Assembly: GCF_014359565.1 (NCBI RefSeq) | Contig: NZ_JACIZD010000002.1 | Span: 124,001-188,000 of the forward strand | Length of the DNA: 64,000 nt | Origin: Immundisolibacter sp. | Lineage (GTDB): Bacteria > Pseudomonadota > Gammaproteobacteria > Immundisolibacterales > Immundisolibacteraceae | Direction of reading: 5' to 3' | Shown: one piece after another, positions 1 through 64,000 of the stretch | Numbering within the stretch: the stretch's first letter is position 1 | Layout: the number at the start of each line of letters is the position of its first letter | Made by a program: the position numbers and the translations under genes | Notes under the pieces: generated by a model | Database searches by the model: none | What the model was told of the DNA's origin: nothing | Seen by the model: the letters and a program-made list of their open reading frames with translations, nothing else

Positions 1-329
1 AAGTACAACTCGCGGGCAATCTGGCTGACTTCCTCGACCAGCACACTGTTCACCGGCTGGCCTTCGGCCGTGGTCTGGTAGGTGACCAGGCGCGTGCCGA
101 GCATGGCCTCGGCAACCTGCGCCACCGCATCCGGGCTGTCCACCAGCTTCACGCCACCGGCCTTGCCGCGGCCACCGGCGTGAACTTGTGCCTTGACTAC
201 CCAGCGACTGCCGGGCACGCGGCCGGCCGCAGCCTTGGCAGCCTTGGGGCTGTCGGCGACTTCACCGCGCGGCGCGGCGATGCCGTAATCGGCAAACAGT
301 TGTTTTGCCTGGTATTCGTGCAGATTCAT
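1..329 (-). CDS. sucC: Succinyl-CoA synthetase beta subunit, N-terminal part (runs off the window)
   Basis: ADP-forming succinyl-CoA ligase beta chain of the TCA cycle, which couples succinyl-CoA cleavage to nucleoside triphosphate synthesis. About 109 N-terminal residues are visible, opening [20 protein letters not shown] and continuing into the ATP-grasp segment [19 protein letters not shown]. Both stretches are typical of SucC. The ATG at 329 is the natural start because it gives the family's exact N-terminus. The gene lies 123 nt downstream of lpd on the same strand, so it is probably the fourth gene of the suc operon; sucD would be expected beyond the window edge. The remaining C-terminal two-thirds of the protein is not visible. 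Confidence 0.95.
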
Positions 330-452
330 GGATGTGATCTTTCCCTATGACTGAAGGGACGGCGCCCGGCCGCCTAACGGCCTGCCCGCTCCACGTTGCA
401 GGTATGTCATCGACCTGAAGACCCGGATGCAAGCCCCACTGCCTGCGCCGTC

Positions 453-1868
453 TCAGATATGTATCGCCCGCCGGTGGGCCGCGAGGGCCGCCTCATGCAG
501 CACTTCCGACAGGGTCGGGTGGGCATGCACGATGCGCGCGATGTCCTCGGCACTGGCGCAGAACTCCATCGCCACCACCGCCTCGGCAATCAGCTCCGAG
601 GCGTGTGGGCCGATGATGTGTACGCCCAGCACGCGGTCGGTTTCGGCATGGGCAAGCAGCTTCACCTGCCCCTGCGCGGCCTCCATGGCGCGCGCCCGAC
701 CGTTCGCCTGGAACGGAAAAACACCCGTCACATAGGGCACGCCCTCGGCCTTGAGGGCCTGCTCGGTGCGACCGACCCAGGCGATTTCCGGCCAAGTGTA
801 AATGATCCACGGGATGGTCCCGTAATCGACGTGGCAGTGCTGGCCGGCGATACCCTCGGCAACGGCAATCCCGTCCTCGGACGCGCGGTGCGCCAGCATC
901 GGCCCGCGCACCACATCACCGATGGCGTAGACCCCGGCGGCACTGGTCTGAAAGCGCCCATCGACGGGAATGAAGCCGCGCTCGTCGCGGCTCACGCCAG
1001 CGGCGTCCAGGCCCAGATCATCCGTTACCGGCTGGCGACCAACCGCAACGATCAGCCGGTCGAACTGTGCCTGCTGCGCGCCGGCGGCGTCCTCGAAATC
1101 GACCGCAACCTGCCCGGCTGCGACCTGTGCGCCGGTCACCTTGGCGCCCAGCCGAATGTCCAGCCCCTGGGCAGTGAATTCCTTGCGTGCAATTGCCGCG
1201 ATGGCACGATCCGCAGCCGGCAGGAATTCCGGCAGCGCCTCCAGCAAGGTCACCTGGCTGCCCAGGCGCGACCACACGCTGCCCAGTTCCAGACCGATCA
1301 CGCCCGCGCCGATGATGCCCAGGCGCGCCGGCACGGCCGTGAAGTCGAGCGCCCCCGCCGAATCGACGATGTGTTCGCCATCGACCGGTGCCACGCTCAG
1401 CGGCGTCGGCCGCGAGCCGGTCGCGATCAGGATGTGCTGCGCGGCAACGGTTTGCACCGCGCCATCGGTGGCCGTCACCTGCACCTGGCCATCGCCCAGC
1501 AGGCGCGCCGTGCCCTGCAGCCAGGCAATGCCGTTTTTCGTGAAGAGACCCTTGATGCCGCCGGTGAACTGGGCGACGATCCTGTCCTTGCGGGCCACCA
1601 TGGCGGCCGGGTCGATGCTGACCTCGCCCACGGTGATGCCATGCGCGCCAAGGCCGTGCCGGGCGCGGTGGTACTGCTCGGACGATTCGAGCAGCGCCTT
1701 GGACGGGATGCAGCCCACGTTCAGGCAGGTACCGCCCAGGGCCGGCTTGCCGTCCTTGCCGATCCAGCGCTCCACGCAGGCCACGCGCATGCCCAGCTGG
1801 GCGGCGCGAATGGCCGCCACGTAGCCGCCCGGCCCGGCGCCGATTACCAACAGATCGTAGCGGTCCAT
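453..1868 (-). CDS. lpdA: Dihydrolipoyl dehydrogenase (E3)
   Basis: FAD-dependent E3 component that reoxidises the dihydrolipoyl groups of the 2-oxoglutarate dehydrogenase complex and passes electrons to NAD+. About 471 residues, normal for the family. Visible are the FAD-binding GAGPGG near residues 10-15, the redox-active disulfide in GGTCLNVGCIPSK (C48 and C53), a second nucleotide-binding segment GIIGAGVIGLELGSVW, and the C-terminal catalytic pair in HPTLSE (about H450 and E455). The ATG at 1868 is preferred over a TTG at 1874 because it begins MDRYDLLVIGAG and follows the sucB stop by 2 nt. Its place in the operon suggests it serves mainly the oxoglutarate complex, though sharing with other 2-oxoacid dehydrogenases is possible. 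Confidence 0.96.
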   Translation of the reverse strand: MDRYDLLVIGAGPGGYVAAIRAAQLGMRVACVERWIGKDGKPALGGTCLNVGCIPSKALLESSEQYHRARHGLGAHGITVGEVSIDPAAMVARKDRIVAQFTGGIKGLFTKNGIAWLQGTARLLGDGQVQVTATDGAVQTVAAQHILIATGSRPTPLSVAPVDGEHIVDSAGALDFTAVPARLGIIGAGVIGLELGSVWSRLGSQVTLLEALPEFLPAADRAIAAIARKEFTAQGLDIRLGAKVTGAQVAAGQVAVDFEDAAGAQQAQFDRLIVAVGRQPVTDDLGLDAAGVSRDERGFIPVDGRFQTSAAGVYAIGDVVRGPMLAHRASEDGIAVAEGIAGQHCHVDYGTIPWIIYTWPEIAWVGRTEQALKAEGVPYVTGVFPFQANGRARAMEAAQGQVKLLAHAETDRVLGVHIIGPHASELIAEAVVAMEFCASAEDIARIVHAHPTLSEVLHEAALAAHRRAIHI

Positions 1869-1870
1869 GC

Positions 1871-3070
1871 TCAAAGCCCCAGCAGCAGGCGGGCCGGGTC
1901 TTCCAGCGACTGCTTGATGGCGACCAGGAACTGCACCGCCTCGCGTCCGTCGATCAGGCGGTGATCGTAGGACAGGGCCAGGTACATGATCGGCCGCACC
2001 ACCACCTGACCGTGCTCCACCACCGGCCGCTCGACGATGTTGTGCATGCCAAGGATGGCGCTTTGCGGCGGGTTCAGGATCGGCGTCGACAGCATGGAGC
2101 CGAAGATGCCGCCGTTGGTGATCGAGAAGGTGCCGCCGGACAGTTCCTCCAGCGTCAGCTTGTTCTCGCCGGCGCGGCGGCCGAAATCGGCGATAGCTTT
2201 CTCGATGTCGGCAAACGACATCTGCCCGGCATCGCGCAGGGTCGGCACCACCAACCCGCGCGGGCTGCTGACGGCGATGCCGATGTCGAAATAGCCGTGA
2301 TAAACAACATCGCTGCCGTCGATGGAAGCATTGACCAGCGGGAACTTCCTGAGCGCCTCGACGGCGGCCCTGACGAAGAACGACATGAAACCGAGCTTCA
2401 CGCCGTGGATCTTCTCGAAAGCCTCTCGGTGACGGGCGCGCAGGTCCATCACCGGCTGCATGTTGACTTCGTTGAAGGTGGTCAGGATGGCGGCGGTGCG
2501 CTGCGCCTCGACCAGCCGCTCGGCAATGCGCTGGCGGATGCGCGTCATTGGCACGCGCTGCTCGGGGCGTTCTGCGGCCGGCTGCGCCGCCAACTCGGTA
2601 GTCGCTGTGGGCGCCCGCTGCGCCACCGCCGCGAGCACGTCTTCCTTGATCACCCGACCGTCGCGGCCGCTGCCGCTGAGCGTCGCCGTCTCCACACCCT
2701 GCTCCACCGCCAGCTTGCGCGCCGCCGGGCTGGCTGCCGCACTGCCCGCGGCGGGCCGGATCTCGGCCACCGGCTGCGGCTGCGGTGCCATGTCCGGCGC
2801 AGCAGCCACCGCGCCGGCAATCGGCGCCGTGGCGCTGGTGTCCAAGGTCGCCAGCAGCTCGCCGGAATGCACCGTGGCGCCACCGGGCTGGTGAATGGCG
2901 GTCAGCACGCCGTCGGCCGGCGCCACCACTTCCAGCACCACCTTGTCGGTTTCGACGTCGATCAGGTTCTCGTCGCGTCGCACCGCGTCACCGGGCTGCT
3001 TGCGCCACTGCAGCAGCGTGGCTTCGGCGACGGATTCCGGCAGTACCGGCACCTTGATTTCGAGTTGCAT
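1871..3070 (-). CDS. sucB: Dihydrolipoyllysine-residue succinyltransferase (E2 of 2-oxoglutarate dehydrogenase)
   Basis: E2 core of the oxoglutarate dehydrogenase complex; it transfers the succinyl group from lipoyl-lysine to CoA. The 399 residues show an N-terminal lipoyl domain with the lipoylated lysine in ETDKVVLEV (about K43), an Ala/Pro-rich linker, an E3/E1-binding domain around 113-150 ([13 protein letters not shown]), and a C-terminal catalytic domain ending with [13 protein letters not shown] (H370 and D374 as catalytic residues). There is one lipoyl domain, as is usual for SucB. The start has a GGGAC motif 4 nt upstream. The gene sits 27 nt after sucA and 2 nt before lpd, so the three are very probably co-transcribed. 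Confidence 0.96.
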
Positions 3071-3097
3071 GTCAGTCCCGGGTTGAATGAACCACTT

Positions 3098-5929
3098 TCA
3101 GGCGGATTTTTGTTTGCGGGCGGCAGCGGCTTGTGCCGGCGCCAGGGCGTCGTCGACCAGCGCCTGTTGCTGCGCCTGGTGCAGGGCATAGCTGCCGACC
3201 GCCGGCGCCGCCGAACGCGGTCGACCAACGTAGCGCAAGCGCTGGCCGGCGGCCAGCGCGTCGGTCAGCTTGTGGCGAATCTGGTACCAGGCGCCCTGGT
3301 TCTGCGGCTCTTCCTGCACCCACAGCACCTCGGCGGCGGTACCGTAATTTGCCAGCTCGGCCGTCAGGCGCGCCATTGGGAACGGATACAGCTGCTCCAC
3401 GCGCACGATGGCGATGTCCTCGATTCCGCGCTCCTGGCGGGCCGCGTAAAGATCGAAATACACCTTGCCGCTGCACAGCAGCACGCGCCGCACCTGCGCC
3501 GGGTCGGGCCGCTGCGGGTCGCCGATCACCAGCTGGAACTCCCCGCCTGCAAGCTCGTCCAGCGTCGACACCGACAGCCGGTGCCGCAGCAGGCTCTTGG
3601 GCGTCATCACCACCAACGGGCGGCGGAAGCGGCGCAGCATCTGCCGGCGCAGCATGTGGAACATCTGCGCCGGCGTGGACGGCACGCATACCTGCATGTT
3701 CTGCTCGGCGCACAGCTGCATGAAGCGCTCCAGGCGCGCCGAGGAATGCTCCGGCCCCTGGCCCTCGTAGCCGTGCGGCAGCAGCAGCACCATGCCGCAC
3801 AGGCGTTGCCACTTGGCCTCCGATGAGCTGATGAACTGGTCGATCACCACCTGCGCGCCGTTGGCGAAATCGCCGAACTGCGCCTCCCAGATCACCATCG
3901 TCTGCGGGTCGGCGCTGGCGTAGCCGTACTCGAAACCGAGCACGGCCTCCTCCGACAGCAGCGAATCGATGACCAGGAAACTGGGCTGGCCGGGCTGCAG
4001 GTGTTGCAGCGGCACGTGGCGCTGCGCCTGCTCCGGCGCGTCCAGGTCCTGGTTGTGCAGGACGGCATGGCGGTGCGAGAAGGTGCCGCGACCGCTGTCC
4101 TGACCGGACAGGCGCACCCGGTAGCCTTCCGTCAGCAGCGTGGCATAGGCCAGCGTCTCGGCGCAGCCCCAGTCCAGAGGCAGCGCGCCGGCCGTCATTT
4201 GCCTGCGATCGTCCAGCATCTTGGCCACCCGCGGGTGGACCTTGAAGCCGGCCGGAATCGTTGTCAGCTTCTCGCCGAGCCCGCGCAGGGTGTCCAGTGG
4301 CACGGCCGTTGATGCCGGTTCGGTCCACAGGGTATTCATGTACGGCGCCCAATCGATGGCCAGCAGCGGGCGCTGGTCGCTCATCGGCAGCGGCGCCACG
4401 CACTCGCCGCGGTCGAGCGCCTGCTGGTAGGCCTCGGCCAGGGCCTGTGCCTGGCCGCCGGCAAGCACGCCGGCACTTTCCAGGCGCCGCGCGTACAGCT
4501 CGCGCACGCTCGGGTGGCTGGCAATCTTCGCGTACATGCGCGGCTGGGTGATGGCCGGCTCGTCGGCCTCGTTGTGACCCTGCCGGCGGTAGCAGACCAG
4601 ATCGATGACCACGTCGCTGCCGAAGGCAAGGCGAAAATCCAGCGCCAGCCGCGTCACGAACAGCAGCGCCTCCGGGTCGTCGCCGTTGACGTGGAACACC
4701 GGCGCCTGCGTCAGCCGGGCGATCTCGGTGCAGTAGTAGGTCGAGCGGGCATCGGCCGGGTTGCTGGTGGTGAAGCCGATCTGGTTGTTGATGACGATGT
4801 GCAGCGTGCCGCCGGTGGCGTAGCCGCGCGTCTTGGCCAGGTTCAGGGTCTCCATCACCACGCCCTGCCCGGCAAACGCGGCATCGCCGTGGATCAGCAG
4901 CGGAATCACCTGCTGGCGGGCCCAATCACCGCGGCGCTCCTGGCGCGCCCGCACCGAACCTTCGACCACCGGGTTGATGATTTCAAGATGCGAGGGGTTG
5001 AAGGCCAGCGTCAGGTGGATCGGTCCGCCCGGCGTGATCGGATCGGCCGAAAAGCCCTGGTGATACTTGACGTCGCCGGAGCCGATGACTTCGGCCTTGC
5101 CCTCGAACTCGGCGAACAGCTCCCGCGGCTGCTTGCCAAGGATATTGACCAGCACGTTCAGGCGGCCGCGGTGGGCCATGCCGATGACCAGTTCCTTGAC
5201 GTCGGCCGACCCGGCCCGGCGCACGATTTCATCCAGCACCGGGATCAGGCCGTCACCGCCTTCCAGCGAGAAACGCTTCTGGCCGACGTAGCGACGATGC
5301 AGGTACCGCTCCAGCCCCTCGGCGGCGGTCAGCGCCTGCAGGATCTGCCGCTGCTCGGCCTCGTTCAGCACCGCGCGCCCGCGGCCGGCCTCGATGCGCT
5401 GACGCAGCCACTCGACCTGCGCCGAATCGGACTTGTAGGCGTACTCGAAGCCGATGGCGCCACAGTAGGTCGCCTCCAGCGCCGATAGCAGCTCGCGCAG
5501 CGGTGCACCGGTCGGCAGCGGGAAATTGCCGGCAGCGAACTGCAGGTCCAGATCGTCCTTCGTCAGGCCGTGGTAATCCAGGCTCAGGCTCGGCACCTCC
5601 ATCGGTTCCTGCAACTGCAGCGGATCGGTGCGCGCCCGCAGGTGGCCGCGCTGGCGATATTCGTTGATCAGCTGCTGTACCGCGTTCTGCTTTTGCAGGC
5701 GCTGCAAGTCGCCGCTGGAGGCGGCCAGCTGCAGCGTCGCCGGGCGCGTGGCGCGCTCGCGAAACCGTGCCTGCACCGCCCCATGACTTGCACCGACCGG
5801 GGCGTTGCCCCAGGACTCGAACTCGCGCCGCCACGGCGTGGGGACGCTGGCCGGATCGGCCAGAAAATCCTCGTACAGCGCCTCGATGAAACCGACACTG
5901 CCGAAACCAAGACTGGAGCTGGCGTCCAT
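3098..5929 (-). CDS. sucA: 2-oxoglutarate dehydrogenase E1 component
   Basis: Thiamine-diphosphate-dependent E1 that decarboxylates 2-oxoglutarate and succinylates the lipoyl group of SucB. About 943 residues, close to the usual 930-950. The N-terminus (FIEALYEDFLADPASV, then PTPWRREF) is the SucA E2-binding region. Recognisable further on are GMAHRGRLNVLVN, GDAAFAGQGVVMETLNLAK (ThDP region) and GYEGQGPEHSSARLERF. The reading frame stays open far upstream across argH, but that part is antisense. The ATG at 5929 has GGGA 6 nt upstream; an alternative ATG at 5941 would add four residues. It is the first gene of sucA-sucB-lpd-sucC. Confidence 0.96.
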   Translation of the reverse strand: MDASSSLGFGSVGFIEALYEDFLADPASVPTPWRREFESWGNAPVGASHGAVQARFRERATRPATLQLAASSGDLQRLQKQNAVQQLINEYRQRGHLRARTDPLQLQEPMEVPSLSLDYHGLTKDDLDLQFAAGNFPLPTGAPLRELLSALEATYCGAIGFEYAYKSDSAQVEWLRQRIEAGRGRAVLNEAEQRQILQALTAAEGLERYLHRRYVGQKRFSLEGGDGLIPVLDEIVRRAGSADVKELVIGMAHRGRLNVLVNILGKQPRELFAEFEGKAEVIGSGDVKYHQGFSADPITPGGPIHLTLAFNPSHLEIINPVVEGSVRARQERRGDWARQQVIPLLIHGDAAFAGQGVVMETLNLAKTRGYATGGTLHIVINNQIGFTTSNPADARSTYYCTEIARLTQAPVFHVNGDDPEALLFVTRLALDFRLAFGSDVVIDLVCYRRQGHNEADEPAITQPRMYAKIASHPSVRELYARRLESAGVLAGGQAQALAEAYQQALDRGECVAPLPMSDQRPLLAIDWAPYMNTLWTEPASTAVPLDTLRGLGEKLTTIPAGFKVHPRVAKMLDDRRQMTAGALPLDWGCAETLAYATLLTEGYRVRLSGQDSGRGTFSHRHAVLHNQDLDAPEQAQRHVPLQHLQPGQPSFLVIDSLLSEEAVLGFEYGYASADPQTMVIWEAQFGDFANGAQVVIDQFISSSEAKWQRLCGMVLLLPHGYEGQGPEHSSARLERFMQLCAEQNMQVCVPSTPAQMFHMLRRQMLRRFRRPLVVMTPKSLLRHRLSVSTLDELAGGEFQLVIGDPQRPDPAQVRRVLLCSGKVYFDLYAARQERGIEDIAIVRVEQLYPFPMARLTAELANYGTAAEVLWVQEEPQNQGAWYQIRHKLTDALAAGQRLRYVGRPRSAAPAVGSYALHQAQQQALVDDALAPAQAAAARKQKSA

Positions 5930-5961
5930 CACAGATCCCATACCCGTTAGATTTGTGCCCG

Positions 5962-5991
5962 ATTTTACGGCCAGCGGGCCCCGTATCTGAA
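5962..5991 (-). promoter_or_regulatory. Candidate sigma-70 promoter of the suc operon
   Basis: On the minus strand a TAAAAT box (5962-5967) is preceded at 18 nt by TTCAGA (5986-5991), giving 5/6 and 4/6 matches to consensus. Transcription would start about 25 nt before the sucA ATG. This is a by-eye match in GC-rich DNA with no experimental support. Confidence 0.4.
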
Positions 5992-6027
5992 ACGCCTCCC
6001 ATCCGGCAGGCCTTGCGGCCGGCCCGA

Positions 6028-6438
6028 TCAGCCGCGCTCGAGAGCCTGCAGCGGCTCCAGCCGCGCCCGATGATGGCCCTGCGCGTGAATGCGCGCGGCA
6101 TGTCTCAGATGGGTCAGGCGCAGCACCACGGCGGCCACCAGCGCAGTCAGCATCAGGTTGGGCGCCATCAGCCAGCCGAGCAGGGCGGCGCCCGCCGGCA
6201 ACAGGCCCAACCAGACAGCGGCAGCGGTACCGATTAGCCCCACCCACTGCAGCGCGAGCGACCACAGGCCCAGGCGCGGCCAGAAGCGGTCGGCCTCCAG
6301 CGGCTGCGCCAGGGCCAGCAGCAAGGCCAGCAGCTGCGCGCCCACCACCACCGCCAGCACCGCCCGCGGCTGGCACAGGTCCGGCACAAAGCCGCCGTCC
6401 GGGGCGCGTTGGTCCGCTATAATCGCAGGCTCCGCCAC
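6028..6438 (-). pseudogene. Truncated AlgZ/FimS (LytS-like) sensor kinase: membrane domain only
   Basis: This short frame encodes about 136 residues. It opens with [10 protein letters not shown], reaches [20 protein letters not shown], and contains about four hydrophobic helices. It ends RARLEPLQALERG followed by stop. The [12 protein letters not shown] block and the helices resemble the N-terminal membrane domain of AlgZ/FimS kinases, and the tail corresponds to the point where those proteins continue LQALQARIRPHFLFN into the kinase domain. Here the dimerisation/His-box and ATPase parts are missing and sucA follows. argH is divergent, as it is beside algZ-algR in Pseudomonas. The GTG at 6438 has GGGAGG 6 nt upstream; an ATG at 6456 overlaps the argH start. 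It is probably a remnant left by a rearrangement, though a functional membrane stub cannot be excluded. Confidence 0.6.
6418..6423 (+). promoter_or_regulatory. Candidate -10 box for argH
   Basis: A perfect TATAAT lies 31 nt before the argH ATG. No convincing -35 hexamer is seen at 16-18 nt spacing, so only the -10 is claimed. The box falls inside the first codons of the divergent truncated kinase frame. Confidence 0.4.
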
Positions 6439-6454
6439 GCCCGCCCTCCCGCCC

Positions 6455-7858
6455 ATGTCCGAAGCACCCCGCAAACCCTGGGGCGGCCGTTTCGCCGAGC
6501 CCACCGACGCCTTTGTCGAGCGTTTCACCGCCTCGGTTGGCTTCGACCAGCGCCTGGCCCGCCACGACATTATGGGTTCCATCGCCCACGCCCGGATGCT
6601 GGGCCGGGTGGCGGTGTTGGGCGAGGCCGAAGTCACCGCCATCGTCGCCGGCCTGCAGGGCATCGGTGCCGATATCCAGGCGGGCCGTTTTCAGTGGCAG
6701 GTAGCGCTCGAAGACGTGCACATGAACATCGAGACGGCGCTGGTGGAGCGCATCGGCGAGGTCGGCAAGAAGCTGCACACCGGCCGCTCGCGCAACGACC
6801 AGGTGGCCACCGACGTGCGCCTGTGGCTGCGCGACGAGCTCGACGCCATCGACGGCCAGCTGCACGAGGTGCTGACCGTCCTGGTGGATTTGGCCGAACG
6901 CGAGGCCGACACCCTGATGCCGGGCTTCACGCACCTTCAGACGGCGCAGCCGATCACGTTTGGCCACCACCTGCTGGCCTGGTTCGAGATGCTGGCGCGC
7001 GACCGCGAGCGCTTTGCCGACTGCCGGCGGCGGGTCAACGTCATGCCGCTGGGCGCCGCGGCGCTGGCCGGTACCAGCTTTCCGATCGACCGCCTGTACA
7101 CGGCGCAACTGCTCGGCTTCGACCGGCCGGCCGAGAACTCGCTCGACGCCGTCAGCGACCGCGACTTCGCCATCGAATTCGTGTCCGCGGCGGCGCTGCT
7201 GATGACGCATTTCTCGCGCATGTCCGAGGAACTGGTGCTGTGGTCCTCGGCGCAGTTCGGCTTCATCAGCCTGGCCGATGCCTGGTGCACCGGCTCGTCG
7301 ATCATGCCGCAGAAGAAAAACCCCGACGTGCCGGAGCTGCTGCGCGGCAAGACCGGCCGCGTCAACGGCCACCTGGTGGCGCTGCTGACGCTGATGAAGG
7401 CGCAGCCGCTGGCCTACAACAAGGACAACCAGGAAGACAAGGAACCGCTGTTCGACACCGTCGATACCGTGCGCGACAGCCTGACTGCGGTGGCCGGCAT
7501 GCTGCCCGGGATGACCGTGAATGCCGAGCGCATGCGCAGCGCAGCACGCGCCGGCTTTGCCACCGCCACGGATCTCGCCGACTACCTGGTGCGCCGCGGG
7601 CTGCCGTTTCGGGATGCCCATGAGGTCGTCGGCCGCGCCGTGCGCGAGGGCGTCGTCACTGGACGCGATCTCGCCGAGTTCACGCTGGACGAACTGCGAG
7701 CGTTCTCGCCGCTGATCGAGGCCGACGTGTTCGCCGTATTGACGCTCGAAGGCTCGGTTGCCGCGCGCGATCACCTGGGCGGCACGGCACCGGCGCAGGT
7801 ACGGGCCGCCGCGGCGCGGGCCCGCGCCCGGCTTGACAATTTCCAGGGCGCCCGCTGA
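6455..7858 (+). CDS. argH: Argininosuccinate lyase
   Basis: Cytosolic enzyme of the last step of arginine biosynthesis, splitting argininosuccinate into arginine and fumarate. The 467 residues match the family length. The N-terminus [20 protein letters not shown] and [20 protein letters not shown] are typical. The fumarase/aspartase-superfamily signature [12 protein letters not shown], which contributes the flexible catalytic loop, lies near residues 279-290. The ATG at 6455 gives the standard N-terminus. It is divergent from the truncated kinase and followed by pckG on the same strand about 100 nt later. Confidence 0.97.
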
Positions 7859-7960
7859 AGCTCATGGGCTTTTGATGGCAACTCGGCCCCGCGTTGACGG
7901 GGCCCGGATCGCCGCGTCAGGGATGTTCGCGGTACACAGGTGTAACGGGGGAATTTGCTC

Positions 7961-9715
7961 ATGACGTCGAATCAGGCACTTGCGGACTGGGTCCGCGAGG
8001 TGGCAGCGCTCACGCAACCGGACCGGATTCACTGGTGCGACGGGTCGCAGGCCGAATACGATGCGCTGATCGCCGGCATGCTGCAAAGCGGCACCCTGAT
8101 CGAGCTGGATCAAGAAACCCGCCCGCGCTGCTACCTGCATCGCTCGGACCCGTCCGACGTGGCGCGCACCGAGCACCTGACCTTCGTGTGCACACCCGAG
8201 CGCGACGATGCCGGCCCGAACAACCAGTGGATGAGCCCGGCCGACGCGCACGCCAGGATGGACGCGCTGTTTGCCGGCGCCATGCGCGGGCGCACGCTGT
8301 ACGTGGTGCCGTACTGCATGGGCCCGCTCGACTCGCCGCTGGCGCGCTGCGGTGTGGAGATCACCGACAGCCCGTACGTGGCCGCCAGCATGCGCATCAT
8401 GACCCGCATGGGCGCGCCGGCGCTCAGGCGCATCGAACGCGAGGGCAGCTTCGTGCGCGGCCTGCATTCGCTCGGTGACCTGCACCCCGAGCGGCGTTTC
8501 ATCATGCATTTCCCGCACGAGCTGTCCATCCAGAGCATCGGCTCCGGCTACGGCGGCAACGCTCTGCTGGGCAAGAAATGCCACGCACTGCGCATCGCCT
8601 CCTACCAAGCCCGCCAGGAAGGCTGGCTGGCCGAGCACATGTTGATCATGGGCATCGAAGACCCACAGGGCCGCCTGCACTATATCGCCGCAGCCTTTCC
8701 GTCGGCCTGCGGCAAGACCAACATGGCGATGCTGATCCCGCCCCAGGAATACCAGGGCTGGAAGGTGAAAACCATCGGCGACGACATCGCCTGGCTGCAC
8801 GTCGGCGACGATGGCCGGCTGTGGGCCATCAACCCCGAGGCGGGTTTCTTCGGCGTGGCGCCCGGCACCAGCCGGCACACCAACGCCAATGCCGTCGACA
8901 TGCTGCAGCACGACACCATCTTCACCAACGTGGCGCTTACCGAGGACGGCCGGCCGTGGTGGGAGGGGCTGTCGGACGAGACGCCGGCCTATGACTGGCA
9001 GGGGCGCCCGTACGATCCGGCCAACGGCCCGGCCGCGCATCCGAATTCACGCTTTACCGTGGCGGCGCGTCAGTGCGCGTCCTGGTCGGATGCCGCCGAG
9101 CGGCCGTCCGGCGTGCCGATTACCGCGATCATCTTTGGCGGCCGGCGCGCCTCGCTGGCGCCGCTGGTGCTGGAAGCCAAGAACTGGCAGCACGGCGTGC
9201 TGCTGGGCGCCTCGATGGCGTCGGAAACCACCGCCGCGGCCACCGGCCAGGTGGGCGTGGTGCGGCGCGACCCGATGGCCATGCAGCCGTTTTGCGGTTA
9301 CCACTTCGGTGATTACTGGGCGCACTGGCTGGCCACCGGCGCGCGCCTGAGCCAGGCGCCCGGCATCTATCAGGTCAACTGGTTCCGCCGCGATGCCGAA
9401 CGCCGCTTCCTGTGGCCCGGCTACGGCGAGAACCTGCGCGTGCTCAAGTGGATCATCGAGCGCTGCCAGGGCAGCATCGACGCCCAGGAAACGCCGGTCG
9501 GCAACCTGCCCCTGCACGGCGACATCGACCTGACTGGGCTGGATGTATCGCATGAGCACATGCGCCAGCTCACGCACATCGAGCCGCAGGACTGGCTCAG
9601 CGAGATGGACGAGGTGGCGAGCTTCCTGCACGGCTATGGCCCGCGGGTGCCGCAGGCCCTGCACGAGGAGCGTGAGCGGGTCAGCCAGGGCCTGCGCCAG
9701 CAAGCCGGGGGCTGA
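7961..9715 (+). CDS. pckG: Phosphoenolpyruvate carboxykinase (GTP)
   Basis: Gluconeogenic enzyme converting oxaloacetate and GTP to PEP, GDP and CO2. The 584 residues and motifs place it in the GTP-dependent family, not the ATP family more usual in gammaproteobacteria. Visible are SGYGGNALLGKKCHALRIAS (substrate/metal region), the P-loop with reactive cysteine FPSACGKTNMAM near residues 245-257, and GDDIAWLHVGDDGRLWAINP. The ATG at 7961 has a GGGGGA motif about 8 nt upstream; a TTG at 7955 is too close to it. The gap after argH holds a GC hairpin without a T-tract (7885-7904) and a small dyad TACAC-AG-GTGTA (7933-7944) of unknown meaning. Confidence 0.95.
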   Translation: MTSNQALADWVREVAALTQPDRIHWCDGSQAEYDALIAGMLQSGTLIELDQETRPRCYLHRSDPSDVARTEHLTFVCTPERDDAGPNNQWMSPADAHARMDALFAGAMRGRTLYVVPYCMGPLDSPLARCGVEITDSPYVAASMRIMTRMGAPALRRIEREGSFVRGLHSLGDLHPERRFIMHFPHELSIQSIGSGYGGNALLGKKCHALRIASYQARQEGWLAEHMLIMGIEDPQGRLHYIAAAFPSACGKTNMAMLIPPQEYQGWKVKTIGDDIAWLHVGDDGRLWAINPEAGFFGVAPGTSRHTNANAVDMLQHDTIFTNVALTEDGRPWWEGLSDETPAYDWQGRPYDPANGPAAHPNSRFTVAARQCASWSDAAERPSGVPITAIIFGGRRASLAPLVLEAKNWQHGVLLGASMASETTAAATGQVGVVRRDPMAMQPFCGYHFGDYWAHWLATGARLSQAPGIYQVNWFRRDAERRFLWPGYGENLRVLKWIIERCQGSIDAQETPVGNLPLHGDIDLTGLDVSHEHMRQLTHIEPQDWLSEMDEVASFLHGYGPRVPQALHEERERVSQGLRQQAGG

Positions 9716-9769
9716 CGGCGCCGGCAGCCGGTCATTCGGGTCTGCGGGGCGCTTCTCCCGTAACAAAAA

Positions 9770-9805
9770 AGCCGGCCGGGGGTGGTTTCCCCGAGCCGGC
9801 TTTTT
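9770..9805. terminator. Bidirectional intrinsic terminator between pckG and pnp
   Basis: The stem pairs GCCGGC (9771-9776) with GCCGGC (9795-9800) and GGGG with CCCC inside. An A-run lies on the left (9765-9770) and a T-run on the right (9801-9805), so it can end both the plus-strand pckG and the minus-strand pnp transcripts. Confidence 0.85.
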
Positions 9806-9844
9806 AATTGTCTGACGGTCCGCCTACGGCCGGACCGTCCCCTG

Positions 9845-11926
9845 TCAGACGGCTTCTTCGTTCAGTGCCTTCATGCTCAGGCGGATGCGGCCCTGCTTGT
9901 CCACTTCCAGCACCTTGACGCGCACCACATCGCCCTCGGCCAGCTTGTCGCTGACCCGCTCGACCCGTTCCTCGGAAATCTGCGAGATGTGCAGCAGGCC
10001 ATCGCGACCGGGCAGGATGGTGACGAAGGCGCCGAAGTCCATCAGGCGCGCCACGCGGCCCTCGTAGACCATGCCGACCTCGATGTCGGAGGTGATGCGC
10101 TCGATCATGGCGCGCGCTTCCTCGCCGGCGGCCCGGTCCACGGATGCGATGCGCACGGTGCCATCGTCGTCGATGTCGATGGTGGCGCCGGTCTGCTCGG
10201 TGATGCCGCGGATGGTCACGCCGCCCTTGCCGATGACGTCACGAATCTTGTCCGGGTGGATACGCATGGTCAGGATGCGCGGCGCGTAGTCCGACATCTG
10301 CTCACGCGGCGCGGACAAGGCCTTGGCCATCTCGCCCAGGATATGCACACGACCCTCGCGGGCCTGCTCAAGCGCGGCCTGCATGATCTGGCCGGTAATG
10401 CCCAGCACCTTGATGTCCATCTGCAGCGCGGTCACGCCGCTGGCCGTGCCGGCCACCTTGAAGTCCATGTCGCCCAGGTGATCCTCGTCGCCCAGGATGT
10501 CGGACAGCACCGCAAAGCGGCTGCCGTCGGTGATCAGGCCCATGGCGATACCCGCCACCGGCTCCTTGATCGGCACACCGGCATCCATCAGCGCCAGGCT
10601 GCCGCCGCACACCGTGGCCATGGAACTCGACCCGTTCGACTCGGTGATCTCCGACACGATGCGCAGCGTGTACGGGAAAGCCGTCTTGGCGGGCAACACT
10701 GCCGCCAGGGCGCGCTTGGCGAGCCGCCCGTGACCGATCTCGCGCCGCTTGGTGGCACCCATGCGACCGGTCTCGCCCACGCAGTACGGCGGGAAGTTGT
10801 AGTGCAACATGAAGCCGTCACGGAACTCGCCTTCCAGCGCGTCGATCAGCTGCGCGTCGCGCTCGGTGCCCAGCGTGGTGACCACGATCGCCTGCGTTTC
10901 GCCGCGGGTGAACAGCGCCGAGCCGTGCGTGCGCGGCAGCACGCCGGTGCGGATGCTGATCGGGCGCACCTGGCGGGTGGAGCGACCGTCGATGCGCGGC
11001 TGCGCATCCAGGATGCGCCCACGCACGATGCGCTTCTCGACCGACGAGAACAGGGCCTGCACTTCGTTGGCCCGCTCGCCGTTCTCACCGGCCAGATGGG
11101 CAACCCGCTCGCGGACCTGCGCCACCGCCTCCTGGCGCGCCTGCTTGTCGGGGATCGAATAGGCTTCGTTCAGCGGCTGTTCGGCCACGGCGCGAACGGC
11201 CGTTTCGAGCGCCTCGTCCTTCTGCGGCGGCGTCCACGGCCACGGCTGCACACCGGCCTCGGCGGCCAGAGCCAGAATGGCCTCGATGACCGGTTGCATG
11301 GCCTGGTGACCGAACATGACGCCGTCGAGCATCACCGACTCGGGCAACATCTTTGCTTCCGACTCCACCATCAGCACGCTGCTGGCGGTGCCGGCAACCA
11401 CCAGGTTCAGGTCCGATTCGGCCGTTTCCTGGTAGCTCGGGTTCAGGATGAAGGCGCCATCCTTGTAACCGACGCGAGCCGCGCCCACCGGCCCCTGGAA
11501 GGGCAGGCCGGACAGCGTCAGCGCAGCCGAGGCGCCGATCATGCCCAGGATGTCCGGGTCGACCTCGTCATCGGCCGACAGCACAGTCGGCACGACCTGT
11601 ACTTCGTTGTAGAAACCCTTTGGAAACAGCGGCCGCATGGCCCGATCGATCAGGCGCGAGGTCAGGATGGCCTTCTCGGAGGGCCGTGCCTCGCGCTTGA
11701 AAAAGCCGCCCGGAATGCGCCCGGCGGCATAGCTGCGCTCGACGAAATCGACCGTCAGGGGGAAGAAGTCCTGCCCCGGCTTGACGCCCTTGCTGGCGGT
11801 GACCGCCGTCAGCACCATGGTGTCGCCCATGCGGACCATGACCGAGAACGCCTGCTTGGCGATTTCGCCGGTTTCAAGCGTCAGCAGGTGCTTGCCGAAC
11901 TGGACTTCCTTGCGGATCAATTTCAC
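9845..11926 (-). CDS. pnp: Polyribonucleotide nucleotidyltransferase (PNPase)
   Basis: 3'-5' phosphorolytic exoribonuclease of mRNA decay, a homotrimer and degradosome partner. About 693 residues, with two RNase PH-like domains (the second containing [17 protein letters not shown] and the basic [17 protein letters not shown]), followed by a KH domain ([20 protein letters not shown]) and an S1 domain ([18 protein letters not shown]). I chose the GTG at 11926 because it gives the usual short lead before KEVQFGKH and has AGGAAG 8 nt upstream. An ATG at 11953 with GGAGG only 4 nt upstream is the alternative and adds nine residues. It is the last gene of the rimP-pnp operon, about 90 nt after rpsO. 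Confidence 0.96.
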
Positions 11927-12016
11927 GTGGCGTACTTCCTTTGCTTTGAACATGCAGCCTCCGCCGCCCTGCGGGGGAGACCTTGACCCCCGGATGGGGC
12001 CGGTGGGCGAGCTGCT

Positions 12017-12286
12017 TTAACGACGCAGACCCAGGCGCTCGACCAGCGCGCGGTAGCGGCCGTTGTCGCTGCGCTTGAGGTAGTCGAGCAGCTTGCGCCG
12101 CTGGGCGACCAGGCGCAGCAGGCCCTGGCGCGAGTGATGATCCTGGCGATGCAGCTTGAAGTGCTCGTTCAGCTGTTCGAGCCGCGCCGATATCAGCGCC
12201 ACCTGCACTTCCACCGAACCGGTGTCGTTGGTGGCATGGCCGTACGACTGCACGAGCTCGGATTTCTTCTCGACACTGAGCGACAT
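12017..12286 (-). CDS. rpsO: 30S ribosomal protein S15
   Basis: Primary 16S rRNA-binding protein of the small-subunit platform. The 89 residues start [16 protein letters not shown], the normal length and beginning; an upstream in-frame extension is not needed. The rRNA-binding segment [21 protein letters not shown] and the basic [20 protein letters not shown] are clear. GGAG lies 10 nt before the ATG. rpsO-pnp order is conserved widely, and in E. coli S15 represses its own translation. A promoter and hairpin are predicted just upstream. Confidence 0.97.
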
Positions 12287-12304
12287 GAAACGGTTACTCC
12301 GGAC

Positions 12305-12331
12305 AAAAAACGCCACTGATCATCTTTGGCG
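12305..12331 (-). terminator. Hairpin plus T-run in the rpsO leader
   Basis: On the minus strand CGCCA (12331-12327) pairs with TGGCG (12315-12311) across an 11-nt loop and is followed directly by six T (12310-12305). It could end readthrough from truB or attenuate transcripts from the candidate rpsO promoter. The stem is short, so strength is uncertain. Confidence 0.5.
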
Positions 12332-12340
12332 AAACGGCGC

Positions 12341-12370
12341 ATTCTACCTGCCGGCCAGCGCCGGGCTCAA
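12341..12370 (-). promoter_or_regulatory. Candidate promoter for rpsO-pnp
   Basis: Minus-strand TAGAAT (12341-12346) with TTGAGC (12365-12370) at 18-nt spacing. The -35 overlaps the last codons of truB. A transcript starting about 12334 would carry the hairpin at 12305-12331 before the rpsO ATG, consistent with the separate S15 promoter known in E. coli. Confidence 0.45.
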
Positions 12371-13293
12371 GCCGCGTCGGCCGCGCTGCCTTCCTGGCTG
12401 ACCAGACGCCGCGGCAGCAATCGGCCGTCGCGCGCCTCGGCCATGCCAATGAACTGGCGCTGCTGCGTAAACACGGCCACCCAGCCGTCGGCCAGCGGCT
12501 GGCGCAAGGTCTGCGCCTGACCGCGTTGCAGGCTGGCCGCCTCGGGTGGGGCCAGTTCCAGCTGCGGCAGGTGGGCCAGGGCGTCCGCAATCGGCATCAG
12601 ACAGGCATCGAGTGCATGCGGTTCATCCGTGGCCAGTGCCCGCAGCCGTTCCAGGTCCATTGCCTGGCGCACATCCAGCGCACCGACCCGCAGGCGGCGC
12701 AGGGTCGTCATGTGGGCACCGCAGCCCAGGGCCTCGCCGATGTCCTCGATCAGGCTGCGCACGTAGGTGCCCTTGGAACAGTCCAGCTCGACCTCGAACT
12801 CGCTTGCGTCGAATTCCAGCAGCTCGAGCCGGCTCACATGGACCGGCCGGGGCGGGCGCTCGACCGTCTCGCCGCGGCGAGCCAGCGCGTACAGGCGCTC
12901 GCCGCCCTGCTTGAGCGCGGAATACATGGGCGGCACCTGCAACAGATCACCGGTGTGCGCCGCCAAGGCCGCGGCCAGGCGTGCGGCGTCCACCGCCACC
13001 GGGCGCTCGCGCAGCACCTCGCCTTCGCTGTCGCCGGTGGTGGTGGTGATGCCCAGGCGGGCCCGAGCGCGGTAGGTCTTGTCCGCCCCCAGCAGGAACT
13101 GCGACACCTTGGTTGCCTCGCCGAAACACAACGGCAGCAGACCGCTGGCCAGCGGATCGAGCGTGCCGGTATGGCCGGCCTTGGCAGCGTTCAGCAATCG
13201 CCGCGCGGTCTGCAGAGCGTGATTCGATGACATGCCGATTGGCTTGTCCAGCAGCAGGACGCCGCTGACCGGCCGGCCACGCCGACGCCTCAA
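12367..13293 (-). CDS. truB: tRNA pseudouridine-55 synthase
   Basis: Isomerises U55 to pseudouridine in the T-loop of tRNAs. The 308 residues contain the family core LLLDKPIGMSSNHALQ and the catalytic aspartate in GHTGTLDPLASGLLP (D46), then TTTGDSEGE, PPMYSALKQGGERLY and CSKGTYVRSLIEDIG. The start is a TTG at 13293 that overlaps the rbfA stop (TTGA). It has a strong GGAGGG 9 nt upstream, which supports this unusual start. The tight coupling suggests translation dependent on rbfA. Confidence 0.95.
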   Translation of the reverse strand: MRRRRGRPVSGVLLLDKPIGMSSNHALQTARRLLNAAKAGHTGTLDPLASGLLPLCFGEATKVSQFLLGADKTYRARARLGITTTTGDSEGEVLRERPVAVDAARLAAALAAHTGDLLQVPPMYSALKQGGERLYALARRGETVERPPRPVHVSRLELLEFDASEFEVELDCSKGTYVRSLIEDIGEALGCGAHMTTLRRLRVGALDVRQAMDLERLRALATDEPHALDACLMPIADALAHLPQLELAPPEAASLQRGQAQTLRQPLADGWVAVFTQQRQFIGMAEARDGRLLPRRLVSQEGSAADAA

Positions 13294-13634
13294 GCGGTCC
13301 CACCCTCCGCTCCGATGCGCCGCAACAGGTCCTCGATGCGCGACGGTGGATCGAGCTCGAAACGCAGTTCCGGCATCCGCCGCAGGCGCAGGGCGGTCGC
13401 CAGACGACTGCGCAGAAAGCCGGCTGCATGGTGCAGGCCGGCCGCGGCGGCCGTGACATCGGCACCACCCAGCACGTCAAAGCGCACCTTGGCAACACCA
13501 AGATCGCGACTCACGGTCACTCCGTGCACGGTGATCAGACCAGTCACGCGCGGGTCCTTCACCTCGCGCAGCGCAGCGGGGAGTTCCTCTGCAATCGCCT
13601 GCGCCACGCGGCGGGTGCGGTCGACGCCCTGCAT
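13290..13634 (-). CDS. rbfA: Ribosome-binding factor A
   Basis: Small KH-fold assembly factor that helps mature the 5' end of 16S rRNA and binds free 30S particles. The 114 residues begin MQGVDRTRRVAQAIAEELPA and continue EVKDPRVTGLITVHGVTVSR, the family signature. Near the C-terminus RRMPELRFELDPP is also typical. The gene begins 3 nt after the infB stop and overlaps truB by 4 nt. Confidence 0.94.
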   Translation of the reverse strand: MQGVDRTRRVAQAIAEELPAALREVKDPRVTGLITVHGVTVSRDLGVAKVRFDVLGGADVTAAAAGLHHAAGFLRSRLATALRLRRMPELRFELDPPSRIEDLLRRIGAEGGTA

Positions 13635-13637
13635 GGC

Positions 13638-16172
13638 TTACAGCGTGCGCTCCACCGACGTGCGCTCGAAGCACTCGATCTGGTCGCCCACCTGCACGTC
13701 GTTGTACTGCCTGACGGCGATACCGCACTCGGTGCCGGCCCGCACCTCGGCCACGTCGTCCTTGTGCCGGCGCAGGGATTCGAGCTCGCCCTCGTAGATC
13801 ACCACGTTGCCGCGCAGCACGCGGATCGGGCAGCGGCGGCGTACCACGCCGTCGGACACGATGCAGCCGGCAACGGCGCCAAACTTGGCCGAGTGGAACA
13901 CCTCGCGCACTTCCGCCAGACCCAGGATGGTCTCCCGGATTTCCGGTTCGAGCAGACCGCCCAGCGCCCGCTTCACCTCGTCGATCACCTCGTAGATGAT
14001 GCTGTGGTAGCGGACTTCGACGCCGGTCTCCTTCAGCAGCTTGCGCGCCGTCGCGTCGGCACGAACGTTGAAGCCGATCAGCAGGGCGCCGGTGGACAGG
14101 GCCAGATTGACGTCCGTCTCGGTGATGCCGCCCACGCCGGAGGCCACCACGCGCACGGTGACCTCGTCCGTCGCCAGCCCCAGCAGGGAGCTGGCGATGG
14201 CCTCGGCCGAACCTTGTACGTCGGCCTTGATGATGACGTTCAGGCTCTTGATCTGGGCCGTGCGCAGCTGGCTGAAGATGTCGCCACCGGGTACCGCTTC
14301 GCGCCGCGACAGGCTCGCCTCGCGCGCCGCCTGCTGGCGGAACAGGGCGATTTCGCGCGCCTTGCGCTCGTCCTCGACCACGTTGAACACATCGCCCACG
14401 TTGGGTACGCCGGACAGGCCGAGCACTTCCACCGGCCGCGACGGGCCGGCTTCCAGCAGGGGCTGCGCGTGCTCGTCCAGCAGCACGCGGGCGCGACCAA
14501 ACTCGCCGCCGGCCAGCACCATGTCGCCGCGCTTGAGCGTGCCGGCCTGCACCAGGACGGTGGCCACCGGGCCGCGACCGCGATCGAGCTTGGCCTCGAC
14601 CACCACACCCATGGCAGGGCCTTCGGCCACGGCCTTGAGTTCCATCACCTCGGCCTGCAGCAGCACGGCTTCCAGCAAGGCGTCGATGCCGGCGCCCGTC
14701 TTTGCAGACACCGGCACGAACTGCACCTCGCCGCCGAAATCCTCGGCAATGACGTCGTGCTGGATCAGCTCCTGCTTGACCCGGTCCGGCTCGGCGTCCG
14801 GCTTGTCCATCTTGTTGACTGCCACCACCAGCGGCACACCTGCTGCCTTGGCGTGCTGCACCGCCTCAATGGTCTGCGGCATCACGCCGTCGTCGGCGGC
14901 CACCACCAGGATGACGATGTCCGTCAGCGCCGCGCCGCGGGCGCGCATGGCCGAGAAAGCCGCGTGGCCGGGCGTATCCAGGAAGGTGATCGCGCCGCGC
15001 GGCGTGGTGACGTGATAGGCACCGATGTGCTGGGTAATGGCGCCGGCCTCGCCGGCTGCCACCTGCGACTTGCGGATGTAGTCCAGCAGCGTGGTCTTGC
15101 CGTGATCGACATGACCCATGACCGTGACGATCGGGGCGCGGGGCACGCCCTCGCCGGTCGGCGCCAGCTCAGTGAGCAGGGATTCGGGGGTCTGCGGCGC
15201 CGCCGCTGCGGCGGTGTGGCCCATCTCCTCGACCACCAGCATGGCCGTGTCCTGATCCAGTGCCTGGTTGATGGTGGCCATCTGGCCCATGCGCATCAGG
15301 CACTTGATGACCTCGGCCGCCTTGACCGACATGCGGCTTGCGAGCTCCGCCACGGTGATGCTGGCCGGCACCTCCACTTCGCGGGTGATGGCACCCTGCG
15401 GGCGTTCGAACTGGTGTCGTCCGGCGCCGGCGCCGCGATGGGCGCCCGGCCGGGAGCGGCTGCGCAGCCGCCCGAGCGCGTCGTCACCAAACCCGCCGCG
15501 CTCGTCACGCCCGCCTTTTTTGCGCTGCTTGCCGGCACCGCGGCCGGGCTCATCGCGGCGTGCAGCCGGCTGCGCGCCCCGCGCGGGTGGCTTGCCCGGG
15601 GCTGAGGGCTGCGGACGCGCCGCCGGCTGCGGCTCGGCCACGCGACGCGGCGGCGCCTCGGCGGCCGCGGTGGCCTGCGCGGCGGCGGGCTGTTCAGGTT
15701 CTGCAACGGGCACCGACTCGACCACCGGCTCCGGGGCCTGCACGACCACCTCGGGCTCGGGCGCCGGCTGCTCGACCGGCGTTGCGGCTTCGCTCTCGGC
15801 CGCCGTTTCCTCGCCGACCCTTTCCTGATCTTCGCGCTTGACGTAGGTGCGCCGTTTGCGCGTCACCACGGTCACCTTGTTGGCGGCCACGGCGGGCGCG
15901 GCGCCCGGACCCGGCCGACGCGCCACCGCCGGCTGGCGCAGCTCGGATACGACCTGGCGGGTCAACGTGATCTTGCGCGGCGTAGGGCTGGTTTCGGTTG
16001 CCTCGGCGCCATGGGCGCGGCGCAAATGACTCAGCAGGGCCGCTTTTTCGTCGTCGGTGATCGAGTCACCCGCAGCGCGGACGCCGACGCCGGCCTCCTG
16101 CAACTGGCGCAGCAGGCGGTCGACCGGCACCCGGATGGATGCGGCGAACTGTTCTATGGACTGTGCTGCCAC
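13638..16172 (-). CDS. infB: Translation initiation factor IF-2
   Basis: GTPase that brings fMet-tRNA to the 30S subunit and promotes subunit joining. About 844 residues: an IF2_N domain ([20 protein letters not shown]), a long Ala/Pro/Glu/Arg-rich linker of low complexity, and a G domain from about residue 350 with GHVDHGKTT (G1), [15 protein letters not shown] (G3), NKMDKPDA (G4) and SAKTGAG (G5). Domains II-IV follow. The GTG at 16172 (AGAGG about 10 nt upstream) gives the canonical N-terminus; the longer open frame upstream is rejected. It lies 14 nt after nusA. Confidence 0.96.
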
Positions 16173-16186
16173 TGGATCTGAACCTC

Positions 16187-17689
16187 TCAGGCCTGAGCGC
16201 CGTCGGTGAACCACGCCGATCGCGCAGCCATGATGAGCTGCCCGGCGAGTGCCTCGTCGAAGCCCTCGATGTCGAGCAAATCCGGAACCGCCTGGTCGGC
16301 CAGGTCCTCTCGGTTGACGATGCCGTGTGCGGCAAGCTGATACGCCAGACGCCGGGACATGCCCGGGACTTCCAGCAGATCGGCGGCCGGCTCGACGTCG
16401 CCGAATTGTTCCTCGCGGGAGATTTCCTGAGTCAGCAGCACGTTCTGGGCGCGGCTGCGCAGCTCCTGCACCAGGTCTTCATCGAATTCCTCGATCGCCA
16501 GCAGCTCGGCGGCCGGTACGAAGGCCACTTCCTCGACGCTGGTGAAGCCTTCCTGGACCAGGATGTCGGCCACGCTCTGGTCCAGATCGAGCTTGTCGAC
16601 GAACATCTGACGCAGGACGCCGATCTCGGCCTCCTGCTTCTCGGCCGCCTGCTCCTCGGTCATGAGGTTCAGCTCCCAGCCGGTCAGCTCGCTGGCCAGG
16701 CGCACGTTCTGCCCGCCGCGACCGATGGCGATCGACAACTGGTCCTCGGCGACGGCCACATCCATGGTGTGGCTCTCCTCGTCCATGGTGATCGACACCA
16801 CCTTCGCCGGCGACAGGGCGTTCAGCACGAACTGCGCCGGGTTGGCGTCAAACAGCACGATGTCCACCCGCTCGCCGGCCAGCTCGTTCGAGACCGCCTG
16901 CACGCGCGTGCCGTGCATGCCGACGCAGGCGCCGATCGGGTCGATGCGCGGGTCGTAGCTGCGCACGGCGATCTTGGCGCGCACGCCCGGGTCCCGGGCA
17001 CACGCGACCACTTCCACGATACCGTCGGCCACTTCCGGCACCTCGCGCCGGAACAGCTCCATCATGAGCTTGGGCGCGCGCCGGGTCAGGAACAGCTGTG
17101 GCCCGCGCTGCTCGATGCGCGCGTCGGCCAGCAGGGCGCAGACGCGGTCGCCGATGCGGATGTTCTCGCGGGCAATCATCTCGTCCCGCGTCAGCAGGGC
17201 ATCGACGTTGCCGCCCAGGTCCACGATCAGGTTGCCGCGGTCCAGGCGCTTGACCTGCCCGACCAGCATGTGGCCGATGCGCGGCGCGTAGGTTTCGACG
17301 ATCTTCTCGCGCTCGGCATCGCGCACTTTCTGCACGATAACCTGCTTGGCCATCTGCGAGGCAATACGCCCGAACGGCACCGCCGGCAGCGGCTCCTCGA
17401 TCACGTCACCGACGGACACGCCGGGATGATCGCGCTTCGCGTCCGTCAGCCTGATCTGTTGCTCGGGATCGAACTCGTCGGCCGCGTCGTCGACCACTGT
17501 CCAGCGACGAAAGGTCTCGTAGCTGCCGCTGTGGCGGTCGATGGCGACCCGCACGTCCATGTGCTCGCCGCCCACCTTGCGCGTGGCGGCCGCCAGCGCA
17601 GCCTCGATGGCCTCGAAGATGACTTCCTTGGAGACGCCCTTCTCGTTCGAGACGACATCCACGACCTGCAGGATTTCCTTAGTGTCCAT
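16187..17689 (-). CDS. nusA: Transcription termination/antitermination factor NusA
   Basis: RNA polymerase-binding factor that modulates pausing, termination and rRNA antitermination. The 500 residues show an N-terminal RNAP-binding domain ([19 protein letters not shown]), an S1 domain ([20 protein letters not shown]), two KH domains ([40 protein letters not shown]) and a C-terminal tail with two acidic helix-hairpin-helix-like repeats, as in E. coli. AAGGGCG precedes the ATG. It overlaps the rimP stop by 11 nt. In other gammaproteobacteria NusA feeds back on its own operon, and a hairpin in the rimP leader could be the target here. Confidence 0.96.
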
Positions 17690-18179
17690 CGCCCTTGCTC
17701 CGCAGTTCCGCCGCCAGGTCCGGCACCAGTCGGGCAGCCCTGATTTCTGCCAGTGGCAGACTCAGCCGCTGGCCATCCACTTCAATTTCGATCACGCCAT
17801 CGGCCTCGCTGCACAGGCGGCCGCGCAAACGCCGCGCGCCCTGCAGCGGCCGATGCAATTGCAGGCGCGCCTCGCTGCCCACAAAACGGCGAAAATGCTC
17901 CGCCGTCACCAGCGGCCGGTCCAGGCCCGGCGACGACACCTCCAGCGCATAGGCACCTGGCAGCGGGTCCTCGACATCCAGCAGGCCGCTCACGTACTGG
18001 CTCACCTTCTGGCAATCATCCAGCGTGACGCCGCCCCCGACATCCACCAACAGGTCGATGTACAGGCGCAGCACCGGCCGGCGGGTGGCGATCTGCTCCA
18101 CCTGTATCAATTCGTAGCCCAGTTTTTCAAGCGCTGGCCCCAGCAAATCGCGCAGCCGCTCGGTCAATGACCCCGACAA
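17679..18179 (-). CDS. rimP: Ribosome maturation factor RimP
   Basis: Needed for late maturation of the 30S subunit. About 166 residues with the family motif YALEVSSPGLDRPLVTAEHF and the DDCQKVSQYVSGLLDVEDPL segment. No ATG is available: I chose the TTG at 18179, which gives MSGSLTERLRDLLGPALEKL, aligning with the E. coli N-terminus, and has AGGT about 7 nt upstream. A TTG at 18167 is possible. A TTG at 18221 is less likely because its first codons would lie inside the leader terminator hairpin. First gene of the rimP-nusA-infB-rbfA-truB-rpsO-pnp operon. Confidence 0.9.
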   Translation of the reverse strand: MSGSLTERLRDLLGPALEKLGYELIQVEQIATRRPVLRLYIDLLVDVGGGVTLDDCQKVSQYVSGLLDVEDPLPGAYALEVSSPGLDRPLVTAEHFRRFVGSEARLQLHRPLQGARRLRGRLCSEADGVIEIEVDGQRLSLPLAEIRAARLVPDLAAELRSKGDGH

Positions 18180-18195
18180 ATCCCGTACCTGAAAT

Positions 18196-18218
18196 AAAAA
18201 ATGGGCCAAAGGCCCATT
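18196..18218 (-). terminator. Terminator-like attenuator in the rimP leader
   Basis: On the minus strand AATGGGCC (18218-18211), loop TTT, and GGCCCATT (18207-18200) form a perfect 8-bp stem followed by a T-rich tail. It lies between the candidate promoter and the rimP start, so it must be read through for the operon to be expressed. A terminator-like rimP leader is known in gammaproteobacteria. Confidence 0.75.
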
Positions 18219-18244
18219 CAATGCTCGCTGAATAGAGGGCGGCG

Positions 18245-18250
18245 ATTATA
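18245..18250 (-). promoter_or_regulatory. Candidate -10 box of the rimP operon
   Basis: Perfect minus-strand TATAAT in a GC-rich context, about 65 nt before the rimP start and just upstream of the leader hairpin. The -35 region (TGTCAT near 18268-18273) is a weak match, so only the -10 is claimed. Confidence 0.5.
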
Positions 18251-18351
18251 GCCGCGGCGCCCGGGAAATGACACCCCGAGCGGGAACCGGCCCTGGCCCT
18301 CGAAGCCGGCGTGGGCCGTTCCGGTGCGCCAACATCCGCACGCCTGGCCGG

Positions 18352-19737
18352 TCAGGAATGGCCCAGCGCCTGCGTCAGACCTTCGACGACTTTCTTGGCG
18401 TCGCCGAACACCAGCGCGCAGTTGTCCTGGTAGAACAGCGCATTGTCCACGCCGGCGTAGCCCGGCTTCATGCTGCGCTTGACGAAGAAAATCTGCCGCG
18501 CCCGGTGCACGTCCAGGATCGGCATGCCGTAGATCGGGCTCGCCCGGTCGGTCTTGGCGGCTGGATTGGTGACATCGTTGGCACCCAGCACCAGCGCCAC
18601 GTCGCAGGTGGCGAAATCCGGATTGATCTCCTCCATCTCGAACACCTTGTCGTAGGGGATGTCGGCCTCGGCCAGCAGCACGTTCATGTGCCCCGGCATG
18701 CGCCCGGCCACCGGATGAATGGCGAACTTGACCTCCACGCCCTTCTTTTCGAGCGCATCGACCAGTTCGGCCGTCGCGTGCTGGGCCTGCGCCACGGCCA
18801 GACCGTAACCGGGCACGATGATGACCTTGCCGGCGTTCTCCAGCATGAAGGCTGCATCCTCGACGGCCGCCGACTTGACCGACCGGCCCTCGACACCGCC
18901 ACCGGCGGCAGCCGCCGCCTCGCCGGCGCCAAAGCCGCCGAAGATCACGCTCAGGATCGAGCGGTTCATGGCCCGGCACATGATGTAGGACAGGATGGCG
19001 CCGGAGGCGCCCACCAGCGCGCCGGTGATGATCAGCAGCTCGTTGTGCAGCGTGAAACCGGTCGCCGCAGCCGCCCAGCCCGAGTACGAGTTCAGCATCG
19101 ATACCACCACCGGCATGTCGGCGCCGCCGATCGGCAGGATCAGCAGCACTCCCAGCAGCAGCGCCAGCGCCGTCATGGCGGCAAAGGCCGGCAGCCCGCC
19201 GCCGAGCACGAACTGGCCGGCAAACCCGACCATCAGCAGCGCCAGCGCCAGATTCACCCAGTGCTGACCGGCAAAGCGCAGCGGCGCCGAACCGATCAGA
19301 CCCTGCAACTTGCCAAACGCAATCACCGAGCCGGTGAAGGTGATCGCCCCGATGAAGCTGCCGATGCCCAGCTCCGCCATCAGCAGCGCGTTCAGTGCGC
19401 CCGCGTCGCGGTGTGTGAAGTAGGTTCCGAGCGCCACCAGCACGGCGGCGAGCCCCACGAAGCTGTGCAGGATGGCCACCAGCTGCGGCATGTCGGTCAT
19501 CTTGACCCGCCGCGCCAGCACCGCACCGATGCCGCCACCGATGGCAACACCGGCCACGATCCAGCCGTAATCGGCAACCTGCGGCGAGGCCAGCGTGACC
19601 AGGGCCGCCAGCGTCATGCCGGCCATTGCATAGAGGTTGCCGGCGCGCGCCGTGCGCGGCGAGGCCAGGCCCTTCAGGCCGAGGATGAACAACACCGCGG
19701 CGATGAGATACGCCACGGCCAGCGTGCTGGCAGCCAT
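18352..19737 (-). CDS. pntB: NAD(P) transhydrogenase subunit beta
   Basis: Inner-membrane subunit of the proton-translocating transhydrogenase, which makes NADPH from NADH using the proton gradient. The 461 residues have about eight or nine membrane helices in the first 260 and then the NADP(H)-binding domain III, with VPGYGLAVAQAQH and the segment HPVAGRMPGHMNVLLAEA, then GANDVTNPAAK. It begins 2 nt after pntAB. Together with pntAB and pntAA it forms the split three-gene arrangement. Confidence 0.95.
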   Translation of the reverse strand: MAASTLAVAYLIAAVLFILGLKGLASPRTARAGNLYAMAGMTLAALVTLASPQVADYGWIVAGVAIGGGIGAVLARRVKMTDMPQLVAILHSFVGLAAVLVALGTYFTHRDAGALNALLMAELGIGSFIGAITFTGSVIAFGKLQGLIGSAPLRFAGQHWVNLALALLMVGFAGQFVLGGGLPAFAAMTALALLLGVLLILPIGGADMPVVVSMLNSYSGWAAAATGFTLHNELLIITGALVGASGAILSYIMCRAMNRSILSVIFGGFGAGEAAAAAGGGVEGRSVKSAAVEDAAFMLENAGKVIIVPGYGLAVAQAQHATAELVDALEKKGVEVKFAIHPVAGRMPGHMNVLLAEADIPYDKVFEMEEINPDFATCDVALVLGANDVTNPAAKTDRASPIYGMPILDVHRARQIFFVKRSMKPGYAGVDNALFYQDNCALVFGDAKKVVEGLTQALGHS

Positions 19738-19739
19738 GC

Positions 19740-20024
19740 TCAGGTCTTCTTCTTGAACATGGCAAGCATGCGCTGGGTGACCAGGAAGCCGCCGAAGATG
19801 TTGATCGATGCCAGCACCACGGCCACGAAACCGATGCCGCGGGTCAGGCCGTCGGCCTCGTGAAAGCCGGTCACCAGCATGGCGCCCACGATGATGATTC
19901 CGGAGATGGCGTTGGTCAGCGACATCAGCGGCGTGTGCAGCGCTGGCGTGACGCCCCAGATCACCTGGTAGCCGATGAAGCAGGCCAGCACGAAGATGTA
20001 TAGCGAAACGACGATGGCGGTCAT
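19740..20024 (-). CDS. pntAB: NAD(P) transhydrogenase subunit alpha, membrane part (PntAB)
   Basis: The 94-residue membrane portion of the alpha subunit, with about three helices ([20 protein letters not shown], then [12 protein letters not shown] and [17 protein letters not shown]). [18 protein letters not shown] is the conserved segment of the transhydrogenase proton channel. In E. coli this is fused to the NAD-binding part, but here it is separate, as in several other proteobacteria. It lies 11 nt after pntAA. Confidence 0.93.
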
Positions 20025-20035
20025 GGGGTCCTTCG

Positions 20036-21154
20036 TCAGGGTTTTGCGAAACGCACCGTGCCGGCCTGCACGGCCAGCGCGGCGGCGATGATTTCGTCCT
20101 GCAGGTCCAGCTCGATGCGCGTGCCGGCCTCGTCCTTGCGCAGCACCAGTTCGAGCAGGTTCAGCAGGTTGCGGGCATAGAAGGCGCTGGCATCGGTGGC
20201 CAGGCGCGACGGGTAGTCGGTAATGCCGACCAGCGTCACGCCGTGTTTTTCCACCACCCGGTCGGCCTCGGTCAGTGGGCAGTTGCCGCCATTCGCAGCG
20301 GCCAGGTCCACGATCACCGAACCGGGCCGCATGCCCTGCACCACCGCCTCGGGCACCAGCACCGGGGCCGGGCGACCTGGAATGAGCGCGGTCGTGATGA
20401 TGATGTCGGCCGCCTTCAGGCGCTCGCCGAGCAGTTCCTGCTGGCGCTGCTGCGCCTGCGCCGACAGCTCCCGTGCATAGCCACCGGCCCCGGCGCCGCT
20501 CTCGCCAAGGTCGATGTCGATGAACTTGGCGCCCAGCGACAGCACCTGCTCGCGCGTCTCGGGGCGCACGTCGAAGGCCTCCACCTGCGCGCCCAGGCGC
20601 CGCGCGGTGGCAATCGCCTGTAGGCCGGCGACGCCCACGCCCAGAATCACCACGCGGCTGGGCTTGGCGGTGCCGGCGGAGGTCATCATCAGCGGCAGGA
20701 AGCGCCGGTAATGCGCCGTCGCCTCGAGCACCGCCCGGTAACCGGCGATGTTGGCCTGTGAGGACAGCGCGTCCATGCCCTGCGCGCGCGAGATGCGCGG
20801 GATCAGCTCCACCGCCAGCACGCTCAGGCCCGCCTGCGCCAGCGCGTCCAGGCCACCGGCGTGAGGATCGGCAAAGCCGACCAGCAGCGCGCCCGGCCGC
20901 ATGGCGGCGATCTGCTCGGCGACGGGCCGGCGCACCGTCAGCAGCACGTCGGCCGCCAGTGTCTCGGCCGCTGTGGTCACGCGGGCGCCGGCCTGCGCAT
21001 AGGCGGCATCCGCATAGCGGGCGGCCTCACCGGCGCCCGCCTCCACGCACACCTGCGCACCCAGGGCCAGCAGTTTCTTGACCGTTTCCGGCGTCGCCGC
21101 CACACGGCACTCGCCTGCCGCGCGCTCGCGCGGCACCCCCACCAACACCGTCAT
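20036..21154 (-). CDS. pntAA: NAD(P) transhydrogenase subunit alpha, NAD-binding part (PntAA)
   Basis: Soluble domain I of the transhydrogenase, which binds NAD(H) and hands hydride to domain III of PntB. The 372 residues resemble alanine dehydrogenase: [20 protein letters not shown] at the N-terminus, [19 protein letters not shown], and the nucleotide-binding [20 protein letters not shown]. It lacks the membrane helices, which are encoded by the next gene. The ATG at 21154 gives the canonical [10 protein letters not shown] start; the longer upstream frame is non-coding. Confidence 0.93.
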
Positions 21155-21275
21155 GGAATGCTTCTTGTCGTGGCGTGAATCGCGCGGCGAGCCCCCGGTC
21201 GGCTCCAGGAGGTGGCAGGCGGCGCTGTGGCAAACTCGCCCGGCCGCGCGAGCGGCCGGCGTGAAAAGTGCCAGC

Positions 21276-21281
21276 ATTCTA
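21276..21281 (-). promoter_or_regulatory. Possible -10 box for the pnt operon
   Basis: Minus-strand TAGAAT (5/6) about 120 nt before the pntAA ATG in the gap facing the divergent Dabb gene. No clear -35 was found, so this is tentative. Confidence 0.25.
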
Positions 21282-21315
21282 CACGCTGGCCCAAAGCCCC
21301 AAACGGAGAGACGCA

Positions 21316-21624
21316 ATGATTCGGCACATGGTGATGGTCAAGCTCAAGCCCGGCTCGGATACAGCGGCGCAGGCGCTGTTCGAGCGTTTCCGCAGCATGG
21401 TCGGCAGCTTCGACGGCTTGCTGAGCTTCAGCGGTGGCCCCTACTCCAGCCCGGAAGGCATCAACCGCGGCTTCAACTACGGCTTCTCGATGGATTTTCG
21501 CGACGCCGCCGCCCGCGACCGCTACCTGCCGTCGCCGGAGCACGTGGCGATCGCGCAGGACATCGGCCCGCTGCTCGACGGCAGCTTCGACGACTGCGTG
21601 GTGGCCTTCGACTACGCGTGTTGA
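21316..21624 (+). CDS. Dabb (stress-responsive A/B barrel) domain protein
   Basis: A 102-residue protein starting MIRHMVMVKLKPGSDTAAQA, the standard beginning of the dimeric alpha/beta-barrel (Dabb) family, with the conserved HVAIAQDIGPLLDG near the C-terminus. The ATG at 21316 is preceded by GGAGAG at 5-6 nt. Dabb proteins include cyclases and uncharacterised stress proteins; no specific substrate can be inferred. It stands alone, divergent from pntAA and convergent with epmA. The 123-nt gap after it shows no T-tract terminator. Confidence 0.8.
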   Translation: MIRHMVMVKLKPGSDTAAQALFERFRSMVGSFDGLLSFSGGPYSSPEGINRGFNYGFSMDFRDAAARDRYLPSPEHVAIAQDIGPLLDGSFDDCVVAFDYAC

Positions 21625-21747
21625 ATTCGAGTCCGGACACGTCCAGCCTGGACTTCCCGAACCACGGAATCCGACCACGCCGGTTCTGCCACCTCGCCAG
21701 GTGATCCGGCGGTACCTTTGCGCCACCGGTGGCCAGCGCGGGCTGTG

Positions 21748-22716
21748 CTAGTCGCAAAACGCCTGTACCGCCCCGATATTGGCCACGCCTGCGGCCAGCA
21801 TCAGCAGGCGGTCGAAACCCAGCGCCACCCCGGCGCAGTCCGGCAGGCCGTGCGCCAGCGCCGCCAGCAGCTGCTCGTCAAGCGGCACGTGCGGCAGGCC
21901 GGCCGCCTGCCGCACGCGGTTGTCCTGTTCGAATCGACGACGCTGCTCGGCCGCATCGGTCAGCTCGGACCAGCCGTTGGCCAGCTCGATGCCGTCCACG
22001 TACAGCTCGAAGCGCTCGGCGAGCTGCGGCCGGCCCGGTCGCAGGCGCGCCAGCGCCGCCTGGCTGGCCGGATAGTCGTGGATGAAAACCACGCCCAGCG
22101 GCGCGATGGCCGGCTCGATCAGGCGCGTGAGCAAAATGTCGAGCGCCGCATCGCGCCCGGCGGCCTGCAGCACCGGTGACGGCTCGATGCCGGCCGCCGC
22201 CACGCGCTGCCACAGCGTTGCCTCATCACAGGTGAATGCATCAATCCCGGAATGGCGCTCGAACAGTGCGCCATAGGTGAAAGCCCGCGCCGCAGGCCGG
22301 CCGAGCAGGCCACAGACCAGCGCCTGCACCTCGTCCATCAGCGCGCGGTAGTCGAAACCGGTCCGGTACCACTCCAGCAGGGTGAACTCGACCCGGTGAC
22401 GCGGGCCGTGCTCGCCGGCCCGAAACGCCTTGCAGACCTGATAGATGCTGCCGCTGCCGGCTGCCAGCAGGCGCTTCATGGCGAATTCCGGCGACGGCTG
22501 CAGGTAGCGCCGGCCGACGCCAGGCAGATCAAGGTCCAGGCAGTGCTGTTGCGGGTCGCTGCCGGGCGCCGGACCCAGCAGCGGCGTGTCCACTTCGAGC
22601 ACGCCCCGGGCCGCAAAGAAGGCGCGGATTTGTTCCAGCAGCCGCGCGCGCAGGCGCAGCGTTTCGAGACTGATCTGCGGGCGCCAGTCCGGCGCTGCCG
22701 GGCGGGCGCGGATCAC
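21748..22716 (-). CDS. epmA: EF-P--(R)-beta-lysine ligase
   Basis: Class II lysyl-tRNA synthetase paralogue that attaches (R)-beta-lysine to K34 of elongation factor P instead of to tRNA. The 322 residues correspond to the catalytic domain alone, with no anticodon-binding domain. Motif 2 region is VCKAFRAGEHGPRHRVEF followed by TLLEWY, and motif 3 is GVALGFDRLLMLAAG. The GTG at 22716 immediately follows the efp stop (TAG-GTG) with AAGGA in the end of efp as ribosome site, so it is translationally coupled to its own substrate gene. Confidence 0.94.
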   Translation of the reverse strand: MIRARPAAPDWRPQISLETLRLRARLLEQIRAFFAARGVLEVDTPLLGPAPGSDPQQHCLDLDLPGVGRRYLQPSPEFAMKRLLAAGSGSIYQVCKAFRAGEHGPRHRVEFTLLEWYRTGFDYRALMDEVQALVCGLLGRPAARAFTYGALFERHSGIDAFTCDEATLWQRVAAAGIEPSPVLQAAGRDAALDILLTRLIEPAIAPLGVVFIHDYPASQAALARLRPGRPQLAERFELYVDGIELANGWSELTDAAEQRRRFEQDNRVRQAAGLPHVPLDEQLLAALAHGLPDCAGVALGFDRLLMLAAGVANIGAVQAFCD

Positions 22717-23286
22717 CTATTCCTTGACGCGCGAGACGTACTCGCCGGTGCGGGTGTCCACGCGCAGCAGGTCGTCGATTTCAACGAACAGGGGCACCTT
22801 TACCGTGGCGCCGCTCTCCAGCGTGGCCAGCTTGGTGGCACCGCTGCTGGTGTCGCCGCGCACGGCCGGCTCCGTGTAGGTAACCTTCATCACCACGTGG
22901 TTGGGCGGCGCCACGGCGATCGGCTCGCCGTTCCACAGCGTGATGGTGCACATGTCCTGCTCCTTGAGCCACTGCGCCTTGTCGCCGATGGCTGCGGCAC
23001 CGGCATGGACCTGCTCGAAACTGCTCGGATTCATGAAGCACCAGGACTCGCCGTCGTTGTACAGATACTGCATTTCCGTATCGACCACGTCGGCCGCCTC
23101 GATGGTCTCGCCGGACTTGAAGGTGCGCTCCCACACCCGGCCGGTCTTGAGGTTGCGCAGGCGCACGCGGTTGAAGGCCTGGCCCTTGCCGGGCTTCACG
23201 AACTCGTTTTCGATGATGTCGCAGGGGTCGCCATCGAGCATCACCTTGAGCCCGGCGCGAAATTCGTTGGTGCTGTAAGACGCCAT
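22717..23286 (-). CDS. efp: Elongation factor P
   Basis: Relieves ribosome stalling at polyproline stretches by binding between the P and E sites. The 189 residues include the loop [10 protein letters not shown] whose lysine is K34, the site of beta-lysylation, and the C-terminal segment [20 protein letters not shown]. Presence of K34 together with adjacent epmA and epmB indicates the beta-lysine modification route rather than rhamnosylation at arginine. efp is divergent from epmB with only 38 nt between the starts. Confidence 0.97.
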
Positions 23287-23324
23287 AATTTCCTCTTTAT
23301 CGGAACGTCATCGAGAGTGAGTAC

Positions 23325-24332
23325 ATGTCGAGTCTTGCCGCGGTGACCCGCGTGATCGCGCCGTGGCAGCGATTGCTGGCCGAGGCCATCGTCGACCCGG
23401 CCGAGCTACTGCGCGTCCTGGGCTTGCCGGACAGCCTGCTGCCGGCCGCCCGGCGTGCCGCGGCGTTGTTTCCGCTGCGCGTGCCGGCGCCCTATCTGCA
23501 GCGCATCCGGCCGGGCGACGCCGCCGATCCGCTGCTGCGCCAGGTGCTGCCGCTGGACCTTGAATGCGAAACCCGGCCCGGCTACAGCACCGACCCACTC
23601 GGCGAGTCGGCTGCCCAGCCGGTGCCGGGACTTCTCAAAAAATACCACGGCCGGGCGCTTTTGATCGCCACCGGCGCCTGCGCCGTGCACTGCCGGTACT
23701 GTTTCCGGCGCCATTTTCCCTATGCCGACGCGCACGCCGGCGGCTCACGACTGGACCCGGCGCTGGCCGCCGTCGCGGCCGATCCGAACGTCGGCGAGGT
23801 GATCCTGAGCGGCGGCGATCCGCTGACGCTGAGCGATGCGCGGCTGGCCGAGCTGGCTGCGCGCATTGCCGCCATCCCGCACGTCCACACGCTGCGCATC
23901 CACAGCCGCCTGCCGGTGGTGCTGCCGCAGCGAGTGACTGGCGAGCTGCTCGCCGGGCTGCGCCGGCTGCCGCTGCGCAAGGTCCTGGTGCTGCACAGCA
24001 ATCACCCGCGCGAACTGGATGCGAAGGTCGATGCCGCCCTGGCAGCGCTCACGGGCGCCGGCGTCACGCTGCTGAATCAGGCCGTCCTGCTGCGCGGCGT
24101 GAACGACGACGCCGACACGCTGGCGGCGCTCAGCGAGCGCCTGCACCGCGCGCAGGTGCTGCCGTACTACCTGCACCTGCTCGACCGCGTGCAGGGCGCC
24201 GCGCATTTCGAAGTGTCACAGACCACCGCAGAAGCGCTGATCGACGCCCTGCGCGCGCGTCTGCCGGGCTATCTGGTGCCGCGCCTGGTGCGGGAAATTC
24301 CGGGCGAACCTGGCAAGACCGTCATCGCCTGA
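23325..24332 (+). CDS. epmB: EF-P beta-lysylation protein (lysine 2,3-aminomutase family)
   Basis: Radical-SAM, PLP-dependent aminomutase that converts L-lysine to (R)-beta-lysine for EpmA. The 335 residues contain the radical-SAM cluster CAVHCRYC (C119, C123, C126) after KKYHGRALLIATGA, and EVILSGGDPLTLSDARLAEL. The short length (about 340 rather than 420) and its neighbourhood with efp-epmA distinguish it from the catabolic KamA enzyme. It converges with the Nudix gene, whose end overlaps by 11 nt. The hydroxylase gene epmC is not in the window. Confidence 0.94.
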   Translation: MSSLAAVTRVIAPWQRLLAEAIVDPAELLRVLGLPDSLLPAARRAAALFPLRVPAPYLQRIRPGDAADPLLRQVLPLDLECETRPGYSTDPLGESAAQPVPGLLKKYHGRALLIATGACAVHCRYCFRRHFPYADAHAGGSRLDPALAAVAADPNVGEVILSGGDPLTLSDARLAELAARIAAIPHVHTLRIHSRLPVVLPQRVTGELLAGLRRLPLRKVLVLHSNHPRELDAKVDAALAALTGAGVTLLNQAVLLRGVNDDADTLAALSERLHRAQVLPYYLHLLDRVQGAAHFEVSQTTAEALIDALRARLPGYLVPRLVREIPGEPGKTVIA

Positions 24333-24726
24333 CCAGGCTGCGCGCCTGCGCCAGCACCGGCAGCAGGCCGGCGGTCAGGGGCAGGTCCAGCAATTCATCG
24401 TCGCTCAGCCAGCGCGCATCCGCCGCATCGTCGCCGGCCAGCAACGGGGCATCGTCCCGCAGCGGCGCGCCGACAAAGTCCAGGATCACGTAATGGTGGT
24501 CCGCGTCCATGCGCTCGATCCAGGTCACCAGCGGCCCGATCGACACGTCGATACCGGTTTCCTCGCGCACCTCGCGCCGGCAGGCATCGGCCACCGCCTC
24601 GCCCCACTCCACCTTGCCGCCGGGCACTGACCACAGGCCCTGTGCGGGCGGGCGACCGCGCTGGATCAGCAGCACCCGCCCGGCGGCATCGAACACGAAT
24701 ACGCCGACCGCCAGCTGCGGCCGCAC
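24322..24726 (-). CDS. Nudix hydrolase
   Basis: A 134-residue pyrophosphohydrolase with a complete Nudix box GGKVEWGEAVADACRREVRE followed by ETGI (about residues 36-59), which binds the catalytic divalent metal. The start is a GTG at 24726 with GAGG 8 nt upstream; a longer frame into the dksA-like gene is not required. Sequence around WIERMDADHHYVILDFVGAP resembles small ADP-ribose or nucleotide-type Nudix enzymes, but the substrate is not determinable. It lies 10 nt after the dksA-like gene. Confidence 0.85.
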   Translation of the reverse strand: MRPQLAVGVFVFDAAGRVLLIQRGRPPAQGLWSVPGGKVEWGEAVADACRREVREETGIDVSIGPLVTWIERMDADHHYVILDFVGAPLRDDAPLLAGDDAADARWLSDDELLDLPLTAGLLPVLAQARSLVRR

Positions 24727-24736
24727 GGGCGGCGCC

Positions 24737-25126
24737 TCACAGGGTTGGCGCGTGTTGTCCGCTTTCAAGCGCCGTCTGGCAATCGATACAGCGCTCGGCG
24801 GCCGGATCGACCTCCAGACGGGCGCTGCCAATTTGCGCGCCGCATACGCGACACAGCCCATATCGGCCCTGGTCGATAGCCGCCAGGGCAGTCTCGATCA
24901 AGCGGACACGATGCACATGCCGGTCGAGGGCGACGATCTCAAGGTCCTCGAGCAGATCCGCCACCGCCTCGTCGCCGCGGTCATGGACCTGGCCGGCCAG
25001 ATCCAGGTAACGGCCCTGCTCACTGCGCGCCAGCTCGCTCGCCACTTCGCTGCGCAGCTGCGCGTGTTCGTCTCGCAGGCGCTGGCGCAGGTGTTCGACT
25101 TCCTTGGCAGACAAACCATTCATCAT
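24737..25126 (-). CDS. DksA/TraR-family zinc-finger transcription factor
   Basis: A 129-residue protein with a predicted N-terminal coiled-coil region and a C4 zinc finger (C92-x2-C95 and C113-x2-C116; CRVCG and CIDC). The coiled-coil tip contains D49-x2-D52-x-A54 (DRGDEA), the acidic arrangement that full-length DksA inserts into the RNA polymerase secondary channel, which hints at polymerase-directed activity. It is shorter than typical DksA (about 150), so it may be a DksA2 or TraR-like paralogue. It starts ATG-ATG with AAGGA upstream and lies 36 nt after moaB. Confidence 0.82.
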   Translation of the reverse strand: MMNGLSAKEVEHLRQRLRDEHAQLRSEVASELARSEQGRYLDLAGQVHDRGDEAVADLLEDLEIVALDRHVHRVRLIETALAAIDQGRYGLCRVCGAQIGSARLEVDPAAERCIDCQTALESGQHAPTL

Positions 25127-25162
25127 GACGCGGATTCCTTGGCGGGTATTCGGGCGAGCGGC

Positions 25163-25690
25163 TCAGCGCTCGAGCAGCCGCGGCATCAACTCCACCAGGT
25201 TGCAGGGCCGGGTGCGGTAATCGAGCTGCGGGGCAATCAGCTTATCCCAGGCCGTGCGGCAGGCGCCGGATGATCCGGGCAAACAAAAGATGTAGGTGCC
25301 GTTGGCCACACCCGCGACCGCCCGCGACTGGATGGTCGAGGCGCCAATTTCCTCGAACGAAAGGGCCCGAAATACTTCGCCGAAGCCATCGATGGTCTTG
25401 TCCAGCAGCGGCGCCATCGCCTCTGGCGTGCCATCCCGGCCGGTAAGGCCGGTGCCGCCGGTGCTCAGTACCACGTGCACCGCCGGATCGGCAATCCAGG
25501 CCGACACCCGCGCGCGGATCCGGTAAATGTCGTCCGGCAGAATGGCGCGTCCGGCCAAGCGGTGGCCGCCCGCCGAGAGCCGCTCGATCAGCACGCGGCC
25601 AGAGCTGTCCTGCTCCAGGCCGCGGCTGTCGCTGACGGTAAGCACCGCAATGCCCACCGGCAGGAATGCCCTGGCCGCGGAATCATCCAT
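25163..25690 (-). CDS. moaB: Molybdenum cofactor biosynthesis protein MoaB
   Basis: Member of the MoaB/MogA/CinA fold that binds molybdopterin; MoaB-type proteins adenylylate molybdopterin where MogA is absent. The 175 residues carry the signature [20 protein letters not shown] (about 74-92) and [16 protein letters not shown], and end near [20 protein letters not shown] precedes the ATG. It starts 18 nt after the last DUF1329 gene and could be co-transcribed with it. Mo cofactor is needed by MsrP, encoded about 24 kb away. Confidence 0.9.
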
Positions 25691-25708
25691 CGATCATCCT
25701 GTTCGCCG

Positions 25709-27154
25709 TTACCGTGTGCCGGCCTTGCGCATGCCCTGCGGGGTGAAGATTTCCGGGTCGATGGTCGAGTCCTTGAGCAGGCCGACCTTCGGCTGCCCGG
25801 CGCCAAGATTGCCATACCAGCCGAAGAACGTCGTGTAGCGGCCGTTGACCAGATCGACCAGCTGATCGCCCCAGATCAGGTGCGAGCGGCTGTCGTACAG
25901 GTTCAGCACGTAGGCCTCGCCCATGCGCCACAGGCGGTCGCGCGCATCGTAGGCCTCGTGGCCCATACCGTGCCAGGTGTCCTCGTCGATATAGGCCACG
26001 ATGCGCTTGTACAAGTGGCGCTGCCCGGGCTTGAGTGTGGCCTCCACCTCCCACACCCGGTGCAGCTCGTAGCGGATCAGGTCCTGGTTGACGTGCTTCT
26101 TGCCGAACAGATCATCCGGCCGCTTGCCTGGATCGGCCAGCGCGTAGGAGTTGTAGGGCACGAACAACTCCTTCTTGCCGTTGAGCTTCAGATCGTGGCG
26201 CGACTGCTTGCCAGCAAACCACCACTGCCAACGCGAGGAAACCGTACGCTGGCCGTCCGAGCCGAACGATGGGCTGTCCTGAAAGCCGATTTCCGGCGCC
26301 TTGCGTATCCGTCGCTGCCCGGGGACGTACAGATAGGACTGGAAGTCGAATTCCTGCGCGAAGTTGCAGCCGCCACCGATCAGCCCCGACTGGCGCGGCG
26401 GCTGCTTGACCTGAAAGGCGTCGCACAGCAGCGGACCGCCACGGCTGTGAAACCACTCGCTGGCCGGGCGCTCGGCCTTGGGCACCCACCACATCCACGA
26501 CTGCCACTGTTCCATGATCACGTCGACACGATTGCCGAGCGAATCGACCAGCGGCGCGTCCATGAGGCCCTCGATGGCCTGGCCCTGGTAGGCGAGGTAG
26601 TGGTTCCAGCCCACCTCGAAGGCGTTCTTCGGGATCGGGAACGGGTAACCGCCGCCGTCGACATGGTTCTGCAGGCACACATACCCTTCGGTGTCCCAGC
26701 CGGGGCACAGTTCCGCATGCAGGGCCTGCCGGGCGGTCGCCTCGTACACCCAGTCCGAGAACGATGCGCTGCGCCGGGTCGGGTACACGTGCATCCGGAA
26801 ACTGTCCGGATACTGTTTGAACATGGCAACCTGACCAGGGGTCAGTTTGTCCTGGTACTGGGCGTAGTTCTGGGCCGTGATGGTAAACAGCGGCTTGTCG
26901 TCCGGGAACGGATCGACCCAGGGGCCGCCCGGCTTGAAGTTGCCCGGCGGCTGCAGGATGCCGCCGGTCCACTCCGGAATGCTGCCATCGGCGTTCCCGG
27001 CGCGCTCGGCGCCGACTGGAGTCAACGGTGTACCGGTCAGGCCGAGCGCAGCGGCCTCCTCGGCCGTGATCTTGGCCCACGCCGTGCCGGCGGTGGACAG
27101 CGAAAGCGCCCCTGTCAGCGCCGCCGCAATCATTCGCAGTCGTCGATTTTTCAT
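25709..27154 (-). CDS. DUF1329 periplasmic protein, copy 4 (type B)
   Basis: A 481-residue exported protein: signal peptide MKNRRLRMIAAALTGALSLS ending at AWA, mature start KITAEEAAALG. Motifs common to all four copies are LTPVGAERAGNADGSIPEW, DDKPLFTITAQNYAQY, VYPTRRSASF, YVPGQRRIRKAPEIGF and NQDLIRYELHRVWEVE. No lipobox is seen, so it is probably soluble in the periplasm. From memory DUF1329 is grouped with LolA/LolB-like lipid-carrier folds. DSPSFGSDGQRTVSSRW and the QPPRQSGL motif ally it with copy 3, not with copies 1 and 2. It follows exporter copy 2 by 44 nt; AAAGGAC precedes the ATG. The longer open frame upstream is not coding. Confidence 0.88.
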   Translation of the reverse strand: MKNRRLRMIAAALTGALSLSTAGTAWAKITAEEAAALGLTGTPLTPVGAERAGNADGSIPEWTGGILQPPGNFKPGGPWVDPFPDDKPLFTITAQNYAQYQDKLTPGQVAMFKQYPDSFRMHVYPTRRSASFSDWVYEATARQALHAELCPGWDTEGYVCLQNHVDGGGYPFPIPKNAFEVGWNHYLAYQGQAIEGLMDAPLVDSLGNRVDVIMEQWQSWMWWVPKAERPASEWFHSRGGPLLCDAFQVKQPPRQSGLIGGGCNFAQEFDFQSYLYVPGQRRIRKAPEIGFQDSPSFGSDGQRTVSSRWQWWFAGKQSRHDLKLNGKKELFVPYNSYALADPGKRPDDLFGKKHVNQDLIRYELHRVWEVEATLKPGQRHLYKRIVAYIDEDTWHGMGHEAYDARDRLWRMGEAYVLNLYDSRSHLIWGDQLVDLVNGRYTTFFGWYGNLGAGQPKVGLLKDSTIDPEIFTPQGMRKAGTR

Positions 27155-27198
27155 GTCCTTTCCCCTCTCGTGCGGTGCGAATCGTGCAGGTGCCGCCC

Positions 27199-29571
27199 TC
27201 AATGCGCCATGACTCTCCCGACCTGCCGCCGGTCGCCGACCAGCCACACGGCAATGGCCGGCATCAGGAAGATGGCGCCCAGCATGTTCACAAAGAACAT
27301 ATAGGCCAACAGTACGCCCATGTCCGCCTGGAACTTGAGCGACGAGAAATACCAGGTCGCTACGCCAAGACTCATTGTCGTGGCCGTGAACATGACCGCG
27401 CTGCCGACCTCGCTGAGCGATCGCGCGTAGGCCTCCGCGAACTTCAGTCCGGCCGCCAGGTGCATCTGTGTGCGGGCAAACAGATAGATGCCGTAATCGA
27501 CTCCCACACCGACACCAAGGGCCAGGACCGGCAGGGTCGAAACCTTCAGGCCGATGTTCAGCCACACCATCACCGCATCCGCGAACACGGTCACCAATGC
27601 CAGCGGGATCATCACTGCCAGCGCTGGCCGCCAGGAGAAAAAGGTCAGCAGACAACACATTCCAACCGCAACATAGAGAATGACCGCCATGCCCAGTTGC
27701 GACTCCTCCACCGCCTCGTTGGTGGCCGCCATGATGCCGGCATTGCCCATCGCGAGCTTGAAGGTAACGTCGGGATTGGTGTTGCTGGCCTGAAAATCCT
27801 TCACTGCCTGAATGATCGGCCGCAGCGTCTGGGCCTTGTGATCGACCGGATAGATCGTAACCGGCATGATCGAACAGTCGTTGTTGAACAAGCGCTCCGA
27901 CATCTCGACGCGATAGATGTTGGCGGAAATCATCTCCTCATTGCGCGGCAGGCCGAGGAATTTCGGGTTGGCCTCGAAATTCCCGACGTTGCGCTCGCGC
28001 ACCACCTGCGACAGGGACTTCACGGAGCGCACACCCGGCACATTGCGCACATGCCAAACGAAATCGTCGATCGTCTCCATGACCGGGTAATCGACACACC
28101 CGTTGGGCTTCGAGACCTGAGCAATTACCACCAGCTCGTCCAGACCGACGGTGAACTTCGACACGATGGCCCGGATGTCTTCGTTGTAACGCGAATCCGC
28201 CCGGAACTCCGGAGCGCCGGCCTCGGCATCGCCGATGATCAGTGCGCGCCGCTCGATGACACCCAGCACCAACAAGCCGGCGCTGATGACCAGGATCGCC
28301 AGCGAGACCGGCTTGCGTGCCCCGGCCGCGAGCCACTCCAGGGCGGTACCATCCGTGTTCTTCTGCGGCGCATTGGAGCGCGCCAACTCTGCCGGGCTCA
28401 TCTTCAGATAGGACAGCATCACCGGCAGCATGAACTTGTTGGTGATCAACATCACCGCCACGCCGATGCTGGCCGTGATGCCAAGCTCACGGATGATGGC
28501 GATATCGATCACCGTTATGACCGCAAAGCCGGCCGCATTGGCGACCAGCGCCGTAGCGCCCGGGATGAACAGCCGGTTGAACGCCTGCCGGGCCGCCGCC
28601 TTGGAATCGAGGCCCGCGGCGACGCCCAGCCGCCAGGCATTGGTCATCTGTACCGCGTGGCTCACACCGATCGACAGCACCAGGAACGGCACCATGATCG
28701 ACAGAGGATCCACGCCATAGCCGACCAGCTTGATGGATCCCAGTTGCCAGATGACGGCAGCAATCGATACCAGAATCGCCGCCGTAGCGAGCTTCCAAGA
28801 GCGTGCGAAAAAAATCAGTAGAATGTAGGTGATCGCCAGCGTGATGGCGAAGAAGCCGATCACGTCCTGCGCACCGTCGATCATGTCGCCGATGAACGTC
28901 GCAAAGCCGATGATGCGGATATTGACTCCACCCTCGGCTTCGTACTTGCTGCGAAGTTGCTCCAGCTTTTGCGCCATGGCCCGGTAGTCGACCTTGCTGC
29001 CGGTAACCGGGTCGACCTCCACCAGCTCGGCGATCACCAGTGCACCGGACAAATCCTTGGCCACGGTCCGGCCGATCTCGTTGGAACGGGACAGATTCTC
29101 ACGAACCGTCGCGAGCCCATCCTCGGTGGCGACAAAATCGGCCGGAACGATCCGCGAGCCGGTGAATCCCTCCTCGCTGACCGCGACGTAGTTCACGTTC
29201 GGCGTGAACAGCGACGTCACAGTGCGAACGTCAATGCCGTCCATGGTCAGGACGTCCTGCGTGACCTGCTCCAGAACCGTGAAAAACTTCGGGTTGAACA
29301 TGTCGCCGCCTTCGTCTTCCACGAAGATCGTGATCATGTTCGAGCCACCAAACTCGGGCTTGTACTTGGTGTAGGTCTCCATGTACGGGTGGGACAACGG
29401 AATCGACTTATCGAACCCGGGATCGAGCCGTTGATGCAATGCGTGATAGGCAAAGAAAACGGTGATGGCTACCGTGACGACCAGCACCCAAGCGCGGTAA
29501 CCGAGCAAAAAATCCGCAATGGCGGAAGCGACTCGTTCCAGACGCGCGTTATAGCCAGCGACTTGCGCCAT
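27199..29571 (-). CDS. RND/MMPL-family exporter, copy 2
   Basis: Inner-membrane transporter of 790 residues with the duplicated RND layout: one N-terminal helix, a large periplasmic loop (about 45-230), a block of five helices, a second helix and loop, and five terminal helices. It belongs to the single-polypeptide predicted exporters related to MMPL and HpnN lipid transporters rather than to tripartite drug pumps. The proton-relay positions are asymmetric: SIGVSHAVQMTNAW has His305 in the first half, and GVGVDYGIYLFAR has Asp692 in the second. The AGGGG site precedes the ATG by about 9 nt. It follows the YCF48 gene and precedes DUF1329 copy 4. Confidence 0.88.
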   Translation of the reverse strand: MAQVAGYNARLERVASAIADFLLGYRAWVLVVTVAITVFFAYHALHQRLDPGFDKSIPLSHPYMETYTKYKPEFGGSNMITIFVEDEGGDMFNPKFFTVLEQVTQDVLTMDGIDVRTVTSLFTPNVNYVAVSEEGFTGSRIVPADFVATEDGLATVRENLSRSNEIGRTVAKDLSGALVIAELVEVDPVTGSKVDYRAMAQKLEQLRSKYEAEGGVNIRIIGFATFIGDMIDGAQDVIGFFAITLAITYILLIFFARSWKLATAAILVSIAAVIWQLGSIKLVGYGVDPLSIMVPFLVLSIGVSHAVQMTNAWRLGVAAGLDSKAAARQAFNRLFIPGATALVANAAGFAVITVIDIAIIRELGITASIGVAVMLITNKFMLPVMLSYLKMSPAELARSNAPQKNTDGTALEWLAAGARKPVSLAILVISAGLLVLGVIERRALIIGDAEAGAPEFRADSRYNEDIRAIVSKFTVGLDELVVIAQVSKPNGCVDYPVMETIDDFVWHVRNVPGVRSVKSLSQVVRERNVGNFEANPKFLGLPRNEEMISANIYRVEMSERLFNNDCSIMPVTIYPVDHKAQTLRPIIQAVKDFQASNTNPDVTFKLAMGNAGIMAATNEAVEESQLGMAVILYVAVGMCCLLTFFSWRPALAVMIPLALVTVFADAVMVWLNIGLKVSTLPVLALGVGVGVDYGIYLFARTQMHLAAGLKFAEAYARSLSEVGSAVMFTATTMSLGVATWYFSSLKFQADMGVLLAYMFFVNMLGAIFLMPAIAVWLVGDRRQVGRVMAH

Positions 29572-29619
29572 GGCATTGATCCCCTGAGACAGATACCAAC
29601 GAATTGAAACAACCCCGCC

Positions 29620-30582
29620 TCAGCGGGGCAGCAGTTCAGCGAGCGGCAGTTTCGTGACGCCCCCGCCCAGGCCAGCGAGATAGGCATCATCACCCACGAC
29701 CAGCACGGCGTTGATACCGACACCGCCCGGACGCGTGGCGACCCGTGCATCGGCGGAGCGCGGATCCACGACCAGCAGCACCCCGCCCGCCCCGACGATC
29801 AGCACGCGCCCGTCGGCCAGCACTGCCGCATCCAGCAGGAATTGCTCGGTATTCGTGCGCACCTGCTGCCATGACGTGGCGCCATCGGCGGACTCGAACA
29901 CGTGGCCTTTCATACCGTAGATCAGGAACTTGCCCCCGGCCAAGGTCAGCGCACCGAAGTAGGAGCCCGCATAGGGCGATACGATGGGGGAGAAGTCGGA
30001 CCAGCCATCGGGTGAGCGATACAGCACGCCCTTCTCGGCAACAGCCAGAGTCACCCCATCCGGCAACCAGGCAATGTCGAAAATATGGTTCTGGTACCAG
30101 TCTTCCACCGCCAAGGTACGTCGATCCCAGACGGCTCCGCCGTCCTTGGTAATCCACAGTTGGCCATTGGCGCCGACCACATACCCCGTATTTGCGTCCC
30201 GAAAACGCACGTTGAGCATCACATTGCGCGATTCCGGATCGAAAGAAACCACCGTCCAGCTTGCACCGGCATCGGTGGTCTTCAAAATGACCGCGTCATG
30301 CCCAACGGCATAACCGGTTTTGTCATCGACGAACGCAAGTGCGGTCAGGGTGCTGCGCGTCGGCACCTCGGCCTGTGTCCAGGCGGCACCAGCGTCATCC
30401 GAATAAATGATCACACCGCGCTCGCCGGCCGCAACCACCCGATCAGCGGCCCTCGCGATGTCCAGAAAAACCACCTTCGTGGCCAGTGGCGCCTTGAGCG
30501 CCGGTCGCGGCTCAGCCGCGAAGACATCGCGTCCGCCGCACAGCAATAACGCCAGCAACACGCCACCGAAAAGACGTAACAT
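29620..30582 (-). CDS. YCF48/BNR-repeat beta-propeller protein, copy 2
   Basis: A 320-residue exported protein with signal peptide ending near DVFA (MLRLFGGVLLALLLCGGRDV). It has repeated Asp-box motifs: YSDDAGAAW, KTTDAGASW, ITKDGGAVW, plus degenerate RSPDGWSDF and ESADGATSW. This predicts a periplasmic beta-propeller related to the photosystem II assembly factor YCF48/HCF136, a family common in non-photosynthetic bacteria beside exporters. A scaffolding or assembly role is inference. Start ATG 30582 (or GTG 30585) follows AGGGGGA. Its last repeats are more degenerate than those of copy 1. Confidence 0.82.
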   Translation of the reverse strand: MLRLFGGVLLALLLCGGRDVFAAEPRPALKAPLATKVVFLDIARAADRVVAAGERGVIIYSDDAGAAWTQAEVPTRSTLTALAFVDDKTGYAVGHDAVILKTTDAGASWTVVSFDPESRNVMLNVRFRDANTGYVVGANGQLWITKDGGAVWDRRTLAVEDWYQNHIFDIAWLPDGVTLAVAEKGVLYRSPDGWSDFSPIVSPYAGSYFGALTLAGGKFLIYGMKGHVFESADGATSWQQVRTNTEQFLLDAAVLADGRVLIVGAGGVLLVVDPRSADARVATRPGGVGINAVLVVGDDAYLAGLGGGVTKLPLAELLPR

Positions 30583-30693
30583 CACTCCCCCTTTTTTGCC
30601 ACCATCATCTGACCGCAGAAGACACCCGACGGCCGCGCAGCGCCGCCGGGAAACTGGACATACAGTCGAGCCGCACGCAACCGGCCCGAGCCC

Positions 30694-32154
30694 TCAACGT
30701 GTCCCGAACTTGCGAAGACCCTGCGGCGTAAAGACAGACACATCGACGGACATCTCGTCCGTGGTCTCGAACTTCGGCATGCCAAAGCCGCCCGCCTTGC
30801 CCGCCGCAACGTGCCAGTAAGGGTAGGTGGTATAGCGCCCATTTATGAGATCGATCTGCGAGTCACCCATGATGCGCTGAATACGCTTGTCGTAAATATT
30901 CAGGTTGTACTGTTCGCCCACTCGCCACAGTCGATCTCTGGCATCGTAGGCCTCGAATGCAACCCCCATCCAGGTGTCCTCGTCGAAATAGGCTACGTGC
31001 CGTTTGTACAGATGTCGAAAACCGGGTTTCAGTTCACCGTCGATCACCCACACCCGGTGCAATTCATAGCGCAGCAGGTCCTGGTTGATGTGCTTCTTTC
31101 CATAGATATCGTCATAGGTGAGATCCGCACCGGCAATTTTGTAAGCATTGTACGGAACGAAAACCTCCTTGCCTTTTTCCATCTTGTAGCTGTGGCGCGG
31201 CTCCTTGCCGCCAAACCACCACATCCAGCGGGATGACACGGTTCGCTGGCCATCAGAGCCAAACGACGGGCTGTCGTGAAAGCCGATTTCCGGCGCCTTG
31301 CGCACCCGCCGTTGGCCCGGGATATACAGATAGACCTGAAAATCGGTATTCTGGGCATACATGCAGCCGCCGAACACCAGCCCGGACGAACGCGGTGGCT
31401 GCTCGATCTGCCAGGAGTCGCAAAGGAATGCGCCGCCCCATTGCGTGAACCACTCGTTGGTTTGTTTCTTGTCCGCCGGCACCTGATAGGGCCAGTACTC
31501 GCGCGAGCGGATGATCACGTCCGTGCGATTGCCCAGCGAATCGATCAGTGCGCCGTTACCCATGGCGTCCATTGTGGTGCCGCTGTAGTGACCCAGCAGC
31601 GTGTTCCAGCCGGCCTCCTCGGGGATCTTGGGGATCGGGAACGGCACCCCGCCGTTGGGCTGCACGTCGACCAGGCACATCTCGTTCTTTTGCGCGTACT
31701 GCGGGCAAATGTCGATACTCTTGGCCTGAACCTTCGTGGCCTCGACAAACCAGTCCGGATAGGAGGCGCTGCGACGGGTCGGATACACGTGCATCCGGAA
31801 GGTATCCGGGTACTGCTTGAGCATCGCAATCTGACCCGGCAGCAGATTCTTCTCGTACTGCTGGTAGTTCTGCGCCGTGATGGTAAACAACGGTTTGTCG
31901 TCCGGGTATGGGTCGACCCAGGTGCCACCCGGCTGGAAATTGGCCGGGGGTGACTGAATGCCTCCCGTCCACTCAGGTATGGTGCCCGCTGCGTTGCCGG
32001 CGCGCGTCGCGCCAACTGGAGTGAGCGGTGTTCCTGTGACACCAAGCTGCGCAAGCTCCTCGTCGCTCAGCTTGGCGTTCGCAGCACCAACAATCGACAA
32101 TCCCGCCAATGCCGCCACTGCCGCGCAGCGGCGGGTACTGTTGACAAAAAACAT
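30694..32154 (-). CDS. DUF1329 periplasmic protein, copy 3 (type B)
   Basis: A 486-residue exported protein, signal peptide MFFVNSTRRCAAVAALAGLS ending at ANA, mature start KLSDEELAQLG. It shares the four-copy motifs (DDKPLFTITAQNYQQY, VYPTRRSASYPDW, YIPGQRRVRKAPEIGF, NQDLLRYELHRVW). Its middle section, CDSWQIEQPPRSSGLVFGGC and DSPSFGSDGQRTVSSRW, matches copy 4. GGAGG lies 8 nt before the ATG. It follows DUF1302 copy 2 by 40 nt, the usual DUF1302-DUF1329 pairing. Role is inferred as periplasmic carrier or partner of the outer-membrane protein. Confidence 0.88.
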   Translation of the reverse strand: MFFVNSTRRCAAVAALAGLSIVGAANAKLSDEELAQLGVTGTPLTPVGATRAGNAAGTIPEWTGGIQSPPANFQPGGTWVDPYPDDKPLFTITAQNYQQYEKNLLPGQIAMLKQYPDTFRMHVYPTRRSASYPDWFVEATKVQAKSIDICPQYAQKNEMCLVDVQPNGGVPFPIPKIPEEAGWNTLLGHYSGTTMDAMGNGALIDSLGNRTDVIIRSREYWPYQVPADKKQTNEWFTQWGGAFLCDSWQIEQPPRSSGLVFGGCMYAQNTDFQVYLYIPGQRRVRKAPEIGFHDSPSFGSDGQRTVSSRWMWWFGGKEPRHSYKMEKGKEVFVPYNAYKIAGADLTYDDIYGKKHINQDLLRYELHRVWVIDGELKPGFRHLYKRHVAYFDEDTWMGVAFEAYDARDRLWRVGEQYNLNIYDKRIQRIMGDSQIDLINGRYTTYPYWHVAAGKAGGFGMPKFETTDEMSVDVSVFTPQGLRKFGTR

Positions 32155-32194
32155 CTTCGCATCCTCCGGAATCAGCCAAGCGCTCCGCGCCCGC

Positions 32195-33841
32195 TCAGAA
32201 TGAGTAACTCGCATTGAACGACAGGAAGTCGCGGTCGTTGGTGCCATTGTAGGGGCTGGCCGCCGCGTTGAAATCACCCTGCGGCCCAAAGAAATTTGTG
32301 TAACTGATACCACCTGTCCATTTTCCACCACCGTACAGGAAGCCCAGGCCGACCGTGATCGCCTTGCGGTCATCAACCACCAGCTTGGCACCGCCCAGTT
32401 CGTTCGAGAAGCCGTGCAGATCCCAGCTGAACGCCACGCTCGGCTCCAGCGCGATCAGGTTGAACAAGGCTGCGTTGTAGGTAAGTGAATGCCGAACCAC
32501 CAGTTTCCCGAAATCCTTGCTGATGTCCGGCTCGAACAGCTTCGAGGAATCCGGAAGCCCGCCAATCCAGCCCCACATCACTTCCGCCACGGTGGCATTG
32601 GCATCGGCCTTCAGCCACTGCGTCACGCCCCAGTTCTTGTTGACGGAGAACTGCGCCTGGTGGCGCTCGATGCGGTCGAATCCCCGTATGGTCGCCCCCG
32701 GCGCCAAACCCGGCGCAAGGCCGGCGCCTTGCAACAGCGGCCCGAGCAGCTGAATTGGCGCATTTCTCCGCCACGAATACTCGCCACTGAGCGCAACACC
32801 GGCAAGGTTGGTGTTGAACGAGACGCCGAACCGCTCGACATTTTCGGGATATTCGATGAAGAACCGGCCGCCCGGCCCCACCGCGTTGCGCGTGACCGAC
32901 AACGACGGCAGATGATCGTGCATGTTCTGATAATAGAACCCGACCTCGCCGCCGTTGCCAAAGCTCGGCAGGAACATGCGAAGCGCCAGACCCCATTGGC
33001 CGCCGTAGGAGGGAATGTCGTCCCCGCTCCTCACGAGACGGCCGCCCAGCAGGTCGCAGGGCTTTCCGTCGGGCGCGATACAACGCGGATTCATCCCGGG
33101 GGGCACATTGACGAATGTACTGCCGCCGAAACCACCGAGTGCATTCGGAAAGCCGCCACCGTCGGAAATCGCATCCAAAGTCCCGAAGAAGCTGCCCATC
33201 GGATCGACCTTGATCTCGTCGTACCCGAACAGGTAAAAACCTTCGAGCGTGTAGTTCTCGGCGAAGGTATAAGCAATGTCGATGGCCGGCGTGCCCAGGT
33301 ACGCGTCCTTCAGGTCGGACCCGGGCGTGCGCAGCTTGGAGATGTCAACGGTGTTGACGTCGGAAATAGCCTGCCCGATGAAGGTACTCTCGCCCCAGGA
33401 AATCACCTGCTTGCCCAGACGAACCGACAGGTTCTGATCCGGCAGCAGATACTTGTAAACGTAGGCGTCCGTGATGTCGCCATGCTGTTTGGCACGGTTC
33501 TCGGCGGCATCCGGCAGATTCTGGTTCGCCATCTCGAAATCGTAGAACCAGTTGCCACGCACCAGGCCACCGAAGCTGTCACCCTTCACCTCGAGGGTAT
33601 GGGAACCCTTGATAGCGTTCGAGAATATGTCCCACTTGTCCTGGAACAGATAGCGATTGGCGTAGACGCCCTGGTTCAGGGGATCGGGCTTGGCCGTACG
33701 CATCGAAAGCCCCCAGGTGAGGTCCGTATCGAACGCCGCCTCCAGCTCCCCGATCTTGAAGTCCACTGCCGGCGCCGAGGCCGAAATGAAGGCCGCGGCA
33801 CCGGCCGCAACCGCTGTGCGTAATTGCATGCGCTTGGTCAT
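32195..33841 (-). CDS. DUF1302 outer-membrane beta-barrel-like protein, copy 2
   Basis: A 548-residue exported protein. The signal peptide covers about the first 25 residues (MTKRMQLRTAVAAGAAAFIS). The mature part is rich in alternating aromatic strands and ends ...LSFNASYSF, a C-terminal phenylalanine typical of Bam-assembled outer-membrane proteins. Shared with copy 1 are NRAKQHGDITDAYVYK, VRLGKQVISWGE, NTVDISKLR, LFGYDEIKVDP and GDDIPSYGGQWG. AGGAGGG precedes the ATG at 33841. It opens the second module, 92 nt after exporter copy 1. Predicted function is a channel or fatty-acid-transporter-like barrel for a hydrophobic compound; not proven. Confidence 0.87.
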   Translation of the reverse strand: MTKRMQLRTAVAAGAAAFISASAPAVDFKIGELEAAFDTDLTWGLSMRTAKPDPLNQGVYANRYLFQDKWDIFSNAIKGSHTLEVKGDSFGGLVRGNWFYDFEMANQNLPDAAENRAKQHGDITDAYVYKYLLPDQNLSVRLGKQVISWGESTFIGQAISDVNTVDISKLRTPGSDLKDAYLGTPAIDIAYTFAENYTLEGFYLFGYDEIKVDPMGSFFGTLDAISDGGGFPNALGGFGGSTFVNVPPGMNPRCIAPDGKPCDLLGGRLVRSGDDIPSYGGQWGLALRMFLPSFGNGGEVGFYYQNMHDHLPSLSVTRNAVGPGGRFFIEYPENVERFGVSFNTNLAGVALSGEYSWRRNAPIQLLGPLLQGAGLAPGLAPGATIRGFDRIERHQAQFSVNKNWGVTQWLKADANATVAEVMWGWIGGLPDSSKLFEPDISKDFGKLVVRHSLTYNAALFNLIALEPSVAFSWDLHGFSNELGGAKLVVDDRKAITVGLGFLYGGGKWTGGISYTNFFGPQGDFNAAASPYNGTNDRDFLSFNASYSF

Positions 33842-33933
33842 GTTTTTCCCTCCTCTGCGTTCCATTAACCACGAACACCGGCGCGCGTGGCCGGCACCAG
33901 GCCGACCCGCGCGTCAAGTATAGTCAGCCGCAC

Positions 33934-36309
33934 TCAGTGCGACAGCCCGCGCGTCGACACCCGCTCTTTCTCGACGTCAATCAGCCATGCCGCCAGCGCC
34001 GGCAACAGCACGACGGCGCCGACCATGTTCACGAAGAACATATATGCCAGAAGCACGCCCATGTCGGACTGGAACTTCAAATCCGAGAAGAACCAGGTCG
34101 CCACCCCGATGGACATGGTGCTGGCCGTGAAAATTACCGCCGTACCGGACTGCTTGAGGCCCTCATAATATGCATCCTTCAGACTCAGGCCGCGGCGGAT
34201 GTGCGCCTGGGTGCGGGCGAACAGATAGATGCCGTAGTCGACGCCGACGCCGACGCCCAACGCCACCACCGGGAGCGTGGAGACCTTCAGGCCGATGTTG
34301 AGCAGCACCATCACCGCGTTGGCGAGAATCGACACCAGCGCCAGCGGCAGCAGGATGCACGCCGATGCCCGCCACGACAGGAACGTGAGGTAGCACAGAA
34401 AGCCCACCGTCACGAACAGGGCACCCATCATGGTCAACTCGGCGCGCTGAACCGCCTCGTTGGTGGCGGCCATCACGCCCGCCGGGCCCAATGCCAGTCG
34501 GAATGCGACTTTCGATCCGTCACCCTCCTCGGGAACCCGGAAACTCTTGACGGCCTCGATCACCCGCTGCAGCGTCGGCGCCTTGTGGTCCCACAGGAAG
34601 ATGCGTATGGGCAGCGCTTCGCAGGTGTCGTTGAAAAGCTTCTGGCTCAGCTCGATGTTGCGCATCGCCGAACCCAAACCGGCGGCCGTCCGTGGCAGGC
34701 CATAGAACTTGATGTGCCCCTCGTTGTTGCCGACGTTGCGGTCCTTCATCACCTGCGACAGCGTCGCAACCGACTGCACGCCATCGACATTGCCCACGTG
34801 CCATACGAAGCGGTCAATTGTCTGCATCACGCCGAAGGTGTTGCAACCATCACGTGGCATCTCGGCAATCACTGTCAGTTCGTCGATACCGACATTGAAG
34901 TTACTGATGATGGCCTTGATGTCCTGGTTGTAACGGGCATCGGGCCGGAACTCCGGTGCCCCTACCTCGCTGTCGCCGATGATCAATGACTGCCATTTCC
35001 ACCAGCCCAAGCCGAGCAGGACAACGGCGACCAGGATGACCCCCGTGCCGCGCCGCCGATCCGCGAAACCGGACAGAAAACGGAAAAACGGCTTTTCCTG
35101 CTCGAGAACCCGGGCGCGGATCCGCTCGACGGTGCGCGGCTTCATGCCGGCGTAGGACAACAGCACCGGCAGCATGAACTTGTTGGTGGCCACCATCACC
35201 GCGACACCGATGCTGGCCGTGATGCCGAGTTCCTGGATGATGTCGATGTCGATGATCATGATCACGGCAAAGCCGACAGCATTGGCCAGCAGCGCCGTGG
35301 TGCCCGGGATAAACAGCTTGTTGAATGCCTCGCGCGCCGCCGTGCGCGAATCCGCACCGCCCAGGATTTCCAGCTTCCAGGTGTTGGTCATCTGGATGGC
35401 GTGGCTGACGCCGATCGACAGAATCAGGAACGGCACCAGAATCGACAGTGGGTCAATGCCGTAACCGAGCAGCCGGATCAAACCAAGCTGCCAAACCACC
35501 GCCGTGACGGCGACCAGGATCGCCAGTACCGTGATCTGCAGCGAGTTCGAATAGAAGTACAGCATCACGCCCGTGATCGCAACGGCGATGACGAAGAACA
35601 GCACCACCCCCAGCGCGCCCTGGATCACATCGTCGATGAACTTGGCAAAGCCGATGATCTTCACGTCGACGTTGTCGCTGCCATACTTGGCCCGAATCTG
35701 CTCGAGCGCGGCCGCCACCTGCGTGTAATCGAGCGGCTGGCCCGTGGCGGGGTCCTTGTCCACCAACTCGGCCCGGATCAGGGCACCGCGAAAGTCATGC
35801 GACACCAGGCGCCCGACGTGCTGCGAAACCAGCAGATTGCGCCGCACTTGCTCGATGCTCTCCGGGCTTGGCTTGAAGTCAGGCTCGACCACGCGGTGGC
35901 CGGCAAAGCCCTCTTCGTTCACCAGCACGTAGTCGACGTTCGGCGTGAACAGCGAGGTCACCGACGACCGGTCGACGCCCTTGATGAACAGCACATCCTG
36001 GGTGGCCTTCTCCAGCGTCTTGAAGAAATCGACGTTGAAGATGTCGCCTTCCCTCTGCATCAGGGCCACGATGATCACATTGGCCCCACCGAACTGATCG
36101 GTGTACTGGGTGTAGGTCTTCATGTACGGGTGGCCAAGCGGGATGGACTTGGTGAAACCCGGGTCCATTCGCAGGAACGATGCCTGGTAGCCCAGAAACG
36201 CCGTCAGCAGCGTGAGCACGACCAGCACCGCGACACGGTAGCGGATCAATGCGTCTGCCAGCCAGCCGGACACGCGCGTCATCGCGCTCGCGTAATTAGA
36301 CGTCAGCAT
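33934..36309 (-). CDS. RND/MMPL-family exporter, copy 1
   Basis: A 791-residue inner-membrane transporter, clearly paralogous to copy 2 along its full length (compare DPGFTKSIPLGHPYMKTYTQ with the same region there). It has the same two-half RND architecture and asymmetric relay residues, His303 in SIGVSHAIQMTNTW and an Asp in GVGVDYGIYLFAR near the C-terminal third. Start ATG 36309 with GGAG 5 nt upstream; an internal ATG at MTRVSGW is possible but less likely. It follows YCF48 copy 1 by 32 nt. In lipid-exporting relatives such proteins extract substrate from the outer leaflet of the inner membrane; the substrate here is unknown. Confidence 0.88.
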   Translation of the reverse strand: MLTSNYASAMTRVSGWLADALIRYRVAVLVVLTLLTAFLGYQASFLRMDPGFTKSIPLGHPYMKTYTQYTDQFGGANVIIVALMQREGDIFNVDFFKTLEKATQDVLFIKGVDRSSVTSLFTPNVDYVLVNEEGFAGHRVVEPDFKPSPESIEQVRRNLLVSQHVGRLVSHDFRGALIRAELVDKDPATGQPLDYTQVAAALEQIRAKYGSDNVDVKIIGFAKFIDDVIQGALGVVLFFVIAVAITGVMLYFYSNSLQITVLAILVAVTAVVWQLGLIRLLGYGIDPLSILVPFLILSIGVSHAIQMTNTWKLEILGGADSRTAAREAFNKLFIPGTTALLANAVGFAVIMIIDIDIIQELGITASIGVAVMVATNKFMLPVLLSYAGMKPRTVERIRARVLEQEKPFFRFLSGFADRRRGTGVILVAVVLLGLGWWKWQSLIIGDSEVGAPEFRPDARYNQDIKAIISNFNVGIDELTVIAEMPRDGCNTFGVMQTIDRFVWHVGNVDGVQSVATLSQVMKDRNVGNNEGHIKFYGLPRTAAGLGSAMRNIELSQKLFNDTCEALPIRIFLWDHKAPTLQRVIEAVKSFRVPEEGDGSKVAFRLALGPAGVMAATNEAVQRAELTMMGALFVTVGFLCYLTFLSWRASACILLPLALVSILANAVMVLLNIGLKVSTLPVVALGVGVGVDYGIYLFARTQAHIRRGLSLKDAYYEGLKQSGTAVIFTASTMSIGVATWFFSDLKFQSDMGVLLAYMFFVNMVGAVVLLPALAAWLIDVEKERVSTRGLSH

Positions 36310-36341
36310 GACTTCTCCAGAACGGTGTGTTGCGCGAGCGC

Positions 36342-37334
36342 TTACTTGATATCGAGGGAGATGCTGCGGACACCACCCTCGCCGAACGCGAGCCAGGTTC
36401 CATCGCGCTTTTGCAGGAGGCGGGCGAACTTGCGCCGCTCCGGCTGGGACATGAGTTCGAAGCTCTCGCCACCGTCCCGGCTCACCGCGATGGCGCCATC
36501 GAGGCCGGCCAGCACCACCGCGCCGCCGGCGGAAATGGTGGCCGACATGAACGACTTGTCGGTGCCCGTTGGCACCAGGCGCCAAGTGGAACCGTTGTCG
36601 TCGCTGACGGCCACGTGGCCTAGCATGGCGAAGGCGACGACGCGACCGGCGCTGGTCGTGATCACGCCGAAAAAGGACCCGCGGTAGGGGCTGTCCAGCT
36701 GCGTCCAGGTGGCGCCGCCGTCGTCGGACCGGTACAGAACGCCCTGTTCGGAAGCCAGAAAATAGCTTCCCGACGGCGACTTGCTGATCCCGAACAAATG
36801 GCTGTCAAAATCATCGCGCGTCAGAACCACCTGGTTGGTCCAGGTCTTGCCGCCATCGTCGGTACGGAAAAGGTTGCCGCGTCCGCCGACGGCCAGACCC
36901 GATGTCGCTGACTCGAAATAGACATCCAGCAGCGGCACGTCGAGGTCCGGATCGGCATGCTGCAGGACCCAATTGGCGCCCCCGTCCTCGGTGGCCAGGA
37001 TCACCGCGTCGTGCCCGGTTGCCCAGCCATGTTTGGCGTCGACGAAGCTCACCGACGTCAACGTGACATCGACCGGCACCACGGCCTGCAACCAGTTCTG
37101 GCCCTGGTCGTCCGAGTACAGCACGATGCCGCGTTCGCCGACCGCCACGATGCGCTCGCCGGCATGCGCGGCATCCAGCAACAGCGCCTTGGACACTTTC
37201 GGCCCGGTAGCCGCCGGCTGCGCGCCGATCAACTCCACCCCGCGCGCGGGCAGGGCTAGCCCGCCGCCGATGAGCAGCATCCCAAGCAGCGTGAACAGTA
37301 CACGCGAGCTGATCATCTTGATCGAGTTCAACAC
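36342..37334 (-). CDS. YCF48/BNR-repeat beta-propeller protein, copy 1
   Basis: About 330 residues with a signal or anchor helix (SSRVLFTLLGMLLIGGGLAL) and six well-preserved Asp-box repeats: YSDDQGQNW, ATEDGGANW, RTDDGGKTW, RSDDGGATW, VSDDNGSTW and VSRDGGESF. This is a periplasmic beta-propeller of the YCF48 family. The GTG at 37334, after AAGGGGG, is preferred; an ATG at 37316 lacks a ribosome site. It is followed 32 nt later by exporter copy 1. It is paralogous to copy 2 with the same position before the exporter, which suggests a dedicated partner of the RND protein. Confidence 0.82.
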   Translation of the reverse strand: MLNSIKMISSRVLFTLLGMLLIGGGLALPARGVELIGAQPAATGPKVSKALLLDAAHAGERIVAVGERGIVLYSDDQGQNWLQAVVPVDVTLTSVSFVDAKHGWATGHDAVILATEDGGANWVLQHADPDLDVPLLDVYFESATSGLAVGGRGNLFRTDDGGKTWTNQVVLTRDDFDSHLFGISKSPSGSYFLASEQGVLYRSDDGGATWTQLDSPYRGSFFGVITTSAGRVVAFAMLGHVAVSDDNGSTWRLVPTGTDKSFMSATISAGGAVVLAGLDGAIAVSRDGGESFELMSQPERRKFARLLQKRDGTWLAFGEGGVRSISLDIK

Positions 37335-37365
37335 GGACCCCCTTGAATCAGTTCCTGATACATAA

Positions 37366-37414
37366 GCGCGCAAATTCCCCCGTAAGGGGCTTGCAACCGA
37401 CACCATTTGCGCGC
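37366..37414. repeat. Large inverted repeat between DUF1329 copy 2 and YCF48 copy 1
   Basis: Perfect 10-bp arms GCGCGCAAAT (37366-37375) and ATTTGCGCGC (37405-37414) enclose an inner stem CCCC/GGGG (37377-37380 with 37386-37389, loop around GTAA). As RNA it would fold into a long hairpin in the 175-nt intercistronic gap. No T-run follows on the minus strand, so it is not a classic terminator. It may be an mRNA processing or stabilising hairpin, or an operator. Confidence 0.6.
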
Positions 37415-37509
37415 CGTCTCGGCGTGACAGTAAGCGCATGCGCCGGCAGGCGGCAGCCAGGGACGGTCGCCCCAACACATGAGACGACCGTACTCAACGC
37501 AACCCGCAG

Positions 37510-38961
37510 TCAGCGAACCCCATACTTGCGCAGACCGGCTGGCGTCATCAGGTCCGGATCAGGCTTGCCAGAAGGCGAGAAATCCGGCGGGAAGGTGCCG
37601 AGCTTCGCGCCCTGGTTGAAGTAACCGTTGGTGCCGGAATGGCGGCCGGAGATCAGGTCCGAGTGGTCGTCGCCCCACCAGTGCACCATCGGCACGTTGT
37701 AGTAATTGAGCAGATATGCCTCCGACACACGCCACAGGTTGCCCTGCGCATCGTACATATCGGCAAGCGCCGCGGCCCAGCTGTCCTCGTCCACGTACAC
37801 CAGGCGATGCGGGCCAAGATGACGGAATCCTGGTTTCAGCTTGCCCTCAATGACCCAGACGCGGTGCAGCTCGTAACGCTTGATGTCCGAGTTGACGTGG
37901 CCCTTGCGCACGATGTCCTTGAAGGTGTACTGCGGGTCGGCCAGCTTGTAGCTGTTGTAGGGGATGTACATCTCCTTGCGCACCGGCGGCGACCAGTCAT
38001 ACCACTCCTCGTCACCGGTCTGGGCGAACAGGTTGCGGGCATCGGCCGTGCGCAAACCATCGGAGCCGGTGCCGGGGCTATCGTAGAAGCCGATCTCCGG
38101 CGCCTTGCGCACCCGCCGTTGACCCGGCACGTACAGGTAGGCATCGAAATCGGTTGAGCTGAAATAGTTGCAGCCGCTGAACATGGTGCCCGCAGTGCGC
38201 GGGGGCGCCAGGTCTTCCTGCGAGAAGCACCAGGCGGCGCCGCCCTTGCGGTCGTACATTTCTCCCTTGGGTTTTTCGTCCCCAACCAAGAACAAGGGGA
38301 ACAACCAACGCTCACGCTTCACGTGCTCGGCATAATTGCCATCCGGAAACGCATTGAAGCCATACGCAACCGTCGTGAACCACTTGCCGAAGAAGTAGAA
38401 CGTGTGGTTGTACATAAGCTCCCCGCCATCCTTGGGAATGGGGAAGAACACACCCGGACGATAGGTCTCCTGCTTCACGCAGCGCTGGGCTGTGTTGGGT
38501 CCACCCGGAGGGGGGTTGCACCAATCGGTGTTGGTTGCGTTCCAGATCGAATTCTCATACAGCCACTGCGGATATGAGGCACTGCGCCGACTCGGATAGA
38601 CGTTCATCTTGAACGTGTCCGGATACTTCTTGAGCATCGCGACGGTGCCCGGCGACAGCTTGTCCTCGTACTGCTGATAGTTCTGCGCCGTGATGGTGAA
38701 CAGCACCTGGTCGTCCTTGTAGGGATCCACGTACCACTTGCCGTCCTCGTAGCCGGCGGGCGGCGCCTTGATGCCGCCATCCCAGGCCGGAATGCTGCCG
38801 TCGGCGTTGCCGGCGCGGACGGCGCCGACTGGCGTCAACTCCGTCCCCTCCAGGCCCAGCTTGGCCGCTTCCTCAGGCGATACCTTGGCGACAGCCGCCC
38901 CGGCAAATAACGCCGCCGCTCCGGCAACGGCAAGGCCGGCGATGATCGGTAAATTTTTCAT
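37510..38961 (-). CDS. DUF1329 periplasmic protein, copy 2 (type A)
   Basis: A 483-residue exported protein: signal peptide MKNLPIIAGLAVAGAAALFA ending at AVA, mature start KVSPEEAAKLGLEG. It carries the shared motifs (LTPVGAVRAGNADGSIPAW, QVLFTITAQNYQQY, YVPGQRRVRKAPEIGFYDSP). It also has type-A features shared only with copy 1: WNATNTDWCNPP, AAWCFSQEDLAPPR, GHVNSDIKRYELHRVW. Start ATG 38961 has only a weak purine-rich site (GAGTGA); a GTG at 38970 is possible. It follows copy 1 by 107 nt, so module 1 has two tandem DUF1329 genes. Confidence 0.88.
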   Translation of the reverse strand: MKNLPIIAGLAVAGAAALFAGAAVAKVSPEEAAKLGLEGTELTPVGAVRAGNADGSIPAWDGGIKAPPAGYEDGKWYVDPYKDDQVLFTITAQNYQQYEDKLSPGTVAMLKKYPDTFKMNVYPSRRSASYPQWLYENSIWNATNTDWCNPPPGGPNTAQRCVKQETYRPGVFFPIPKDGGELMYNHTFYFFGKWFTTVAYGFNAFPDGNYAEHVKRERWLFPLFLVGDEKPKGEMYDRKGGAAWCFSQEDLAPPRTAGTMFSGCNYFSSTDFDAYLYVPGQRRVRKAPEIGFYDSPGTGSDGLRTADARNLFAQTGDEEWYDWSPPVRKEMYIPYNSYKLADPQYTFKDIVRKGHVNSDIKRYELHRVWVIEGKLKPGFRHLGPHRLVYVDEDSWAAALADMYDAQGNLWRVSEAYLLNYYNVPMVHWWGDDHSDLISGRHSGTNGYFNQGAKLGTFPPDFSPSGKPDPDLMTPAGLRKYGVR

Positions 38962-39068
38962 AACAATCACTCAAATAGGCTTGAAGTCATTTCTTGAAAC
39001 CCGATACCGGCACCCAGTCAAAGAGGGCGCGGCATAGAGAACCAACAATGTCATTGAAATCACATTTT

Positions 39069-40505
39069 CTAGCGCATTCCATACTTGCGCAATCCAGCTG
39101 GTGTCTGAACATCAGGGTCCGGCATGACGTGGTAATTGATCAAGTCACCGGGATTGCCGCTGATATTCGGCCAGCCGGCATTGGAAGCATGCCTGCCGTT
39201 GATCAGGTCGGAATGATCGTCGGCAAAATGATGAACGGTTGGTACGTCGTAGTAATTAAGCAAATAGCCCTCGGACACGCGCCACAGGTTGTCCTGTGCA
39301 TCGTACATGTCGGAGGCTACCCCGGCCCAGCTGTCTTCGTCTATGTAAGTGACGCGGTGTGGCGACAGATGCCGAAATCCTGGCTTGATCTTGCCTTCGA
39401 TGGCCCACACCCGATGCAGCTCATAACGTATAAGGTCCGAATTGACGTGACCAGGTCGCACGATGTCCTTCATGCCGATTCCCGGCTGCGCCATTTTGTA
39501 GGCGTTGTACGGCACGAACATCTCCTTTCGCTGCGCCGTCCACGTGTACCATTCCACGTCACCGGTCATGGCGCCCATGTACTTTGAGTCCGCCGTGCGC
39601 AGGCCGTCGGAGTTGGTGCTCGGGCTGTCATAGAAGCCGATTTCCGGCGCCTTGCGCACCCGGCGCTGGCCGGGCACGTACAGGTAAGCGTCAAAGTCGG
39701 TGGTCTCGAAATAGTTGCATCCGCCGAAAATACTGCCCGCGTTGCGCGGCGGCGCCAGGGTTTCCTGCGAGAAGCACCAGGCTGCCCCGCCGTTACGGGT
39801 GAACACGTCACCCTTCGGTATCTCATCCGGATTCATGGCCGAAGGCACGATCCAGCGCTCGCGCGTGGCGAATTCGGCATAGGTGCCATCGGCAAACGCA
39901 TTGAAACCATAGTGCGTGACTGTGTAGAACTTGCCAAACCAATAATAGGTATGGTTCCACATCGCCTCGCCGCCGGTCTTCGGTATGGGGAAGAAAATCC
40001 CTGGCCGGTATACCTCGCGCTTGACGCACCGCTCCTCACGGTCCTTGCCCAGCGGCGGGTTGCACCACTCCGTGTGCGTCGCGTTCCAGATGCTGTTCTC
40101 GTAGACTTCCTTCGGGTAGGACGCGCTGCGCCGCGTCGGGTACACGTTCAGCTTGTAGCTGTCCGGGTATTTTTTCAGCATCGCGATCTGACCGGCTGAC
40201 AGCCTGTCCTTGTACTGCTCGTAGTTCTGCGCCGTGATGGTGAACAGAATCTTGTCGTCCGCATACGGATCGATATACCAGCCGCCCTGGGTGTAGCCCG
40301 CGGGTGGCGTCTTGATGCCGCCATCCCAGGCGGGGATGCTGCCGTCGGCATTGCCGGCGCGGATCGCGCCCATCGGCGTCAGCTCGGTGCCCTCGATGCC
40401 GAGCTTGGCCGCTTCTTCCGGCGACACCTTGGCACTCGCCATCAGCGGCACACCCGTACACGCCACGGCAAGCGCCAGGCTCGCCGCCCATTTCACCCCT
40501 TTCAT
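39069..40505 (-). CDS. DUF1329 periplasmic protein, copy 1 (type A)
   Basis: A 478-residue exported protein: signal peptide MKGVKWAASLALAVACTGVP ending at ASA, mature start KVSPEEAAKLGIEG. It is strongly similar to copy 2 throughout, including WNATHTEWCNPP, AAWCFSQETLAPPRNAG and GHVNSDLIRYELHRVW. This points to a local tandem duplication after the type A and B lineages split. GGGGGAA precedes the ATG. It lies 65 nt after DUF1302 copy 1. Probably a soluble periplasmic partner of that barrel. Confidence 0.88.
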   Translation of the reverse strand: MKGVKWAASLALAVACTGVPLMASAKVSPEEAAKLGIEGTELTPMGAIRAGNADGSIPAWDGGIKTPPAGYTQGGWYIDPYADDKILFTITAQNYEQYKDRLSAGQIAMLKKYPDSYKLNVYPTRRSASYPKEVYENSIWNATHTEWCNPPLGKDREERCVKREVYRPGIFFPIPKTGGEAMWNHTYYWFGKFYTVTHYGFNAFADGTYAEFATRERWIVPSAMNPDEIPKGDVFTRNGGAAWCFSQETLAPPRNAGSIFGGCNYFETTDFDAYLYVPGQRRVRKAPEIGFYDSPSTNSDGLRTADSKYMGAMTGDVEWYTWTAQRKEMFVPYNAYKMAQPGIGMKDIVRPGHVNSDLIRYELHRVWAIEGKIKPGFRHLSPHRVTYIDEDSWAGVASDMYDAQDNLWRVSEGYLLNYYDVPTVHHFADDHSDLINGRHASNAGWPNISGNPGDLINYHVMPDPDVQTPAGLRKYGMR

Positions 40506-40570
40506 GGCTTCCCCCGAATCATGAAGAAAAAGGGCCGGTGCCAACCCCAGCACCGGCCCACGTCGTTGCG

Positions 40571-42382
40571 TCAGAACGTGTAGCTCACATCCAGTGACAG
40601 GAAGTCGCGGTCGGTGTTGTTGACCGGGCGGCTGCCGTTCGGACGCCACTGGTCGTTATCGCCGTCGAAGATGAAGGTCTGGTTGATGCCCAGCTTCCAA
40701 TTCAATGCATAGTCGAAGGTCACCCCGACCGACAATTGCTTGCGACCGCCAATGAACAGCGTCGCCCCGCCGAACTCGGGCGACACGCCCTCTACGTCCC
40801 ACTTCAAGGCGGTGTTGAAGTCCATGTTGATGCGGTTGAACAGAATATTGTTGTAGGTGAGCGTCGAGCGGGCCACGAAGCCCCAGAAGTGATTGGTGAC
40901 ATCATCAAAGCGAAGGAAGCCGCCGCCCGCGATAGCCGCCGCCGCCAACTGCGCAGGGGTATAGGCAGGCGCCCTTTCGTGACCATTGAGGTCAATACCC
41001 GGCATATCCTCCGCCCAGCCGTAGGCGATTTCACCGATGGTATTCCACTGGTCCGCACCCAGCAGCATCGGCACCGGACCCCAGAGGCGCTGCGCGGTCA
41101 ACTGAACCTGATGGCGCTTGTAATCCTCGAAGCCGACATATTTCGTACCCGGGGCGTAGACATTGCCGCTCAGATCGCGGCCCGTCGCCGCCACAATCAG
41201 AAAATCCGTGTCCTGGAGCGGTGCATTGCGCCTATAGCTGTACTCGCCACCCAAGGCCCACGACCCCAGCGTGGTGTTGAAGCTCAAACCGTAACGCTCG
41301 ACATCCTTGGCATAGTCGACAAAAAACCGCCCTGGTTGTGGCACCCCGCCGACAACGGACCCGGCATATGAGGACAGCTGCGGGTTGTGGTCGTGCAGGT
41401 TTTGATAATACAGGCCAAAATCGAAACCGTTACCCAGATTCGGCGCGTAGTAACGTAGCGCCACGCCATACTGGCCGCCATACGACGGAATGTCGTCGCC
41501 GGCACGCGTCACCGGTATGCCACCCGGAGCCGCTAAATGACAGATTCCACCGTCCGGCGCCGCACAAATGGGAAACGGGCCACTCATCGCATTGGCAAAG
41601 CCACCACCATCGGTGATGACATCCTGGGTGCCGAAGAAACCACCATAAGGATCGACCTTCAGCTCGTCGTAACCAAACAGGACGAAGGTTTCCAGCGACA
41701 GCGCCTCATTCATCTGCCAACTGAAATACGCCGCCGGCGTGCCGACCAGGGCATCCTTCAGCTCAATACCGGGCTGACGTAATTTGGAAATATCAACAGT
41801 ATTGATATCGTTCAATGAACCACCGATGAAGGTGTTCTCGCCCCAGGAAATGACCTGTTTGCCCAGACGCACCGTGAACTGGTCGGCACTGCCAAAGCGG
41901 GTCAGGAAATAGGCGTCGGTGATGTCGCCGTGCATGATGGCGCGGTTCTCCGCGGCATCCGGAAGACTGTCCTTCTCGCTCGCCATGGCGAAGTCGTAGA
42001 AATAATTGCCGCGCATGAACGCGCTCCAGCCTTGGCCGTTCACCTGCAGGTCATGCGAGGCCTTGACCAGGTTGGAGAAGATGTCCCATTTTTTGTTGAA
42101 CAGTTCGCGGTTGCCGTACTGTACGTTGCCGAGCAGCAGCCCAGCCTCGGTCTGGCCCGGCGCCCAGCGGCTGGGATGGGGAATGGTCAAGGACGGGTCC
42201 ATCTTCTCGGTCCGCAGTTGCAGACCGTAACCCAGCGTGGTGTCGAAGGAACCCTCCACCGCGCCATCGAACAACTGAAAACTGGCGGCCTGGACAGCGT
42301 CGCCGGCTGCGGCGAGTGCCGCTGCAGCCAGCCAGTAACGAGCCGTGCGGGTCGGCGGCGTGACGTTCTTGCGTAATTTCAT
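40571..42382 (-). CDS. DUF1302 outer-membrane beta-barrel-like protein, copy 1
   Basis: A 603-residue exported protein. The signal peptide is cleaved near residue 32 (AVQA), and the chain ends LSLDVSYTF, the outer-membrane C-terminal signal. It shares NRAIMHGDITDAYFLT, VRLGKQVISWGE, NTVDISKLRQPG, LFGYDELKVDP and GDDIPSYGGQYG with copy 2, but is about 55 residues longer. GGAGGGG lies close before the ATG at 42382. It is the first gene of the ten-gene cluster and is divergent from kdsD across a 425-nt gap that carries a candidate promoter and palindrome. Confidence 0.87.
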   Translation of the reverse strand: MKLRKNVTPPTRTARYWLAAAALAAAGDAVQAASFQLFDGAVEGSFDTTLGYGLQLRTEKMDPSLTIPHPSRWAPGQTEAGLLLGNVQYGNRELFNKKWDIFSNLVKASHDLQVNGQGWSAFMRGNYFYDFAMASEKDSLPDAAENRAIMHGDITDAYFLTRFGSADQFTVRLGKQVISWGENTFIGGSLNDINTVDISKLRQPGIELKDALVGTPAAYFSWQMNEALSLETFVLFGYDELKVDPYGGFFGTQDVITDGGGFANAMSGPFPICAAPDGGICHLAAPGGIPVTRAGDDIPSYGGQYGVALRYYAPNLGNGFDFGLYYQNLHDHNPQLSSYAGSVVGGVPQPGRFFVDYAKDVERYGLSFNTTLGSWALGGEYSYRRNAPLQDTDFLIVAATGRDLSGNVYAPGTKYVGFEDYKRHQVQLTAQRLWGPVPMLLGADQWNTIGEIAYGWAEDMPGIDLNGHERAPAYTPAQLAAAAIAGGGFLRFDDVTNHFWGFVARSTLTYNNILFNRINMDFNTALKWDVEGVSPEFGGATLFIGGRKQLSVGVTFDYALNWKLGINQTFIFDGDNDQWRPNGSRPVNNTDRDFLSLDVSYTF

Positions 42383-42649
42383 AATCCCCTCCCGGTTGCA
42401 TCCATTAACGGCTATGGCCGGCCACAAGGCACGGCGGCAAACTCGTCCGGACGAGGAGGGGCGGGTCCGCAGTGCGCACGCACGGCCGGCCGTTCAGGAT
42501 GCCGGCCGCGCGGATGCCCTGGACATTCGGCGCAGTATCAATTGCTTTGTCAGGCTGCGGGCACCCCTTCCCGTAGCCAAACCCCCTCTTCATCCCCTGC
42601 CGTGCTGGCGCTGCGCCTTCCAGGCCGCCACCAGCACTGCGCGGCGCGG

Positions 42650-42679
42650 ACCGTAGCACCGGCCCAAACACACTGTCAA
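42650..42679 (-). promoter_or_regulatory. Candidate promoter for the DUF1302/DUF1329/RND cluster
   Basis: On the minus strand a perfect TTGACA (42674-42679) is followed after 18 nt by TACGGT (42650-42655), a weak -10. The -35 lies inside the left arm of the inverted repeat at 42666-42708. The leader to DUF1302 copy 1 would be about 260 nt. The weak -10 fits an activator-dependent or repressible promoter, but this is inference. Confidence 0.4.
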
Positions 42680-42708
42680 CAATTGGAAATGTTGCCCCCA
42701 GTGTGTTT
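42666..42708. repeat. Inverted repeat, candidate operator, upstream of the exporter cluster
   Basis: Perfect 10-bp arms AAACACACTG (42666-42675) and CAGTGTGTTT (42699-42708), with an inner pair CAACA (42677-42681) and TGTTG (42690-42694). It stands out by base composition from the GC-rich flanks and overlaps a perfect -35 box. The layout fits a binding site for a dimeric regulator; no regulator gene lies next to it. Confidence 0.55.
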
Positions 42709-42731
42709 TGTGCCGGCCGGCATCGGTCGGC

Positions 42732-42760
42732 GGGACACGCGCGGGCCCAGTGGCGATAAT
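42732..42760 (+). promoter_or_regulatory. Candidate promoter for kdsD
   Basis: GGGACA (42732-42737) and GATAAT (42755-42760) with a 17-nt spacer, 4/6 and 5/6 matches. The transcript would start about 40 nt before the kdsD ATG. Confidence 0.5.
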
Positions 42761-42807
42761 GGCCGAGGGCCTGCGCCCTGCCCGTCGCGAATCGGAAGTC
42801 CTCACGC

Positions 42808-43803
42808 ATGTATCTTAATGACGTCCCACGAACCGATCCGGCGACGCTGCTGCAGCTCGCCCGGGATGTGCTGGAAACCGAAGCCGAAGCAATACGCCAA
42901 CTGGCGCCGCGGCTGGGCGAGACTTTCGTGCGGGCCTGCCGCCTGCTGCTGGCCTGCCGCGGGCGGGTGGTGGTGCTGGGCATGGGCAAATCGGGCCACA
43001 TCGGCGGCAAGATCGCGGCCACGCTGGCCAGCACCGGCACGCCGGCCTTTTTCGTGCATCCGGGCGAAGCCGGTCATGGCGACCTTGGCATGATCACGCC
43101 GCAGGACGTAGTGCTGGCCCTGTCCAATTCCGGCGAGACCTCGGAAATCCTGCTCATCCTGCCGATGATCCGGCGGCTGGGCGTGGGCCTGATCGCCATT
43201 ACCGGCGATCCTTCCTCGACGCTGGCCCGCGAGTCGGACGTGAATCTTGACGCCAGCGTGGAACGCGAAGCCTGCCCGCTGGGCCTGGCGCCGACCGCGA
43301 GCACCACCGCCACGCTGGCCCTGGGCGATGCGCTGGCGGTGGCGCTGCTGCACACACGCGGCTTCTCGCGCGATGACTTCTCGCGCAGCCACCCGGGCGG
43401 CAAGCTCGGCCGGCGCCTGCTGTTGCATGTGGGCGATGTGATGGTGAAGGGCGAGCGCATGCCGGTAGTCGGCCGCGACGCCAGCCTGACCGACGCCCTG
43501 CTCGAGATCACCCGCAAGGGCCTGGGCATGACAGCCGTCGTGGACGCCGACGGTCGCGCGGTGGGGGTATTCACCGACGGCGATCTGCGGCGGGTGCTGG
43601 AAAAGGTCGACAACGTGCGGACCGTGGGCATCGCCGAGGTGATGACCTGCGGCGGCGTGCGCATCGGTCCGGACCTGCTGGCGGCCGAAGCCGCGCAGCT
43701 GATGGAACGACGGCGCATCAATGCGCTGCTAGTAGAAGACAAAGACGGGCGCCTGATCGGCGCCCTGAACATGCATACGTTGCTGGATGCTGGCGTGATC
43801 TGA
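42808..43803 (+). CDS. kdsD: Arabinose-5-phosphate isomerase
   Basis: Interconverts ribulose 5-phosphate and arabinose 5-phosphate, the first committed step toward KDO of LPS. The 331 residues have an N-terminal sugar-isomerase (SIS) domain with GMGKSGHIGGKIAATLASTG and LSNSGETSEILLILPMIRR, the SHPGGKLGRRLL segment, and two C-terminal CBS domains from about residue 205. GGAAG precedes the ATG by 9 nt. It heads the kdsD-kdsC-lptA-lptB-rpoN-rapZ block and is divergent from the exporter cluster. Confidence 0.95.
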   Translation: MYLNDVPRTDPATLLQLARDVLETEAEAIRQLAPRLGETFVRACRLLLACRGRVVVLGMGKSGHIGGKIAATLASTGTPAFFVHPGEAGHGDLGMITPQDVVLALSNSGETSEILLILPMIRRLGVGLIAITGDPSSTLARESDVNLDASVEREACPLGLAPTASTTATLALGDALAVALLHTRGFSRDDFSRSHPGGKLGRRLLLHVGDVMVKGERMPVVGRDASLTDALLEITRKGLGMTAVVDADGRAVGVFTDGDLRRVLEKVDNVRTVGIAEVMTCGGVRIGPDLLAAEAAQLMERRRINALLVEDKDGRLIGALNMHTLLDAGVI

Positions 43804-43849
43804 AGCGGGGCCAAAGCGCATCGAGGTGGCGGCGTGCTGCCTGACGGGA

Positions 43850-43875
43850 GCCGCCCCTGACAGGCACTGGGCGGC
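43850..43875. repeat. Hairpin in the kdsD-kdsC gap
   Basis: GCCGCCC (43850-43856) pairs with GGGCGGC (43869-43875) over a 12-nt loop. No T-tract follows, so it is not an obvious terminator. It lies in a 126-nt gap that is long for this operon. Confidence 0.35.
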
Positions 43876-43929
43876 AATCAAGACGTAGGCGCCGCGCAGT
43901 GGGTTTTCTGAACAAGTGGACCAATCAGC

Positions 43930-44472
43930 ATGACATCAGGGGATAACCATCACGCCGGGCCGGATTCCGAATTGCGGGCGCTGGCCGCCCGTATCGAGCT
44001 GGTGGTGTTCGACGTGGACGGCGTGCTGACCGACGGCCGCCTGTACCTGGGCGATAACGGTACCGAGTTCAAGGCCTTTCACGTGCGCGACGGATATGGC
44101 TTCAAGCTGCTGCGCGAGGCCGGGGTCAAGCTGGCGGCGCTCAGCGGGCGGCGCTCGTCGGCCGTCACCCGGCGCCTGGACGAGCTGCAGGTCGACCTGT
44201 ATCGCCAGGGTTGCCAGCACAAGGACCGGGATTTTCTGGACCTGTTGCAGCACTTGGGCATCGACCGCCGGGCCACGGCCTACCTGGGGGACGATGTGAT
44301 CGATCTGCCAGCCATGCACCTGGCGGCCTTGCCGGTCGCGGTGGCGGACGCCCATCCGCGGGTACGCGAGATGGCGCGCTGGATCACAACGCTCGGTGGC
44401 GGCCGCGGTGCGGCGCGCGAACTGTGCGACCTGATCGTCGATGCCCGTGAGGCTGCCCCGGCGCCGGAATGA
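43930..44472 (+). CDS. kdsC: KDO-8-phosphate phosphatase
   Basis: HAD-superfamily phosphatase releasing free KDO for LPS assembly. The 180 residues begin the catalytic motif at FDVDGVLTDGRLYLGDNGTE (nucleophile Asp28, acid/base Asp30). Motif II is in LAALSGRRSSAV and motif III/IV in TAYLGDDVIDLPAM. It is a capless C0-type protein of the normal size. Only a weak ribosome site is seen. It is followed by a 181-nt gap to lptA where lptC would be expected. Confidence 0.95.
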   Translation: MTSGDNHHAGPDSELRALAARIELVVFDVDGVLTDGRLYLGDNGTEFKAFHVRDGYGFKLLREAGVKLAALSGRRSSAVTRRLDELQVDLYRQGCQHKDRDFLDLLQHLGIDRRATAYLGDDVIDLPAMHLAALPVAVADAHPRVREMARWITTLGGGRGAARELCDLIVDAREAAPAPE

Positions 44473-44621
44473 GAAAGCCAGGATGGATTCATTGCGCGCT
44501 GGCACCGGCGCGCAGCGCGCGGTTAATCGACACGACCGCCAAATCTCGGCTCGACCGGCCGCGCGCCTGCCAGCGATGGGCGGACTGCTAGACTTGCCGG
44601 CGGCGGCGCACCCGTCCGCTG

Positions 44622-44627
44622 CATAAT
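44622..44627 (+). promoter_or_regulatory. Possible -10 box upstream of lptA
   Basis: CATAAT (5/6) 26 nt before the lptA ATG. The nearest -35-like TTGCCG (44594-44599) is 22 nt away, which is too far, so the assignment is weak. A sigma-E-type or other promoter is known before lptA in E. coli. Confidence 0.25.
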
Positions 44628-44653
44628 TTTTGCCCGTGGTTCAACTGATACCC

Positions 44654-45162
44654 ATGCGTTTTTTATCCACCCGCTCGCTGTGTGGCCTTGCCTTGCTGTG
44701 CCTTGCCGGTTCCGTCATGGCCCTGGATTCGGACCGCCAGCAGCCGATCTACATAGATGCCGATCGGGTCGAGCTGGACGAGGCCAAGGGCCTGAACACC
44801 TACACCGGCGCCGTGGTGGTGGTGCAGGGCACGATGCAGATCAACTCCGACACGCTGGTCATCCACACCGAAAACCGCAAACCGACCCGCTATGTCGCCA
44901 ACGGCAAACCGGCCCGCTACAAACAGCAGCCCAAACCCAACGAAGGCGACGTGGTGGCCACCAGCCGGCAAATGGAATACGTGATCGGCGAGAAGAAGCT
45001 CTATTTGCGCGGAGATGCCCACATCACCCGCCAGGGCGACGTGTTTCAGGGCGATCAACTGGTGTACGACACCGTGCGCGACCTGGTCACCGGCAGCGGC
45101 GGCGAGGGCGGGCGCATCCGCATGATCATTCAACCCCAGCGCGGCGCCGAGAAAGCGGCGCC

Positions 45163-45166
<4 letters not shown>
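44654..45166 (+). CDS. lptA: LPS export periplasmic bridge protein LptA
   Basis: Periplasmic component of the Lpt machine that forms the bridge carrying LPS from LptC to LptD. About 170 residues: signal peptide [20 protein letters not shown] ending at VMA, then the OstA-like beta-jellyroll with [39 protein letters not shown] and [21 protein letters not shown] chose the ATG at 44654 for its clean signal peptide; TTG 44630 and GTG 44636 are in frame but add residues before it. It overlaps lptB by 4 nt. lptC is absent just upstream. Confidence 0.93.
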
Positions 45167-45888
<722 letters not shown>

Positions 45889-45956
45889 CCCGGCTTTGCG
45901 CAGGGCGCGGCATGCGGTACGCTTCTTGCTAACCAGAAGCCCCGCTTGGCAACCGC

Positions 45957-47426
45957 ATGAAGCAAGGTCTCGAACTTGGCGTCTCGCAACATCTTGCACT
46001 GACGCCGCAGCTGCAGCAGGCCATACGCCTGTTGCAGTTGTCGACGCTCGACCTGCAGATCGAAATTCGCGAAGCGCTGGAAGCCAACCCGCTGCTGGAA
46101 GCAGACGAGGAAACAGCCGACCTCGCCGAAGAACCGCAGCTGCCGGTCGTGCCGGAGCAACCCGAGCGCGCCCTGGAGTTCGACGGGGACAACGAAATCC
46201 CGCAGGAGCTGGCAGTCGACGGCAACTGGGAAGACACCTTCATCGACCTGGGGGCCGGCAGCGGCGCCAGCAGCCGCGACGAGGATGACGGCGGCGACTT
46301 CACTGCCGTGTCCAGCAAAGCCGAGACGCTGTACGACCATCTGCTGTGGCAGCTTGACCTGACGCCGTTCAGCCCCGACGACCGGGCAATCGCCGAACTC
46401 ATCCTGGACGCCATCCGACCTGACGGCTACCTCGGCCAAACGATCGCCGAGCTGTGCCAGACCGCCAGCGAGGGACGCGCCGAACCGGTGGACGAAACCG
46501 AGCTGCTGTCGGTGCTGCGGCGCATCCAACACTTCGACCCAGCCGGCGTGGGCGCACGCGATCTGGCCGAGTGCCTGCGCCTGCAGGTCGAACAGTTCGA
46601 GGGCCTGGATGCGCCGCTGCGCGAGGCCGCGCTGTCGGTGCTGGAGTACATCGCGCTGCTGGGCGAGCACGACTACAAGGCCCTGCAACGCGCCACCGGC
46701 CTGCCGGCCGAGACCGTCGACCAGGCCGTACATCTGATCCAGGCCCTGAACCCGCGCCCCGGCACCAGCCTTGACGCAGACGAGCCCGAGTACATCGTCC
46801 CGGACGTACTGGTGCGAAAGATCAACGGTGCGTGGCAGGTCGAGCTGAACCCCGCCATCGCGCCCAGACTGCGCATCAACCAGACCTACGCCGGCATGAT
46901 CCGCCGCCGCGACAGCGGCGCCGACAACGAATACCTGAAAAATCGCCTGCAGGAAGCCCGCTGGTTCATCAACAGCCTCAAAAGCCGCAACGACACCCTG
47001 CTGCGCGTGGCGCGGGCCATCGTGCAGCGCCAGGTCGGGTTCTTCGAGGACGGCCCGCACGCCATGGTGCCGCTGGTGCTGCAGGACATCGCCGACGAAC
47101 TGGGCCTGCACCAGTCGACCATCTCGCGCGCCACCAACCGCAAGTACATGCACACCCCGCGCGCCATCTACGAGCTGAAGTTCTTCTTCTCCAGTCACGT
47201 CTCGACCAGCGACGGCGGCTCGGCCTCGGCCACCGCCATCCGTGCCCGCATCCGCGACCTGATCGCTGCGGAAACGCCCGGCAGCCCGCTCAGCGACAAC
47301 GACCTGGCCGAACAGCTTCAGCAGATGGGCATCAACGTGGCCCGCCGCACGGTGGCCAAATACCGCGAGGGCATGGGCATCGCCTCCACCACCGAGCGGC
47401 GCAAGGCGGCCCGCCGCAAGAGCTGA
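45957..47426 (+). CDS. rpoN: RNA polymerase sigma-54 factor
   Basis: Alternative sigma factor for -24/-12 promoters that need AAA+ enhancer-binding activators. The 489 residues have the Gln/Leu-rich region I (LALTPQLQQAIRLLQLSTLD) and LEANPLLEADEE, an acidic region II, the core-binding region, and the C-terminal DNA-binding part with the RpoN box ARRTVAKYRE. The usual downstream hpf and ptsN are not present; rapZ follows 11 nt later. Confidence 0.96.
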   Translation: MKQGLELGVSQHLALTPQLQQAIRLLQLSTLDLQIEIREALEANPLLEADEETADLAEEPQLPVVPEQPERALEFDGDNEIPQELAVDGNWEDTFIDLGAGSGASSRDEDDGGDFTAVSSKAETLYDHLLWQLDLTPFSPDDRAIAELILDAIRPDGYLGQTIAELCQTASEGRAEPVDETELLSVLRRIQHFDPAGVGARDLAECLRLQVEQFEGLDAPLREAALSVLEYIALLGEHDYKALQRATGLPAETVDQAVHLIQALNPRPGTSLDADEPEYIVPDVLVRKINGAWQVELNPAIAPRLRINQTYAGMIRRRDSGADNEYLKNRLQEARWFINSLKSRNDTLLRVARAIVQRQVGFFEDGPHAMVPLVLQDIADELGLHQSTISRATNRKYMHTPRAIYELKFFFSSHVSTSDGGSASATAIRARIRDLIAAETPGSPLSDNDLAEQLQQMGINVARRTVAKYREGMGIASTTERRKAARRKS

Positions 47427-47437
47427 GCCGACCCGCC

Positions 47438-48307
47438 ATGCCGCAGCGCCTGATCATCGTCAGCGGCCTGTCGGGGGCGGGCAAGTCCACGGCGCTGCGT
47501 GCGCTCGAGGACCTCGGTTTCTATTGCGTCGACAACCTGCCGATCGCGCTGCTGCCGGCCCTTGGCCAGGAACTGACGCGCAGCGGCGCCGACACGCCGG
47601 CGGCGGTCGGCATCGATGCGCGCAATTTCTCCGATCTGGCGGCCCTGCCCGGCATCCTGAAAACGATCCGCGACAACGCCGTCGACTGCCAGGTGCTGTT
47701 CTTCACCGCCGATCGGCAAACCCTGATCAACCGCTACAACGAAACCCGGCGCCAGCACCCGCTGGCCGGTCAGGGCGGCTCGATCAGCGAGGCCATCGAC
47801 GCCGAACAGCTGCGCCTGGCGCCGATCGCCGAACTGTCGGATCTGAGCATCGACAGTTCCAGCCTGAACATCTATCAGCTGCGCACCACCGTGCGCGACC
47901 TGCTAAGCCACGGCCGGCAGGCGCCGACGCTGGTGTTCCAGTCCTTCGGTTACAAGTTCGGCACGCCGCTGGATGTCGACATGGTGTTCGACATGCGTTG
48001 CCTGCCGAATCCACACTGGGATCCGGCGCTGCGCGAGTTCACCGGCCTGGATGCGCCGGTGCGGGAGTTCCTGGACCAGCAGCCGGATGCGCAGCAGTTG
48101 TTCGCCGACATCCGGCAGTTTCTGGACAACTGGCTACCGCGCTTTGCCGCCAGCGACCGCAGCCAGGTGACAGTCGGCATCGGCTGCACTGGCGGCCGGC
48201 ACCGTTCGGTCTACATGGCGCATCGTCTGGGCGAACATTTCAGGACGCGGCAGGGCACGAACCCGCCGGAGCGGGTGTTGGTGCGCCACCGCCAGCTGGC
48301 AGGCTGA
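47438..48307 (+). CDS. rapZ: RNase adapter / nucleotide-binding protein RapZ
   Basis: RapZ binds small RNAs and directs RNase E in enterobacteria to control GlmS. The 289 residues have a P-loop GLSGAGKS (10-17), the second nucleotide motif with NRYNETRRQHPL, and the C-terminal sRNA/UDP-GlcNAc-binding domain (FQSFGYKFGTPLDVDMVFDM; GIGCTGGRHRSVYMAHRL). The ATG at 47438 gives the usual MPQRLIIVSGLSG. It is directly behind rpoN with no hpf, ptsN or npr, so its PTS links are not preserved here. Confidence 0.94.
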   Translation: MPQRLIIVSGLSGAGKSTALRALEDLGFYCVDNLPIALLPALGQELTRSGADTPAAVGIDARNFSDLAALPGILKTIRDNAVDCQVLFFTADRQTLINRYNETRRQHPLAGQGGSISEAIDAEQLRLAPIAELSDLSIDSSSLNIYQLRTTVRDLLSHGRQAPTLVFQSFGYKFGTPLDVDMVFDMRCLPNPHWDPALREFTGLDAPVREFLDQQPDAQQLFADIRQFLDNWLPRFAASDRSQVTVGIGCTGGRHRSVYMAHRLGEHFRTRQGTNPPERVLVRHRQLAG

Positions 48308-48319
48308 GGCCGGGCCGGC

Positions 48320-49207
48320 TCAGGCCGGCGCCTGGAGCAGGTCCTCACGGCTGATCACGGCCACGCCCTCGCCGCCGCGGGCAAATTCCACCCACGTGAA
48401 CGGCAGCTGCGGCAGGCGCTCGACCAGCGCCGGCCAGGTGGCACCGACCTCCAGCACCAGCAGGCCGCCGTCGTTCAGATGAGCCGCCGCGCCACGCAGG
48501 ATGCGCAGCGGGTGGTCCAGGCCGGCATCGGGCGATACCAGGGCGCCCTGCGGCTCGTGCCGGTACTCGTCCGGCAGACCGGCGTATTCCGCATCCGGCA
48601 CATACGGCGGGTTGCTGACGATCAGGTCGTAACGCTCGCCGGACAGCGCCTGATACAGATTGGACCGCAGCAAACGCACCCGCTCCTGCAGGCCGTAGCG
48701 GGCCACGTTCGTTGCCGCGACGTCGAGCGCGTCCTGGCTGATGTCGATCGCGTCCACCGTCGCCTGTGGAAACGCCAGCGCGCAGGCAATCGCAATGCAG
48801 CCGCTGCCGGTGCCGATGTCCAGAATGCGCGCGGGAGGGGCCTCGTCCAGCCAGGGTGAAAAACCGTTCTCGATCAGCTCGCCGATCGGCGAGCGCGGGA
48901 TCAGCACCCGCGGGTCGACCGCGAAGCGCAAGCCGGCGAACCAGGCCTCGCCGGTCAGGTACGGCGCCGGCAGGCGCTCGTTGATGCGCCGATGCAGCAG
49001 TGCGGTCACCGCCATACGCTCCTCGACCGTCAACGCGGCGTCCAGAAATTCCGGCGCCAGCGGCAGATCCAGGTGCAGCACATGCGCGATCAGCACCGCC
49101 GCCTCGTCGGCAGCACCGTCCGTGCCGTGGCCATAAAAAAGACCCGCGCCGGCAAAGCGACTGGCGCCCCAGCGCAAGAAATCGCGCAGCGTGCGTAATG
49201 AATCCAA
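48320..49207 (-). CDS. prmB: Ribosomal protein L3 glutamine methyltransferase
   Basis: SAM-dependent enzyme that methylates a glutamine of ribosomal protein L3. The 295 residues contain the SAM site ILDIGTGSGCIAIACALAFP and the glutamine-methylase motif VSNPPYVPDAEY. VLIPRSPIGELIENGF and LRWGASRFAGAGLFYGHGTD identify PrmB rather than PrmC. The start is a TTG at 49207, 12 nt after the msrQ stop, with no strong ribosome site; the N-terminus is about ten residues shorter than in E. coli. Confidence 0.92.
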   Translation of the reverse strand: MDSLRTLRDFLRWGASRFAGAGLFYGHGTDGAADEAAVLIAHVLHLDLPLAPEFLDAALTVEERMAVTALLHRRINERLPAPYLTGEAWFAGLRFAVDPRVLIPRSPIGELIENGFSPWLDEAPPARILDIGTGSGCIAIACALAFPQATVDAIDISQDALDVAATNVARYGLQERVRLLRSNLYQALSGERYDLIVSNPPYVPDAEYAGLPDEYRHEPQGALVSPDAGLDHPLRILRGAAAHLNDGGLLVLEVGATWPALVERLPQLPFTWVEFARGGEGVAVISREDLLQAPA

Positions 49208-49219
49208 TGTGCGTCCGGG

Positions 49220-49849
49220 TCAGGCGGGCTGGCGACCGGCCGGCGGCGGGCGCCGGGAGCGGTGGCCAGGGGCCACGAAACGGGCCACCAATAGTAGTGC
49301 AAACACCGTGAGGTACACGGCCGGCTCGGCGGTGTCGGCCTTCACCTTCCACCAGAAATGCAGCAACGCGAGCCCGGTCGCCAAGTACACCAGCCGGTGC
49401 AGCGCCTGCCAGCGGCGCGCGCCCAGCCGCCGGATCGCCGCATCGAACGACGTCGCCGCCAACGGCAGCAACAGCGTGAAGGCCGCCATGCCCGCGGTGA
49501 TGAACGGCCGCTTCAGGATGTCACCGACGATCTGCGACCACAGCAGGCCCTGATCCAGCACCGCGTAGACCAGCAGATGCAGCAGCGCGTAACTGGCCGC
49601 CGTCAGTCCCAACAGGCGCCGATGGCGCAGCAGCACCGTCCAGCCGGTCAGCCGGCGCAGCGGCGTGGCGGCCAGCGTCAGCAGCAGAAAGCGCAGCGCC
49701 CATAGGCCCAGTTCGAGCGTGAGTTCCTCGACCGGATTGGCGCCCAGGCGATTGCCCAGGGCGCGCGCCAGCAACACCAGGGCCGGCGTCAGCGCCAGCG
49801 TCCACAGGCCGGCGGCCCACAGGCGGGCCTGCAGTGCGCCGCGGCGCAC
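49220..49849 (-). CDS. msrQ: Protein-methionine-sulfoxide reductase heme-binding subunit MsrQ
   Basis: Heme-b quinone-linked inner-membrane protein that feeds electrons to periplasmic MsrP. The 209 residues have about six helices, including LGLTAASYALLHLLVYAVLD and RRWQALHRLVYLATGLALLHF with histidines likely to bind heme. The start is a GTG at 49849, 3 nt after the msrP stop, so msrP and msrQ are coupled as usual. Confidence 0.92.
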   Translation of the reverse strand: MRRGALQARLWAAGLWTLALTPALVLLARALGNRLGANPVEELTLELGLWALRFLLLTLAATPLRRLTGWTVLLRHRRLLGLTAASYALLHLLVYAVLDQGLLWSQIVGDILKRPFITAGMAAFTLLLPLAATSFDAAIRRLGARRWQALHRLVYLATGLALLHFWWKVKADTAEPAVYLTVFALLLVARFVAPGHRSRRPPPAGRQPA

Positions 49850-49852
49850 GCC

Positions 49853-50803
49853 TCAGAAGTCCCGGCGCAGGTCCATGCCGGCGTACAGGCTGGCCACCTG
49901 CTCGGCATAGCCGTTGAACGGCAGCGTCGGCCGGCGCGGCGCGAACAGGCCCTCGCCCAGACGACGCTCGCGCGCCTGCGACCAGCGCGGGTGGTCGACC
50001 TGCGGATTCACGTTGGCGTAGAAGCCATACTCGTGCGGCGCCACCACGTTCCACGCCGTCTGCGGCTGTTGCTCGGCAAAGCGGATGCGCACGATCGACT
50101 TCACGCTCTTGAAGCCGTATTTCCACGGCACCACCAGCCGCAGCGGGGCACCGTTCTGGTTGGGCAGCACATCGCCGTACAGGCCCACCGCCAGGAAGGC
50201 CAGCGGATGCATTGCCTCGTCCAGGCGCAAGCCCTCCACATACGGCCAGGGCAGCACGTCGCGTTTCTGGCCGGGCATCTGCTCGGGATCGTGCAGTGTG
50301 GTGAACTCGACATATTTGGCCGAACCCAGCGGCTCGACCCGGCGCAGCACGTCCGCCAGCGGCAGGCCGATCCACGGGATCACCATCGACCAGCCCTCCA
50401 CGCAGCGCAGGCGGTAGATGCGCTCCTGCAGGTGCTGCGGCTGCAGCAACTCGGCGACGTCCAGGGTAAGCGGGCGAGTCACCGCGCCGTCGATCCGCAC
50501 CTGCCACGGCCGCGGACGCAGCGTGTGCGCATTGGCGGCCGGATCCGCCTTGTCGGTGCCGAATTCGTAGAAGTTGTTGTAACCGGTCACGAACTGGCGC
50601 GGCGTGAGCGCCTCATCGGTCCCGAACGGCCCGCGCGGCACCGCCGCGAGCGGCCCGCCAGCCGGCGCCGCCCTGGCAAAGCCGGGCCAGGCCAGCGCCA
50701 GCCCGCCAGCCGCGCCGGCCAGCAGCAGCCGGCGGCGCGCCTCGTAGACCGGCCGCGGCGTGATCGCGGATGCGCCCGGAACAGCAGATTCGACGCGTTT
50801 CAT
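49853..50803 (-). CDS. msrP: Protein-methionine-sulfoxide reductase catalytic subunit MsrP
   Basis: Periplasmic molybdoenzyme that repairs oxidised methionines in envelope proteins. The 316 residues carry a twin-arginine signal ([19 protein letters not shown], residues 21-39), as needed for export of a folded Mo protein. The Mo-coordinating cysteine lies in [11 protein letters not shown] (about C134). [19 protein letters not shown] is also characteristic. GAGGG lies before the ATG at 50803. It depends on Mo cofactor; moaB is in the same window. Confidence 0.94.
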
Positions 50804-51021
50804 ACCAGCCCTCTCAGCCATCGGGCACGCCCGGCGCGGTGCACCTATGCGCAAGGTGCGTAGCGTGAATGCTTGGACGCCTGTCCGGTCGGTTGGTTAC
50901 ATGCTGCAAGAAGACTTTTCAAGCGTTCTTTTCAACATGTACGCTTATGCTGCCTGTCCGGGACGACACTGTTCCAATGGGCACTTCACATCAACCAAAG
51001 CACCAAACGGGAGTACAGACC

Positions 51022-51321
51022 ATGTCTAAATTCCGGAATAGCTGCGTTGCCTTGTTTGTGACATTCGCGGCGGGAATCGCCACTGCCGAACCGGTCGACA
51101 TCAACTGCGCCGACGCGCCGGCACTCACCGCCGGCCTGAAGGGCATCGGCGACGCCAAGGCCCAGGCCATCGTCGCTTACCGGACCGAGAATGGGCCATT
51201 CAAGTCCGCGGACGATCTGGAAAAGGTCAAAGGCATCGGCGCCAAGACCATTGAGGCCAACCGCGCCAACATCACGCTGAGCGAAAGCTGCGCCCCGGCG
51301 GCGCCCGCACCCGCGCAGTAA
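51022..51321 (+). CDS. Secreted ComEA-type helix-hairpin-helix protein
   Basis: A 99-residue protein: signal peptide (MSKFRNSCVALFVTFAAGIA, ending at TAE) and a ComEA repeat with two HhH motifs, GLKGIGDAKAQAIVAYR and KVKGIGAKTIEANR. The family binds double-stranded DNA; ComEA homologues take up DNA in the periplasm of competent bacteria. This protein lacks the membrane anchor of Gram-positive ComEA. GGGAG precedes the ATG by 8 nt. It stands alone and ends at a strong terminator. Confidence 0.85.
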   Translation: MSKFRNSCVALFVTFAAGIATAEPVDINCADAPALTAGLKGIGDAKAQAIVAYRTENGPFKSADDLEKVKGIGAKTIEANRANITLSESCAPAAPAPAQ

Positions 51322-51344
51322 GCGGGACGCCTAGCACTTCAGAT

Positions 51345-51380
51345 GGCCGGCCACCCCGCCCGGGGTGACCGGCCTTTTTT
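51345..51380 (+). terminator. Intrinsic terminator after the ComEA-like gene
   Basis: GGCCGG (51345-51350) pairs with CCGGCC (51369-51374) around an inner CACCCCG/CGGGGTG stem, followed by six T (51375-51380). It acts on the plus strand. Confidence 0.85.
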
Positions 51381-51434
51381 ATGGGCGTCGCGGCGCGGTC
51401 GCGACCGACCCCACCGGCCAGGCCCGACCGGTCG

Positions 51435-51896
51435 TCAGTCTTCCTTGTACTTGTCGTGGCAGTCCTTGCAGGCCTGACCGACCTTGCCGAACTGGGGCTT
51501 CAGCGCATCGACGGCGGAGGCCGTCTTGGCCGCCTCGGCCAGCTTGGCAGCCTCGGTCTGGAAGGTTTCCATTTTGGCCTTGAAGTCGTCCATGTTGTCC
51601 CAGATTTCCTGCTTGGCCTCGGTCTTGCCGACCCGGCTGTCCGGGATGAAGCCCTCCAGCGGCAGGGTGCTCAGAAAGGCCACGCGCTCGGCACGCAGGG
51701 CGAAGGCCTTGGCGTCAAAGGGGATTTCGCCCTTGACCATGCCGGCCATGGGGCCGAAGTTGCCGGCGATGACATGAAACACGGCCTGACGGTAGCCGAC
51801 CGCGCGCTCGGCGGGCGTGGGCTCGGCCGCGCCGTGGGCGACGGCGGTAACGGTGAACAGAACGGCTGCGCAGGACAGGGCGGTTTGACGCTTCAT
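51435..51896 (-). CDS. Cytochrome c' (periplasmic four-helix c-type cytochrome)
   Basis: A 153-residue exported protein: signal peptide MKRQTALSCAAVLFTVTAVA ending at HGA, and a C-terminal heme motif CKDCH (C143, C146, H147), the position typical of cytochrome c'. The body is helical (YRQAVFHVIAGNFGPM; WDNMDDFKAKMETFQTEAAK). These proteins bind NO and CO and are linked to nitrosative stress rather than electron transfer; its role here is inferred from the family. It is convergent with the ComEA-like gene. Confidence 0.88.
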   Translation of the reverse strand: MKRQTALSCAAVLFTVTAVAHGAAEPTPAERAVGYRQAVFHVIAGNFGPMAGMVKGEIPFDAKAFALRAERVAFLSTLPLEGFIPDSRVGKTEAKQEIWDNMDDFKAKMETFQTEAAKLAEAAKTASAVDALKPQFGKVGQACKDCHDKYKED

Positions 51897-52055
51897 GGGG
51901 CAGGAGCTCCTCGGTCTGTGAAAGGGCAATAGGCGGTCGGACTGGACTCTAGCACAGGCCATTGGGGCTGCTTTCGGGCGCTTTGGGCAGCGCAGCGGAT
52001 GGTAGTATCCCGCCCGTTACCGGTCGTTCAACCCAATCACCGGCGGGGGCTGGCG

Positions 52056-53216
52056 GTGTCATTCGACGTGCATCTGGATGAGGAACTCGACCTGCTGCGC
52101 GACACCGTGGCGCGCTTTGCGCGCGACGAGGTGGCGCCGCTGGCCGAGCAGATCGACCGCAGCAACGAATTCCCCATGCACCTGTGGCAGCGCATGGGCG
52201 AGCTGGGCCTGCTGGGCATGACGGTGCCGGAGGAATTTGGCGGCAGCGGCATGAGCTACCTGGCGCACCTGGTGGCGATCGAGGAGCTTTCGCGCGCCAG
52301 CGCCGCGGTGGGCCTGTCGTATGGCGCCCATTCCAATCTGTGCGTGAACAACCTGTACCTGAACGGTAGCGATGCGCAGCGGCGCCGGTTCCTGCCGAAG
52401 CTGTGCTCGGGTGAGCACATCGGCGCGCTGGCCATGTCCGAGCCGGGCGCCGGATCGGACGTGGTCGGCTCCATGCGCTGCAGCGCGGTGCAGCATGGCG
52501 AGGTGTGGGTCGCCAACGGCAGCAAGATGTGGATCACCAACGGCCCGGATGCCGACGTGCTGGTGGTCTACATGCGCACCGACGACGCCGCCAAGGGCTC
52601 GCGCACCATCACCGCCTTCATCGTCGAGAAGGGCATGCCGGGCTTCAGCACGGCGCAGAAGCTCGACAAGCTGGGTATGCGCGGCAGCAACACCTGCGAG
52701 CTGGTGTTTCGGGACTGCGAAATTCCCGCTGCCAACGTGCTCGGCGCCGTCAACCAGGGCGTCAAGGTGCTGATGCGCGGCCTGGATTCGGAGCGCGTCA
52801 CCTTGAGTGGCGGGCCTCTCGGCATCATGCAGGCGGCCATGGACGTGGCGCTGCCCTACGTGCACGAGCGCCGCCAGTTCGGGCAGGCCATCGGCACCTT
52901 TCAGCTGATGCAGGGCAAGCTGGCCGACATGTACGTGGCGCTGCAGTCGGCGCGGGCGTTCGCCTACCGCGTGGCCCAGGCCTTGGACGCCGGTCGGCCG
53001 TCGCGCAAGGACGCCGCGGCTTGCCTTTTGTACGCTTCCGAAAACGCCGTGCGCGTCGCGCTTGAAGCCATCCAGTGCCTGGGCGGCAACGGCTACATCA
53101 ACGATTACCCCACCGGTCGGCTGCTGCGCGATGCCAAGTTGTACGACATCGGCGCCGGCACCAACGAAATCCGCCGCATGCTGATCGGCCGCGAACTGTT
53201 CGAGCAGACCGCCTGA
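52056..53216 (+). CDS. liuA: Isovaleryl-CoA dehydrogenase
   Basis: FAD-dependent acyl-CoA dehydrogenase oxidising isovaleryl-CoA to 3-methylcrotonyl-CoA in leucine degradation. The 386 residues show the acyl-CoA dehydrogenase motifs [17 protein letters not shown] and [20 protein letters not shown]. The glutamate in [15 protein letters not shown] sits where isovaleryl-CoA dehydrogenases place the catalytic base, unlike most acyl-CoA dehydrogenases. The GTG at 52056 has GGGGG 6 nt upstream. A TAGTAT box at 52003-52008 could be its -10. It opens the liu cluster; no liuR regulator is adjacent. Confidence 0.92.
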
Positions 53217-53307
53217 GCGTCACGGCCTTCGACCACCCCAACGACGGGCGTGCGGCCGTGATCGGTTGCATCGTTCGAGTATTTCACTGCATCAGGAGCA
53301 CCTCACC

Positions 53308-54486
53308 ATGACCACCGACGTCGTCATCGTTGCCGCCCGGCGTACCGCCATGGGCAGTTTTCAGGGCCAGTTCGCCAGCCTGTCGGCCTCGGATCTGGGC
53401 GCCGCCGCGATTGCCGCCGTGGTCGCCGATGCCGGCGTGGACGGCGCGCAGATCGAGGACGCGCACATCGGCTGCGTGCTGCCGGCCGGCCAGGGCCAGG
53501 CGCCCGGTCGTCAGGCGGTGCTCAAGGCCGGCCTTTCGCTGGGCGTGCCGGTCACCACCGTCAACAAGATGTGCGGCTCGGCCATGAAAGCGACCATGTA
53601 CGCCTTCGACCAGATTCGCAGCGGCGACGTGAAGGTCGCCCTGGCCGGCGGCATGGAGTCCATGAGCAACGCGCCGTACCTGCTGCCGAAGGTGCGCCAG
53701 GGCCTGCGCATGGGCCACGGGCAGGTGCTCGACCACATGTTCTGCGACGGTCTGGAGGACGTGCGCGAGGGCCTGCTGATGGGCGCCTTTGCCGAGCGCT
53801 GCGCCGACAAGCAGGGTTTCAGCCGCGAGCAGCAGGACGCCTTTGCCATGGAGTCCCTGCGCCGCGCCCAGCGCGCCACCCACGAGGGCGATTCGGCCAC
53901 CGAGATCGTGCCGGTGACGGTCAAGACCAGGACCGGCGAGGTCAGCTATGACAAGGACGAGCAGCCGCTGACGGCCAAGATCGACAAGATTCCCACCTTG
54001 AAGCCGGCCTTCAAGGAAGGCGGCACGGTCACCGCCGCCAACTCGTCGTCCATCTCCGATGGCGCCGCGGCACTGGTGCTGATGGCCGCGGAAGAAGCCG
54101 CCCGCCGCGGTCTGAAGCCGCTGGCGCGGGTGCTGGGTCACGCCACGCACGCGCAGGATCCGGCCTGGTTCACCACCGCGCCGGTCGGTGCCATCGAGCT
54201 GCTGCTGCGCAAGCTCGGCTGGACGCCCGACAAGCCCGATCTGTACGAAGTGAACGAAGCCTTCGCCGTGGTGCCGATGACGGTGATGCAGAAGCTGCAC
54301 ATCCCGCACGAGAAGATGAATGTGCTCGGCGGCGCCTGCGCCCTGGGACACCCGGTCGGCGCCTCCGGCGCACGCATCGTGGTGACGCTGCTCAACGCCC
54401 TGCGCCGGCGCGGCGGCAAGTACGGCGTGGCGGCGATCTGCCTGGCCGGCGGCGAGGCCACGGCGCTTGCGGTGGAGCTGTTGTAA
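53308..54486 (+). CDS. Acetyl-CoA C-acetyltransferase (thiolase)
   Basis: Degradative or biosynthetic thiolase interconverting two acetyl-CoA and acetoacetyl-CoA. The 392 residues have the acylated cysteine in NKMCGSAMKA, the histidine in NEAFAVVPM, and the second cysteine in GGACALGHPVGASGAR. AGGAG precedes the ATG at 53308. Its place between liuA and liuB suggests it handles acetoacetyl-CoA made from the pathway's end product acetoacetate. Confidence 0.93.
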   Translation: MTTDVVIVAARRTAMGSFQGQFASLSASDLGAAAIAAVVADAGVDGAQIEDAHIGCVLPAGQGQAPGRQAVLKAGLSLGVPVTTVNKMCGSAMKATMYAFDQIRSGDVKVALAGGMESMSNAPYLLPKVRQGLRMGHGQVLDHMFCDGLEDVREGLLMGAFAERCADKQGFSREQQDAFAMESLRRAQRATHEGDSATEIVPVTVKTRTGEVSYDKDEQPLTAKIDKIPTLKPAFKEGGTVTAANSSSISDGAAALVLMAAEEAARRGLKPLARVLGHATHAQDPAWFTTAPVGAIELLLRKLGWTPDKPDLYEVNEAFAVVPMTVMQKLHIPHEKMNVLGGACALGHPVGASGARIVVTLLNALRRRGGKYGVAAICLAGGEATALAVELL

Positions 54487-54621
54487 CCCCCTTTCGTCCC
54501 CCTGCGCCACCGCCCGGTGCGCGGTTCAGGAGCTGGCACGGCCTGCTCCTTGCCCGCTCCTTGAATGAACAGCCCTTCATCGCCCCCGGGCGGCTTCCCC
54601 CAAACCAGAGCGCCCCTGCGC

Positions 54622-55584
54622 ATGAAAGCGATCGTCATCCACGACTTCGGCGGCCCGGAGCAGCTGCAGCTCATCGAGCGGCCCGTGCCGCCGATCAGCG
54701 ACGAGCAGGTGCTGGTGGCGGTGCGCGTGGCCGCCGTCAATCCCATCGACTGGCGCATCCGTTCCGGTCAGCTGAAGGAGTTCGTGCCCTGCGAATTCCC
54801 AGCCATCATGGGCCGCGAGGTCTCCGGGGTGGTGGCGCAGGTCGGCGCCGCGGTGCGGGACTTCGAGGTCGGCGACGCCGTGATGGGCTTTCTGCAGCAG
54901 CAGCGGATGCATTGGGGCGGCTACGCCGAATATGTCCCGGTCGAGGCCGCCAAGCTGGCGCACAAGCCGGCCAATCTGAGCTTCGAGCAGGCCGCGGCGC
55001 TGCCGGTGGCCGGCCTGACCGCCTGGCAGGGCCTGTTTGAAGTCGCGCAATTGAAGCCGGGCGAGGTGGTGCTGATCACCGGCGCGGCCGGCGGCGTCGG
55101 CAGCCTGGCCGTGCAGTTGGCCTGCGATGCCGGGGCCACGGTCATCGCCAGCGCCAGCCCGGCCAATCACGATTTCGTGCGCAGCCTGGGCGCCGCCTTG
55201 GTGGTGGACTACCAGGCGCCGGATTTTGCCGCGCGCATCGCGGCGCAGTTCCCGTCCGGCGTGGACGTGATCTTCGCCGCCTTCGCCGGCGTGTCCCTGC
55301 AGGGCGCCCGGCCGCTGGTGCATGCCGGCACGCGCATCGTGCTGCTCAGTCCGGTGGCCACCGAACAGGACCTGCAGATCGGGCCGGTGAGATCGCAGCT
55401 GCTGATCGCGCGGGCCGACGGCGCGCAGCTCGAGAAGATCGCGCAGCTGGCCGCGCAGGGCCGGCTGCGACCGCAGATCGGCCCGCTGCTGCCGCTGGCG
55501 CAAGCTGCCCGTGCGCACGAGATGAGCGAAAGTCACCACACGCGCGGCAAAATCCTGCTGCGGGTTGCGGACGATCCGGCGTAA
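54622..55584 (+). CDS. Zinc-independent MDR-family NADP-dependent oxidoreductase (quinone-oxidoreductase-like)
   Basis: A 320-residue medium-chain dehydrogenase/reductase. The N-terminus [20 protein letters not shown] is typical of quinone oxidoreductases, and the cofactor site is [17 protein letters not shown]. The catalytic zinc ligands of alcohol dehydrogenases are not evident. An ATG at 54622 gives the family start; no good ribosome site is seen. It sits inside the liu cluster, but a role in leucine breakdown is not established. Confidence 0.85.
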
Positions 55585-55616
55585 CCCGGCCGCACACCGA
55601 ACCGAGGAGGCCCCGC

Positions 55617-57224
55617 GTGCCGGTACTGGACAGCAAGCTGAATCCCGCCACGGCGCAGTTCCAGACCAACGCCGCGCACAACCGCGCGCTGGTGGCCGAC
55701 CTGAAAGCCAAGCTGGCGCAGTACGCCACCGGCGGCCCCGAGCATGCCAAGGCCAAGCACAGCGCGCGCGGCAAGCTGCTGCCTCGGCAGCGCGTGGAGG
55801 CGCTGCTGGATCCGGGCACGCCGTTTCTGGAGCTGTCGCCGCTGGCGGCGCTGGGGCTTTACGAGGACGAGGCGCCGTCGGCCGGCATCGTCACCGGCAT
55901 CGGCCGGGTCTGCGGGCACGAGGTGGTGATCGTCGCCAACGATGCCACCGTCAAGGGCGGCACCTACTACCCGCTGACGGTGAAAAAGCATTTACGTGCA
56001 CAGCAGATCGCGCTCGAAAACCGCCTGCCGTGCATTTACCTGGTCGATTCCGGCGGCGGCTTCCTGCCGCTGCAGGACGACGTGTTCCCGGACCAGAACC
56101 ACTTCGGGCGCATTTTCTACAACCAGTCCGTGATGTCGGCGGCCGGCATTCCGCAGATCGCGATCGTGATGGGCTCCTGCACGGCCGGCGGCGCCTACGT
56201 GCCGGCGCTGTGCGACGAGACGGTGATCGTCAAAAATCAGGGCACGATCTTCCTGGGCGGGCCGCCGCTGGTGAAGGCAGCCACCGGCGAGGTGGTGAGC
56301 GCCGAGGAACTGGGCGGCGGCGACGTGCACAGCCGCACCTCGGGCGTCACCGACTACCTGGCCCGGAACGACCTGCACGCGCTGTCCATCGCCCGTGACA
56401 TCGTGGGCACGCTCAATCGCAGCAAGGCGATCGACCTGCCGCTGCGCGAGCCGGTGGCGCCGCGCTTCGACGCCCACGACCTGTACGGCCTGGTGCCGGC
56501 CGACGCCCGCCAGCCGTTCGACGTGCGTGAGGTCATCGCCCGCCTGGTGGATGGCTCGGAATTCCAGGAGTTCAAGCAGCTGTACGGCACCACGCTGGTG
56601 TGCGGCTTCGCGCACCTGTGGGGTTATCCGGTCGGCATCATCGCCAACAACGGCATCCTGTTCTCGGAGTCCGCGCTCAAGGGCGCGCACTTCATCGAGC
56701 TGTGCTGCCAGCGCAGGATTCCGCTGGTGTTCCTGCAGAACATCACCGGCTTCATGGTCGGGCGCGAGTACGAGAGCCGCGGCATCGCCAAGGACGGCGC
56801 CAAGCTGGTGCACGCCGTGGCCAACGCGCAGGTGCCCAAGTTCACGGTCATCATCGGCGGCTCGTTCGGGGCCGGCAATTACGGCATGTGTGGACGCGCC
56901 TACGGACCGCGCTTTTTGTGGATGTGGCCGAACGCGCGCATCTCGGTGATGGGCGGCGAGCAGGCCGCCAGCGTGCTGGCCACCGTGCGGCGCGACAACA
57001 TCGAGGCCCGCGGCGACAGCTGGTCGGCCGAGGCGGAGGAAGCCTTCAAGGCGCCGATCCGCGAACAGTACGAGCGCCAGGGCCACCCCTACTACGCCAC
57101 TGCCCGGCTGTGGGACGACGGCGTGATCGACCCGGCCGACACCCGCACCGTGCTGGGCCTCGCCCTGTCGGCGGCGCTGAACGCACCGATTCCCGAGCCG
57201 CGCTTTGGCGTATTTCGGATGTGA
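55617..57224 (+). CDS. liuB: Methylcrotonoyl-CoA carboxylase beta subunit
   Basis: Carboxyltransferase subunit that moves CO2 from biotin to 3-methylcrotonyl-CoA. The 535 residues begin [20 protein letters not shown], typical of the methylcrotonyl enzyme. They contain the acyl-CoA-binding domain ([20 protein letters not shown]) and carboxybiotin-binding [23 protein letters not shown] start at 55617 with GAGGAGG 6 nt upstream. It is followed 7 nt later by liuC. It needs LiuD for activity. Confidence 0.94.
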
Positions 57225-57231
57225 GGCGGCC

Positions 57232-58023
57232 ATGGACACCCTGCAAACCCTGACCCTGCATACCGACCACCGCGGCGTGGCCACGCTGGCGCTGAACCGC
57301 CCGCAGGTGCACAACGCCTTCAACGATGTGGTCATCACCGAACTGAGCCATCTGCTGAGCCGCCTGGGTGCCGATCCGGCGGTGCGGGTGGTGGTGCTGA
57401 CCGGCGTCGGCGAGAGCTTCTCGGCCGGCGGCGACCTGGGCTGGATGCAGTCGATGATCGGCTTCAGCGCCGCCGAAAACGAGGCCGATGCCCGCCAGCT
57501 CGCCAACCTGCTGGAACTGCTCGACCGCCTACCCAAACCCACCATTGCGCGCGTCAACGGCAATGCGCTGGGCGGCGGCGTGGGCCTGGTGGCCTGCTGC
57601 GACATCGCCGTGGGCGCGGCGGACGCAAAGTTCGGCCTGACCGAAGTGCGCCTGGGGCTGGCGCCGGCCACCATCGCGCCCTATGTCATCCGCGCCATCG
57701 GCGCCCGCGCGGCGCGGCGCTATTTCCTGACCGGCGAGCGCTTCGACGCGCGTCACGCCCTGCGCATCGGCCTGCTGCACGAGGCGGTGGCCGCGCCGGC
57801 ACTCGACGCCACCGTCAACACCCTGGTCGAGCACCTGCTGCACGGTGGGCCGCAGGCGCTGGTGGCCTGCAAGCGCCTGGTCGAGGACGTGCAAACGGCC
57901 GCCGACCGCGACGCGCTCAAGCGCGACACCGCCGCCCTGATCGCCCGCCTTCGCGTGTCGGACGAAGGCCAGGAAGGACTGCGTGCCTTTTTCGCCCGCC
58001 GGGCGCCGGAATGGATGCGCTGA
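57232..58023 (+). CDS. liuC: Methylglutaconyl-CoA hydratase (enoyl-CoA hydratase family)
   Basis: Crotonase-fold enzyme hydrating 3-methylglutaconyl-CoA to HMG-CoA. The 263 residues contain the oxyanion-hole segments GVGESFSAGGDLGWMQSM and RVNGNALGGGVGLVACCDIA. The acid residue region AKFGLTEVRLGLAPATI is conserved. Assignment to the methylglutaconyl step rests mainly on its place between liuB and liuD. The ATG at 57232 follows the liuB stop by 7 nt. Confidence 0.9.
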   Translation: MDTLQTLTLHTDHRGVATLALNRPQVHNAFNDVVITELSHLLSRLGADPAVRVVVLTGVGESFSAGGDLGWMQSMIGFSAAENEADARQLANLLELLDRLPKPTIARVNGNALGGGVGLVACCDIAVGAADAKFGLTEVRLGLAPATIAPYVIRAIGARAARRYFLTGERFDARHALRIGLLHEAVAAPALDATVNTLVEHLLHGGPQALVACKRLVEDVQTAADRDALKRDTAALIARLRVSDEGQEGLRAFFARRAPEWMR

Positions 58024-58024
58024 C

Positions 58025-60019
58025 GTGTTCAACACGATCCTGATCGCCAACCGCGGCGAAATCGCCTGCCGCGTCATCGCCACTGCCCGGCGCCTGGGCA
58101 TCCACACCGTGGCCGTGTACTCGGACGCCGATGTCGGCGCCCGCCACGTGCGCCTGGCTGACCGGGCACAACGCCTGGGACCGGCACCGGCCGCGCAGTC
58201 GTATCTGGACATGGACGCCGTGATCGGCGCCGCGCTCGCCAGCGGCGCGCAGGCCATCCACCCCGGCTACGGCTTTCTGGCCGAGAACGCGCAGTTCGCG
58301 CGCCGCTGCGCGCAGGCCGGACTGATCTTCATCGGCCCGCCGCCGGAGGCCATCGAGGCCATGGGCGCCAAGGACGCCGCCAAGCGCCTGGTGGTGCAGG
58401 CCGAGGTGCCGGTGGTGCCGGGCTTCGACGCACCGGGCGCGGACGACGCGCAGTTGATCAAGGCCGCCGACACCGTCGGCTACCCATTGCTGGTCAAGGC
58501 GGCGGCCGGCGGCGGCGGGCGCGGCATGCGTCGTGTGGACGTGCCCGATGCCCTGGCCGAGGCCATCGCCAGCGCGCGGCGCGAGTCGCTGGCCGCCTTT
58601 GGCGACGACACCTTGCTGCTGGAGCGCTACGTGACCGGCGCCCGGCACGTCGAGGTGCAGGTGTTTGCCGACGCGCACGGCAATGCGCTGCACCTGTTCG
58701 AGCGCGACTGCTCCGTGCAGCGCCGGCACCAGAAGGTGGTCGAGGAAGCCCCGGCACCCGGCCTGGACGAGGCCCGGCGCAGCGCCATGGGCGCCGCGGC
58801 GGTGCGCGCCGCGCAGGCGGTTGGTTATCGCGGCGCCGGCACGGTGGAGTTCCTGCTGGCGCCGGACGGGGCCTTCTATTTCCTCGAAATGAACACCCGC
58901 CTGCAGGTGGAGCACCCGGTCACCGAGCTGATCACCGGACTCGATCTGGTCGAATGGCAGCTGCGCGTGGCGGCCGGCGAGCCGCTGCCGCTGGCGCAGG
59001 CCGACATCCCGCGCCGCGGCCACGCCATCGAGGTGCGTTTGTGCGCCGAAGACCCGGCGCGCGGCTTCATGCCCGGCGCCGGCCGGCTGGACACGCTCGC
59101 CCTGCCCGCCGCCGGGCCGGGGCGGCGGGTCGATACGGGTTTCGAGACCGGCGACAGCGTGCCGTCGCATTACGACTCCCTGCTGGCCAAGCTGATCGCC
59201 TGGGGCGAGGACCGCGAGCAGGCCCGCGCGCGGCTGCTCGCTATGCTGGCCGAGACGGTGACGGTGGGCGTGCCCAGCAACGTGGCGCTGCTGGAACGCA
59301 TTCTGGCCACCGACGACTTTGCCGCCGTGAAGCACCACACCGGCTGGCTGGAAGGCGTGCTGGACGGCCTGGTCGCGCCGGCGCCGCCGTCGATCGACGC
59401 GCTGTTGGCCGCCACCTGGCGCCTGGCAAGCGACGAACGGGCGGCGGCTTCGAGCCGGCACGGCAATGACCGCGCCTCGCCGTGGTCGCTGGCCGGGCCG
59501 TTCCGAGTCGGCGTGCCGGCGCAAAGGACCGTGCACTGGCAAACGGCCGACCAGACCGAGCACGCGCTCACCCTAACCGGCCGTAACGACGGCGGTTACG
59601 ACTGGCAGTGTGATGATCTGGACGGTCCGCTCGATGGCCGCCTGGATGGCGTCGCGGTCACCGTCGATGGCCCGGCCGGGCAGCAAACCTGGCGCGTCTG
59701 GCGCAGCGGGGGGACTTTCGATCTGGCCGGCCCGCAGCGCCTCAGGTTGCATTACCTGGACCCGCTGGCCGCCGAGGCCGGCGAGGAAGAAGTCGAACTG
59801 CGCCTGACCGCGCCCCTGCCCGGCAAGCTGGTGCAGGTGGCGGTGGAAGTGGGGCAGCGGGTGGCCAAGGGTGATTTGTTGCTGGTGCTCGAAGCCATGA
59901 AGATGGAGCACCGCATCGTCGCCCCGCACGACGGCGTGATCGAGAGCGTCGGCGGGGCGACCGGCGATTTCGTGCCGGCCGCCGCGGTGCTGGTCAGCTT
60001 CGTGCCGGAAGAGACCTGA
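58025..60019 (+). CDS. liuD: Methylcrotonoyl-CoA carboxylase alpha subunit (biotin carboxylase and carrier)
   Basis: Biotin-containing subunit that carboxylates its own biotin with ATP and bicarbonate. The 664 residues show a biotin carboxylase N-terminus (ILIANRGEIACRVIATARRL), the ATP-grasp loop KAAAGGGGRGMRRVD, and EMNTRLQVEHPVTELITGLD. A C-terminal biotinyl domain carries the target lysine in VLEAMKMEHRIVAP. The GTG at 58025 lies 1 nt after the liuC stop and gives the canonical N-terminus. Confidence 0.94.
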   Translation: MFNTILIANRGEIACRVIATARRLGIHTVAVYSDADVGARHVRLADRAQRLGPAPAAQSYLDMDAVIGAALASGAQAIHPGYGFLAENAQFARRCAQAGLIFIGPPPEAIEAMGAKDAAKRLVVQAEVPVVPGFDAPGADDAQLIKAADTVGYPLLVKAAAGGGGRGMRRVDVPDALAEAIASARRESLAAFGDDTLLLERYVTGARHVEVQVFADAHGNALHLFERDCSVQRRHQKVVEEAPAPGLDEARRSAMGAAAVRAAQAVGYRGAGTVEFLLAPDGAFYFLEMNTRLQVEHPVTELITGLDLVEWQLRVAAGEPLPLAQADIPRRGHAIEVRLCAEDPARGFMPGAGRLDTLALPAAGPGRRVDTGFETGDSVPSHYDSLLAKLIAWGEDREQARARLLAMLAETVTVGVPSNVALLERILATDDFAAVKHHTGWLEGVLDGLVAPAPPSIDALLAATWRLASDERAAASSRHGNDRASPWSLAGPFRVGVPAQRTVHWQTADQTEHALTLTGRNDGGYDWQCDDLDGPLDGRLDGVAVTVDGPAGQQTWRVWRSGGTFDLAGPQRLRLHYLDPLAAEAGEEEVELRLTAPLPGKLVQVAVEVGQRVAKGDLLLVLEAMKMEHRIVAPHDGVIESVGGATGDFVPAAAVLVSFVPEET

Positions 60020-60020
60020 C

Positions 60021-60941
60021 ATGCTGCCCGACCGCCTGCCGCAACGCATCCGCATCTGCGAGATGGGACCCCGCGACGGCTTGCAGAACATTCCGGACAC
60101 CGTGCCGCTGGAGGTGAAACTCGGCCTGATCGAGCGCCTGCAAGCGGCGGGCCTGAGCTACATCGAAGTCGCCGCCTTCGTGAGTCCCAGGGCGGTGCCG
60201 CAGATGGCCGACGCGCAGGCCGTGTGCGCGGGTCTGAAACGCCGACCGGGCGTCAGCTACGCCGCCCTGGCGCCCAATGTGCGGGGCCTCGAACGGGCGC
60301 TGGCCTGCGGCATCGACGAACTCGGACTGTTTACCGCCGCGTCCGAGACCTTCTCGCAGCACAACACCCGCTGCACGATCGACGAGTCCCTTGAGCGCGC
60401 CGCCGCCATCGCCGCGCCGGCCCGCGCCGCCAGTGTGCGCCTGCGCGGCTACGTGTCCTGCGTGCTGGGCTGCCCCTACGAGGGCGCCACCGACCCCGGC
60501 AAGGTGGCGGAACTGGCCGCGGCGCTGTTCGAGCTTGGCTGCTACGAGGTCTCGCTGGGCGACACCATCGGCGTCGGCACGCCGGGCAAGGCGCGCGCAC
60601 TGCTGGCGCGGGTCCGGCAGGCGGTGCCGACCGCCCCCCTGGCGCTGCATTTTCACGACACCTACGGCCAGGCCCTGGCCAACATCCTGGCCTGCCTGGA
60701 GCTGGATATAGCCAGCGTCGACAGCTCCGTGGCCGGCCTGGGCGGCTGCCCCTACGCGCCCGGCGCAAGTGGCAACGTGGCCAGCGAGGACGTGGTCTAT
60801 ATGCTTCACGGTCTGGGCATCGAAACCGGCGTCGACCTGGACGCGCTGTGCGCCGCCGGCGCCTACATCAGCGAGGCGCTCGGCCGGCCGTCTGGCAGCA
60901 AGGCGGGGCGGGCGCTGGCCGCCCGGGCGCGGCGCGGCTGA
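60021..60941 (+). CDS. liuE: Hydroxymethylglutaryl-CoA lyase
   Basis: Cleaves HMG-CoA into acetyl-CoA and acetoacetate, the last step of the leucine pathway. The 306 residues form a TIM barrel with EMGPRDGLQN (substrate/metal site), GYVSCVLGCPYEG, ALHFHDTYGQALAN (metal ligands) and the active-site cysteine loop SVAGLGGCPYAPGASGN. It begins 1 nt after liuD and ends the cluster. Confidence 0.95.
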   Translation: MLPDRLPQRIRICEMGPRDGLQNIPDTVPLEVKLGLIERLQAAGLSYIEVAAFVSPRAVPQMADAQAVCAGLKRRPGVSYAALAPNVRGLERALACGIDELGLFTAASETFSQHNTRCTIDESLERAAAIAAPARAASVRLRGYVSCVLGCPYEGATDPGKVAELAAALFELGCYEVSLGDTIGVGTPGKARALLARVRQAVPTAPLALHFHDTYGQALANILACLELDIASVDSSVAGLGGCPYAPGASGNVASEDVVYMLHGLGIETGVDLDALCAAGAYISEALGRPSGSKAGRALAARARRG

Positions 60942-60950
60942 CGCACGATG

Positions 60951-60972
60951 ATCGCCCGGCACGGCCGGGCTG
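60951..60972. repeat. REP-like palindrome C
   Basis: GCCCGGC (60954-60960), loop ACG, GCCGGGC (60964-60970), flanked by ATC on the left. The stem is identical to that of palindrome B at 62009-62036. It lies in the 92-nt gap between convergent liuE and the symporter gene. Looks like one unit of an extragenic palindromic repeat family. Confidence 0.6.
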
Positions 60973-61033
60973 CTGCGGCGCGATGCGGCAGGGGCGTCTT
61001 CGGGCTGATAGCCGGATCGGCGACACGCCCGCC

Positions 61034-61945
61034 TCAGCGCCGGCGCCGCCACAACGCCGCCAGCCCCAGCCCGGCCAGGTTCTGCCACACCGAAAACAAC
61101 GCCGCCGGCAGCGCCGCAAGCGGCGGCAGGAACTTGATCGCCAGCGCGCTGGCCAGGCCCGAGTTCTGCATGCCGACCTCGATGGCGATGGCGCGCCGCT
61201 GCGCCGGCCCGGCGCCGCCCAGGCGTGCGCCCAGATAGCCCAGCGCAAAGCCAAGCCCGTTGTGCAGCACCACGGCCGTGGCCACCAGCGTGCCGGTGGC
61301 GGCCAGCTGGCGCCGGTTAAGGGCCACGATGACCGCCACGATGAGCGCGATCAGCAGCATGGAAAGCCCCGGCAGCCAGCCGGCCAGGCGCCTGGCCAGG
61401 CCGCCCAGGTAGCGGCGCAGCAGCACCCCGGCCAGCACCGGCAGCAGCACCATGCGCAGGATGTCCAGCAGCATGGCCAGCGCCGGCACGTCCACGCGCG
61501 CACCGGCCAGCCACAGCGTGAGCCAGGGCGTGGCCAGCGGCGCCACCAGGGTCGAGGCGGCGGTCATCGCCACCGACAGCGCCACATCGCCGCGGGCCAG
61601 ATAGGTCACGACGTTCGAGGCCGTGCCGCCCGGACAGGCGCCGACCAGAATCAGGCCCGCGGCCAGCGTCGGCGGCAGGCCGAGCTTCGCCGCAATGGCC
61701 CAGGCCAGCGTCGGCATGATCAGGAACTGCAGCCCGATGCCCTGCAGCAGCCAGCGCGGACGGCGCAGCACGGCGGCCAGCTGCGGCCCGGTCAGCGTCA
61801 GGCCCATGCCGAACATGATCAGGCCCAGCGCCGGCACGATGGCGACCTTCAGCGGCACGAAGGCCTGCGGCAGGCACCACGCCGCGGCACAGGCCAGCAG
61901 CAGGGCAGCGGTCGGCAGCAGCGCCTCGCGGCGGGCGGAATTCAT
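61034..61945 (-). CDS. Bile acid:sodium symporter (BASS) family transporter
   Basis: Inner-membrane protein of about 303 residues with nine or ten predicted helices. It resembles the bile acid:sodium symporter superfamily: LGLIMFGMGLTLTGPQLAAV, GLILVGACPGGTASNVVTYL and RAIAIEVGMQNSGLASALAI are the family's conserved crossover and Na+-site regions. The ATG at 61945 is preferred over the longer frame to 62011, which would run into the REP-like repeats. Substrate unknown; members carry bile acids, pyruvate, pantoate and other organic anions. Confidence 0.88.
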   Translation of the reverse strand: MNSARREALLPTAALLLACAAAWCLPQAFVPLKVAIVPALGLIMFGMGLTLTGPQLAAVLRRPRWLLQGIGLQFLIMPTLAWAIAAKLGLPPTLAAGLILVGACPGGTASNVVTYLARGDVALSVAMTAASTLVAPLATPWLTLWLAGARVDVPALAMLLDILRMVLLPVLAGVLLRRYLGGLARRLAGWLPGLSMLLIALIVAVIVALNRRQLAATGTLVATAVVLHNGLGFALGYLGARLGGAGPAQRRAIAIEVGMQNSGLASALAIKFLPPLAALPAALFSVWQNLAGLGLAALWRRRR

Positions 61946-61964
61946 CGCGCGGTATCCATTGATG

Positions 61965-61994
61965 TTGCGGGAGCGCAGCTGTGCTGCGCGATTG
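61965..61994 (+). repeat. REP-like palindrome A
   Basis: GCGGGAGC head followed by stem GCGCAGC (61973-61979), loop TGT, GCTGCGC (61983-61989) and GATTG. The head and 7-bp stem with 3-nt loop are the form of Pseudomonas/Xanthomonas-type REP units. It lies just before the symporter ATG and faces palindrome B in inverted orientation. Confidence 0.6.
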
Positions 61995-62008
61995 TGCGTG
62001 ATCGCATC

Positions 62009-62036
62009 CATCGCCCGGCATAGCCGGGCTCCTACA
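62009..62036 (-). repeat. REP-like palindrome B
   Basis: Read on the minus strand: GTAGGAGC head, stem GCCCGGC, loop TAT, GCCGGGC, then GATG. Plus-strand arms are 62013-62019 and 62023-62029. With palindrome A it forms an inverted doublet (REPIN-like). The TAG in its head (62034-62032) is the stop codon of the ornithine-cyclodeaminase-family gene. Confidence 0.65.
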
Positions 62037-63069
62037 CGCGTTGCGTCATATCTGGACGGTCTGGGCTTTCTTGCCGGAGCCGGTCTTCGCCAGCCAGCAG
62101 ATAGGCCGCCGTCAGGTTGTCGTACAGCGCGCAGCCGGTGCTGATGAACAGGCGCTGCTCGGCCACAACGGCAGACGCGGGCGGATCGGCCAGCAGCGCC
62201 AGCAGGTCGGATGGCGGTGCATCGTCGATCAGCCCCCGCCGGCGCCAGGCCAGCAGGTCGCCGTAGTTCACGGCGTCGGCCGAATCAACCCACAGCCTCG
62301 CCCGACCGGCCCAGGCATCGGTCAGTTCACGCTGCCCGGCGGCATCGGCGCCCAGGCTCACGACCACTGCGGGCGCCGCCGGCGGCGGTTCGCAAAACGG
62401 CGCCTCGCTGGTGGTGGCCAGCAGCCAGGCATCGCAGCCCGCATCGGCCACCGGCACGGCGCGGCAGGGCAGGCCGTGCCGGACCAGGATTTCTGCGACA
62501 TCACGTGCGCGGGCGTGGTCACGGTCGGCAATGTCGATGCGCTCGATTGTCCCCAAAGCTGCGCAGTACAGCGCCGTGTAGAAGCCCACCCGGCCGGCGC
62601 CGATCACGGCAATGCGCCGTGCCCGCGGCGCCAGGCGAGCGAGCGCCAGCGCCGCCACCAGGCCGGTGCGGGCCGACGACAGCAGGCAGGCGTCGAAGCG
62701 TTCGCGCACGAACTGTTCGGCAGCGTCCAGCACCAGTAGCTCGCCGACCGTGATCTGACCCGGCAATACGGTTTGGCGGCGGTTGGTGCCGATGATCTTG
62801 ACCGTCTTGAGCGTGCCGCGCGGGCCGCGCAGCACGCAGGGCATGAGCCGGAAATCACCGCCGTCCGGGTCGTCCAGCACCTGCTTGGCCGGCATTTGCA
62901 GCTGCGCCCTGCCGGACGTGAGGTCGGCCAGGTAGTCCGCGGCGAAGGCGAGATAGCCGGCCGGATCGGCGCACAGTCGGCGGTGCACGGTGGCCTCGTC
63001 CCAGTGCCGGCAGGGCACCGTCTGCGGCCACAGCGCAGCCGGCAGCGCTACGCCGCCGGCCGTCACCAT
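62032..63069 (-). CDS. Ornithine cyclodeaminase / mu-crystallin family protein
   Basis: A 345-residue NAD(P)-dependent family member. The Rossmann motif is in IAVIGAGRVGFYTALYCAAL, and LQMPAKQVLDDPDGGDFRLM and KIIGTNRRQTVLPGQ match the substrate-binding half of the fold. Members include ornithine cyclodeaminase, alanine dehydrogenase, ketimine reductase and the SbnB-type siderophore enzymes, so the exact reaction is not assigned. It starts 6 nt after the amidohydrolase on the same strand, pointing to a joint pathway. Its last codon and stop fall in palindrome B. Confidence 0.82.
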   Translation of the reverse strand: MVTAGGVALPAALWPQTVPCRHWDEATVHRRLCADPAGYLAFAADYLADLTSGRAQLQMPAKQVLDDPDGGDFRLMPCVLRGPRGTLKTVKIIGTNRRQTVLPGQITVGELLVLDAAEQFVRERFDACLLSSARTGLVAALALARLAPRARRIAVIGAGRVGFYTALYCAALGTIERIDIADRDHARARDVAEILVRHGLPCRAVPVADAGCDAWLLATTSEAPFCEPPPAAPAVVVSLGADAAGQRELTDAWAGRARLWVDSADAVNYGDLLAWRRRGLIDDAPPSDLLALLADPPASAVVAEQRLFISTGCALYDNLTAAYLLAGEDRLRQESPDRPDMTQRV

Positions 63070-63075
63070 CGGACC

Positions 63076-64000
63076 TCAGGCATTCAGCTTCATCAGCCGG
63101 ATGGCGTTGCCGGACAGCATCTTTTGCTTCTCGGCCGGCGGCACCGCCAGCGCAGCGATGCTGAACAGTGTGTCGCGGGTGAAATCCTCGCCGCCGGTGC
63201 CGTCGAAGGGCGTGTCGGTGCCAAACAGTAGCCGGTCGGGGCCAAGGTAGCCATAGGCCGCGGCCAGGCCGCCGACGGCGCCCATCAGCGCCGTGTCGCC
63301 GTAGAACAGGCGGAAGTATTCGTTAGCCGGACGCGCCAGCTTGTCGGCCGCGGCGCGGATTTCGGGCATGGACGGCTTGCCGTAGATGGCGTCGATGCGC
63401 GCCTCGAAGGCCGGCGCCATGGCCCCGGCGTGGTGGGTGATGACCTTGATGTCCGGGTGGCGATCGAACAGGCCGTCGAACACCAGGCGCGTCATGGCGG
63501 CGGTGGTCTCGTAGGGCCAGCCGAAGACCTGCCAGATCCAGTATTTGGAATGGTCCTCGCCGCGATAGTCGGGCTGGCTGCCGCCGCGCGCCGGGTGCAG
63601 CCAGATCGGGTAGTCGTGCTCGGCCATCACGGCAAAAAAGTCGCGAAACTCCGACCGGTCGAGCGCCAGGCCGGCGGCCGAGGAATAGATCAGCACGCCT
63701 TTCATGCCCAGCTGCGTCAGGCAGCGCTCGGCCTCGCGCGCCATGTGGGCAGGATCGTTCATGGCCACCGTGCCGACCGGGATGAAACGACCCGGGTGCG
63801 TGGCGGCCATTTCGACGATTTCGTCGTTCGCCAGGCGCGCCAGATCGGCCGCCGTGGCCGGATCCGCAATGGCGATCTCGATCGGCGGTGAGGAGGCGGT
63901 GATGACCTGCGCGTCGATGCCGTGACGGTCCATCACCGCCAGTCGCGCCGGCAGATCGACCAGATGCGGCAGCGATTCGATCATGCCCGACAGGTAATCC
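63076..64000 (-). CDS. Amidohydrolase (ACMSD/decarboxylase-like), N-terminus outside the window
   Basis: At least 308 residues of a TIM-barrel metal-dependent hydrolase of the amidohydrolase-2 type. Visible are PIWLHPARGG (barrel strand with metal-ligand histidine), VITHHAGAMAPAFEARID, and LFGTDTPFDGTGGEDFTRDT, whose aspartate is the usual catalytic residue. The frame continues past 64000 (residues DYLSG precede the first internal Met), so the N-terminal HxH metal motif is beyond the edge. The family includes aromatic-acid decarboxylases and hydrolases; the substrate is not known. Confidence 0.82.
   Translation of the reverse strand, partial: DYLSGMIESLPHLVDLPARLAVMDRHGIDAQVITASSPPIEIAIADPATAADLARLANDEIVEMAATHPGRFIPVGTVAMNDPAHMAREAERCLTQLGMKGVLIYSSAAGLALDRSEFRDFFAVMAEHDYPIWLHPARGGSQPDYRGEDHSKYWIWQVFGWPYETTAAMTRLVFDGLFDRHPDIKVITHHAGAMAPAFEARIDAIYGKPSMPEIRAAADKLARPANEYFRLFYGDTALMGAVGGLAAAYGYLGPDRLLFGTDTPFDGTGGEDFTRDTLFSIAALAVPPAEKQKMLSGNAIRLMKLNA

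Follow-up and report, generated by a model that had tools for sequence, protein, structure and literature searches.

The ten-gene run described here, in a 64-kb window (the whole 64,000-nucleotide stretch of DNA that was analysed), is a real and coherent example of an already described cassette in an unusual double layout: two divergent modules stand in tandem and each carries a pair of DUF1329 genes, which is what is new here. Both modules encode an RND transporter with DUF1302, DUF1329 and YCF48 partners, the AmeABCD composition, and both keep the AmeABCD order DUF1302-DUF1329-YCF48-RND with one further DUF1329 gene, placed after A1 in module A and after the RND gene in module B. By composition and order the set is therefore very probably an AmeABCD-type cassette, and the sequence-only reading, which knew of no named function for it, had overlooked the name given in Castellaniella (PMC6394551). 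We document the gene content and order, the co-occurrence of the families, their fold types and the two module lineages. Little is understood of the way Gram-negative cells move hydrophobic pollutants, and the toxic intermediates made from them, through their envelope. The double module belongs to a lineage of polycyclic-aromatic (PAH) degraders with a cultured relative whose genome is complete, and so offers a concrete system for studying what such modules carry, in which direction, and what the LolA-like carrier does.

Gene content and order of the locus

Gene calls and Pfam searches placed ten genes on the minus strand, from 42382 down to 25709, coding for two DUF1302, four DUF1329, two YCF48-like and two MMPL/RND proteins, in the order previously read from the sequence. 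In the direction of transcription module A runs DUF1302, DUF1329, DUF1329, YCF48, RND and is followed downstream by module B, which runs DUF1302, DUF1329, YCF48, RND, DUF1329. All family matches lay far over cut-off, with E-values of 1.6e-134 and 4.7e-119 for DUF1302, 2.5e-96 to 5.6e-102 for the four DUF1329 copies, 1.4e-22 and 4e-20 for YCF48 (PF14870) and ~1e-22 for the two MMPL copies, which also gave Sterol-sensing/Patched matches.

40571..42382, minus strand: module A DUF1302, predicted outer-membrane barrel, AmeA-like (PF06980 E 1.6e-134; gene call; C-terminal Phe)
40532..40559, minus strand: terminator-like 12-bp stem and T run just 3' of the module A barrel gene (consensus scan only)
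39069..40505, minus strand: module A DUF1329 A1, predicted periplasmic LolA-like protein, AmeB-like (PF07044 E 5.9e-100)
37510..38970, minus strand: module A DUF1329 A2 (PF07044 E 1.2e-101; 68% identity to A1)
36342..37334, minus strand: module A YCF48-type beta-propeller, AmeC/PhnL-like (PF14870 E 1.4e-22; Ycf48 structures E 1e-21)
33934..36309, minus strand: module A MMPL/RND inner-membrane transporter, AmeD-like, nearest to HAE3 (PF03176 1e-22; TIGR00921 2.1e-45, under curated cut-off)
32195..33841, minus strand: module B DUF1302, predicted outer-membrane barrel (PF06980 4.7e-119; model pLDDT 84.9; porin-like Foldseek matches)
30694..32154, minus strand: module B DUF1329 B1, predicted LolA-superfamily fold (PF07044 2.5e-96; model pLDDT 88.2; LolA3 match TMt 0.76)
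29620..30582, minus strand: module B YCF48-type beta-propeller (PF14870 4e-20)
27199..29571, minus strand: module B MMPL/RND inner-membrane transporter (PF03176 3.8e-23; TM4 motif IGVSH, TM10 motif GVGVDY)
25709..27133, minus strand: module B second DUF1329 B2, last gene of the run (PF07044 5.6e-102)

Intergenic gaps across the ten genes span 33-176 nt, which makes a single transcript plausible, and the terminator-like stem behind the first barrel gene is a possible attenuator. Both DUF1302 proteins end in Phe, as had been claimed, and hydrophobic, signal-like N-terminal stretches are present in the DUF1302, DUF1329 and YCF48 proteins. Both modules are set among housekeeping genes, with a molybdopterin-binding-domain gene, dksA, a NUDIX gene, EF-P and its modification genes, pntAB and nusA-infB on one side and kdsD, a kdsC-like gene, lptA, lptB, rpoN, rapZ and a leucine-catabolism-like cluster on the other; the nearest dioxygenase gene is ~40 kb away.

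Co-occurrence and separate descent of the modules

Among 59 well-flanked relatives of the RND genes, 40 had all three partner families within ~7 kb, 37 kept the order DUF1302-DUF1329-YCF48-RND, and another 13 had YCF48-RND alone; because these loci were found by way of RND, the counts test the partners of RND and not the reverse. Two DUF1329 genes occurred in none of the 59 surveyed loci. An independent check at genome level used 104 Gammaproteobacteria genomes, where all 16 genomes with strong DUF1329 also had strong DUF1302, itself present in 18 (Fisher p ~6e-17, kinship ignored), and 17 of the 32 strong DUF1302 genes had a strong DUF1329 gene no more than 2 kb away. The expectation that these families occur together is borne out by both surveys.

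The same reading took the second module for a co-duplicated copy of the first, which our comparisons contradict. RND-B is 61% identical to its counterpart in Cycloclasticus and 56% to that in Rugosibacter, both genera of PAH degraders, and 55% identical to RND-A. In quick trees, module B grouped with these two genera for RND and DUF1302, Cycloclasticus was nearest to module B for YCF48, and Rugosibacter was among the nearest to the module B copies of DUF1329, themselves also near neighbours of one another. Module A was placed elsewhere, its DUF1302 and YCF48 proteins being nearest to a genome of another family in the order (G007), which also joined the module A DUF1329 pair. An approximately unbiased (AU) test on RND rejected a single clade of this genus holding both A and B (p 4.5e-6), the clade having been named after the tree had been seen. 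A recent tandem or lineage-specific duplication is thereby rejected for RND, and the DUF1302 and YCF48 trees oppose it. Collectively, the AU rejection and the trees indicate that modules A and B are related but separately descended lineages standing side by side, and the agreement between trees of the different gene types supports movement of the modules as units. The ten-gene arrangement also occurs in genome G002 (locus L122), very probably that of TR3.2, and a further genome, G001, retains the larger part of it on a short contig.

Predicted folds and transporter motifs

When DUF1329 and DUF1302 were compared with solved structures as single sequences, no match was significant; a profile search gave a weak LolA match. 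The predicted model of DUF1329 B1 (pLDDT 88.2, pTM 0.89) matched LolA3 of Porphyromonas gingivalis (9tp6) in Foldseek with an E-value of 6.6e-14 and a TM-score by target of 0.76, with about half of the DUF1329 protein lying outside the match; further matches were 4z48, a solved DUF1329 protein, 3bk5, 3buu and LolA-superfamily structures. On the model, DUF1329 contains a LolA-superfamily fold, in line with its earlier grouping with LolA/LolB-like proteins. The module B DUF1302 model (pLDDT 84.9) has about 18 strands of at least 8 residues and 308 PDB matches at E<=0.001, and nearly all of the 50 listed were outer-membrane porins or barrels. It resembles MOMP, AlgE, OprD-type and BenF-like porins at TM-scores of 0.34-0.58, a range that marks a generic barrel and no one specific porin family. 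As modelled, then, DUF1302 is an outer-membrane-type, porin-like barrel of about 18 strands, as its barrel-like sequence had led one to expect, and the YCF48 protein matches solved Ycf48 propellers (E 1e-21). The sequence-only reading had named three outcomes that would count against its model, and what we found was the opposite of each: the families co-occur, DUF1302 is predicted as a barrel, and DUF1329 is predicted to have a LolA-type fold.

The best NCBIfam match of the RND proteins was TIGR00921 (HAE3), at 155 and 131 bits against a cut-off of 351.9, and the score against the HpnN model, 78 bits against a cut-off of 751.85, places them outside HpnN. Among solved structures they gave weak sequence matches to HpnN and MmpL proteins. 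The TM4 motif IG-x-SH was present in all 90 RND relatives scorable for the pattern, and the TM10 motif G-[IV]-GVDY in all 90 scorable there, a conservation that is partly built in since the patterns overlap those used to find the relatives. In the alignment, Ser304, adjoining His305, stands opposite the Asp that HpnN has in TM4, and Asp692-Tyr693 of TM10 correspond to Ala-Phe in HpnN; as a guess, His and Asp might form a proton relay. Pfam found neither a membrane fusion protein nor a TolC-type channel family among the ten genes, a content that does not match an HAE1 tripartite pump.

Proposed role and comparison with known systems

The host genome (3.09 Mb, 27 contigs) contains 48 Ring_hydroxyl_A (ring-hydroxylating dioxygenase) matches, and its congener TR3.2, a PAH degrader (CP014671, 3,243,537 bp; PMC5054325), contains 65, numbers that fit a specialist in aromatic compounds. 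In total the host carries ten DUF1329 and five DUF1302 genes. A third complete module (L116) is divergent, with an RND protein 29% identical, and has a Rieske/ring-hydroxylase gene after it; ring-hydroxylase alpha genes adjoin both a DUF1302-DUF1329 pair (C6) and a lone DUF1329 gene (C4), and another pair comes after an HpaB-type hydroxylase gene, genes at these other GC-rich loci having been called with the codon usage of the window. Position shuffling gave a weak signal for closeness of the other DUF1329 copies to dioxygenase genes (p 0.03). Four of the other DUF1329 loci look operon-like with oxygenase genes. Across the class, 10 of 15 DUF1302/DUF1329 carriers outside this order were without a ring hydroxylase. 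A general tie of the families to ring hydroxylases was considered and rejected: in a small sample, 5 of 15 carriers outside the order had one, against 3 of 15 genomes for which no DUF1329 match was listed. As ring hydroxylases are not clearly more frequent in carriers, the cassette is not specific to aromatics in general.

We consider it reasonably probable that the modules drive outward, proton-driven movement of hydrophobic molecules by the RND protein, a LolA-like shuttle and the barrel, with YCF48 as an assembly or adaptor part. For complex formation, direction, cargo and the way in which the modules, or the paired DUF1329 proteins, may share the work, we infer the following. The AmeD-like RND protein would draw a hydrophobic molecule from the inner membrane or periplasm, powered by the proton gradient, while the AmeC/PhnL-like YCF48 propeller would hold or assemble the pump; DUF1329, as a LolA-superfamily shuttle, would carry the molecule across the periplasm, and the AmeA-like DUF1302 barrel would pass it through or into the outer membrane. 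What this relative of a PAH degrader clears from its inner membrane would likely be hydrocarbon or hydrophobic intermediates. More speculatively, and in our view rather doubtful, the two differently descended modules may have joined into one ten-gene operon in a PAH-degrading lineage, each gaining a second LolA-like DUF1329 as part of a two-carrier relay, one loaded by RND and the other docking at the barrel; each module would then serve a hydrophobic cargo of its own, for instance parent PAH in one case and oxidised intermediates in the other.

The need for such cassettes in growth on or tolerance to hydrophobic substrates has been shown in relatives. Deletion of ameABCD reduced growth on and tolerance to unfunctionalised monoterpenes and increased Nile Red accumulation under CCCP, with normal acetate growth and real-time Nile Red efflux alike between strains (PMC6394551), which amounts to modest evidence for efflux. 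The earlier notion of a trans-envelope conduit for hydrophobic molecules is supported by these phenotypes together with the co-occurrence, the barrel and the LolA-type fold; its sterol component fared less well. For PF13243 (squalene-hopene cyclase), the one family of sterol/hopanoid synthesis searched, the host genome gave no match and so does not resemble an HpnN-type host, making a hopanoid or sterol cargo unlikely.

A less likely alternative is that the modules deliver one of the cell's own membrane lipids to the outer membrane, for remodelling or vesicle formation on hydrophobic substrates and with an indirect link to hydrocarbons. A Delftia phnL (YCF48) mutant grew poorly on phenanthrene and normally on pyruvate and lost ~94-96% of its extracellular vesicle/nanopod material (PMC3958437), DUF1302 and DUF1329 of Delftia acidovorans Cs1-4 are encoded in the phenanthrene gene cluster and were found in nanopods (PMC3110197), the solved RND relatives by sequence include the HpnN and MmpL exporters, and carriers are common among genomes without ring hydroxylases. 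As evidence against lipid export, the missing cyclase match makes hopanoids unlikely, and the ameABCD phenotype was specific to unfunctionalised monoterpenes and a dye, with normal growth on acetate.

That the modules import poorly soluble substrates such as PAHs or long-chain esters, by way of the barrel and then the periplasm to the inner membrane, appears quite improbable. RND pumps of this type, where characterised, are known to export their cargo; small hydrocarbons pass membranes unaided, and Nile Red accumulation was raised, not lowered, by ameABCD deletion. Uptake would nonetheless fit the requirement for phenanthrene or Tween 20 growth, as mutants in relatives grow badly on these substrates, and the authors of the benzene cluster leave direction open (PMC13101534). 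That the genes adjoin by chance, or arose by a simple tandem duplication in recent times and share no function, as the tandem layout alone might suggest, is highly improbable, contradicted by the co-occurrence and conserved order in the survey, by retention of the layout in TR3.2 and largely in G001, and by the distinct lineages of A and B.

The double module ties scattered reports on monoterpenes, Tween 20, phenanthrene and benzene to one conserved cassette. The hopanoid transporter HpnN (HAE3) shares the RND architecture, probably of HAE3 type here too, with a weak sequence match, but comes without the partner cassette (PMC6394551), has its Asp in TM4 where Ser stands here with Asp in TM10 instead, and differs further in that the present host has no hopanoid cyclase match. 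The 'nanopod' cluster highly expressed in the methanogenic benzene degrader ORM2a likewise combines DUF1329, YCF48, MMPL and a porin-like protein (PMC13101534), but includes universal stress proteins and belongs to a strict anaerobe living on benzene. In the Delftia phn cluster, DUF1302, DUF1329 and PhnL (YCF48) are adjacent and linked to PAH degradation, as here (PMC3110197, PMC3958437), although those genes lie inside a phenanthrene degradation cluster and were interpreted there through vesicles and nanopods; similar clusters are predicted to be co-regulated with aromatic genes under aromatic regulators (PMC6449761). Pseudomonas putida PP_0765/PP_0766 and PP_2018/PP_2019 likewise comprise DUF1302, DUF1329, a periplasmic protein and an efflux transporter with a common phenotype, being needed for growth on Tween 20 with AlphaFold-predicted contacts (PMC10866462), but occupy two separate loci where the modules here form single runs. 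AmeABCD of Castellaniella defragrans has the same four families in the same order, an RND protein nearest the HAE3 model, and a host that handles toxic hydrocarbons (PMC6394551); there a single module sits inside a monoterpene catabolic island, whereas the present pair of divergent modules, with one DUF1329 more in each, stands among housekeeping genes.

Modules A and B in the window and in TR3.2

40532-40559: strong terminator-like hairpin with a T run, in the gap that separates the DUF1302 barrel gene of module A from that module's first DUF1329 gene
51999-60938: gene cluster for leucine/isovalerate-type degradation, with acyl-CoA dehydrogenase, thiolase, carboxylase subunits, enoyl-CoA hydratase and HMG-CoA lyase

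The hairpin would possibly raise expression of the module A barrel. We observed that the module A YCF48 and module B RND genes are both intact in the window, whereas their copies in the same-genus genome referred to as PAH degrader TR3.2 (G002, locus L122, 4793-5761) differ; the YCF48 gene is split by an insertion with an integrase-core (rve) gene, and the RND reading is spread over two frames. These differences may reflect partial redundancy; alternatively, the two-frame RND may be a sequencing error.

A third module and hydroxylase neighbors

Contig C1 of the source genome (G000) carries a divergent third module, DUF1302-DUF1329-YCF48-RND (locus L116, 7615-16674), followed by a ring-hydroxylase gene. 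Other DUF1302/DUF1329 genes have a ring-hydroxylase or HpaB-type hydroxylase gene as a direct same-strand neighbor (loci L117 7763-11797, L119 8199-11122 and L115 2945-7494). Genome-wide, Ring_hydroxyl_A matches number 48 in G000 (3.1 Mb) versus 65 in TR3.2, and the G000 complement is very large relative to genome size.

A possible wider pairing of RND and LolA-like genes

In many Gammaproteobacteria, distant RND genes are adjoined by short (~270 aa) ORFs with weak DUF1329/LolA-like character (for example, in genomes G050, contig C11; G042, C76; and G051, C1), suggesting that RND and LolA-like pairing extends more widely.

Follow-up and report, generated by a model that had tools for sequence, protein, structure and literature searches.

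In the hydrocarbon-degrading soil bacteria of the genus Immundisolibacter, LptC is undetected, and the sole lptFG pair is not the ancestral copy of the family but a member of a separate clade, LptF2G2, whose genes lie in a sphingolipid cluster. Canonically, LPS passes from the jellyroll of LptF to LptC and from there to LptA; LptC ranks among the seven essential Lpt proteins, and its role at the junction with LptF is still debated. The reading that we favour, and consider probable, is that Immundisolibacter lost lptC together with the ancestral lptFG, and that a six-protein machine of LptB2, LptF2, LptG2, LptA, LptD and LptE exports LPS, with LptF2 handing it directly to LptA. One open-access literature collection yielded no earlier report of a natural LptC loss, which makes for a weak claim of novelty.

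The window, i.e. the whole stretch of 64,000 nucleotides that was analysed, shares its gene order and five genes with the canonical kdsD-kdsC-lptC-lptA-lptB-rpoN arrangement of E. coli K-12, but is without lptC. It belongs to genome G000 (27 contigs, 100% complete), which was compared with two Immundisolibacter congeners, G001 (a 95% complete MAG) and G002 (a single contig of 3.24 Mb), with the sister genus (G003, G004 and G005) and with an order mate (G007). The kdsC-lptA stretch of G001 occurs without a single difference in NZ_JAQVGQ010000075.1, a MAG of Immundisolibacter. The features of the segment are:

42808..43803, plus strand: kdsD, KDO biosynthesis, with SIS and CBS domains (Pfam SIS 2e-31, CBS 1.2e-18; the G002 copy is 94% identical)
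43930..44472, plus strand: kdsC, KDO-8-phosphate phosphatase (NCBIfam TIGR01670, 147.6 bits, above cut-off; 93% and 79% identity to the congener copies)
44473..44653, no strand: non-coding junction of 181 nt at the usual lptC site (congener equivalents 177 nt in G002 and 205 nt in G001, both without lptC)
44654..45166, plus strand: lptA, periplasmic bridge protein (TIGR03002, 134.9 bits against a cut-off of 71.7; Pfam LptD_N 4.2e-25)
45163..45888, plus strand: lptB, LPS exporter ATPase (TIGR04406, 378 bits against a cut-off of 240)
45957..47426, plus strand: rpoN (sigma-54), closing the usual gene order (Pfam Sigma54_DBD 1.1e-62, CBD, AID)

From the kdsC stop (44472) to the lptA ATG (44654) the spacing is exactly 181 nt; the lptC gene of E. 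coli, by comparison, measures 576 bp. None of the ORFs in the gap (44473-44653) is LptC-like. The longest (44469-44591, 40 aa), whose start overlaps the kdsC stop in an ATGA, was rejected as the remnant of an lptC pseudogene, being hydrophilic and missing from G001. The first-pass annotation was thus right that lptC is missing between kdsC and lptA, and this holds genus-wide, in all three genomes. A terminator-like hairpin with a T run lies directly 5' of lptA (44603-44622), and a CTGCTARACTTGCCGGC stretch is common to the window and G001; either could be regulatory. No sigma-70-like promoter was found in the kdsC-lptA junction, and a promoter boosting lptA expression, sought at the same place, was not found either. 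The N-terminus of LptA has a signal-peptide-like stretch, as judged by eye.

Outside the locus, the Pfam LptC profile (PF06835) had no match in the whole of G000 at E<=0.001, and at E<=10 it matched LptA alone (E 0.26). A profile of 23 LptC proteins from related genomes and the sister genus did no better than E 3.7 in G000 and had no match in either congener; the same profile scores sister-genus LptC at E 8e-64, and lptC is intact between kdsC and lptA in G003-G005 and G007. The profile search of the genome and its relatives, which had been proposed along with the original observation, thus confirms that, as far as profiles detect, lptC is gone from the whole genus and retained in its sister. 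It is unlikely that LptC has merely moved and diverged past profile detection, leaving the machine seven-part. Profiles do miss divergent LptC: ORFs of 170-207 aa at the lptC site of four other gammaproteobacterial genomes (G013, G053, G066 and G104) reach only E 0.0045-0.59 with a 31-sequence HMM. However, such divergent copies occupy the expected locus, where none of the three Immundisolibacter genomes has an LptC-like ORF; sister-genus LptC is easily found; and the lptF2G2 cluster described below showed no gene recognisable as LptC-like. Of the options raised by the first-pass annotation, a gene that has moved is therefore unsupported, and for a divergent protein replacing LptC the gap offers no candidate.

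Of the canonical seven-protein machine, Immundisolibacter has LptA, LptB, LptD and LptE, and lacks LptC and the ancestral LptF and LptG. Each of the three genomes holds two PF03739 matches, which make up one LptF-LptG pair, one LptA and one LptD-sized protein over the PF03968 cut-off (LptD was identified by this domain within a long open frame), and one LptE. LpxC is present in all 18 genomes searched, G000-G002 included; LpxK was found in G000 and G002, and was not found in searches of G001 (the 95% complete MAG) and of G347, a genome with LptF2 only. Since LptA, LptD, LptE, LpxC, LpxK, kdsD and kdsC are retained, lipid A-KDO is very probably made and the outer-membrane translocon very probably in place. 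LPS loss as the cause of the lptC loss was considered, and the presence of LpxC and LpxK speaks against it.

The large change sits in LptFG. In an LptF tree built with the R212 columns taken out, Immundisolibacter stands apart from its own family, inside a clade of 15 LptF (SH-aLRT 96). The LptG tree recovers the same clade with 14 rows (SH-aLRT 99), the fifteenth, a partial row from G373, being placed elsewhere; in a joint LptF+LptG tree, 13 pairs form one clade with a support of 100/99. Forcing Immundisolibacter together with G003-G007 was rejected by the AU test (p-AU 3.8e-8). The sole lptFG pair of Immundisolibacter is thus a member of this clade and not the family's ancestral copy. The name LptF2G2 was borrowed from PMC11324152, the link being cluster content rather than an alignment to Caulobacter CC_1156/CC_1155. 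In G000 the pair is found as follows:

L243 6587-8721 (G000:C1), minus strand: Immundisolibacter lptF2G2 pair

It is surrounded by a complete-looking ceramide/phosphosphingolipid cluster (L243 1-15001 and L295 1-14001; G000:C1 241000-268000), which predicts sphingolipids in Immundisolibacter. A serine palmitoyltransferase is found near the pair (NF047599 equivalog, 604 bits against a cut-off of 500), and the neighbours include a GNAT protein (CerS candidate), a fatty acyl-AMP ligase (NF006624; AasR candidate), an NAD-epimerase (CerR candidate) and an acyl carrier protein, the CerR, AasR and CerS assignments being made from fold family and position. Further neighbours are a CDP-alcohol transferase, a diacylglycerol-kinase-type protein, a metallophosphatase and two nucleotidyltransferases. 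At least two homologues of cluster genes lie nearby in 13 of the 15 clade members, and one in G350, where the contig is short; at the three canonical lptFG loci checked there are none. Genome G229 carries three lptFG pairs, of which the third (L256, G229:C2:1300000-1314000) groups with LptF2G2 and has no cluster-gene homologues beside it.

In gene content the cluster resembles that of Caulobacter (CC_1168-CC_1152), where, in the portion of PMC11324152 drawn on here, lptF2G2 lie among Spt, AcpR, CerR, AasR and a GNAT-type CerS candidate, and LptC2, LptF2 and LptG2 are the proposed transport set for phosphosphingolipid; the same portion describes A. vinelandii and P. luteola as without an ortholog of CC_1168 (LptC2). 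In Caulobacter, this is a second set, for sphingolipid, with an LptC2 of its own, whereas in Immundisolibacter LptF2G2 is the sole set and LpxC and LpxK are retained. Since the Caulobacter cluster as described there has its own LptC2, LptF2 is not LptC-free everywhere.

These parallels could be taken to mean that LptF2G2 exports sphingolipid only, and that LPS takes another route, stays in the inner membrane or is not fully made. The setting of the pair inside the ceramide cluster, the role proposed for its Caulobacter namesakes and the missing LpxK of G001 and G347 all point this way. Against it stand the LpxC of every genome searched, the LpxK of G000 and G002, kdsC and kdsD beside lptA-lptB, the retained LptD and LptE, and the fact that there is no other LptFG; we regard a pump restricted to sphingolipid as improbable.

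Direct transfer from LptF to LptA has a precedent in the laboratory. All 11 independent suppressors of an lptC deletion in E. coli alter R212 of LptF, to G, S or C, according to the part of PMC4986956 consulted; with LptF R212G the bridge consists of six proteins and LptA cross-links at Y230, while R223 and Y230, near R212, are named as the site for LPS where the jellyrolls of LptF and LptC meet, according to the corresponding part of PMC9972910. Position 212 was read from an alignment of 125 LptF, taken from 116 genomes of gammaproteobacteria with E. coli added, in which G210 and the aromatic residue 213 served as anchors, and was also compared with the 6mjp LptF; it is Tyr in the three Immundisolibacter genomes and Arg in the rest of the family. 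Arg is found here in 0 of 15 LptF2 (six A, three Y, two S, two L, one G and one M) and in 82 of 99 canonical rows. Among the 86 canonical rows of LptC-containing genomes, E. coli counted, 70 have Arg and 16 another residue, so that R212 is usual and not obligatory with LptC; as a strict LptC marker it was therefore discarded. These and the following position counts cover the genomes other than 12 with a divergent LptF (G013, G038, G053, G054, G066, G104, G125, G169, G210, G226, G261 and G335) and other than G020, in whose canonical LptF an inspection by eye showed Arg at this position.

The 15 LptF2 differ from the 99 canonical LptF most clearly at Y230, F222 and R212 (ranks 1-3 of 349), Y230 being changed to L in 13 of 15 and F222 to D in 12 of 15; G215, V204 and R223 rank 6, 8 and 16. 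Residues 200-235 hold 6 of the top 16 positions against 1.7 expected (hypergeometric p 0.003, for a stretch picked after the list had been seen). The altered interface of LptF2 (equivalents of R212, G215, F222, R223 and Y230) may best be read as a natural counterpart of the R212G/S/C suppressors. As far as the cited parts of PMC4986956 and PMC9972910 describe the E. coli bridge, both cases share the absence of LptC, a residue other than Arg at 212 and the presence of LptA, LptB, LptD, LptE, LptF and LptG, and the lab-selected G and S occur in other LptF2. The Immundisolibacter case differs in being natural and genus-wide, with Tyr at 212, and in that the whole LptFG pair comes from another clade, with F222, R223 and Y230 changed too. 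In addition, the E. coli suppressors, as reported in those parts, needed extra LptA; the promoter search gave no sign of LptA overexpression in Immundisolibacter.

The loss recurs in other gammaproteobacteria. Of 370 genomes drawn from across the class, 349 had LptC over the Pfam cut-off, and 29 genomes besides Immundisolibacter were treated as weak or LptC-negative, six rows with E 2e-7 to 9e-5 being counted among these. Four of the junctions read are without intact lptC: (i) G081 (one contig; L126) and (ii) G347 (L127), each with a kdsC-lptA spacing of 19 nt; (iii) G129 (L125), where a 57-codon remnant of the LptC C-terminus stands between kdsC and lptA; and (iv) G261, a divergent 1.3-Mb genome with kdsD directly before lptA and neither kdsC nor lptC between. 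Four more of the 29 (G013, G053, G066 and G104) have the divergent ORF mentioned above at the lptC site. Twelve genomes (G047, G062, G088, G091, G130, G217, G276, G283, G303, G350, G355 and G373) had an lptA locus that was cut or could not be located, and the outcomes given here cover the genomes other than G038, G125, G169, G210, G226, G335 and the 0.3-0.4 Mb genomes G025, G161 and G255. G347 and G129 have LptF2G2 alone, with no canonical pair. G081, which carries both pairs and is without LptC, shows R212Q in its canonical LptF, whereas its congener G194 has Arg at 212 and an intact LptC. The weak LptC match of G081 (8.9e-4) was dismissed, as its LptD matches PF06835 at 8.6e-4; a suspected decay of lptC in G194 was dismissed as well, the flagged TAA being the gene's own terminal stop.

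In the count over 116 genomes, with 12 loci unread and the 12 divergent genomes set aside, intact LptC is missing in all five LptF2-only genomes (three lineages). Where the locus was readable, LptC is present in six and missing in one of the seven genomes with both pairs, and present in 80 of 80 canonical-only genomes. LptF2 occurs in 4 of 5 LptC-less lineages against 6 of 86 LptC-containing genomes (Fisher 0.0004), and LptF2 alone in 3 of 5 against 0 of 86 (Fisher 0.00008); as the LptC-containing genomes were chosen as such and not at random, these figures are informative in one direction, namely that LptC-less lineages are rich in LptF2. A residue other than Arg at 212 is common to the whole LptF2 clade, so that Immundisolibacter, G347 and G129 do not represent independent changes at this position.

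Taken as a sequence of events, the favoured reading could run in the following manner: The lineage would gain LptF2G2 together with the sphingolipid cluster. LptF2G2 would then carry LPS as well, and LptF2, its interface changed, would dock on LptA and pass LPS to it directly; LptC would no longer be needed, as we propose for this handover. Loss of lptC and, later, of canonical lptFG may then have followed, a path that would apply to Immundisolibacter, G347 and G129. In G081, an alternative path may have been taken, in which lptC was lost with a bypass change in the canonical LptF.

The replacement of LptC by LptA, another early suggestion, comes nearest to this proposal, in so far as LptA would receive LPS directly. 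That LptA or LptB, not LptF2, changed to replace LptC, for instance through a membrane-held LptA, is nonetheless very improbable: LptA is the stand-in for LptC in E. coli, and a changed start or an anchor could tether it, yet LptA (170 aa, TIGR03002) is ordinary here, LptB (241 aa) scores above the LptB cut-off, and the large change lies in LptFG. The initial interpretation was thus borne out in part, the decisive replacement of LptFG lying outside the window. A deletion introduced in assembly, or a recent loss at the level of the strain, would have only the draft state of G000 on its 27 contigs in its favour and has a negligible chance of being correct, since the same junction occurs in both congeners and thus in three species-level genomes, one of them a single contig.

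One observation against direct LPS transfer by LptF2 is that six LptC-containing genomes hold LptF2G2 beside the canonical pair, which indicates that LptF2G2 normally may serve sphingolipid only. A more far-reaching idea, which we put forward tentatively and think somewhat less likely than not to hold in full, is that LPS and phosphosphingolipid leave through one and the same LptF2G2 pump, via a shared LptA-LptD bridge without LptC, and that the takeover of LPS export by this sphingolipid exporter in several gammaproteobacterial lineages freed lptC and canonical lptFG for loss. The unsolved route of sphingolipids to the outer membrane would thereby be tied to the LPS bridge, and a ceramide-linked pump clade appears able to replace the LPS pump. 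If the six-protein reading is true, the LptC bypass is evolutionarily stable, in a genus whose LptF is altered at and around the bypass site found in the laboratory, and natural LptB2F2G2 complexes are available for study. For annotators, a missing lptC should not be taken as an error.

Several genomes of the draw show further peculiarities. G030 (99% complete) has LptC over the cut-off and no LptF/LptG match. At L018, L019 and L028, LptC is part of an open frame 364-387 codons long, which may represent a KdsC-LptC fusion or simply a frame that stays open far upstream. At L128 (G066), where LptC and LptF are divergent, several OstA/LptA-like stretches precede lptB, perhaps as duplicated bridge domains.
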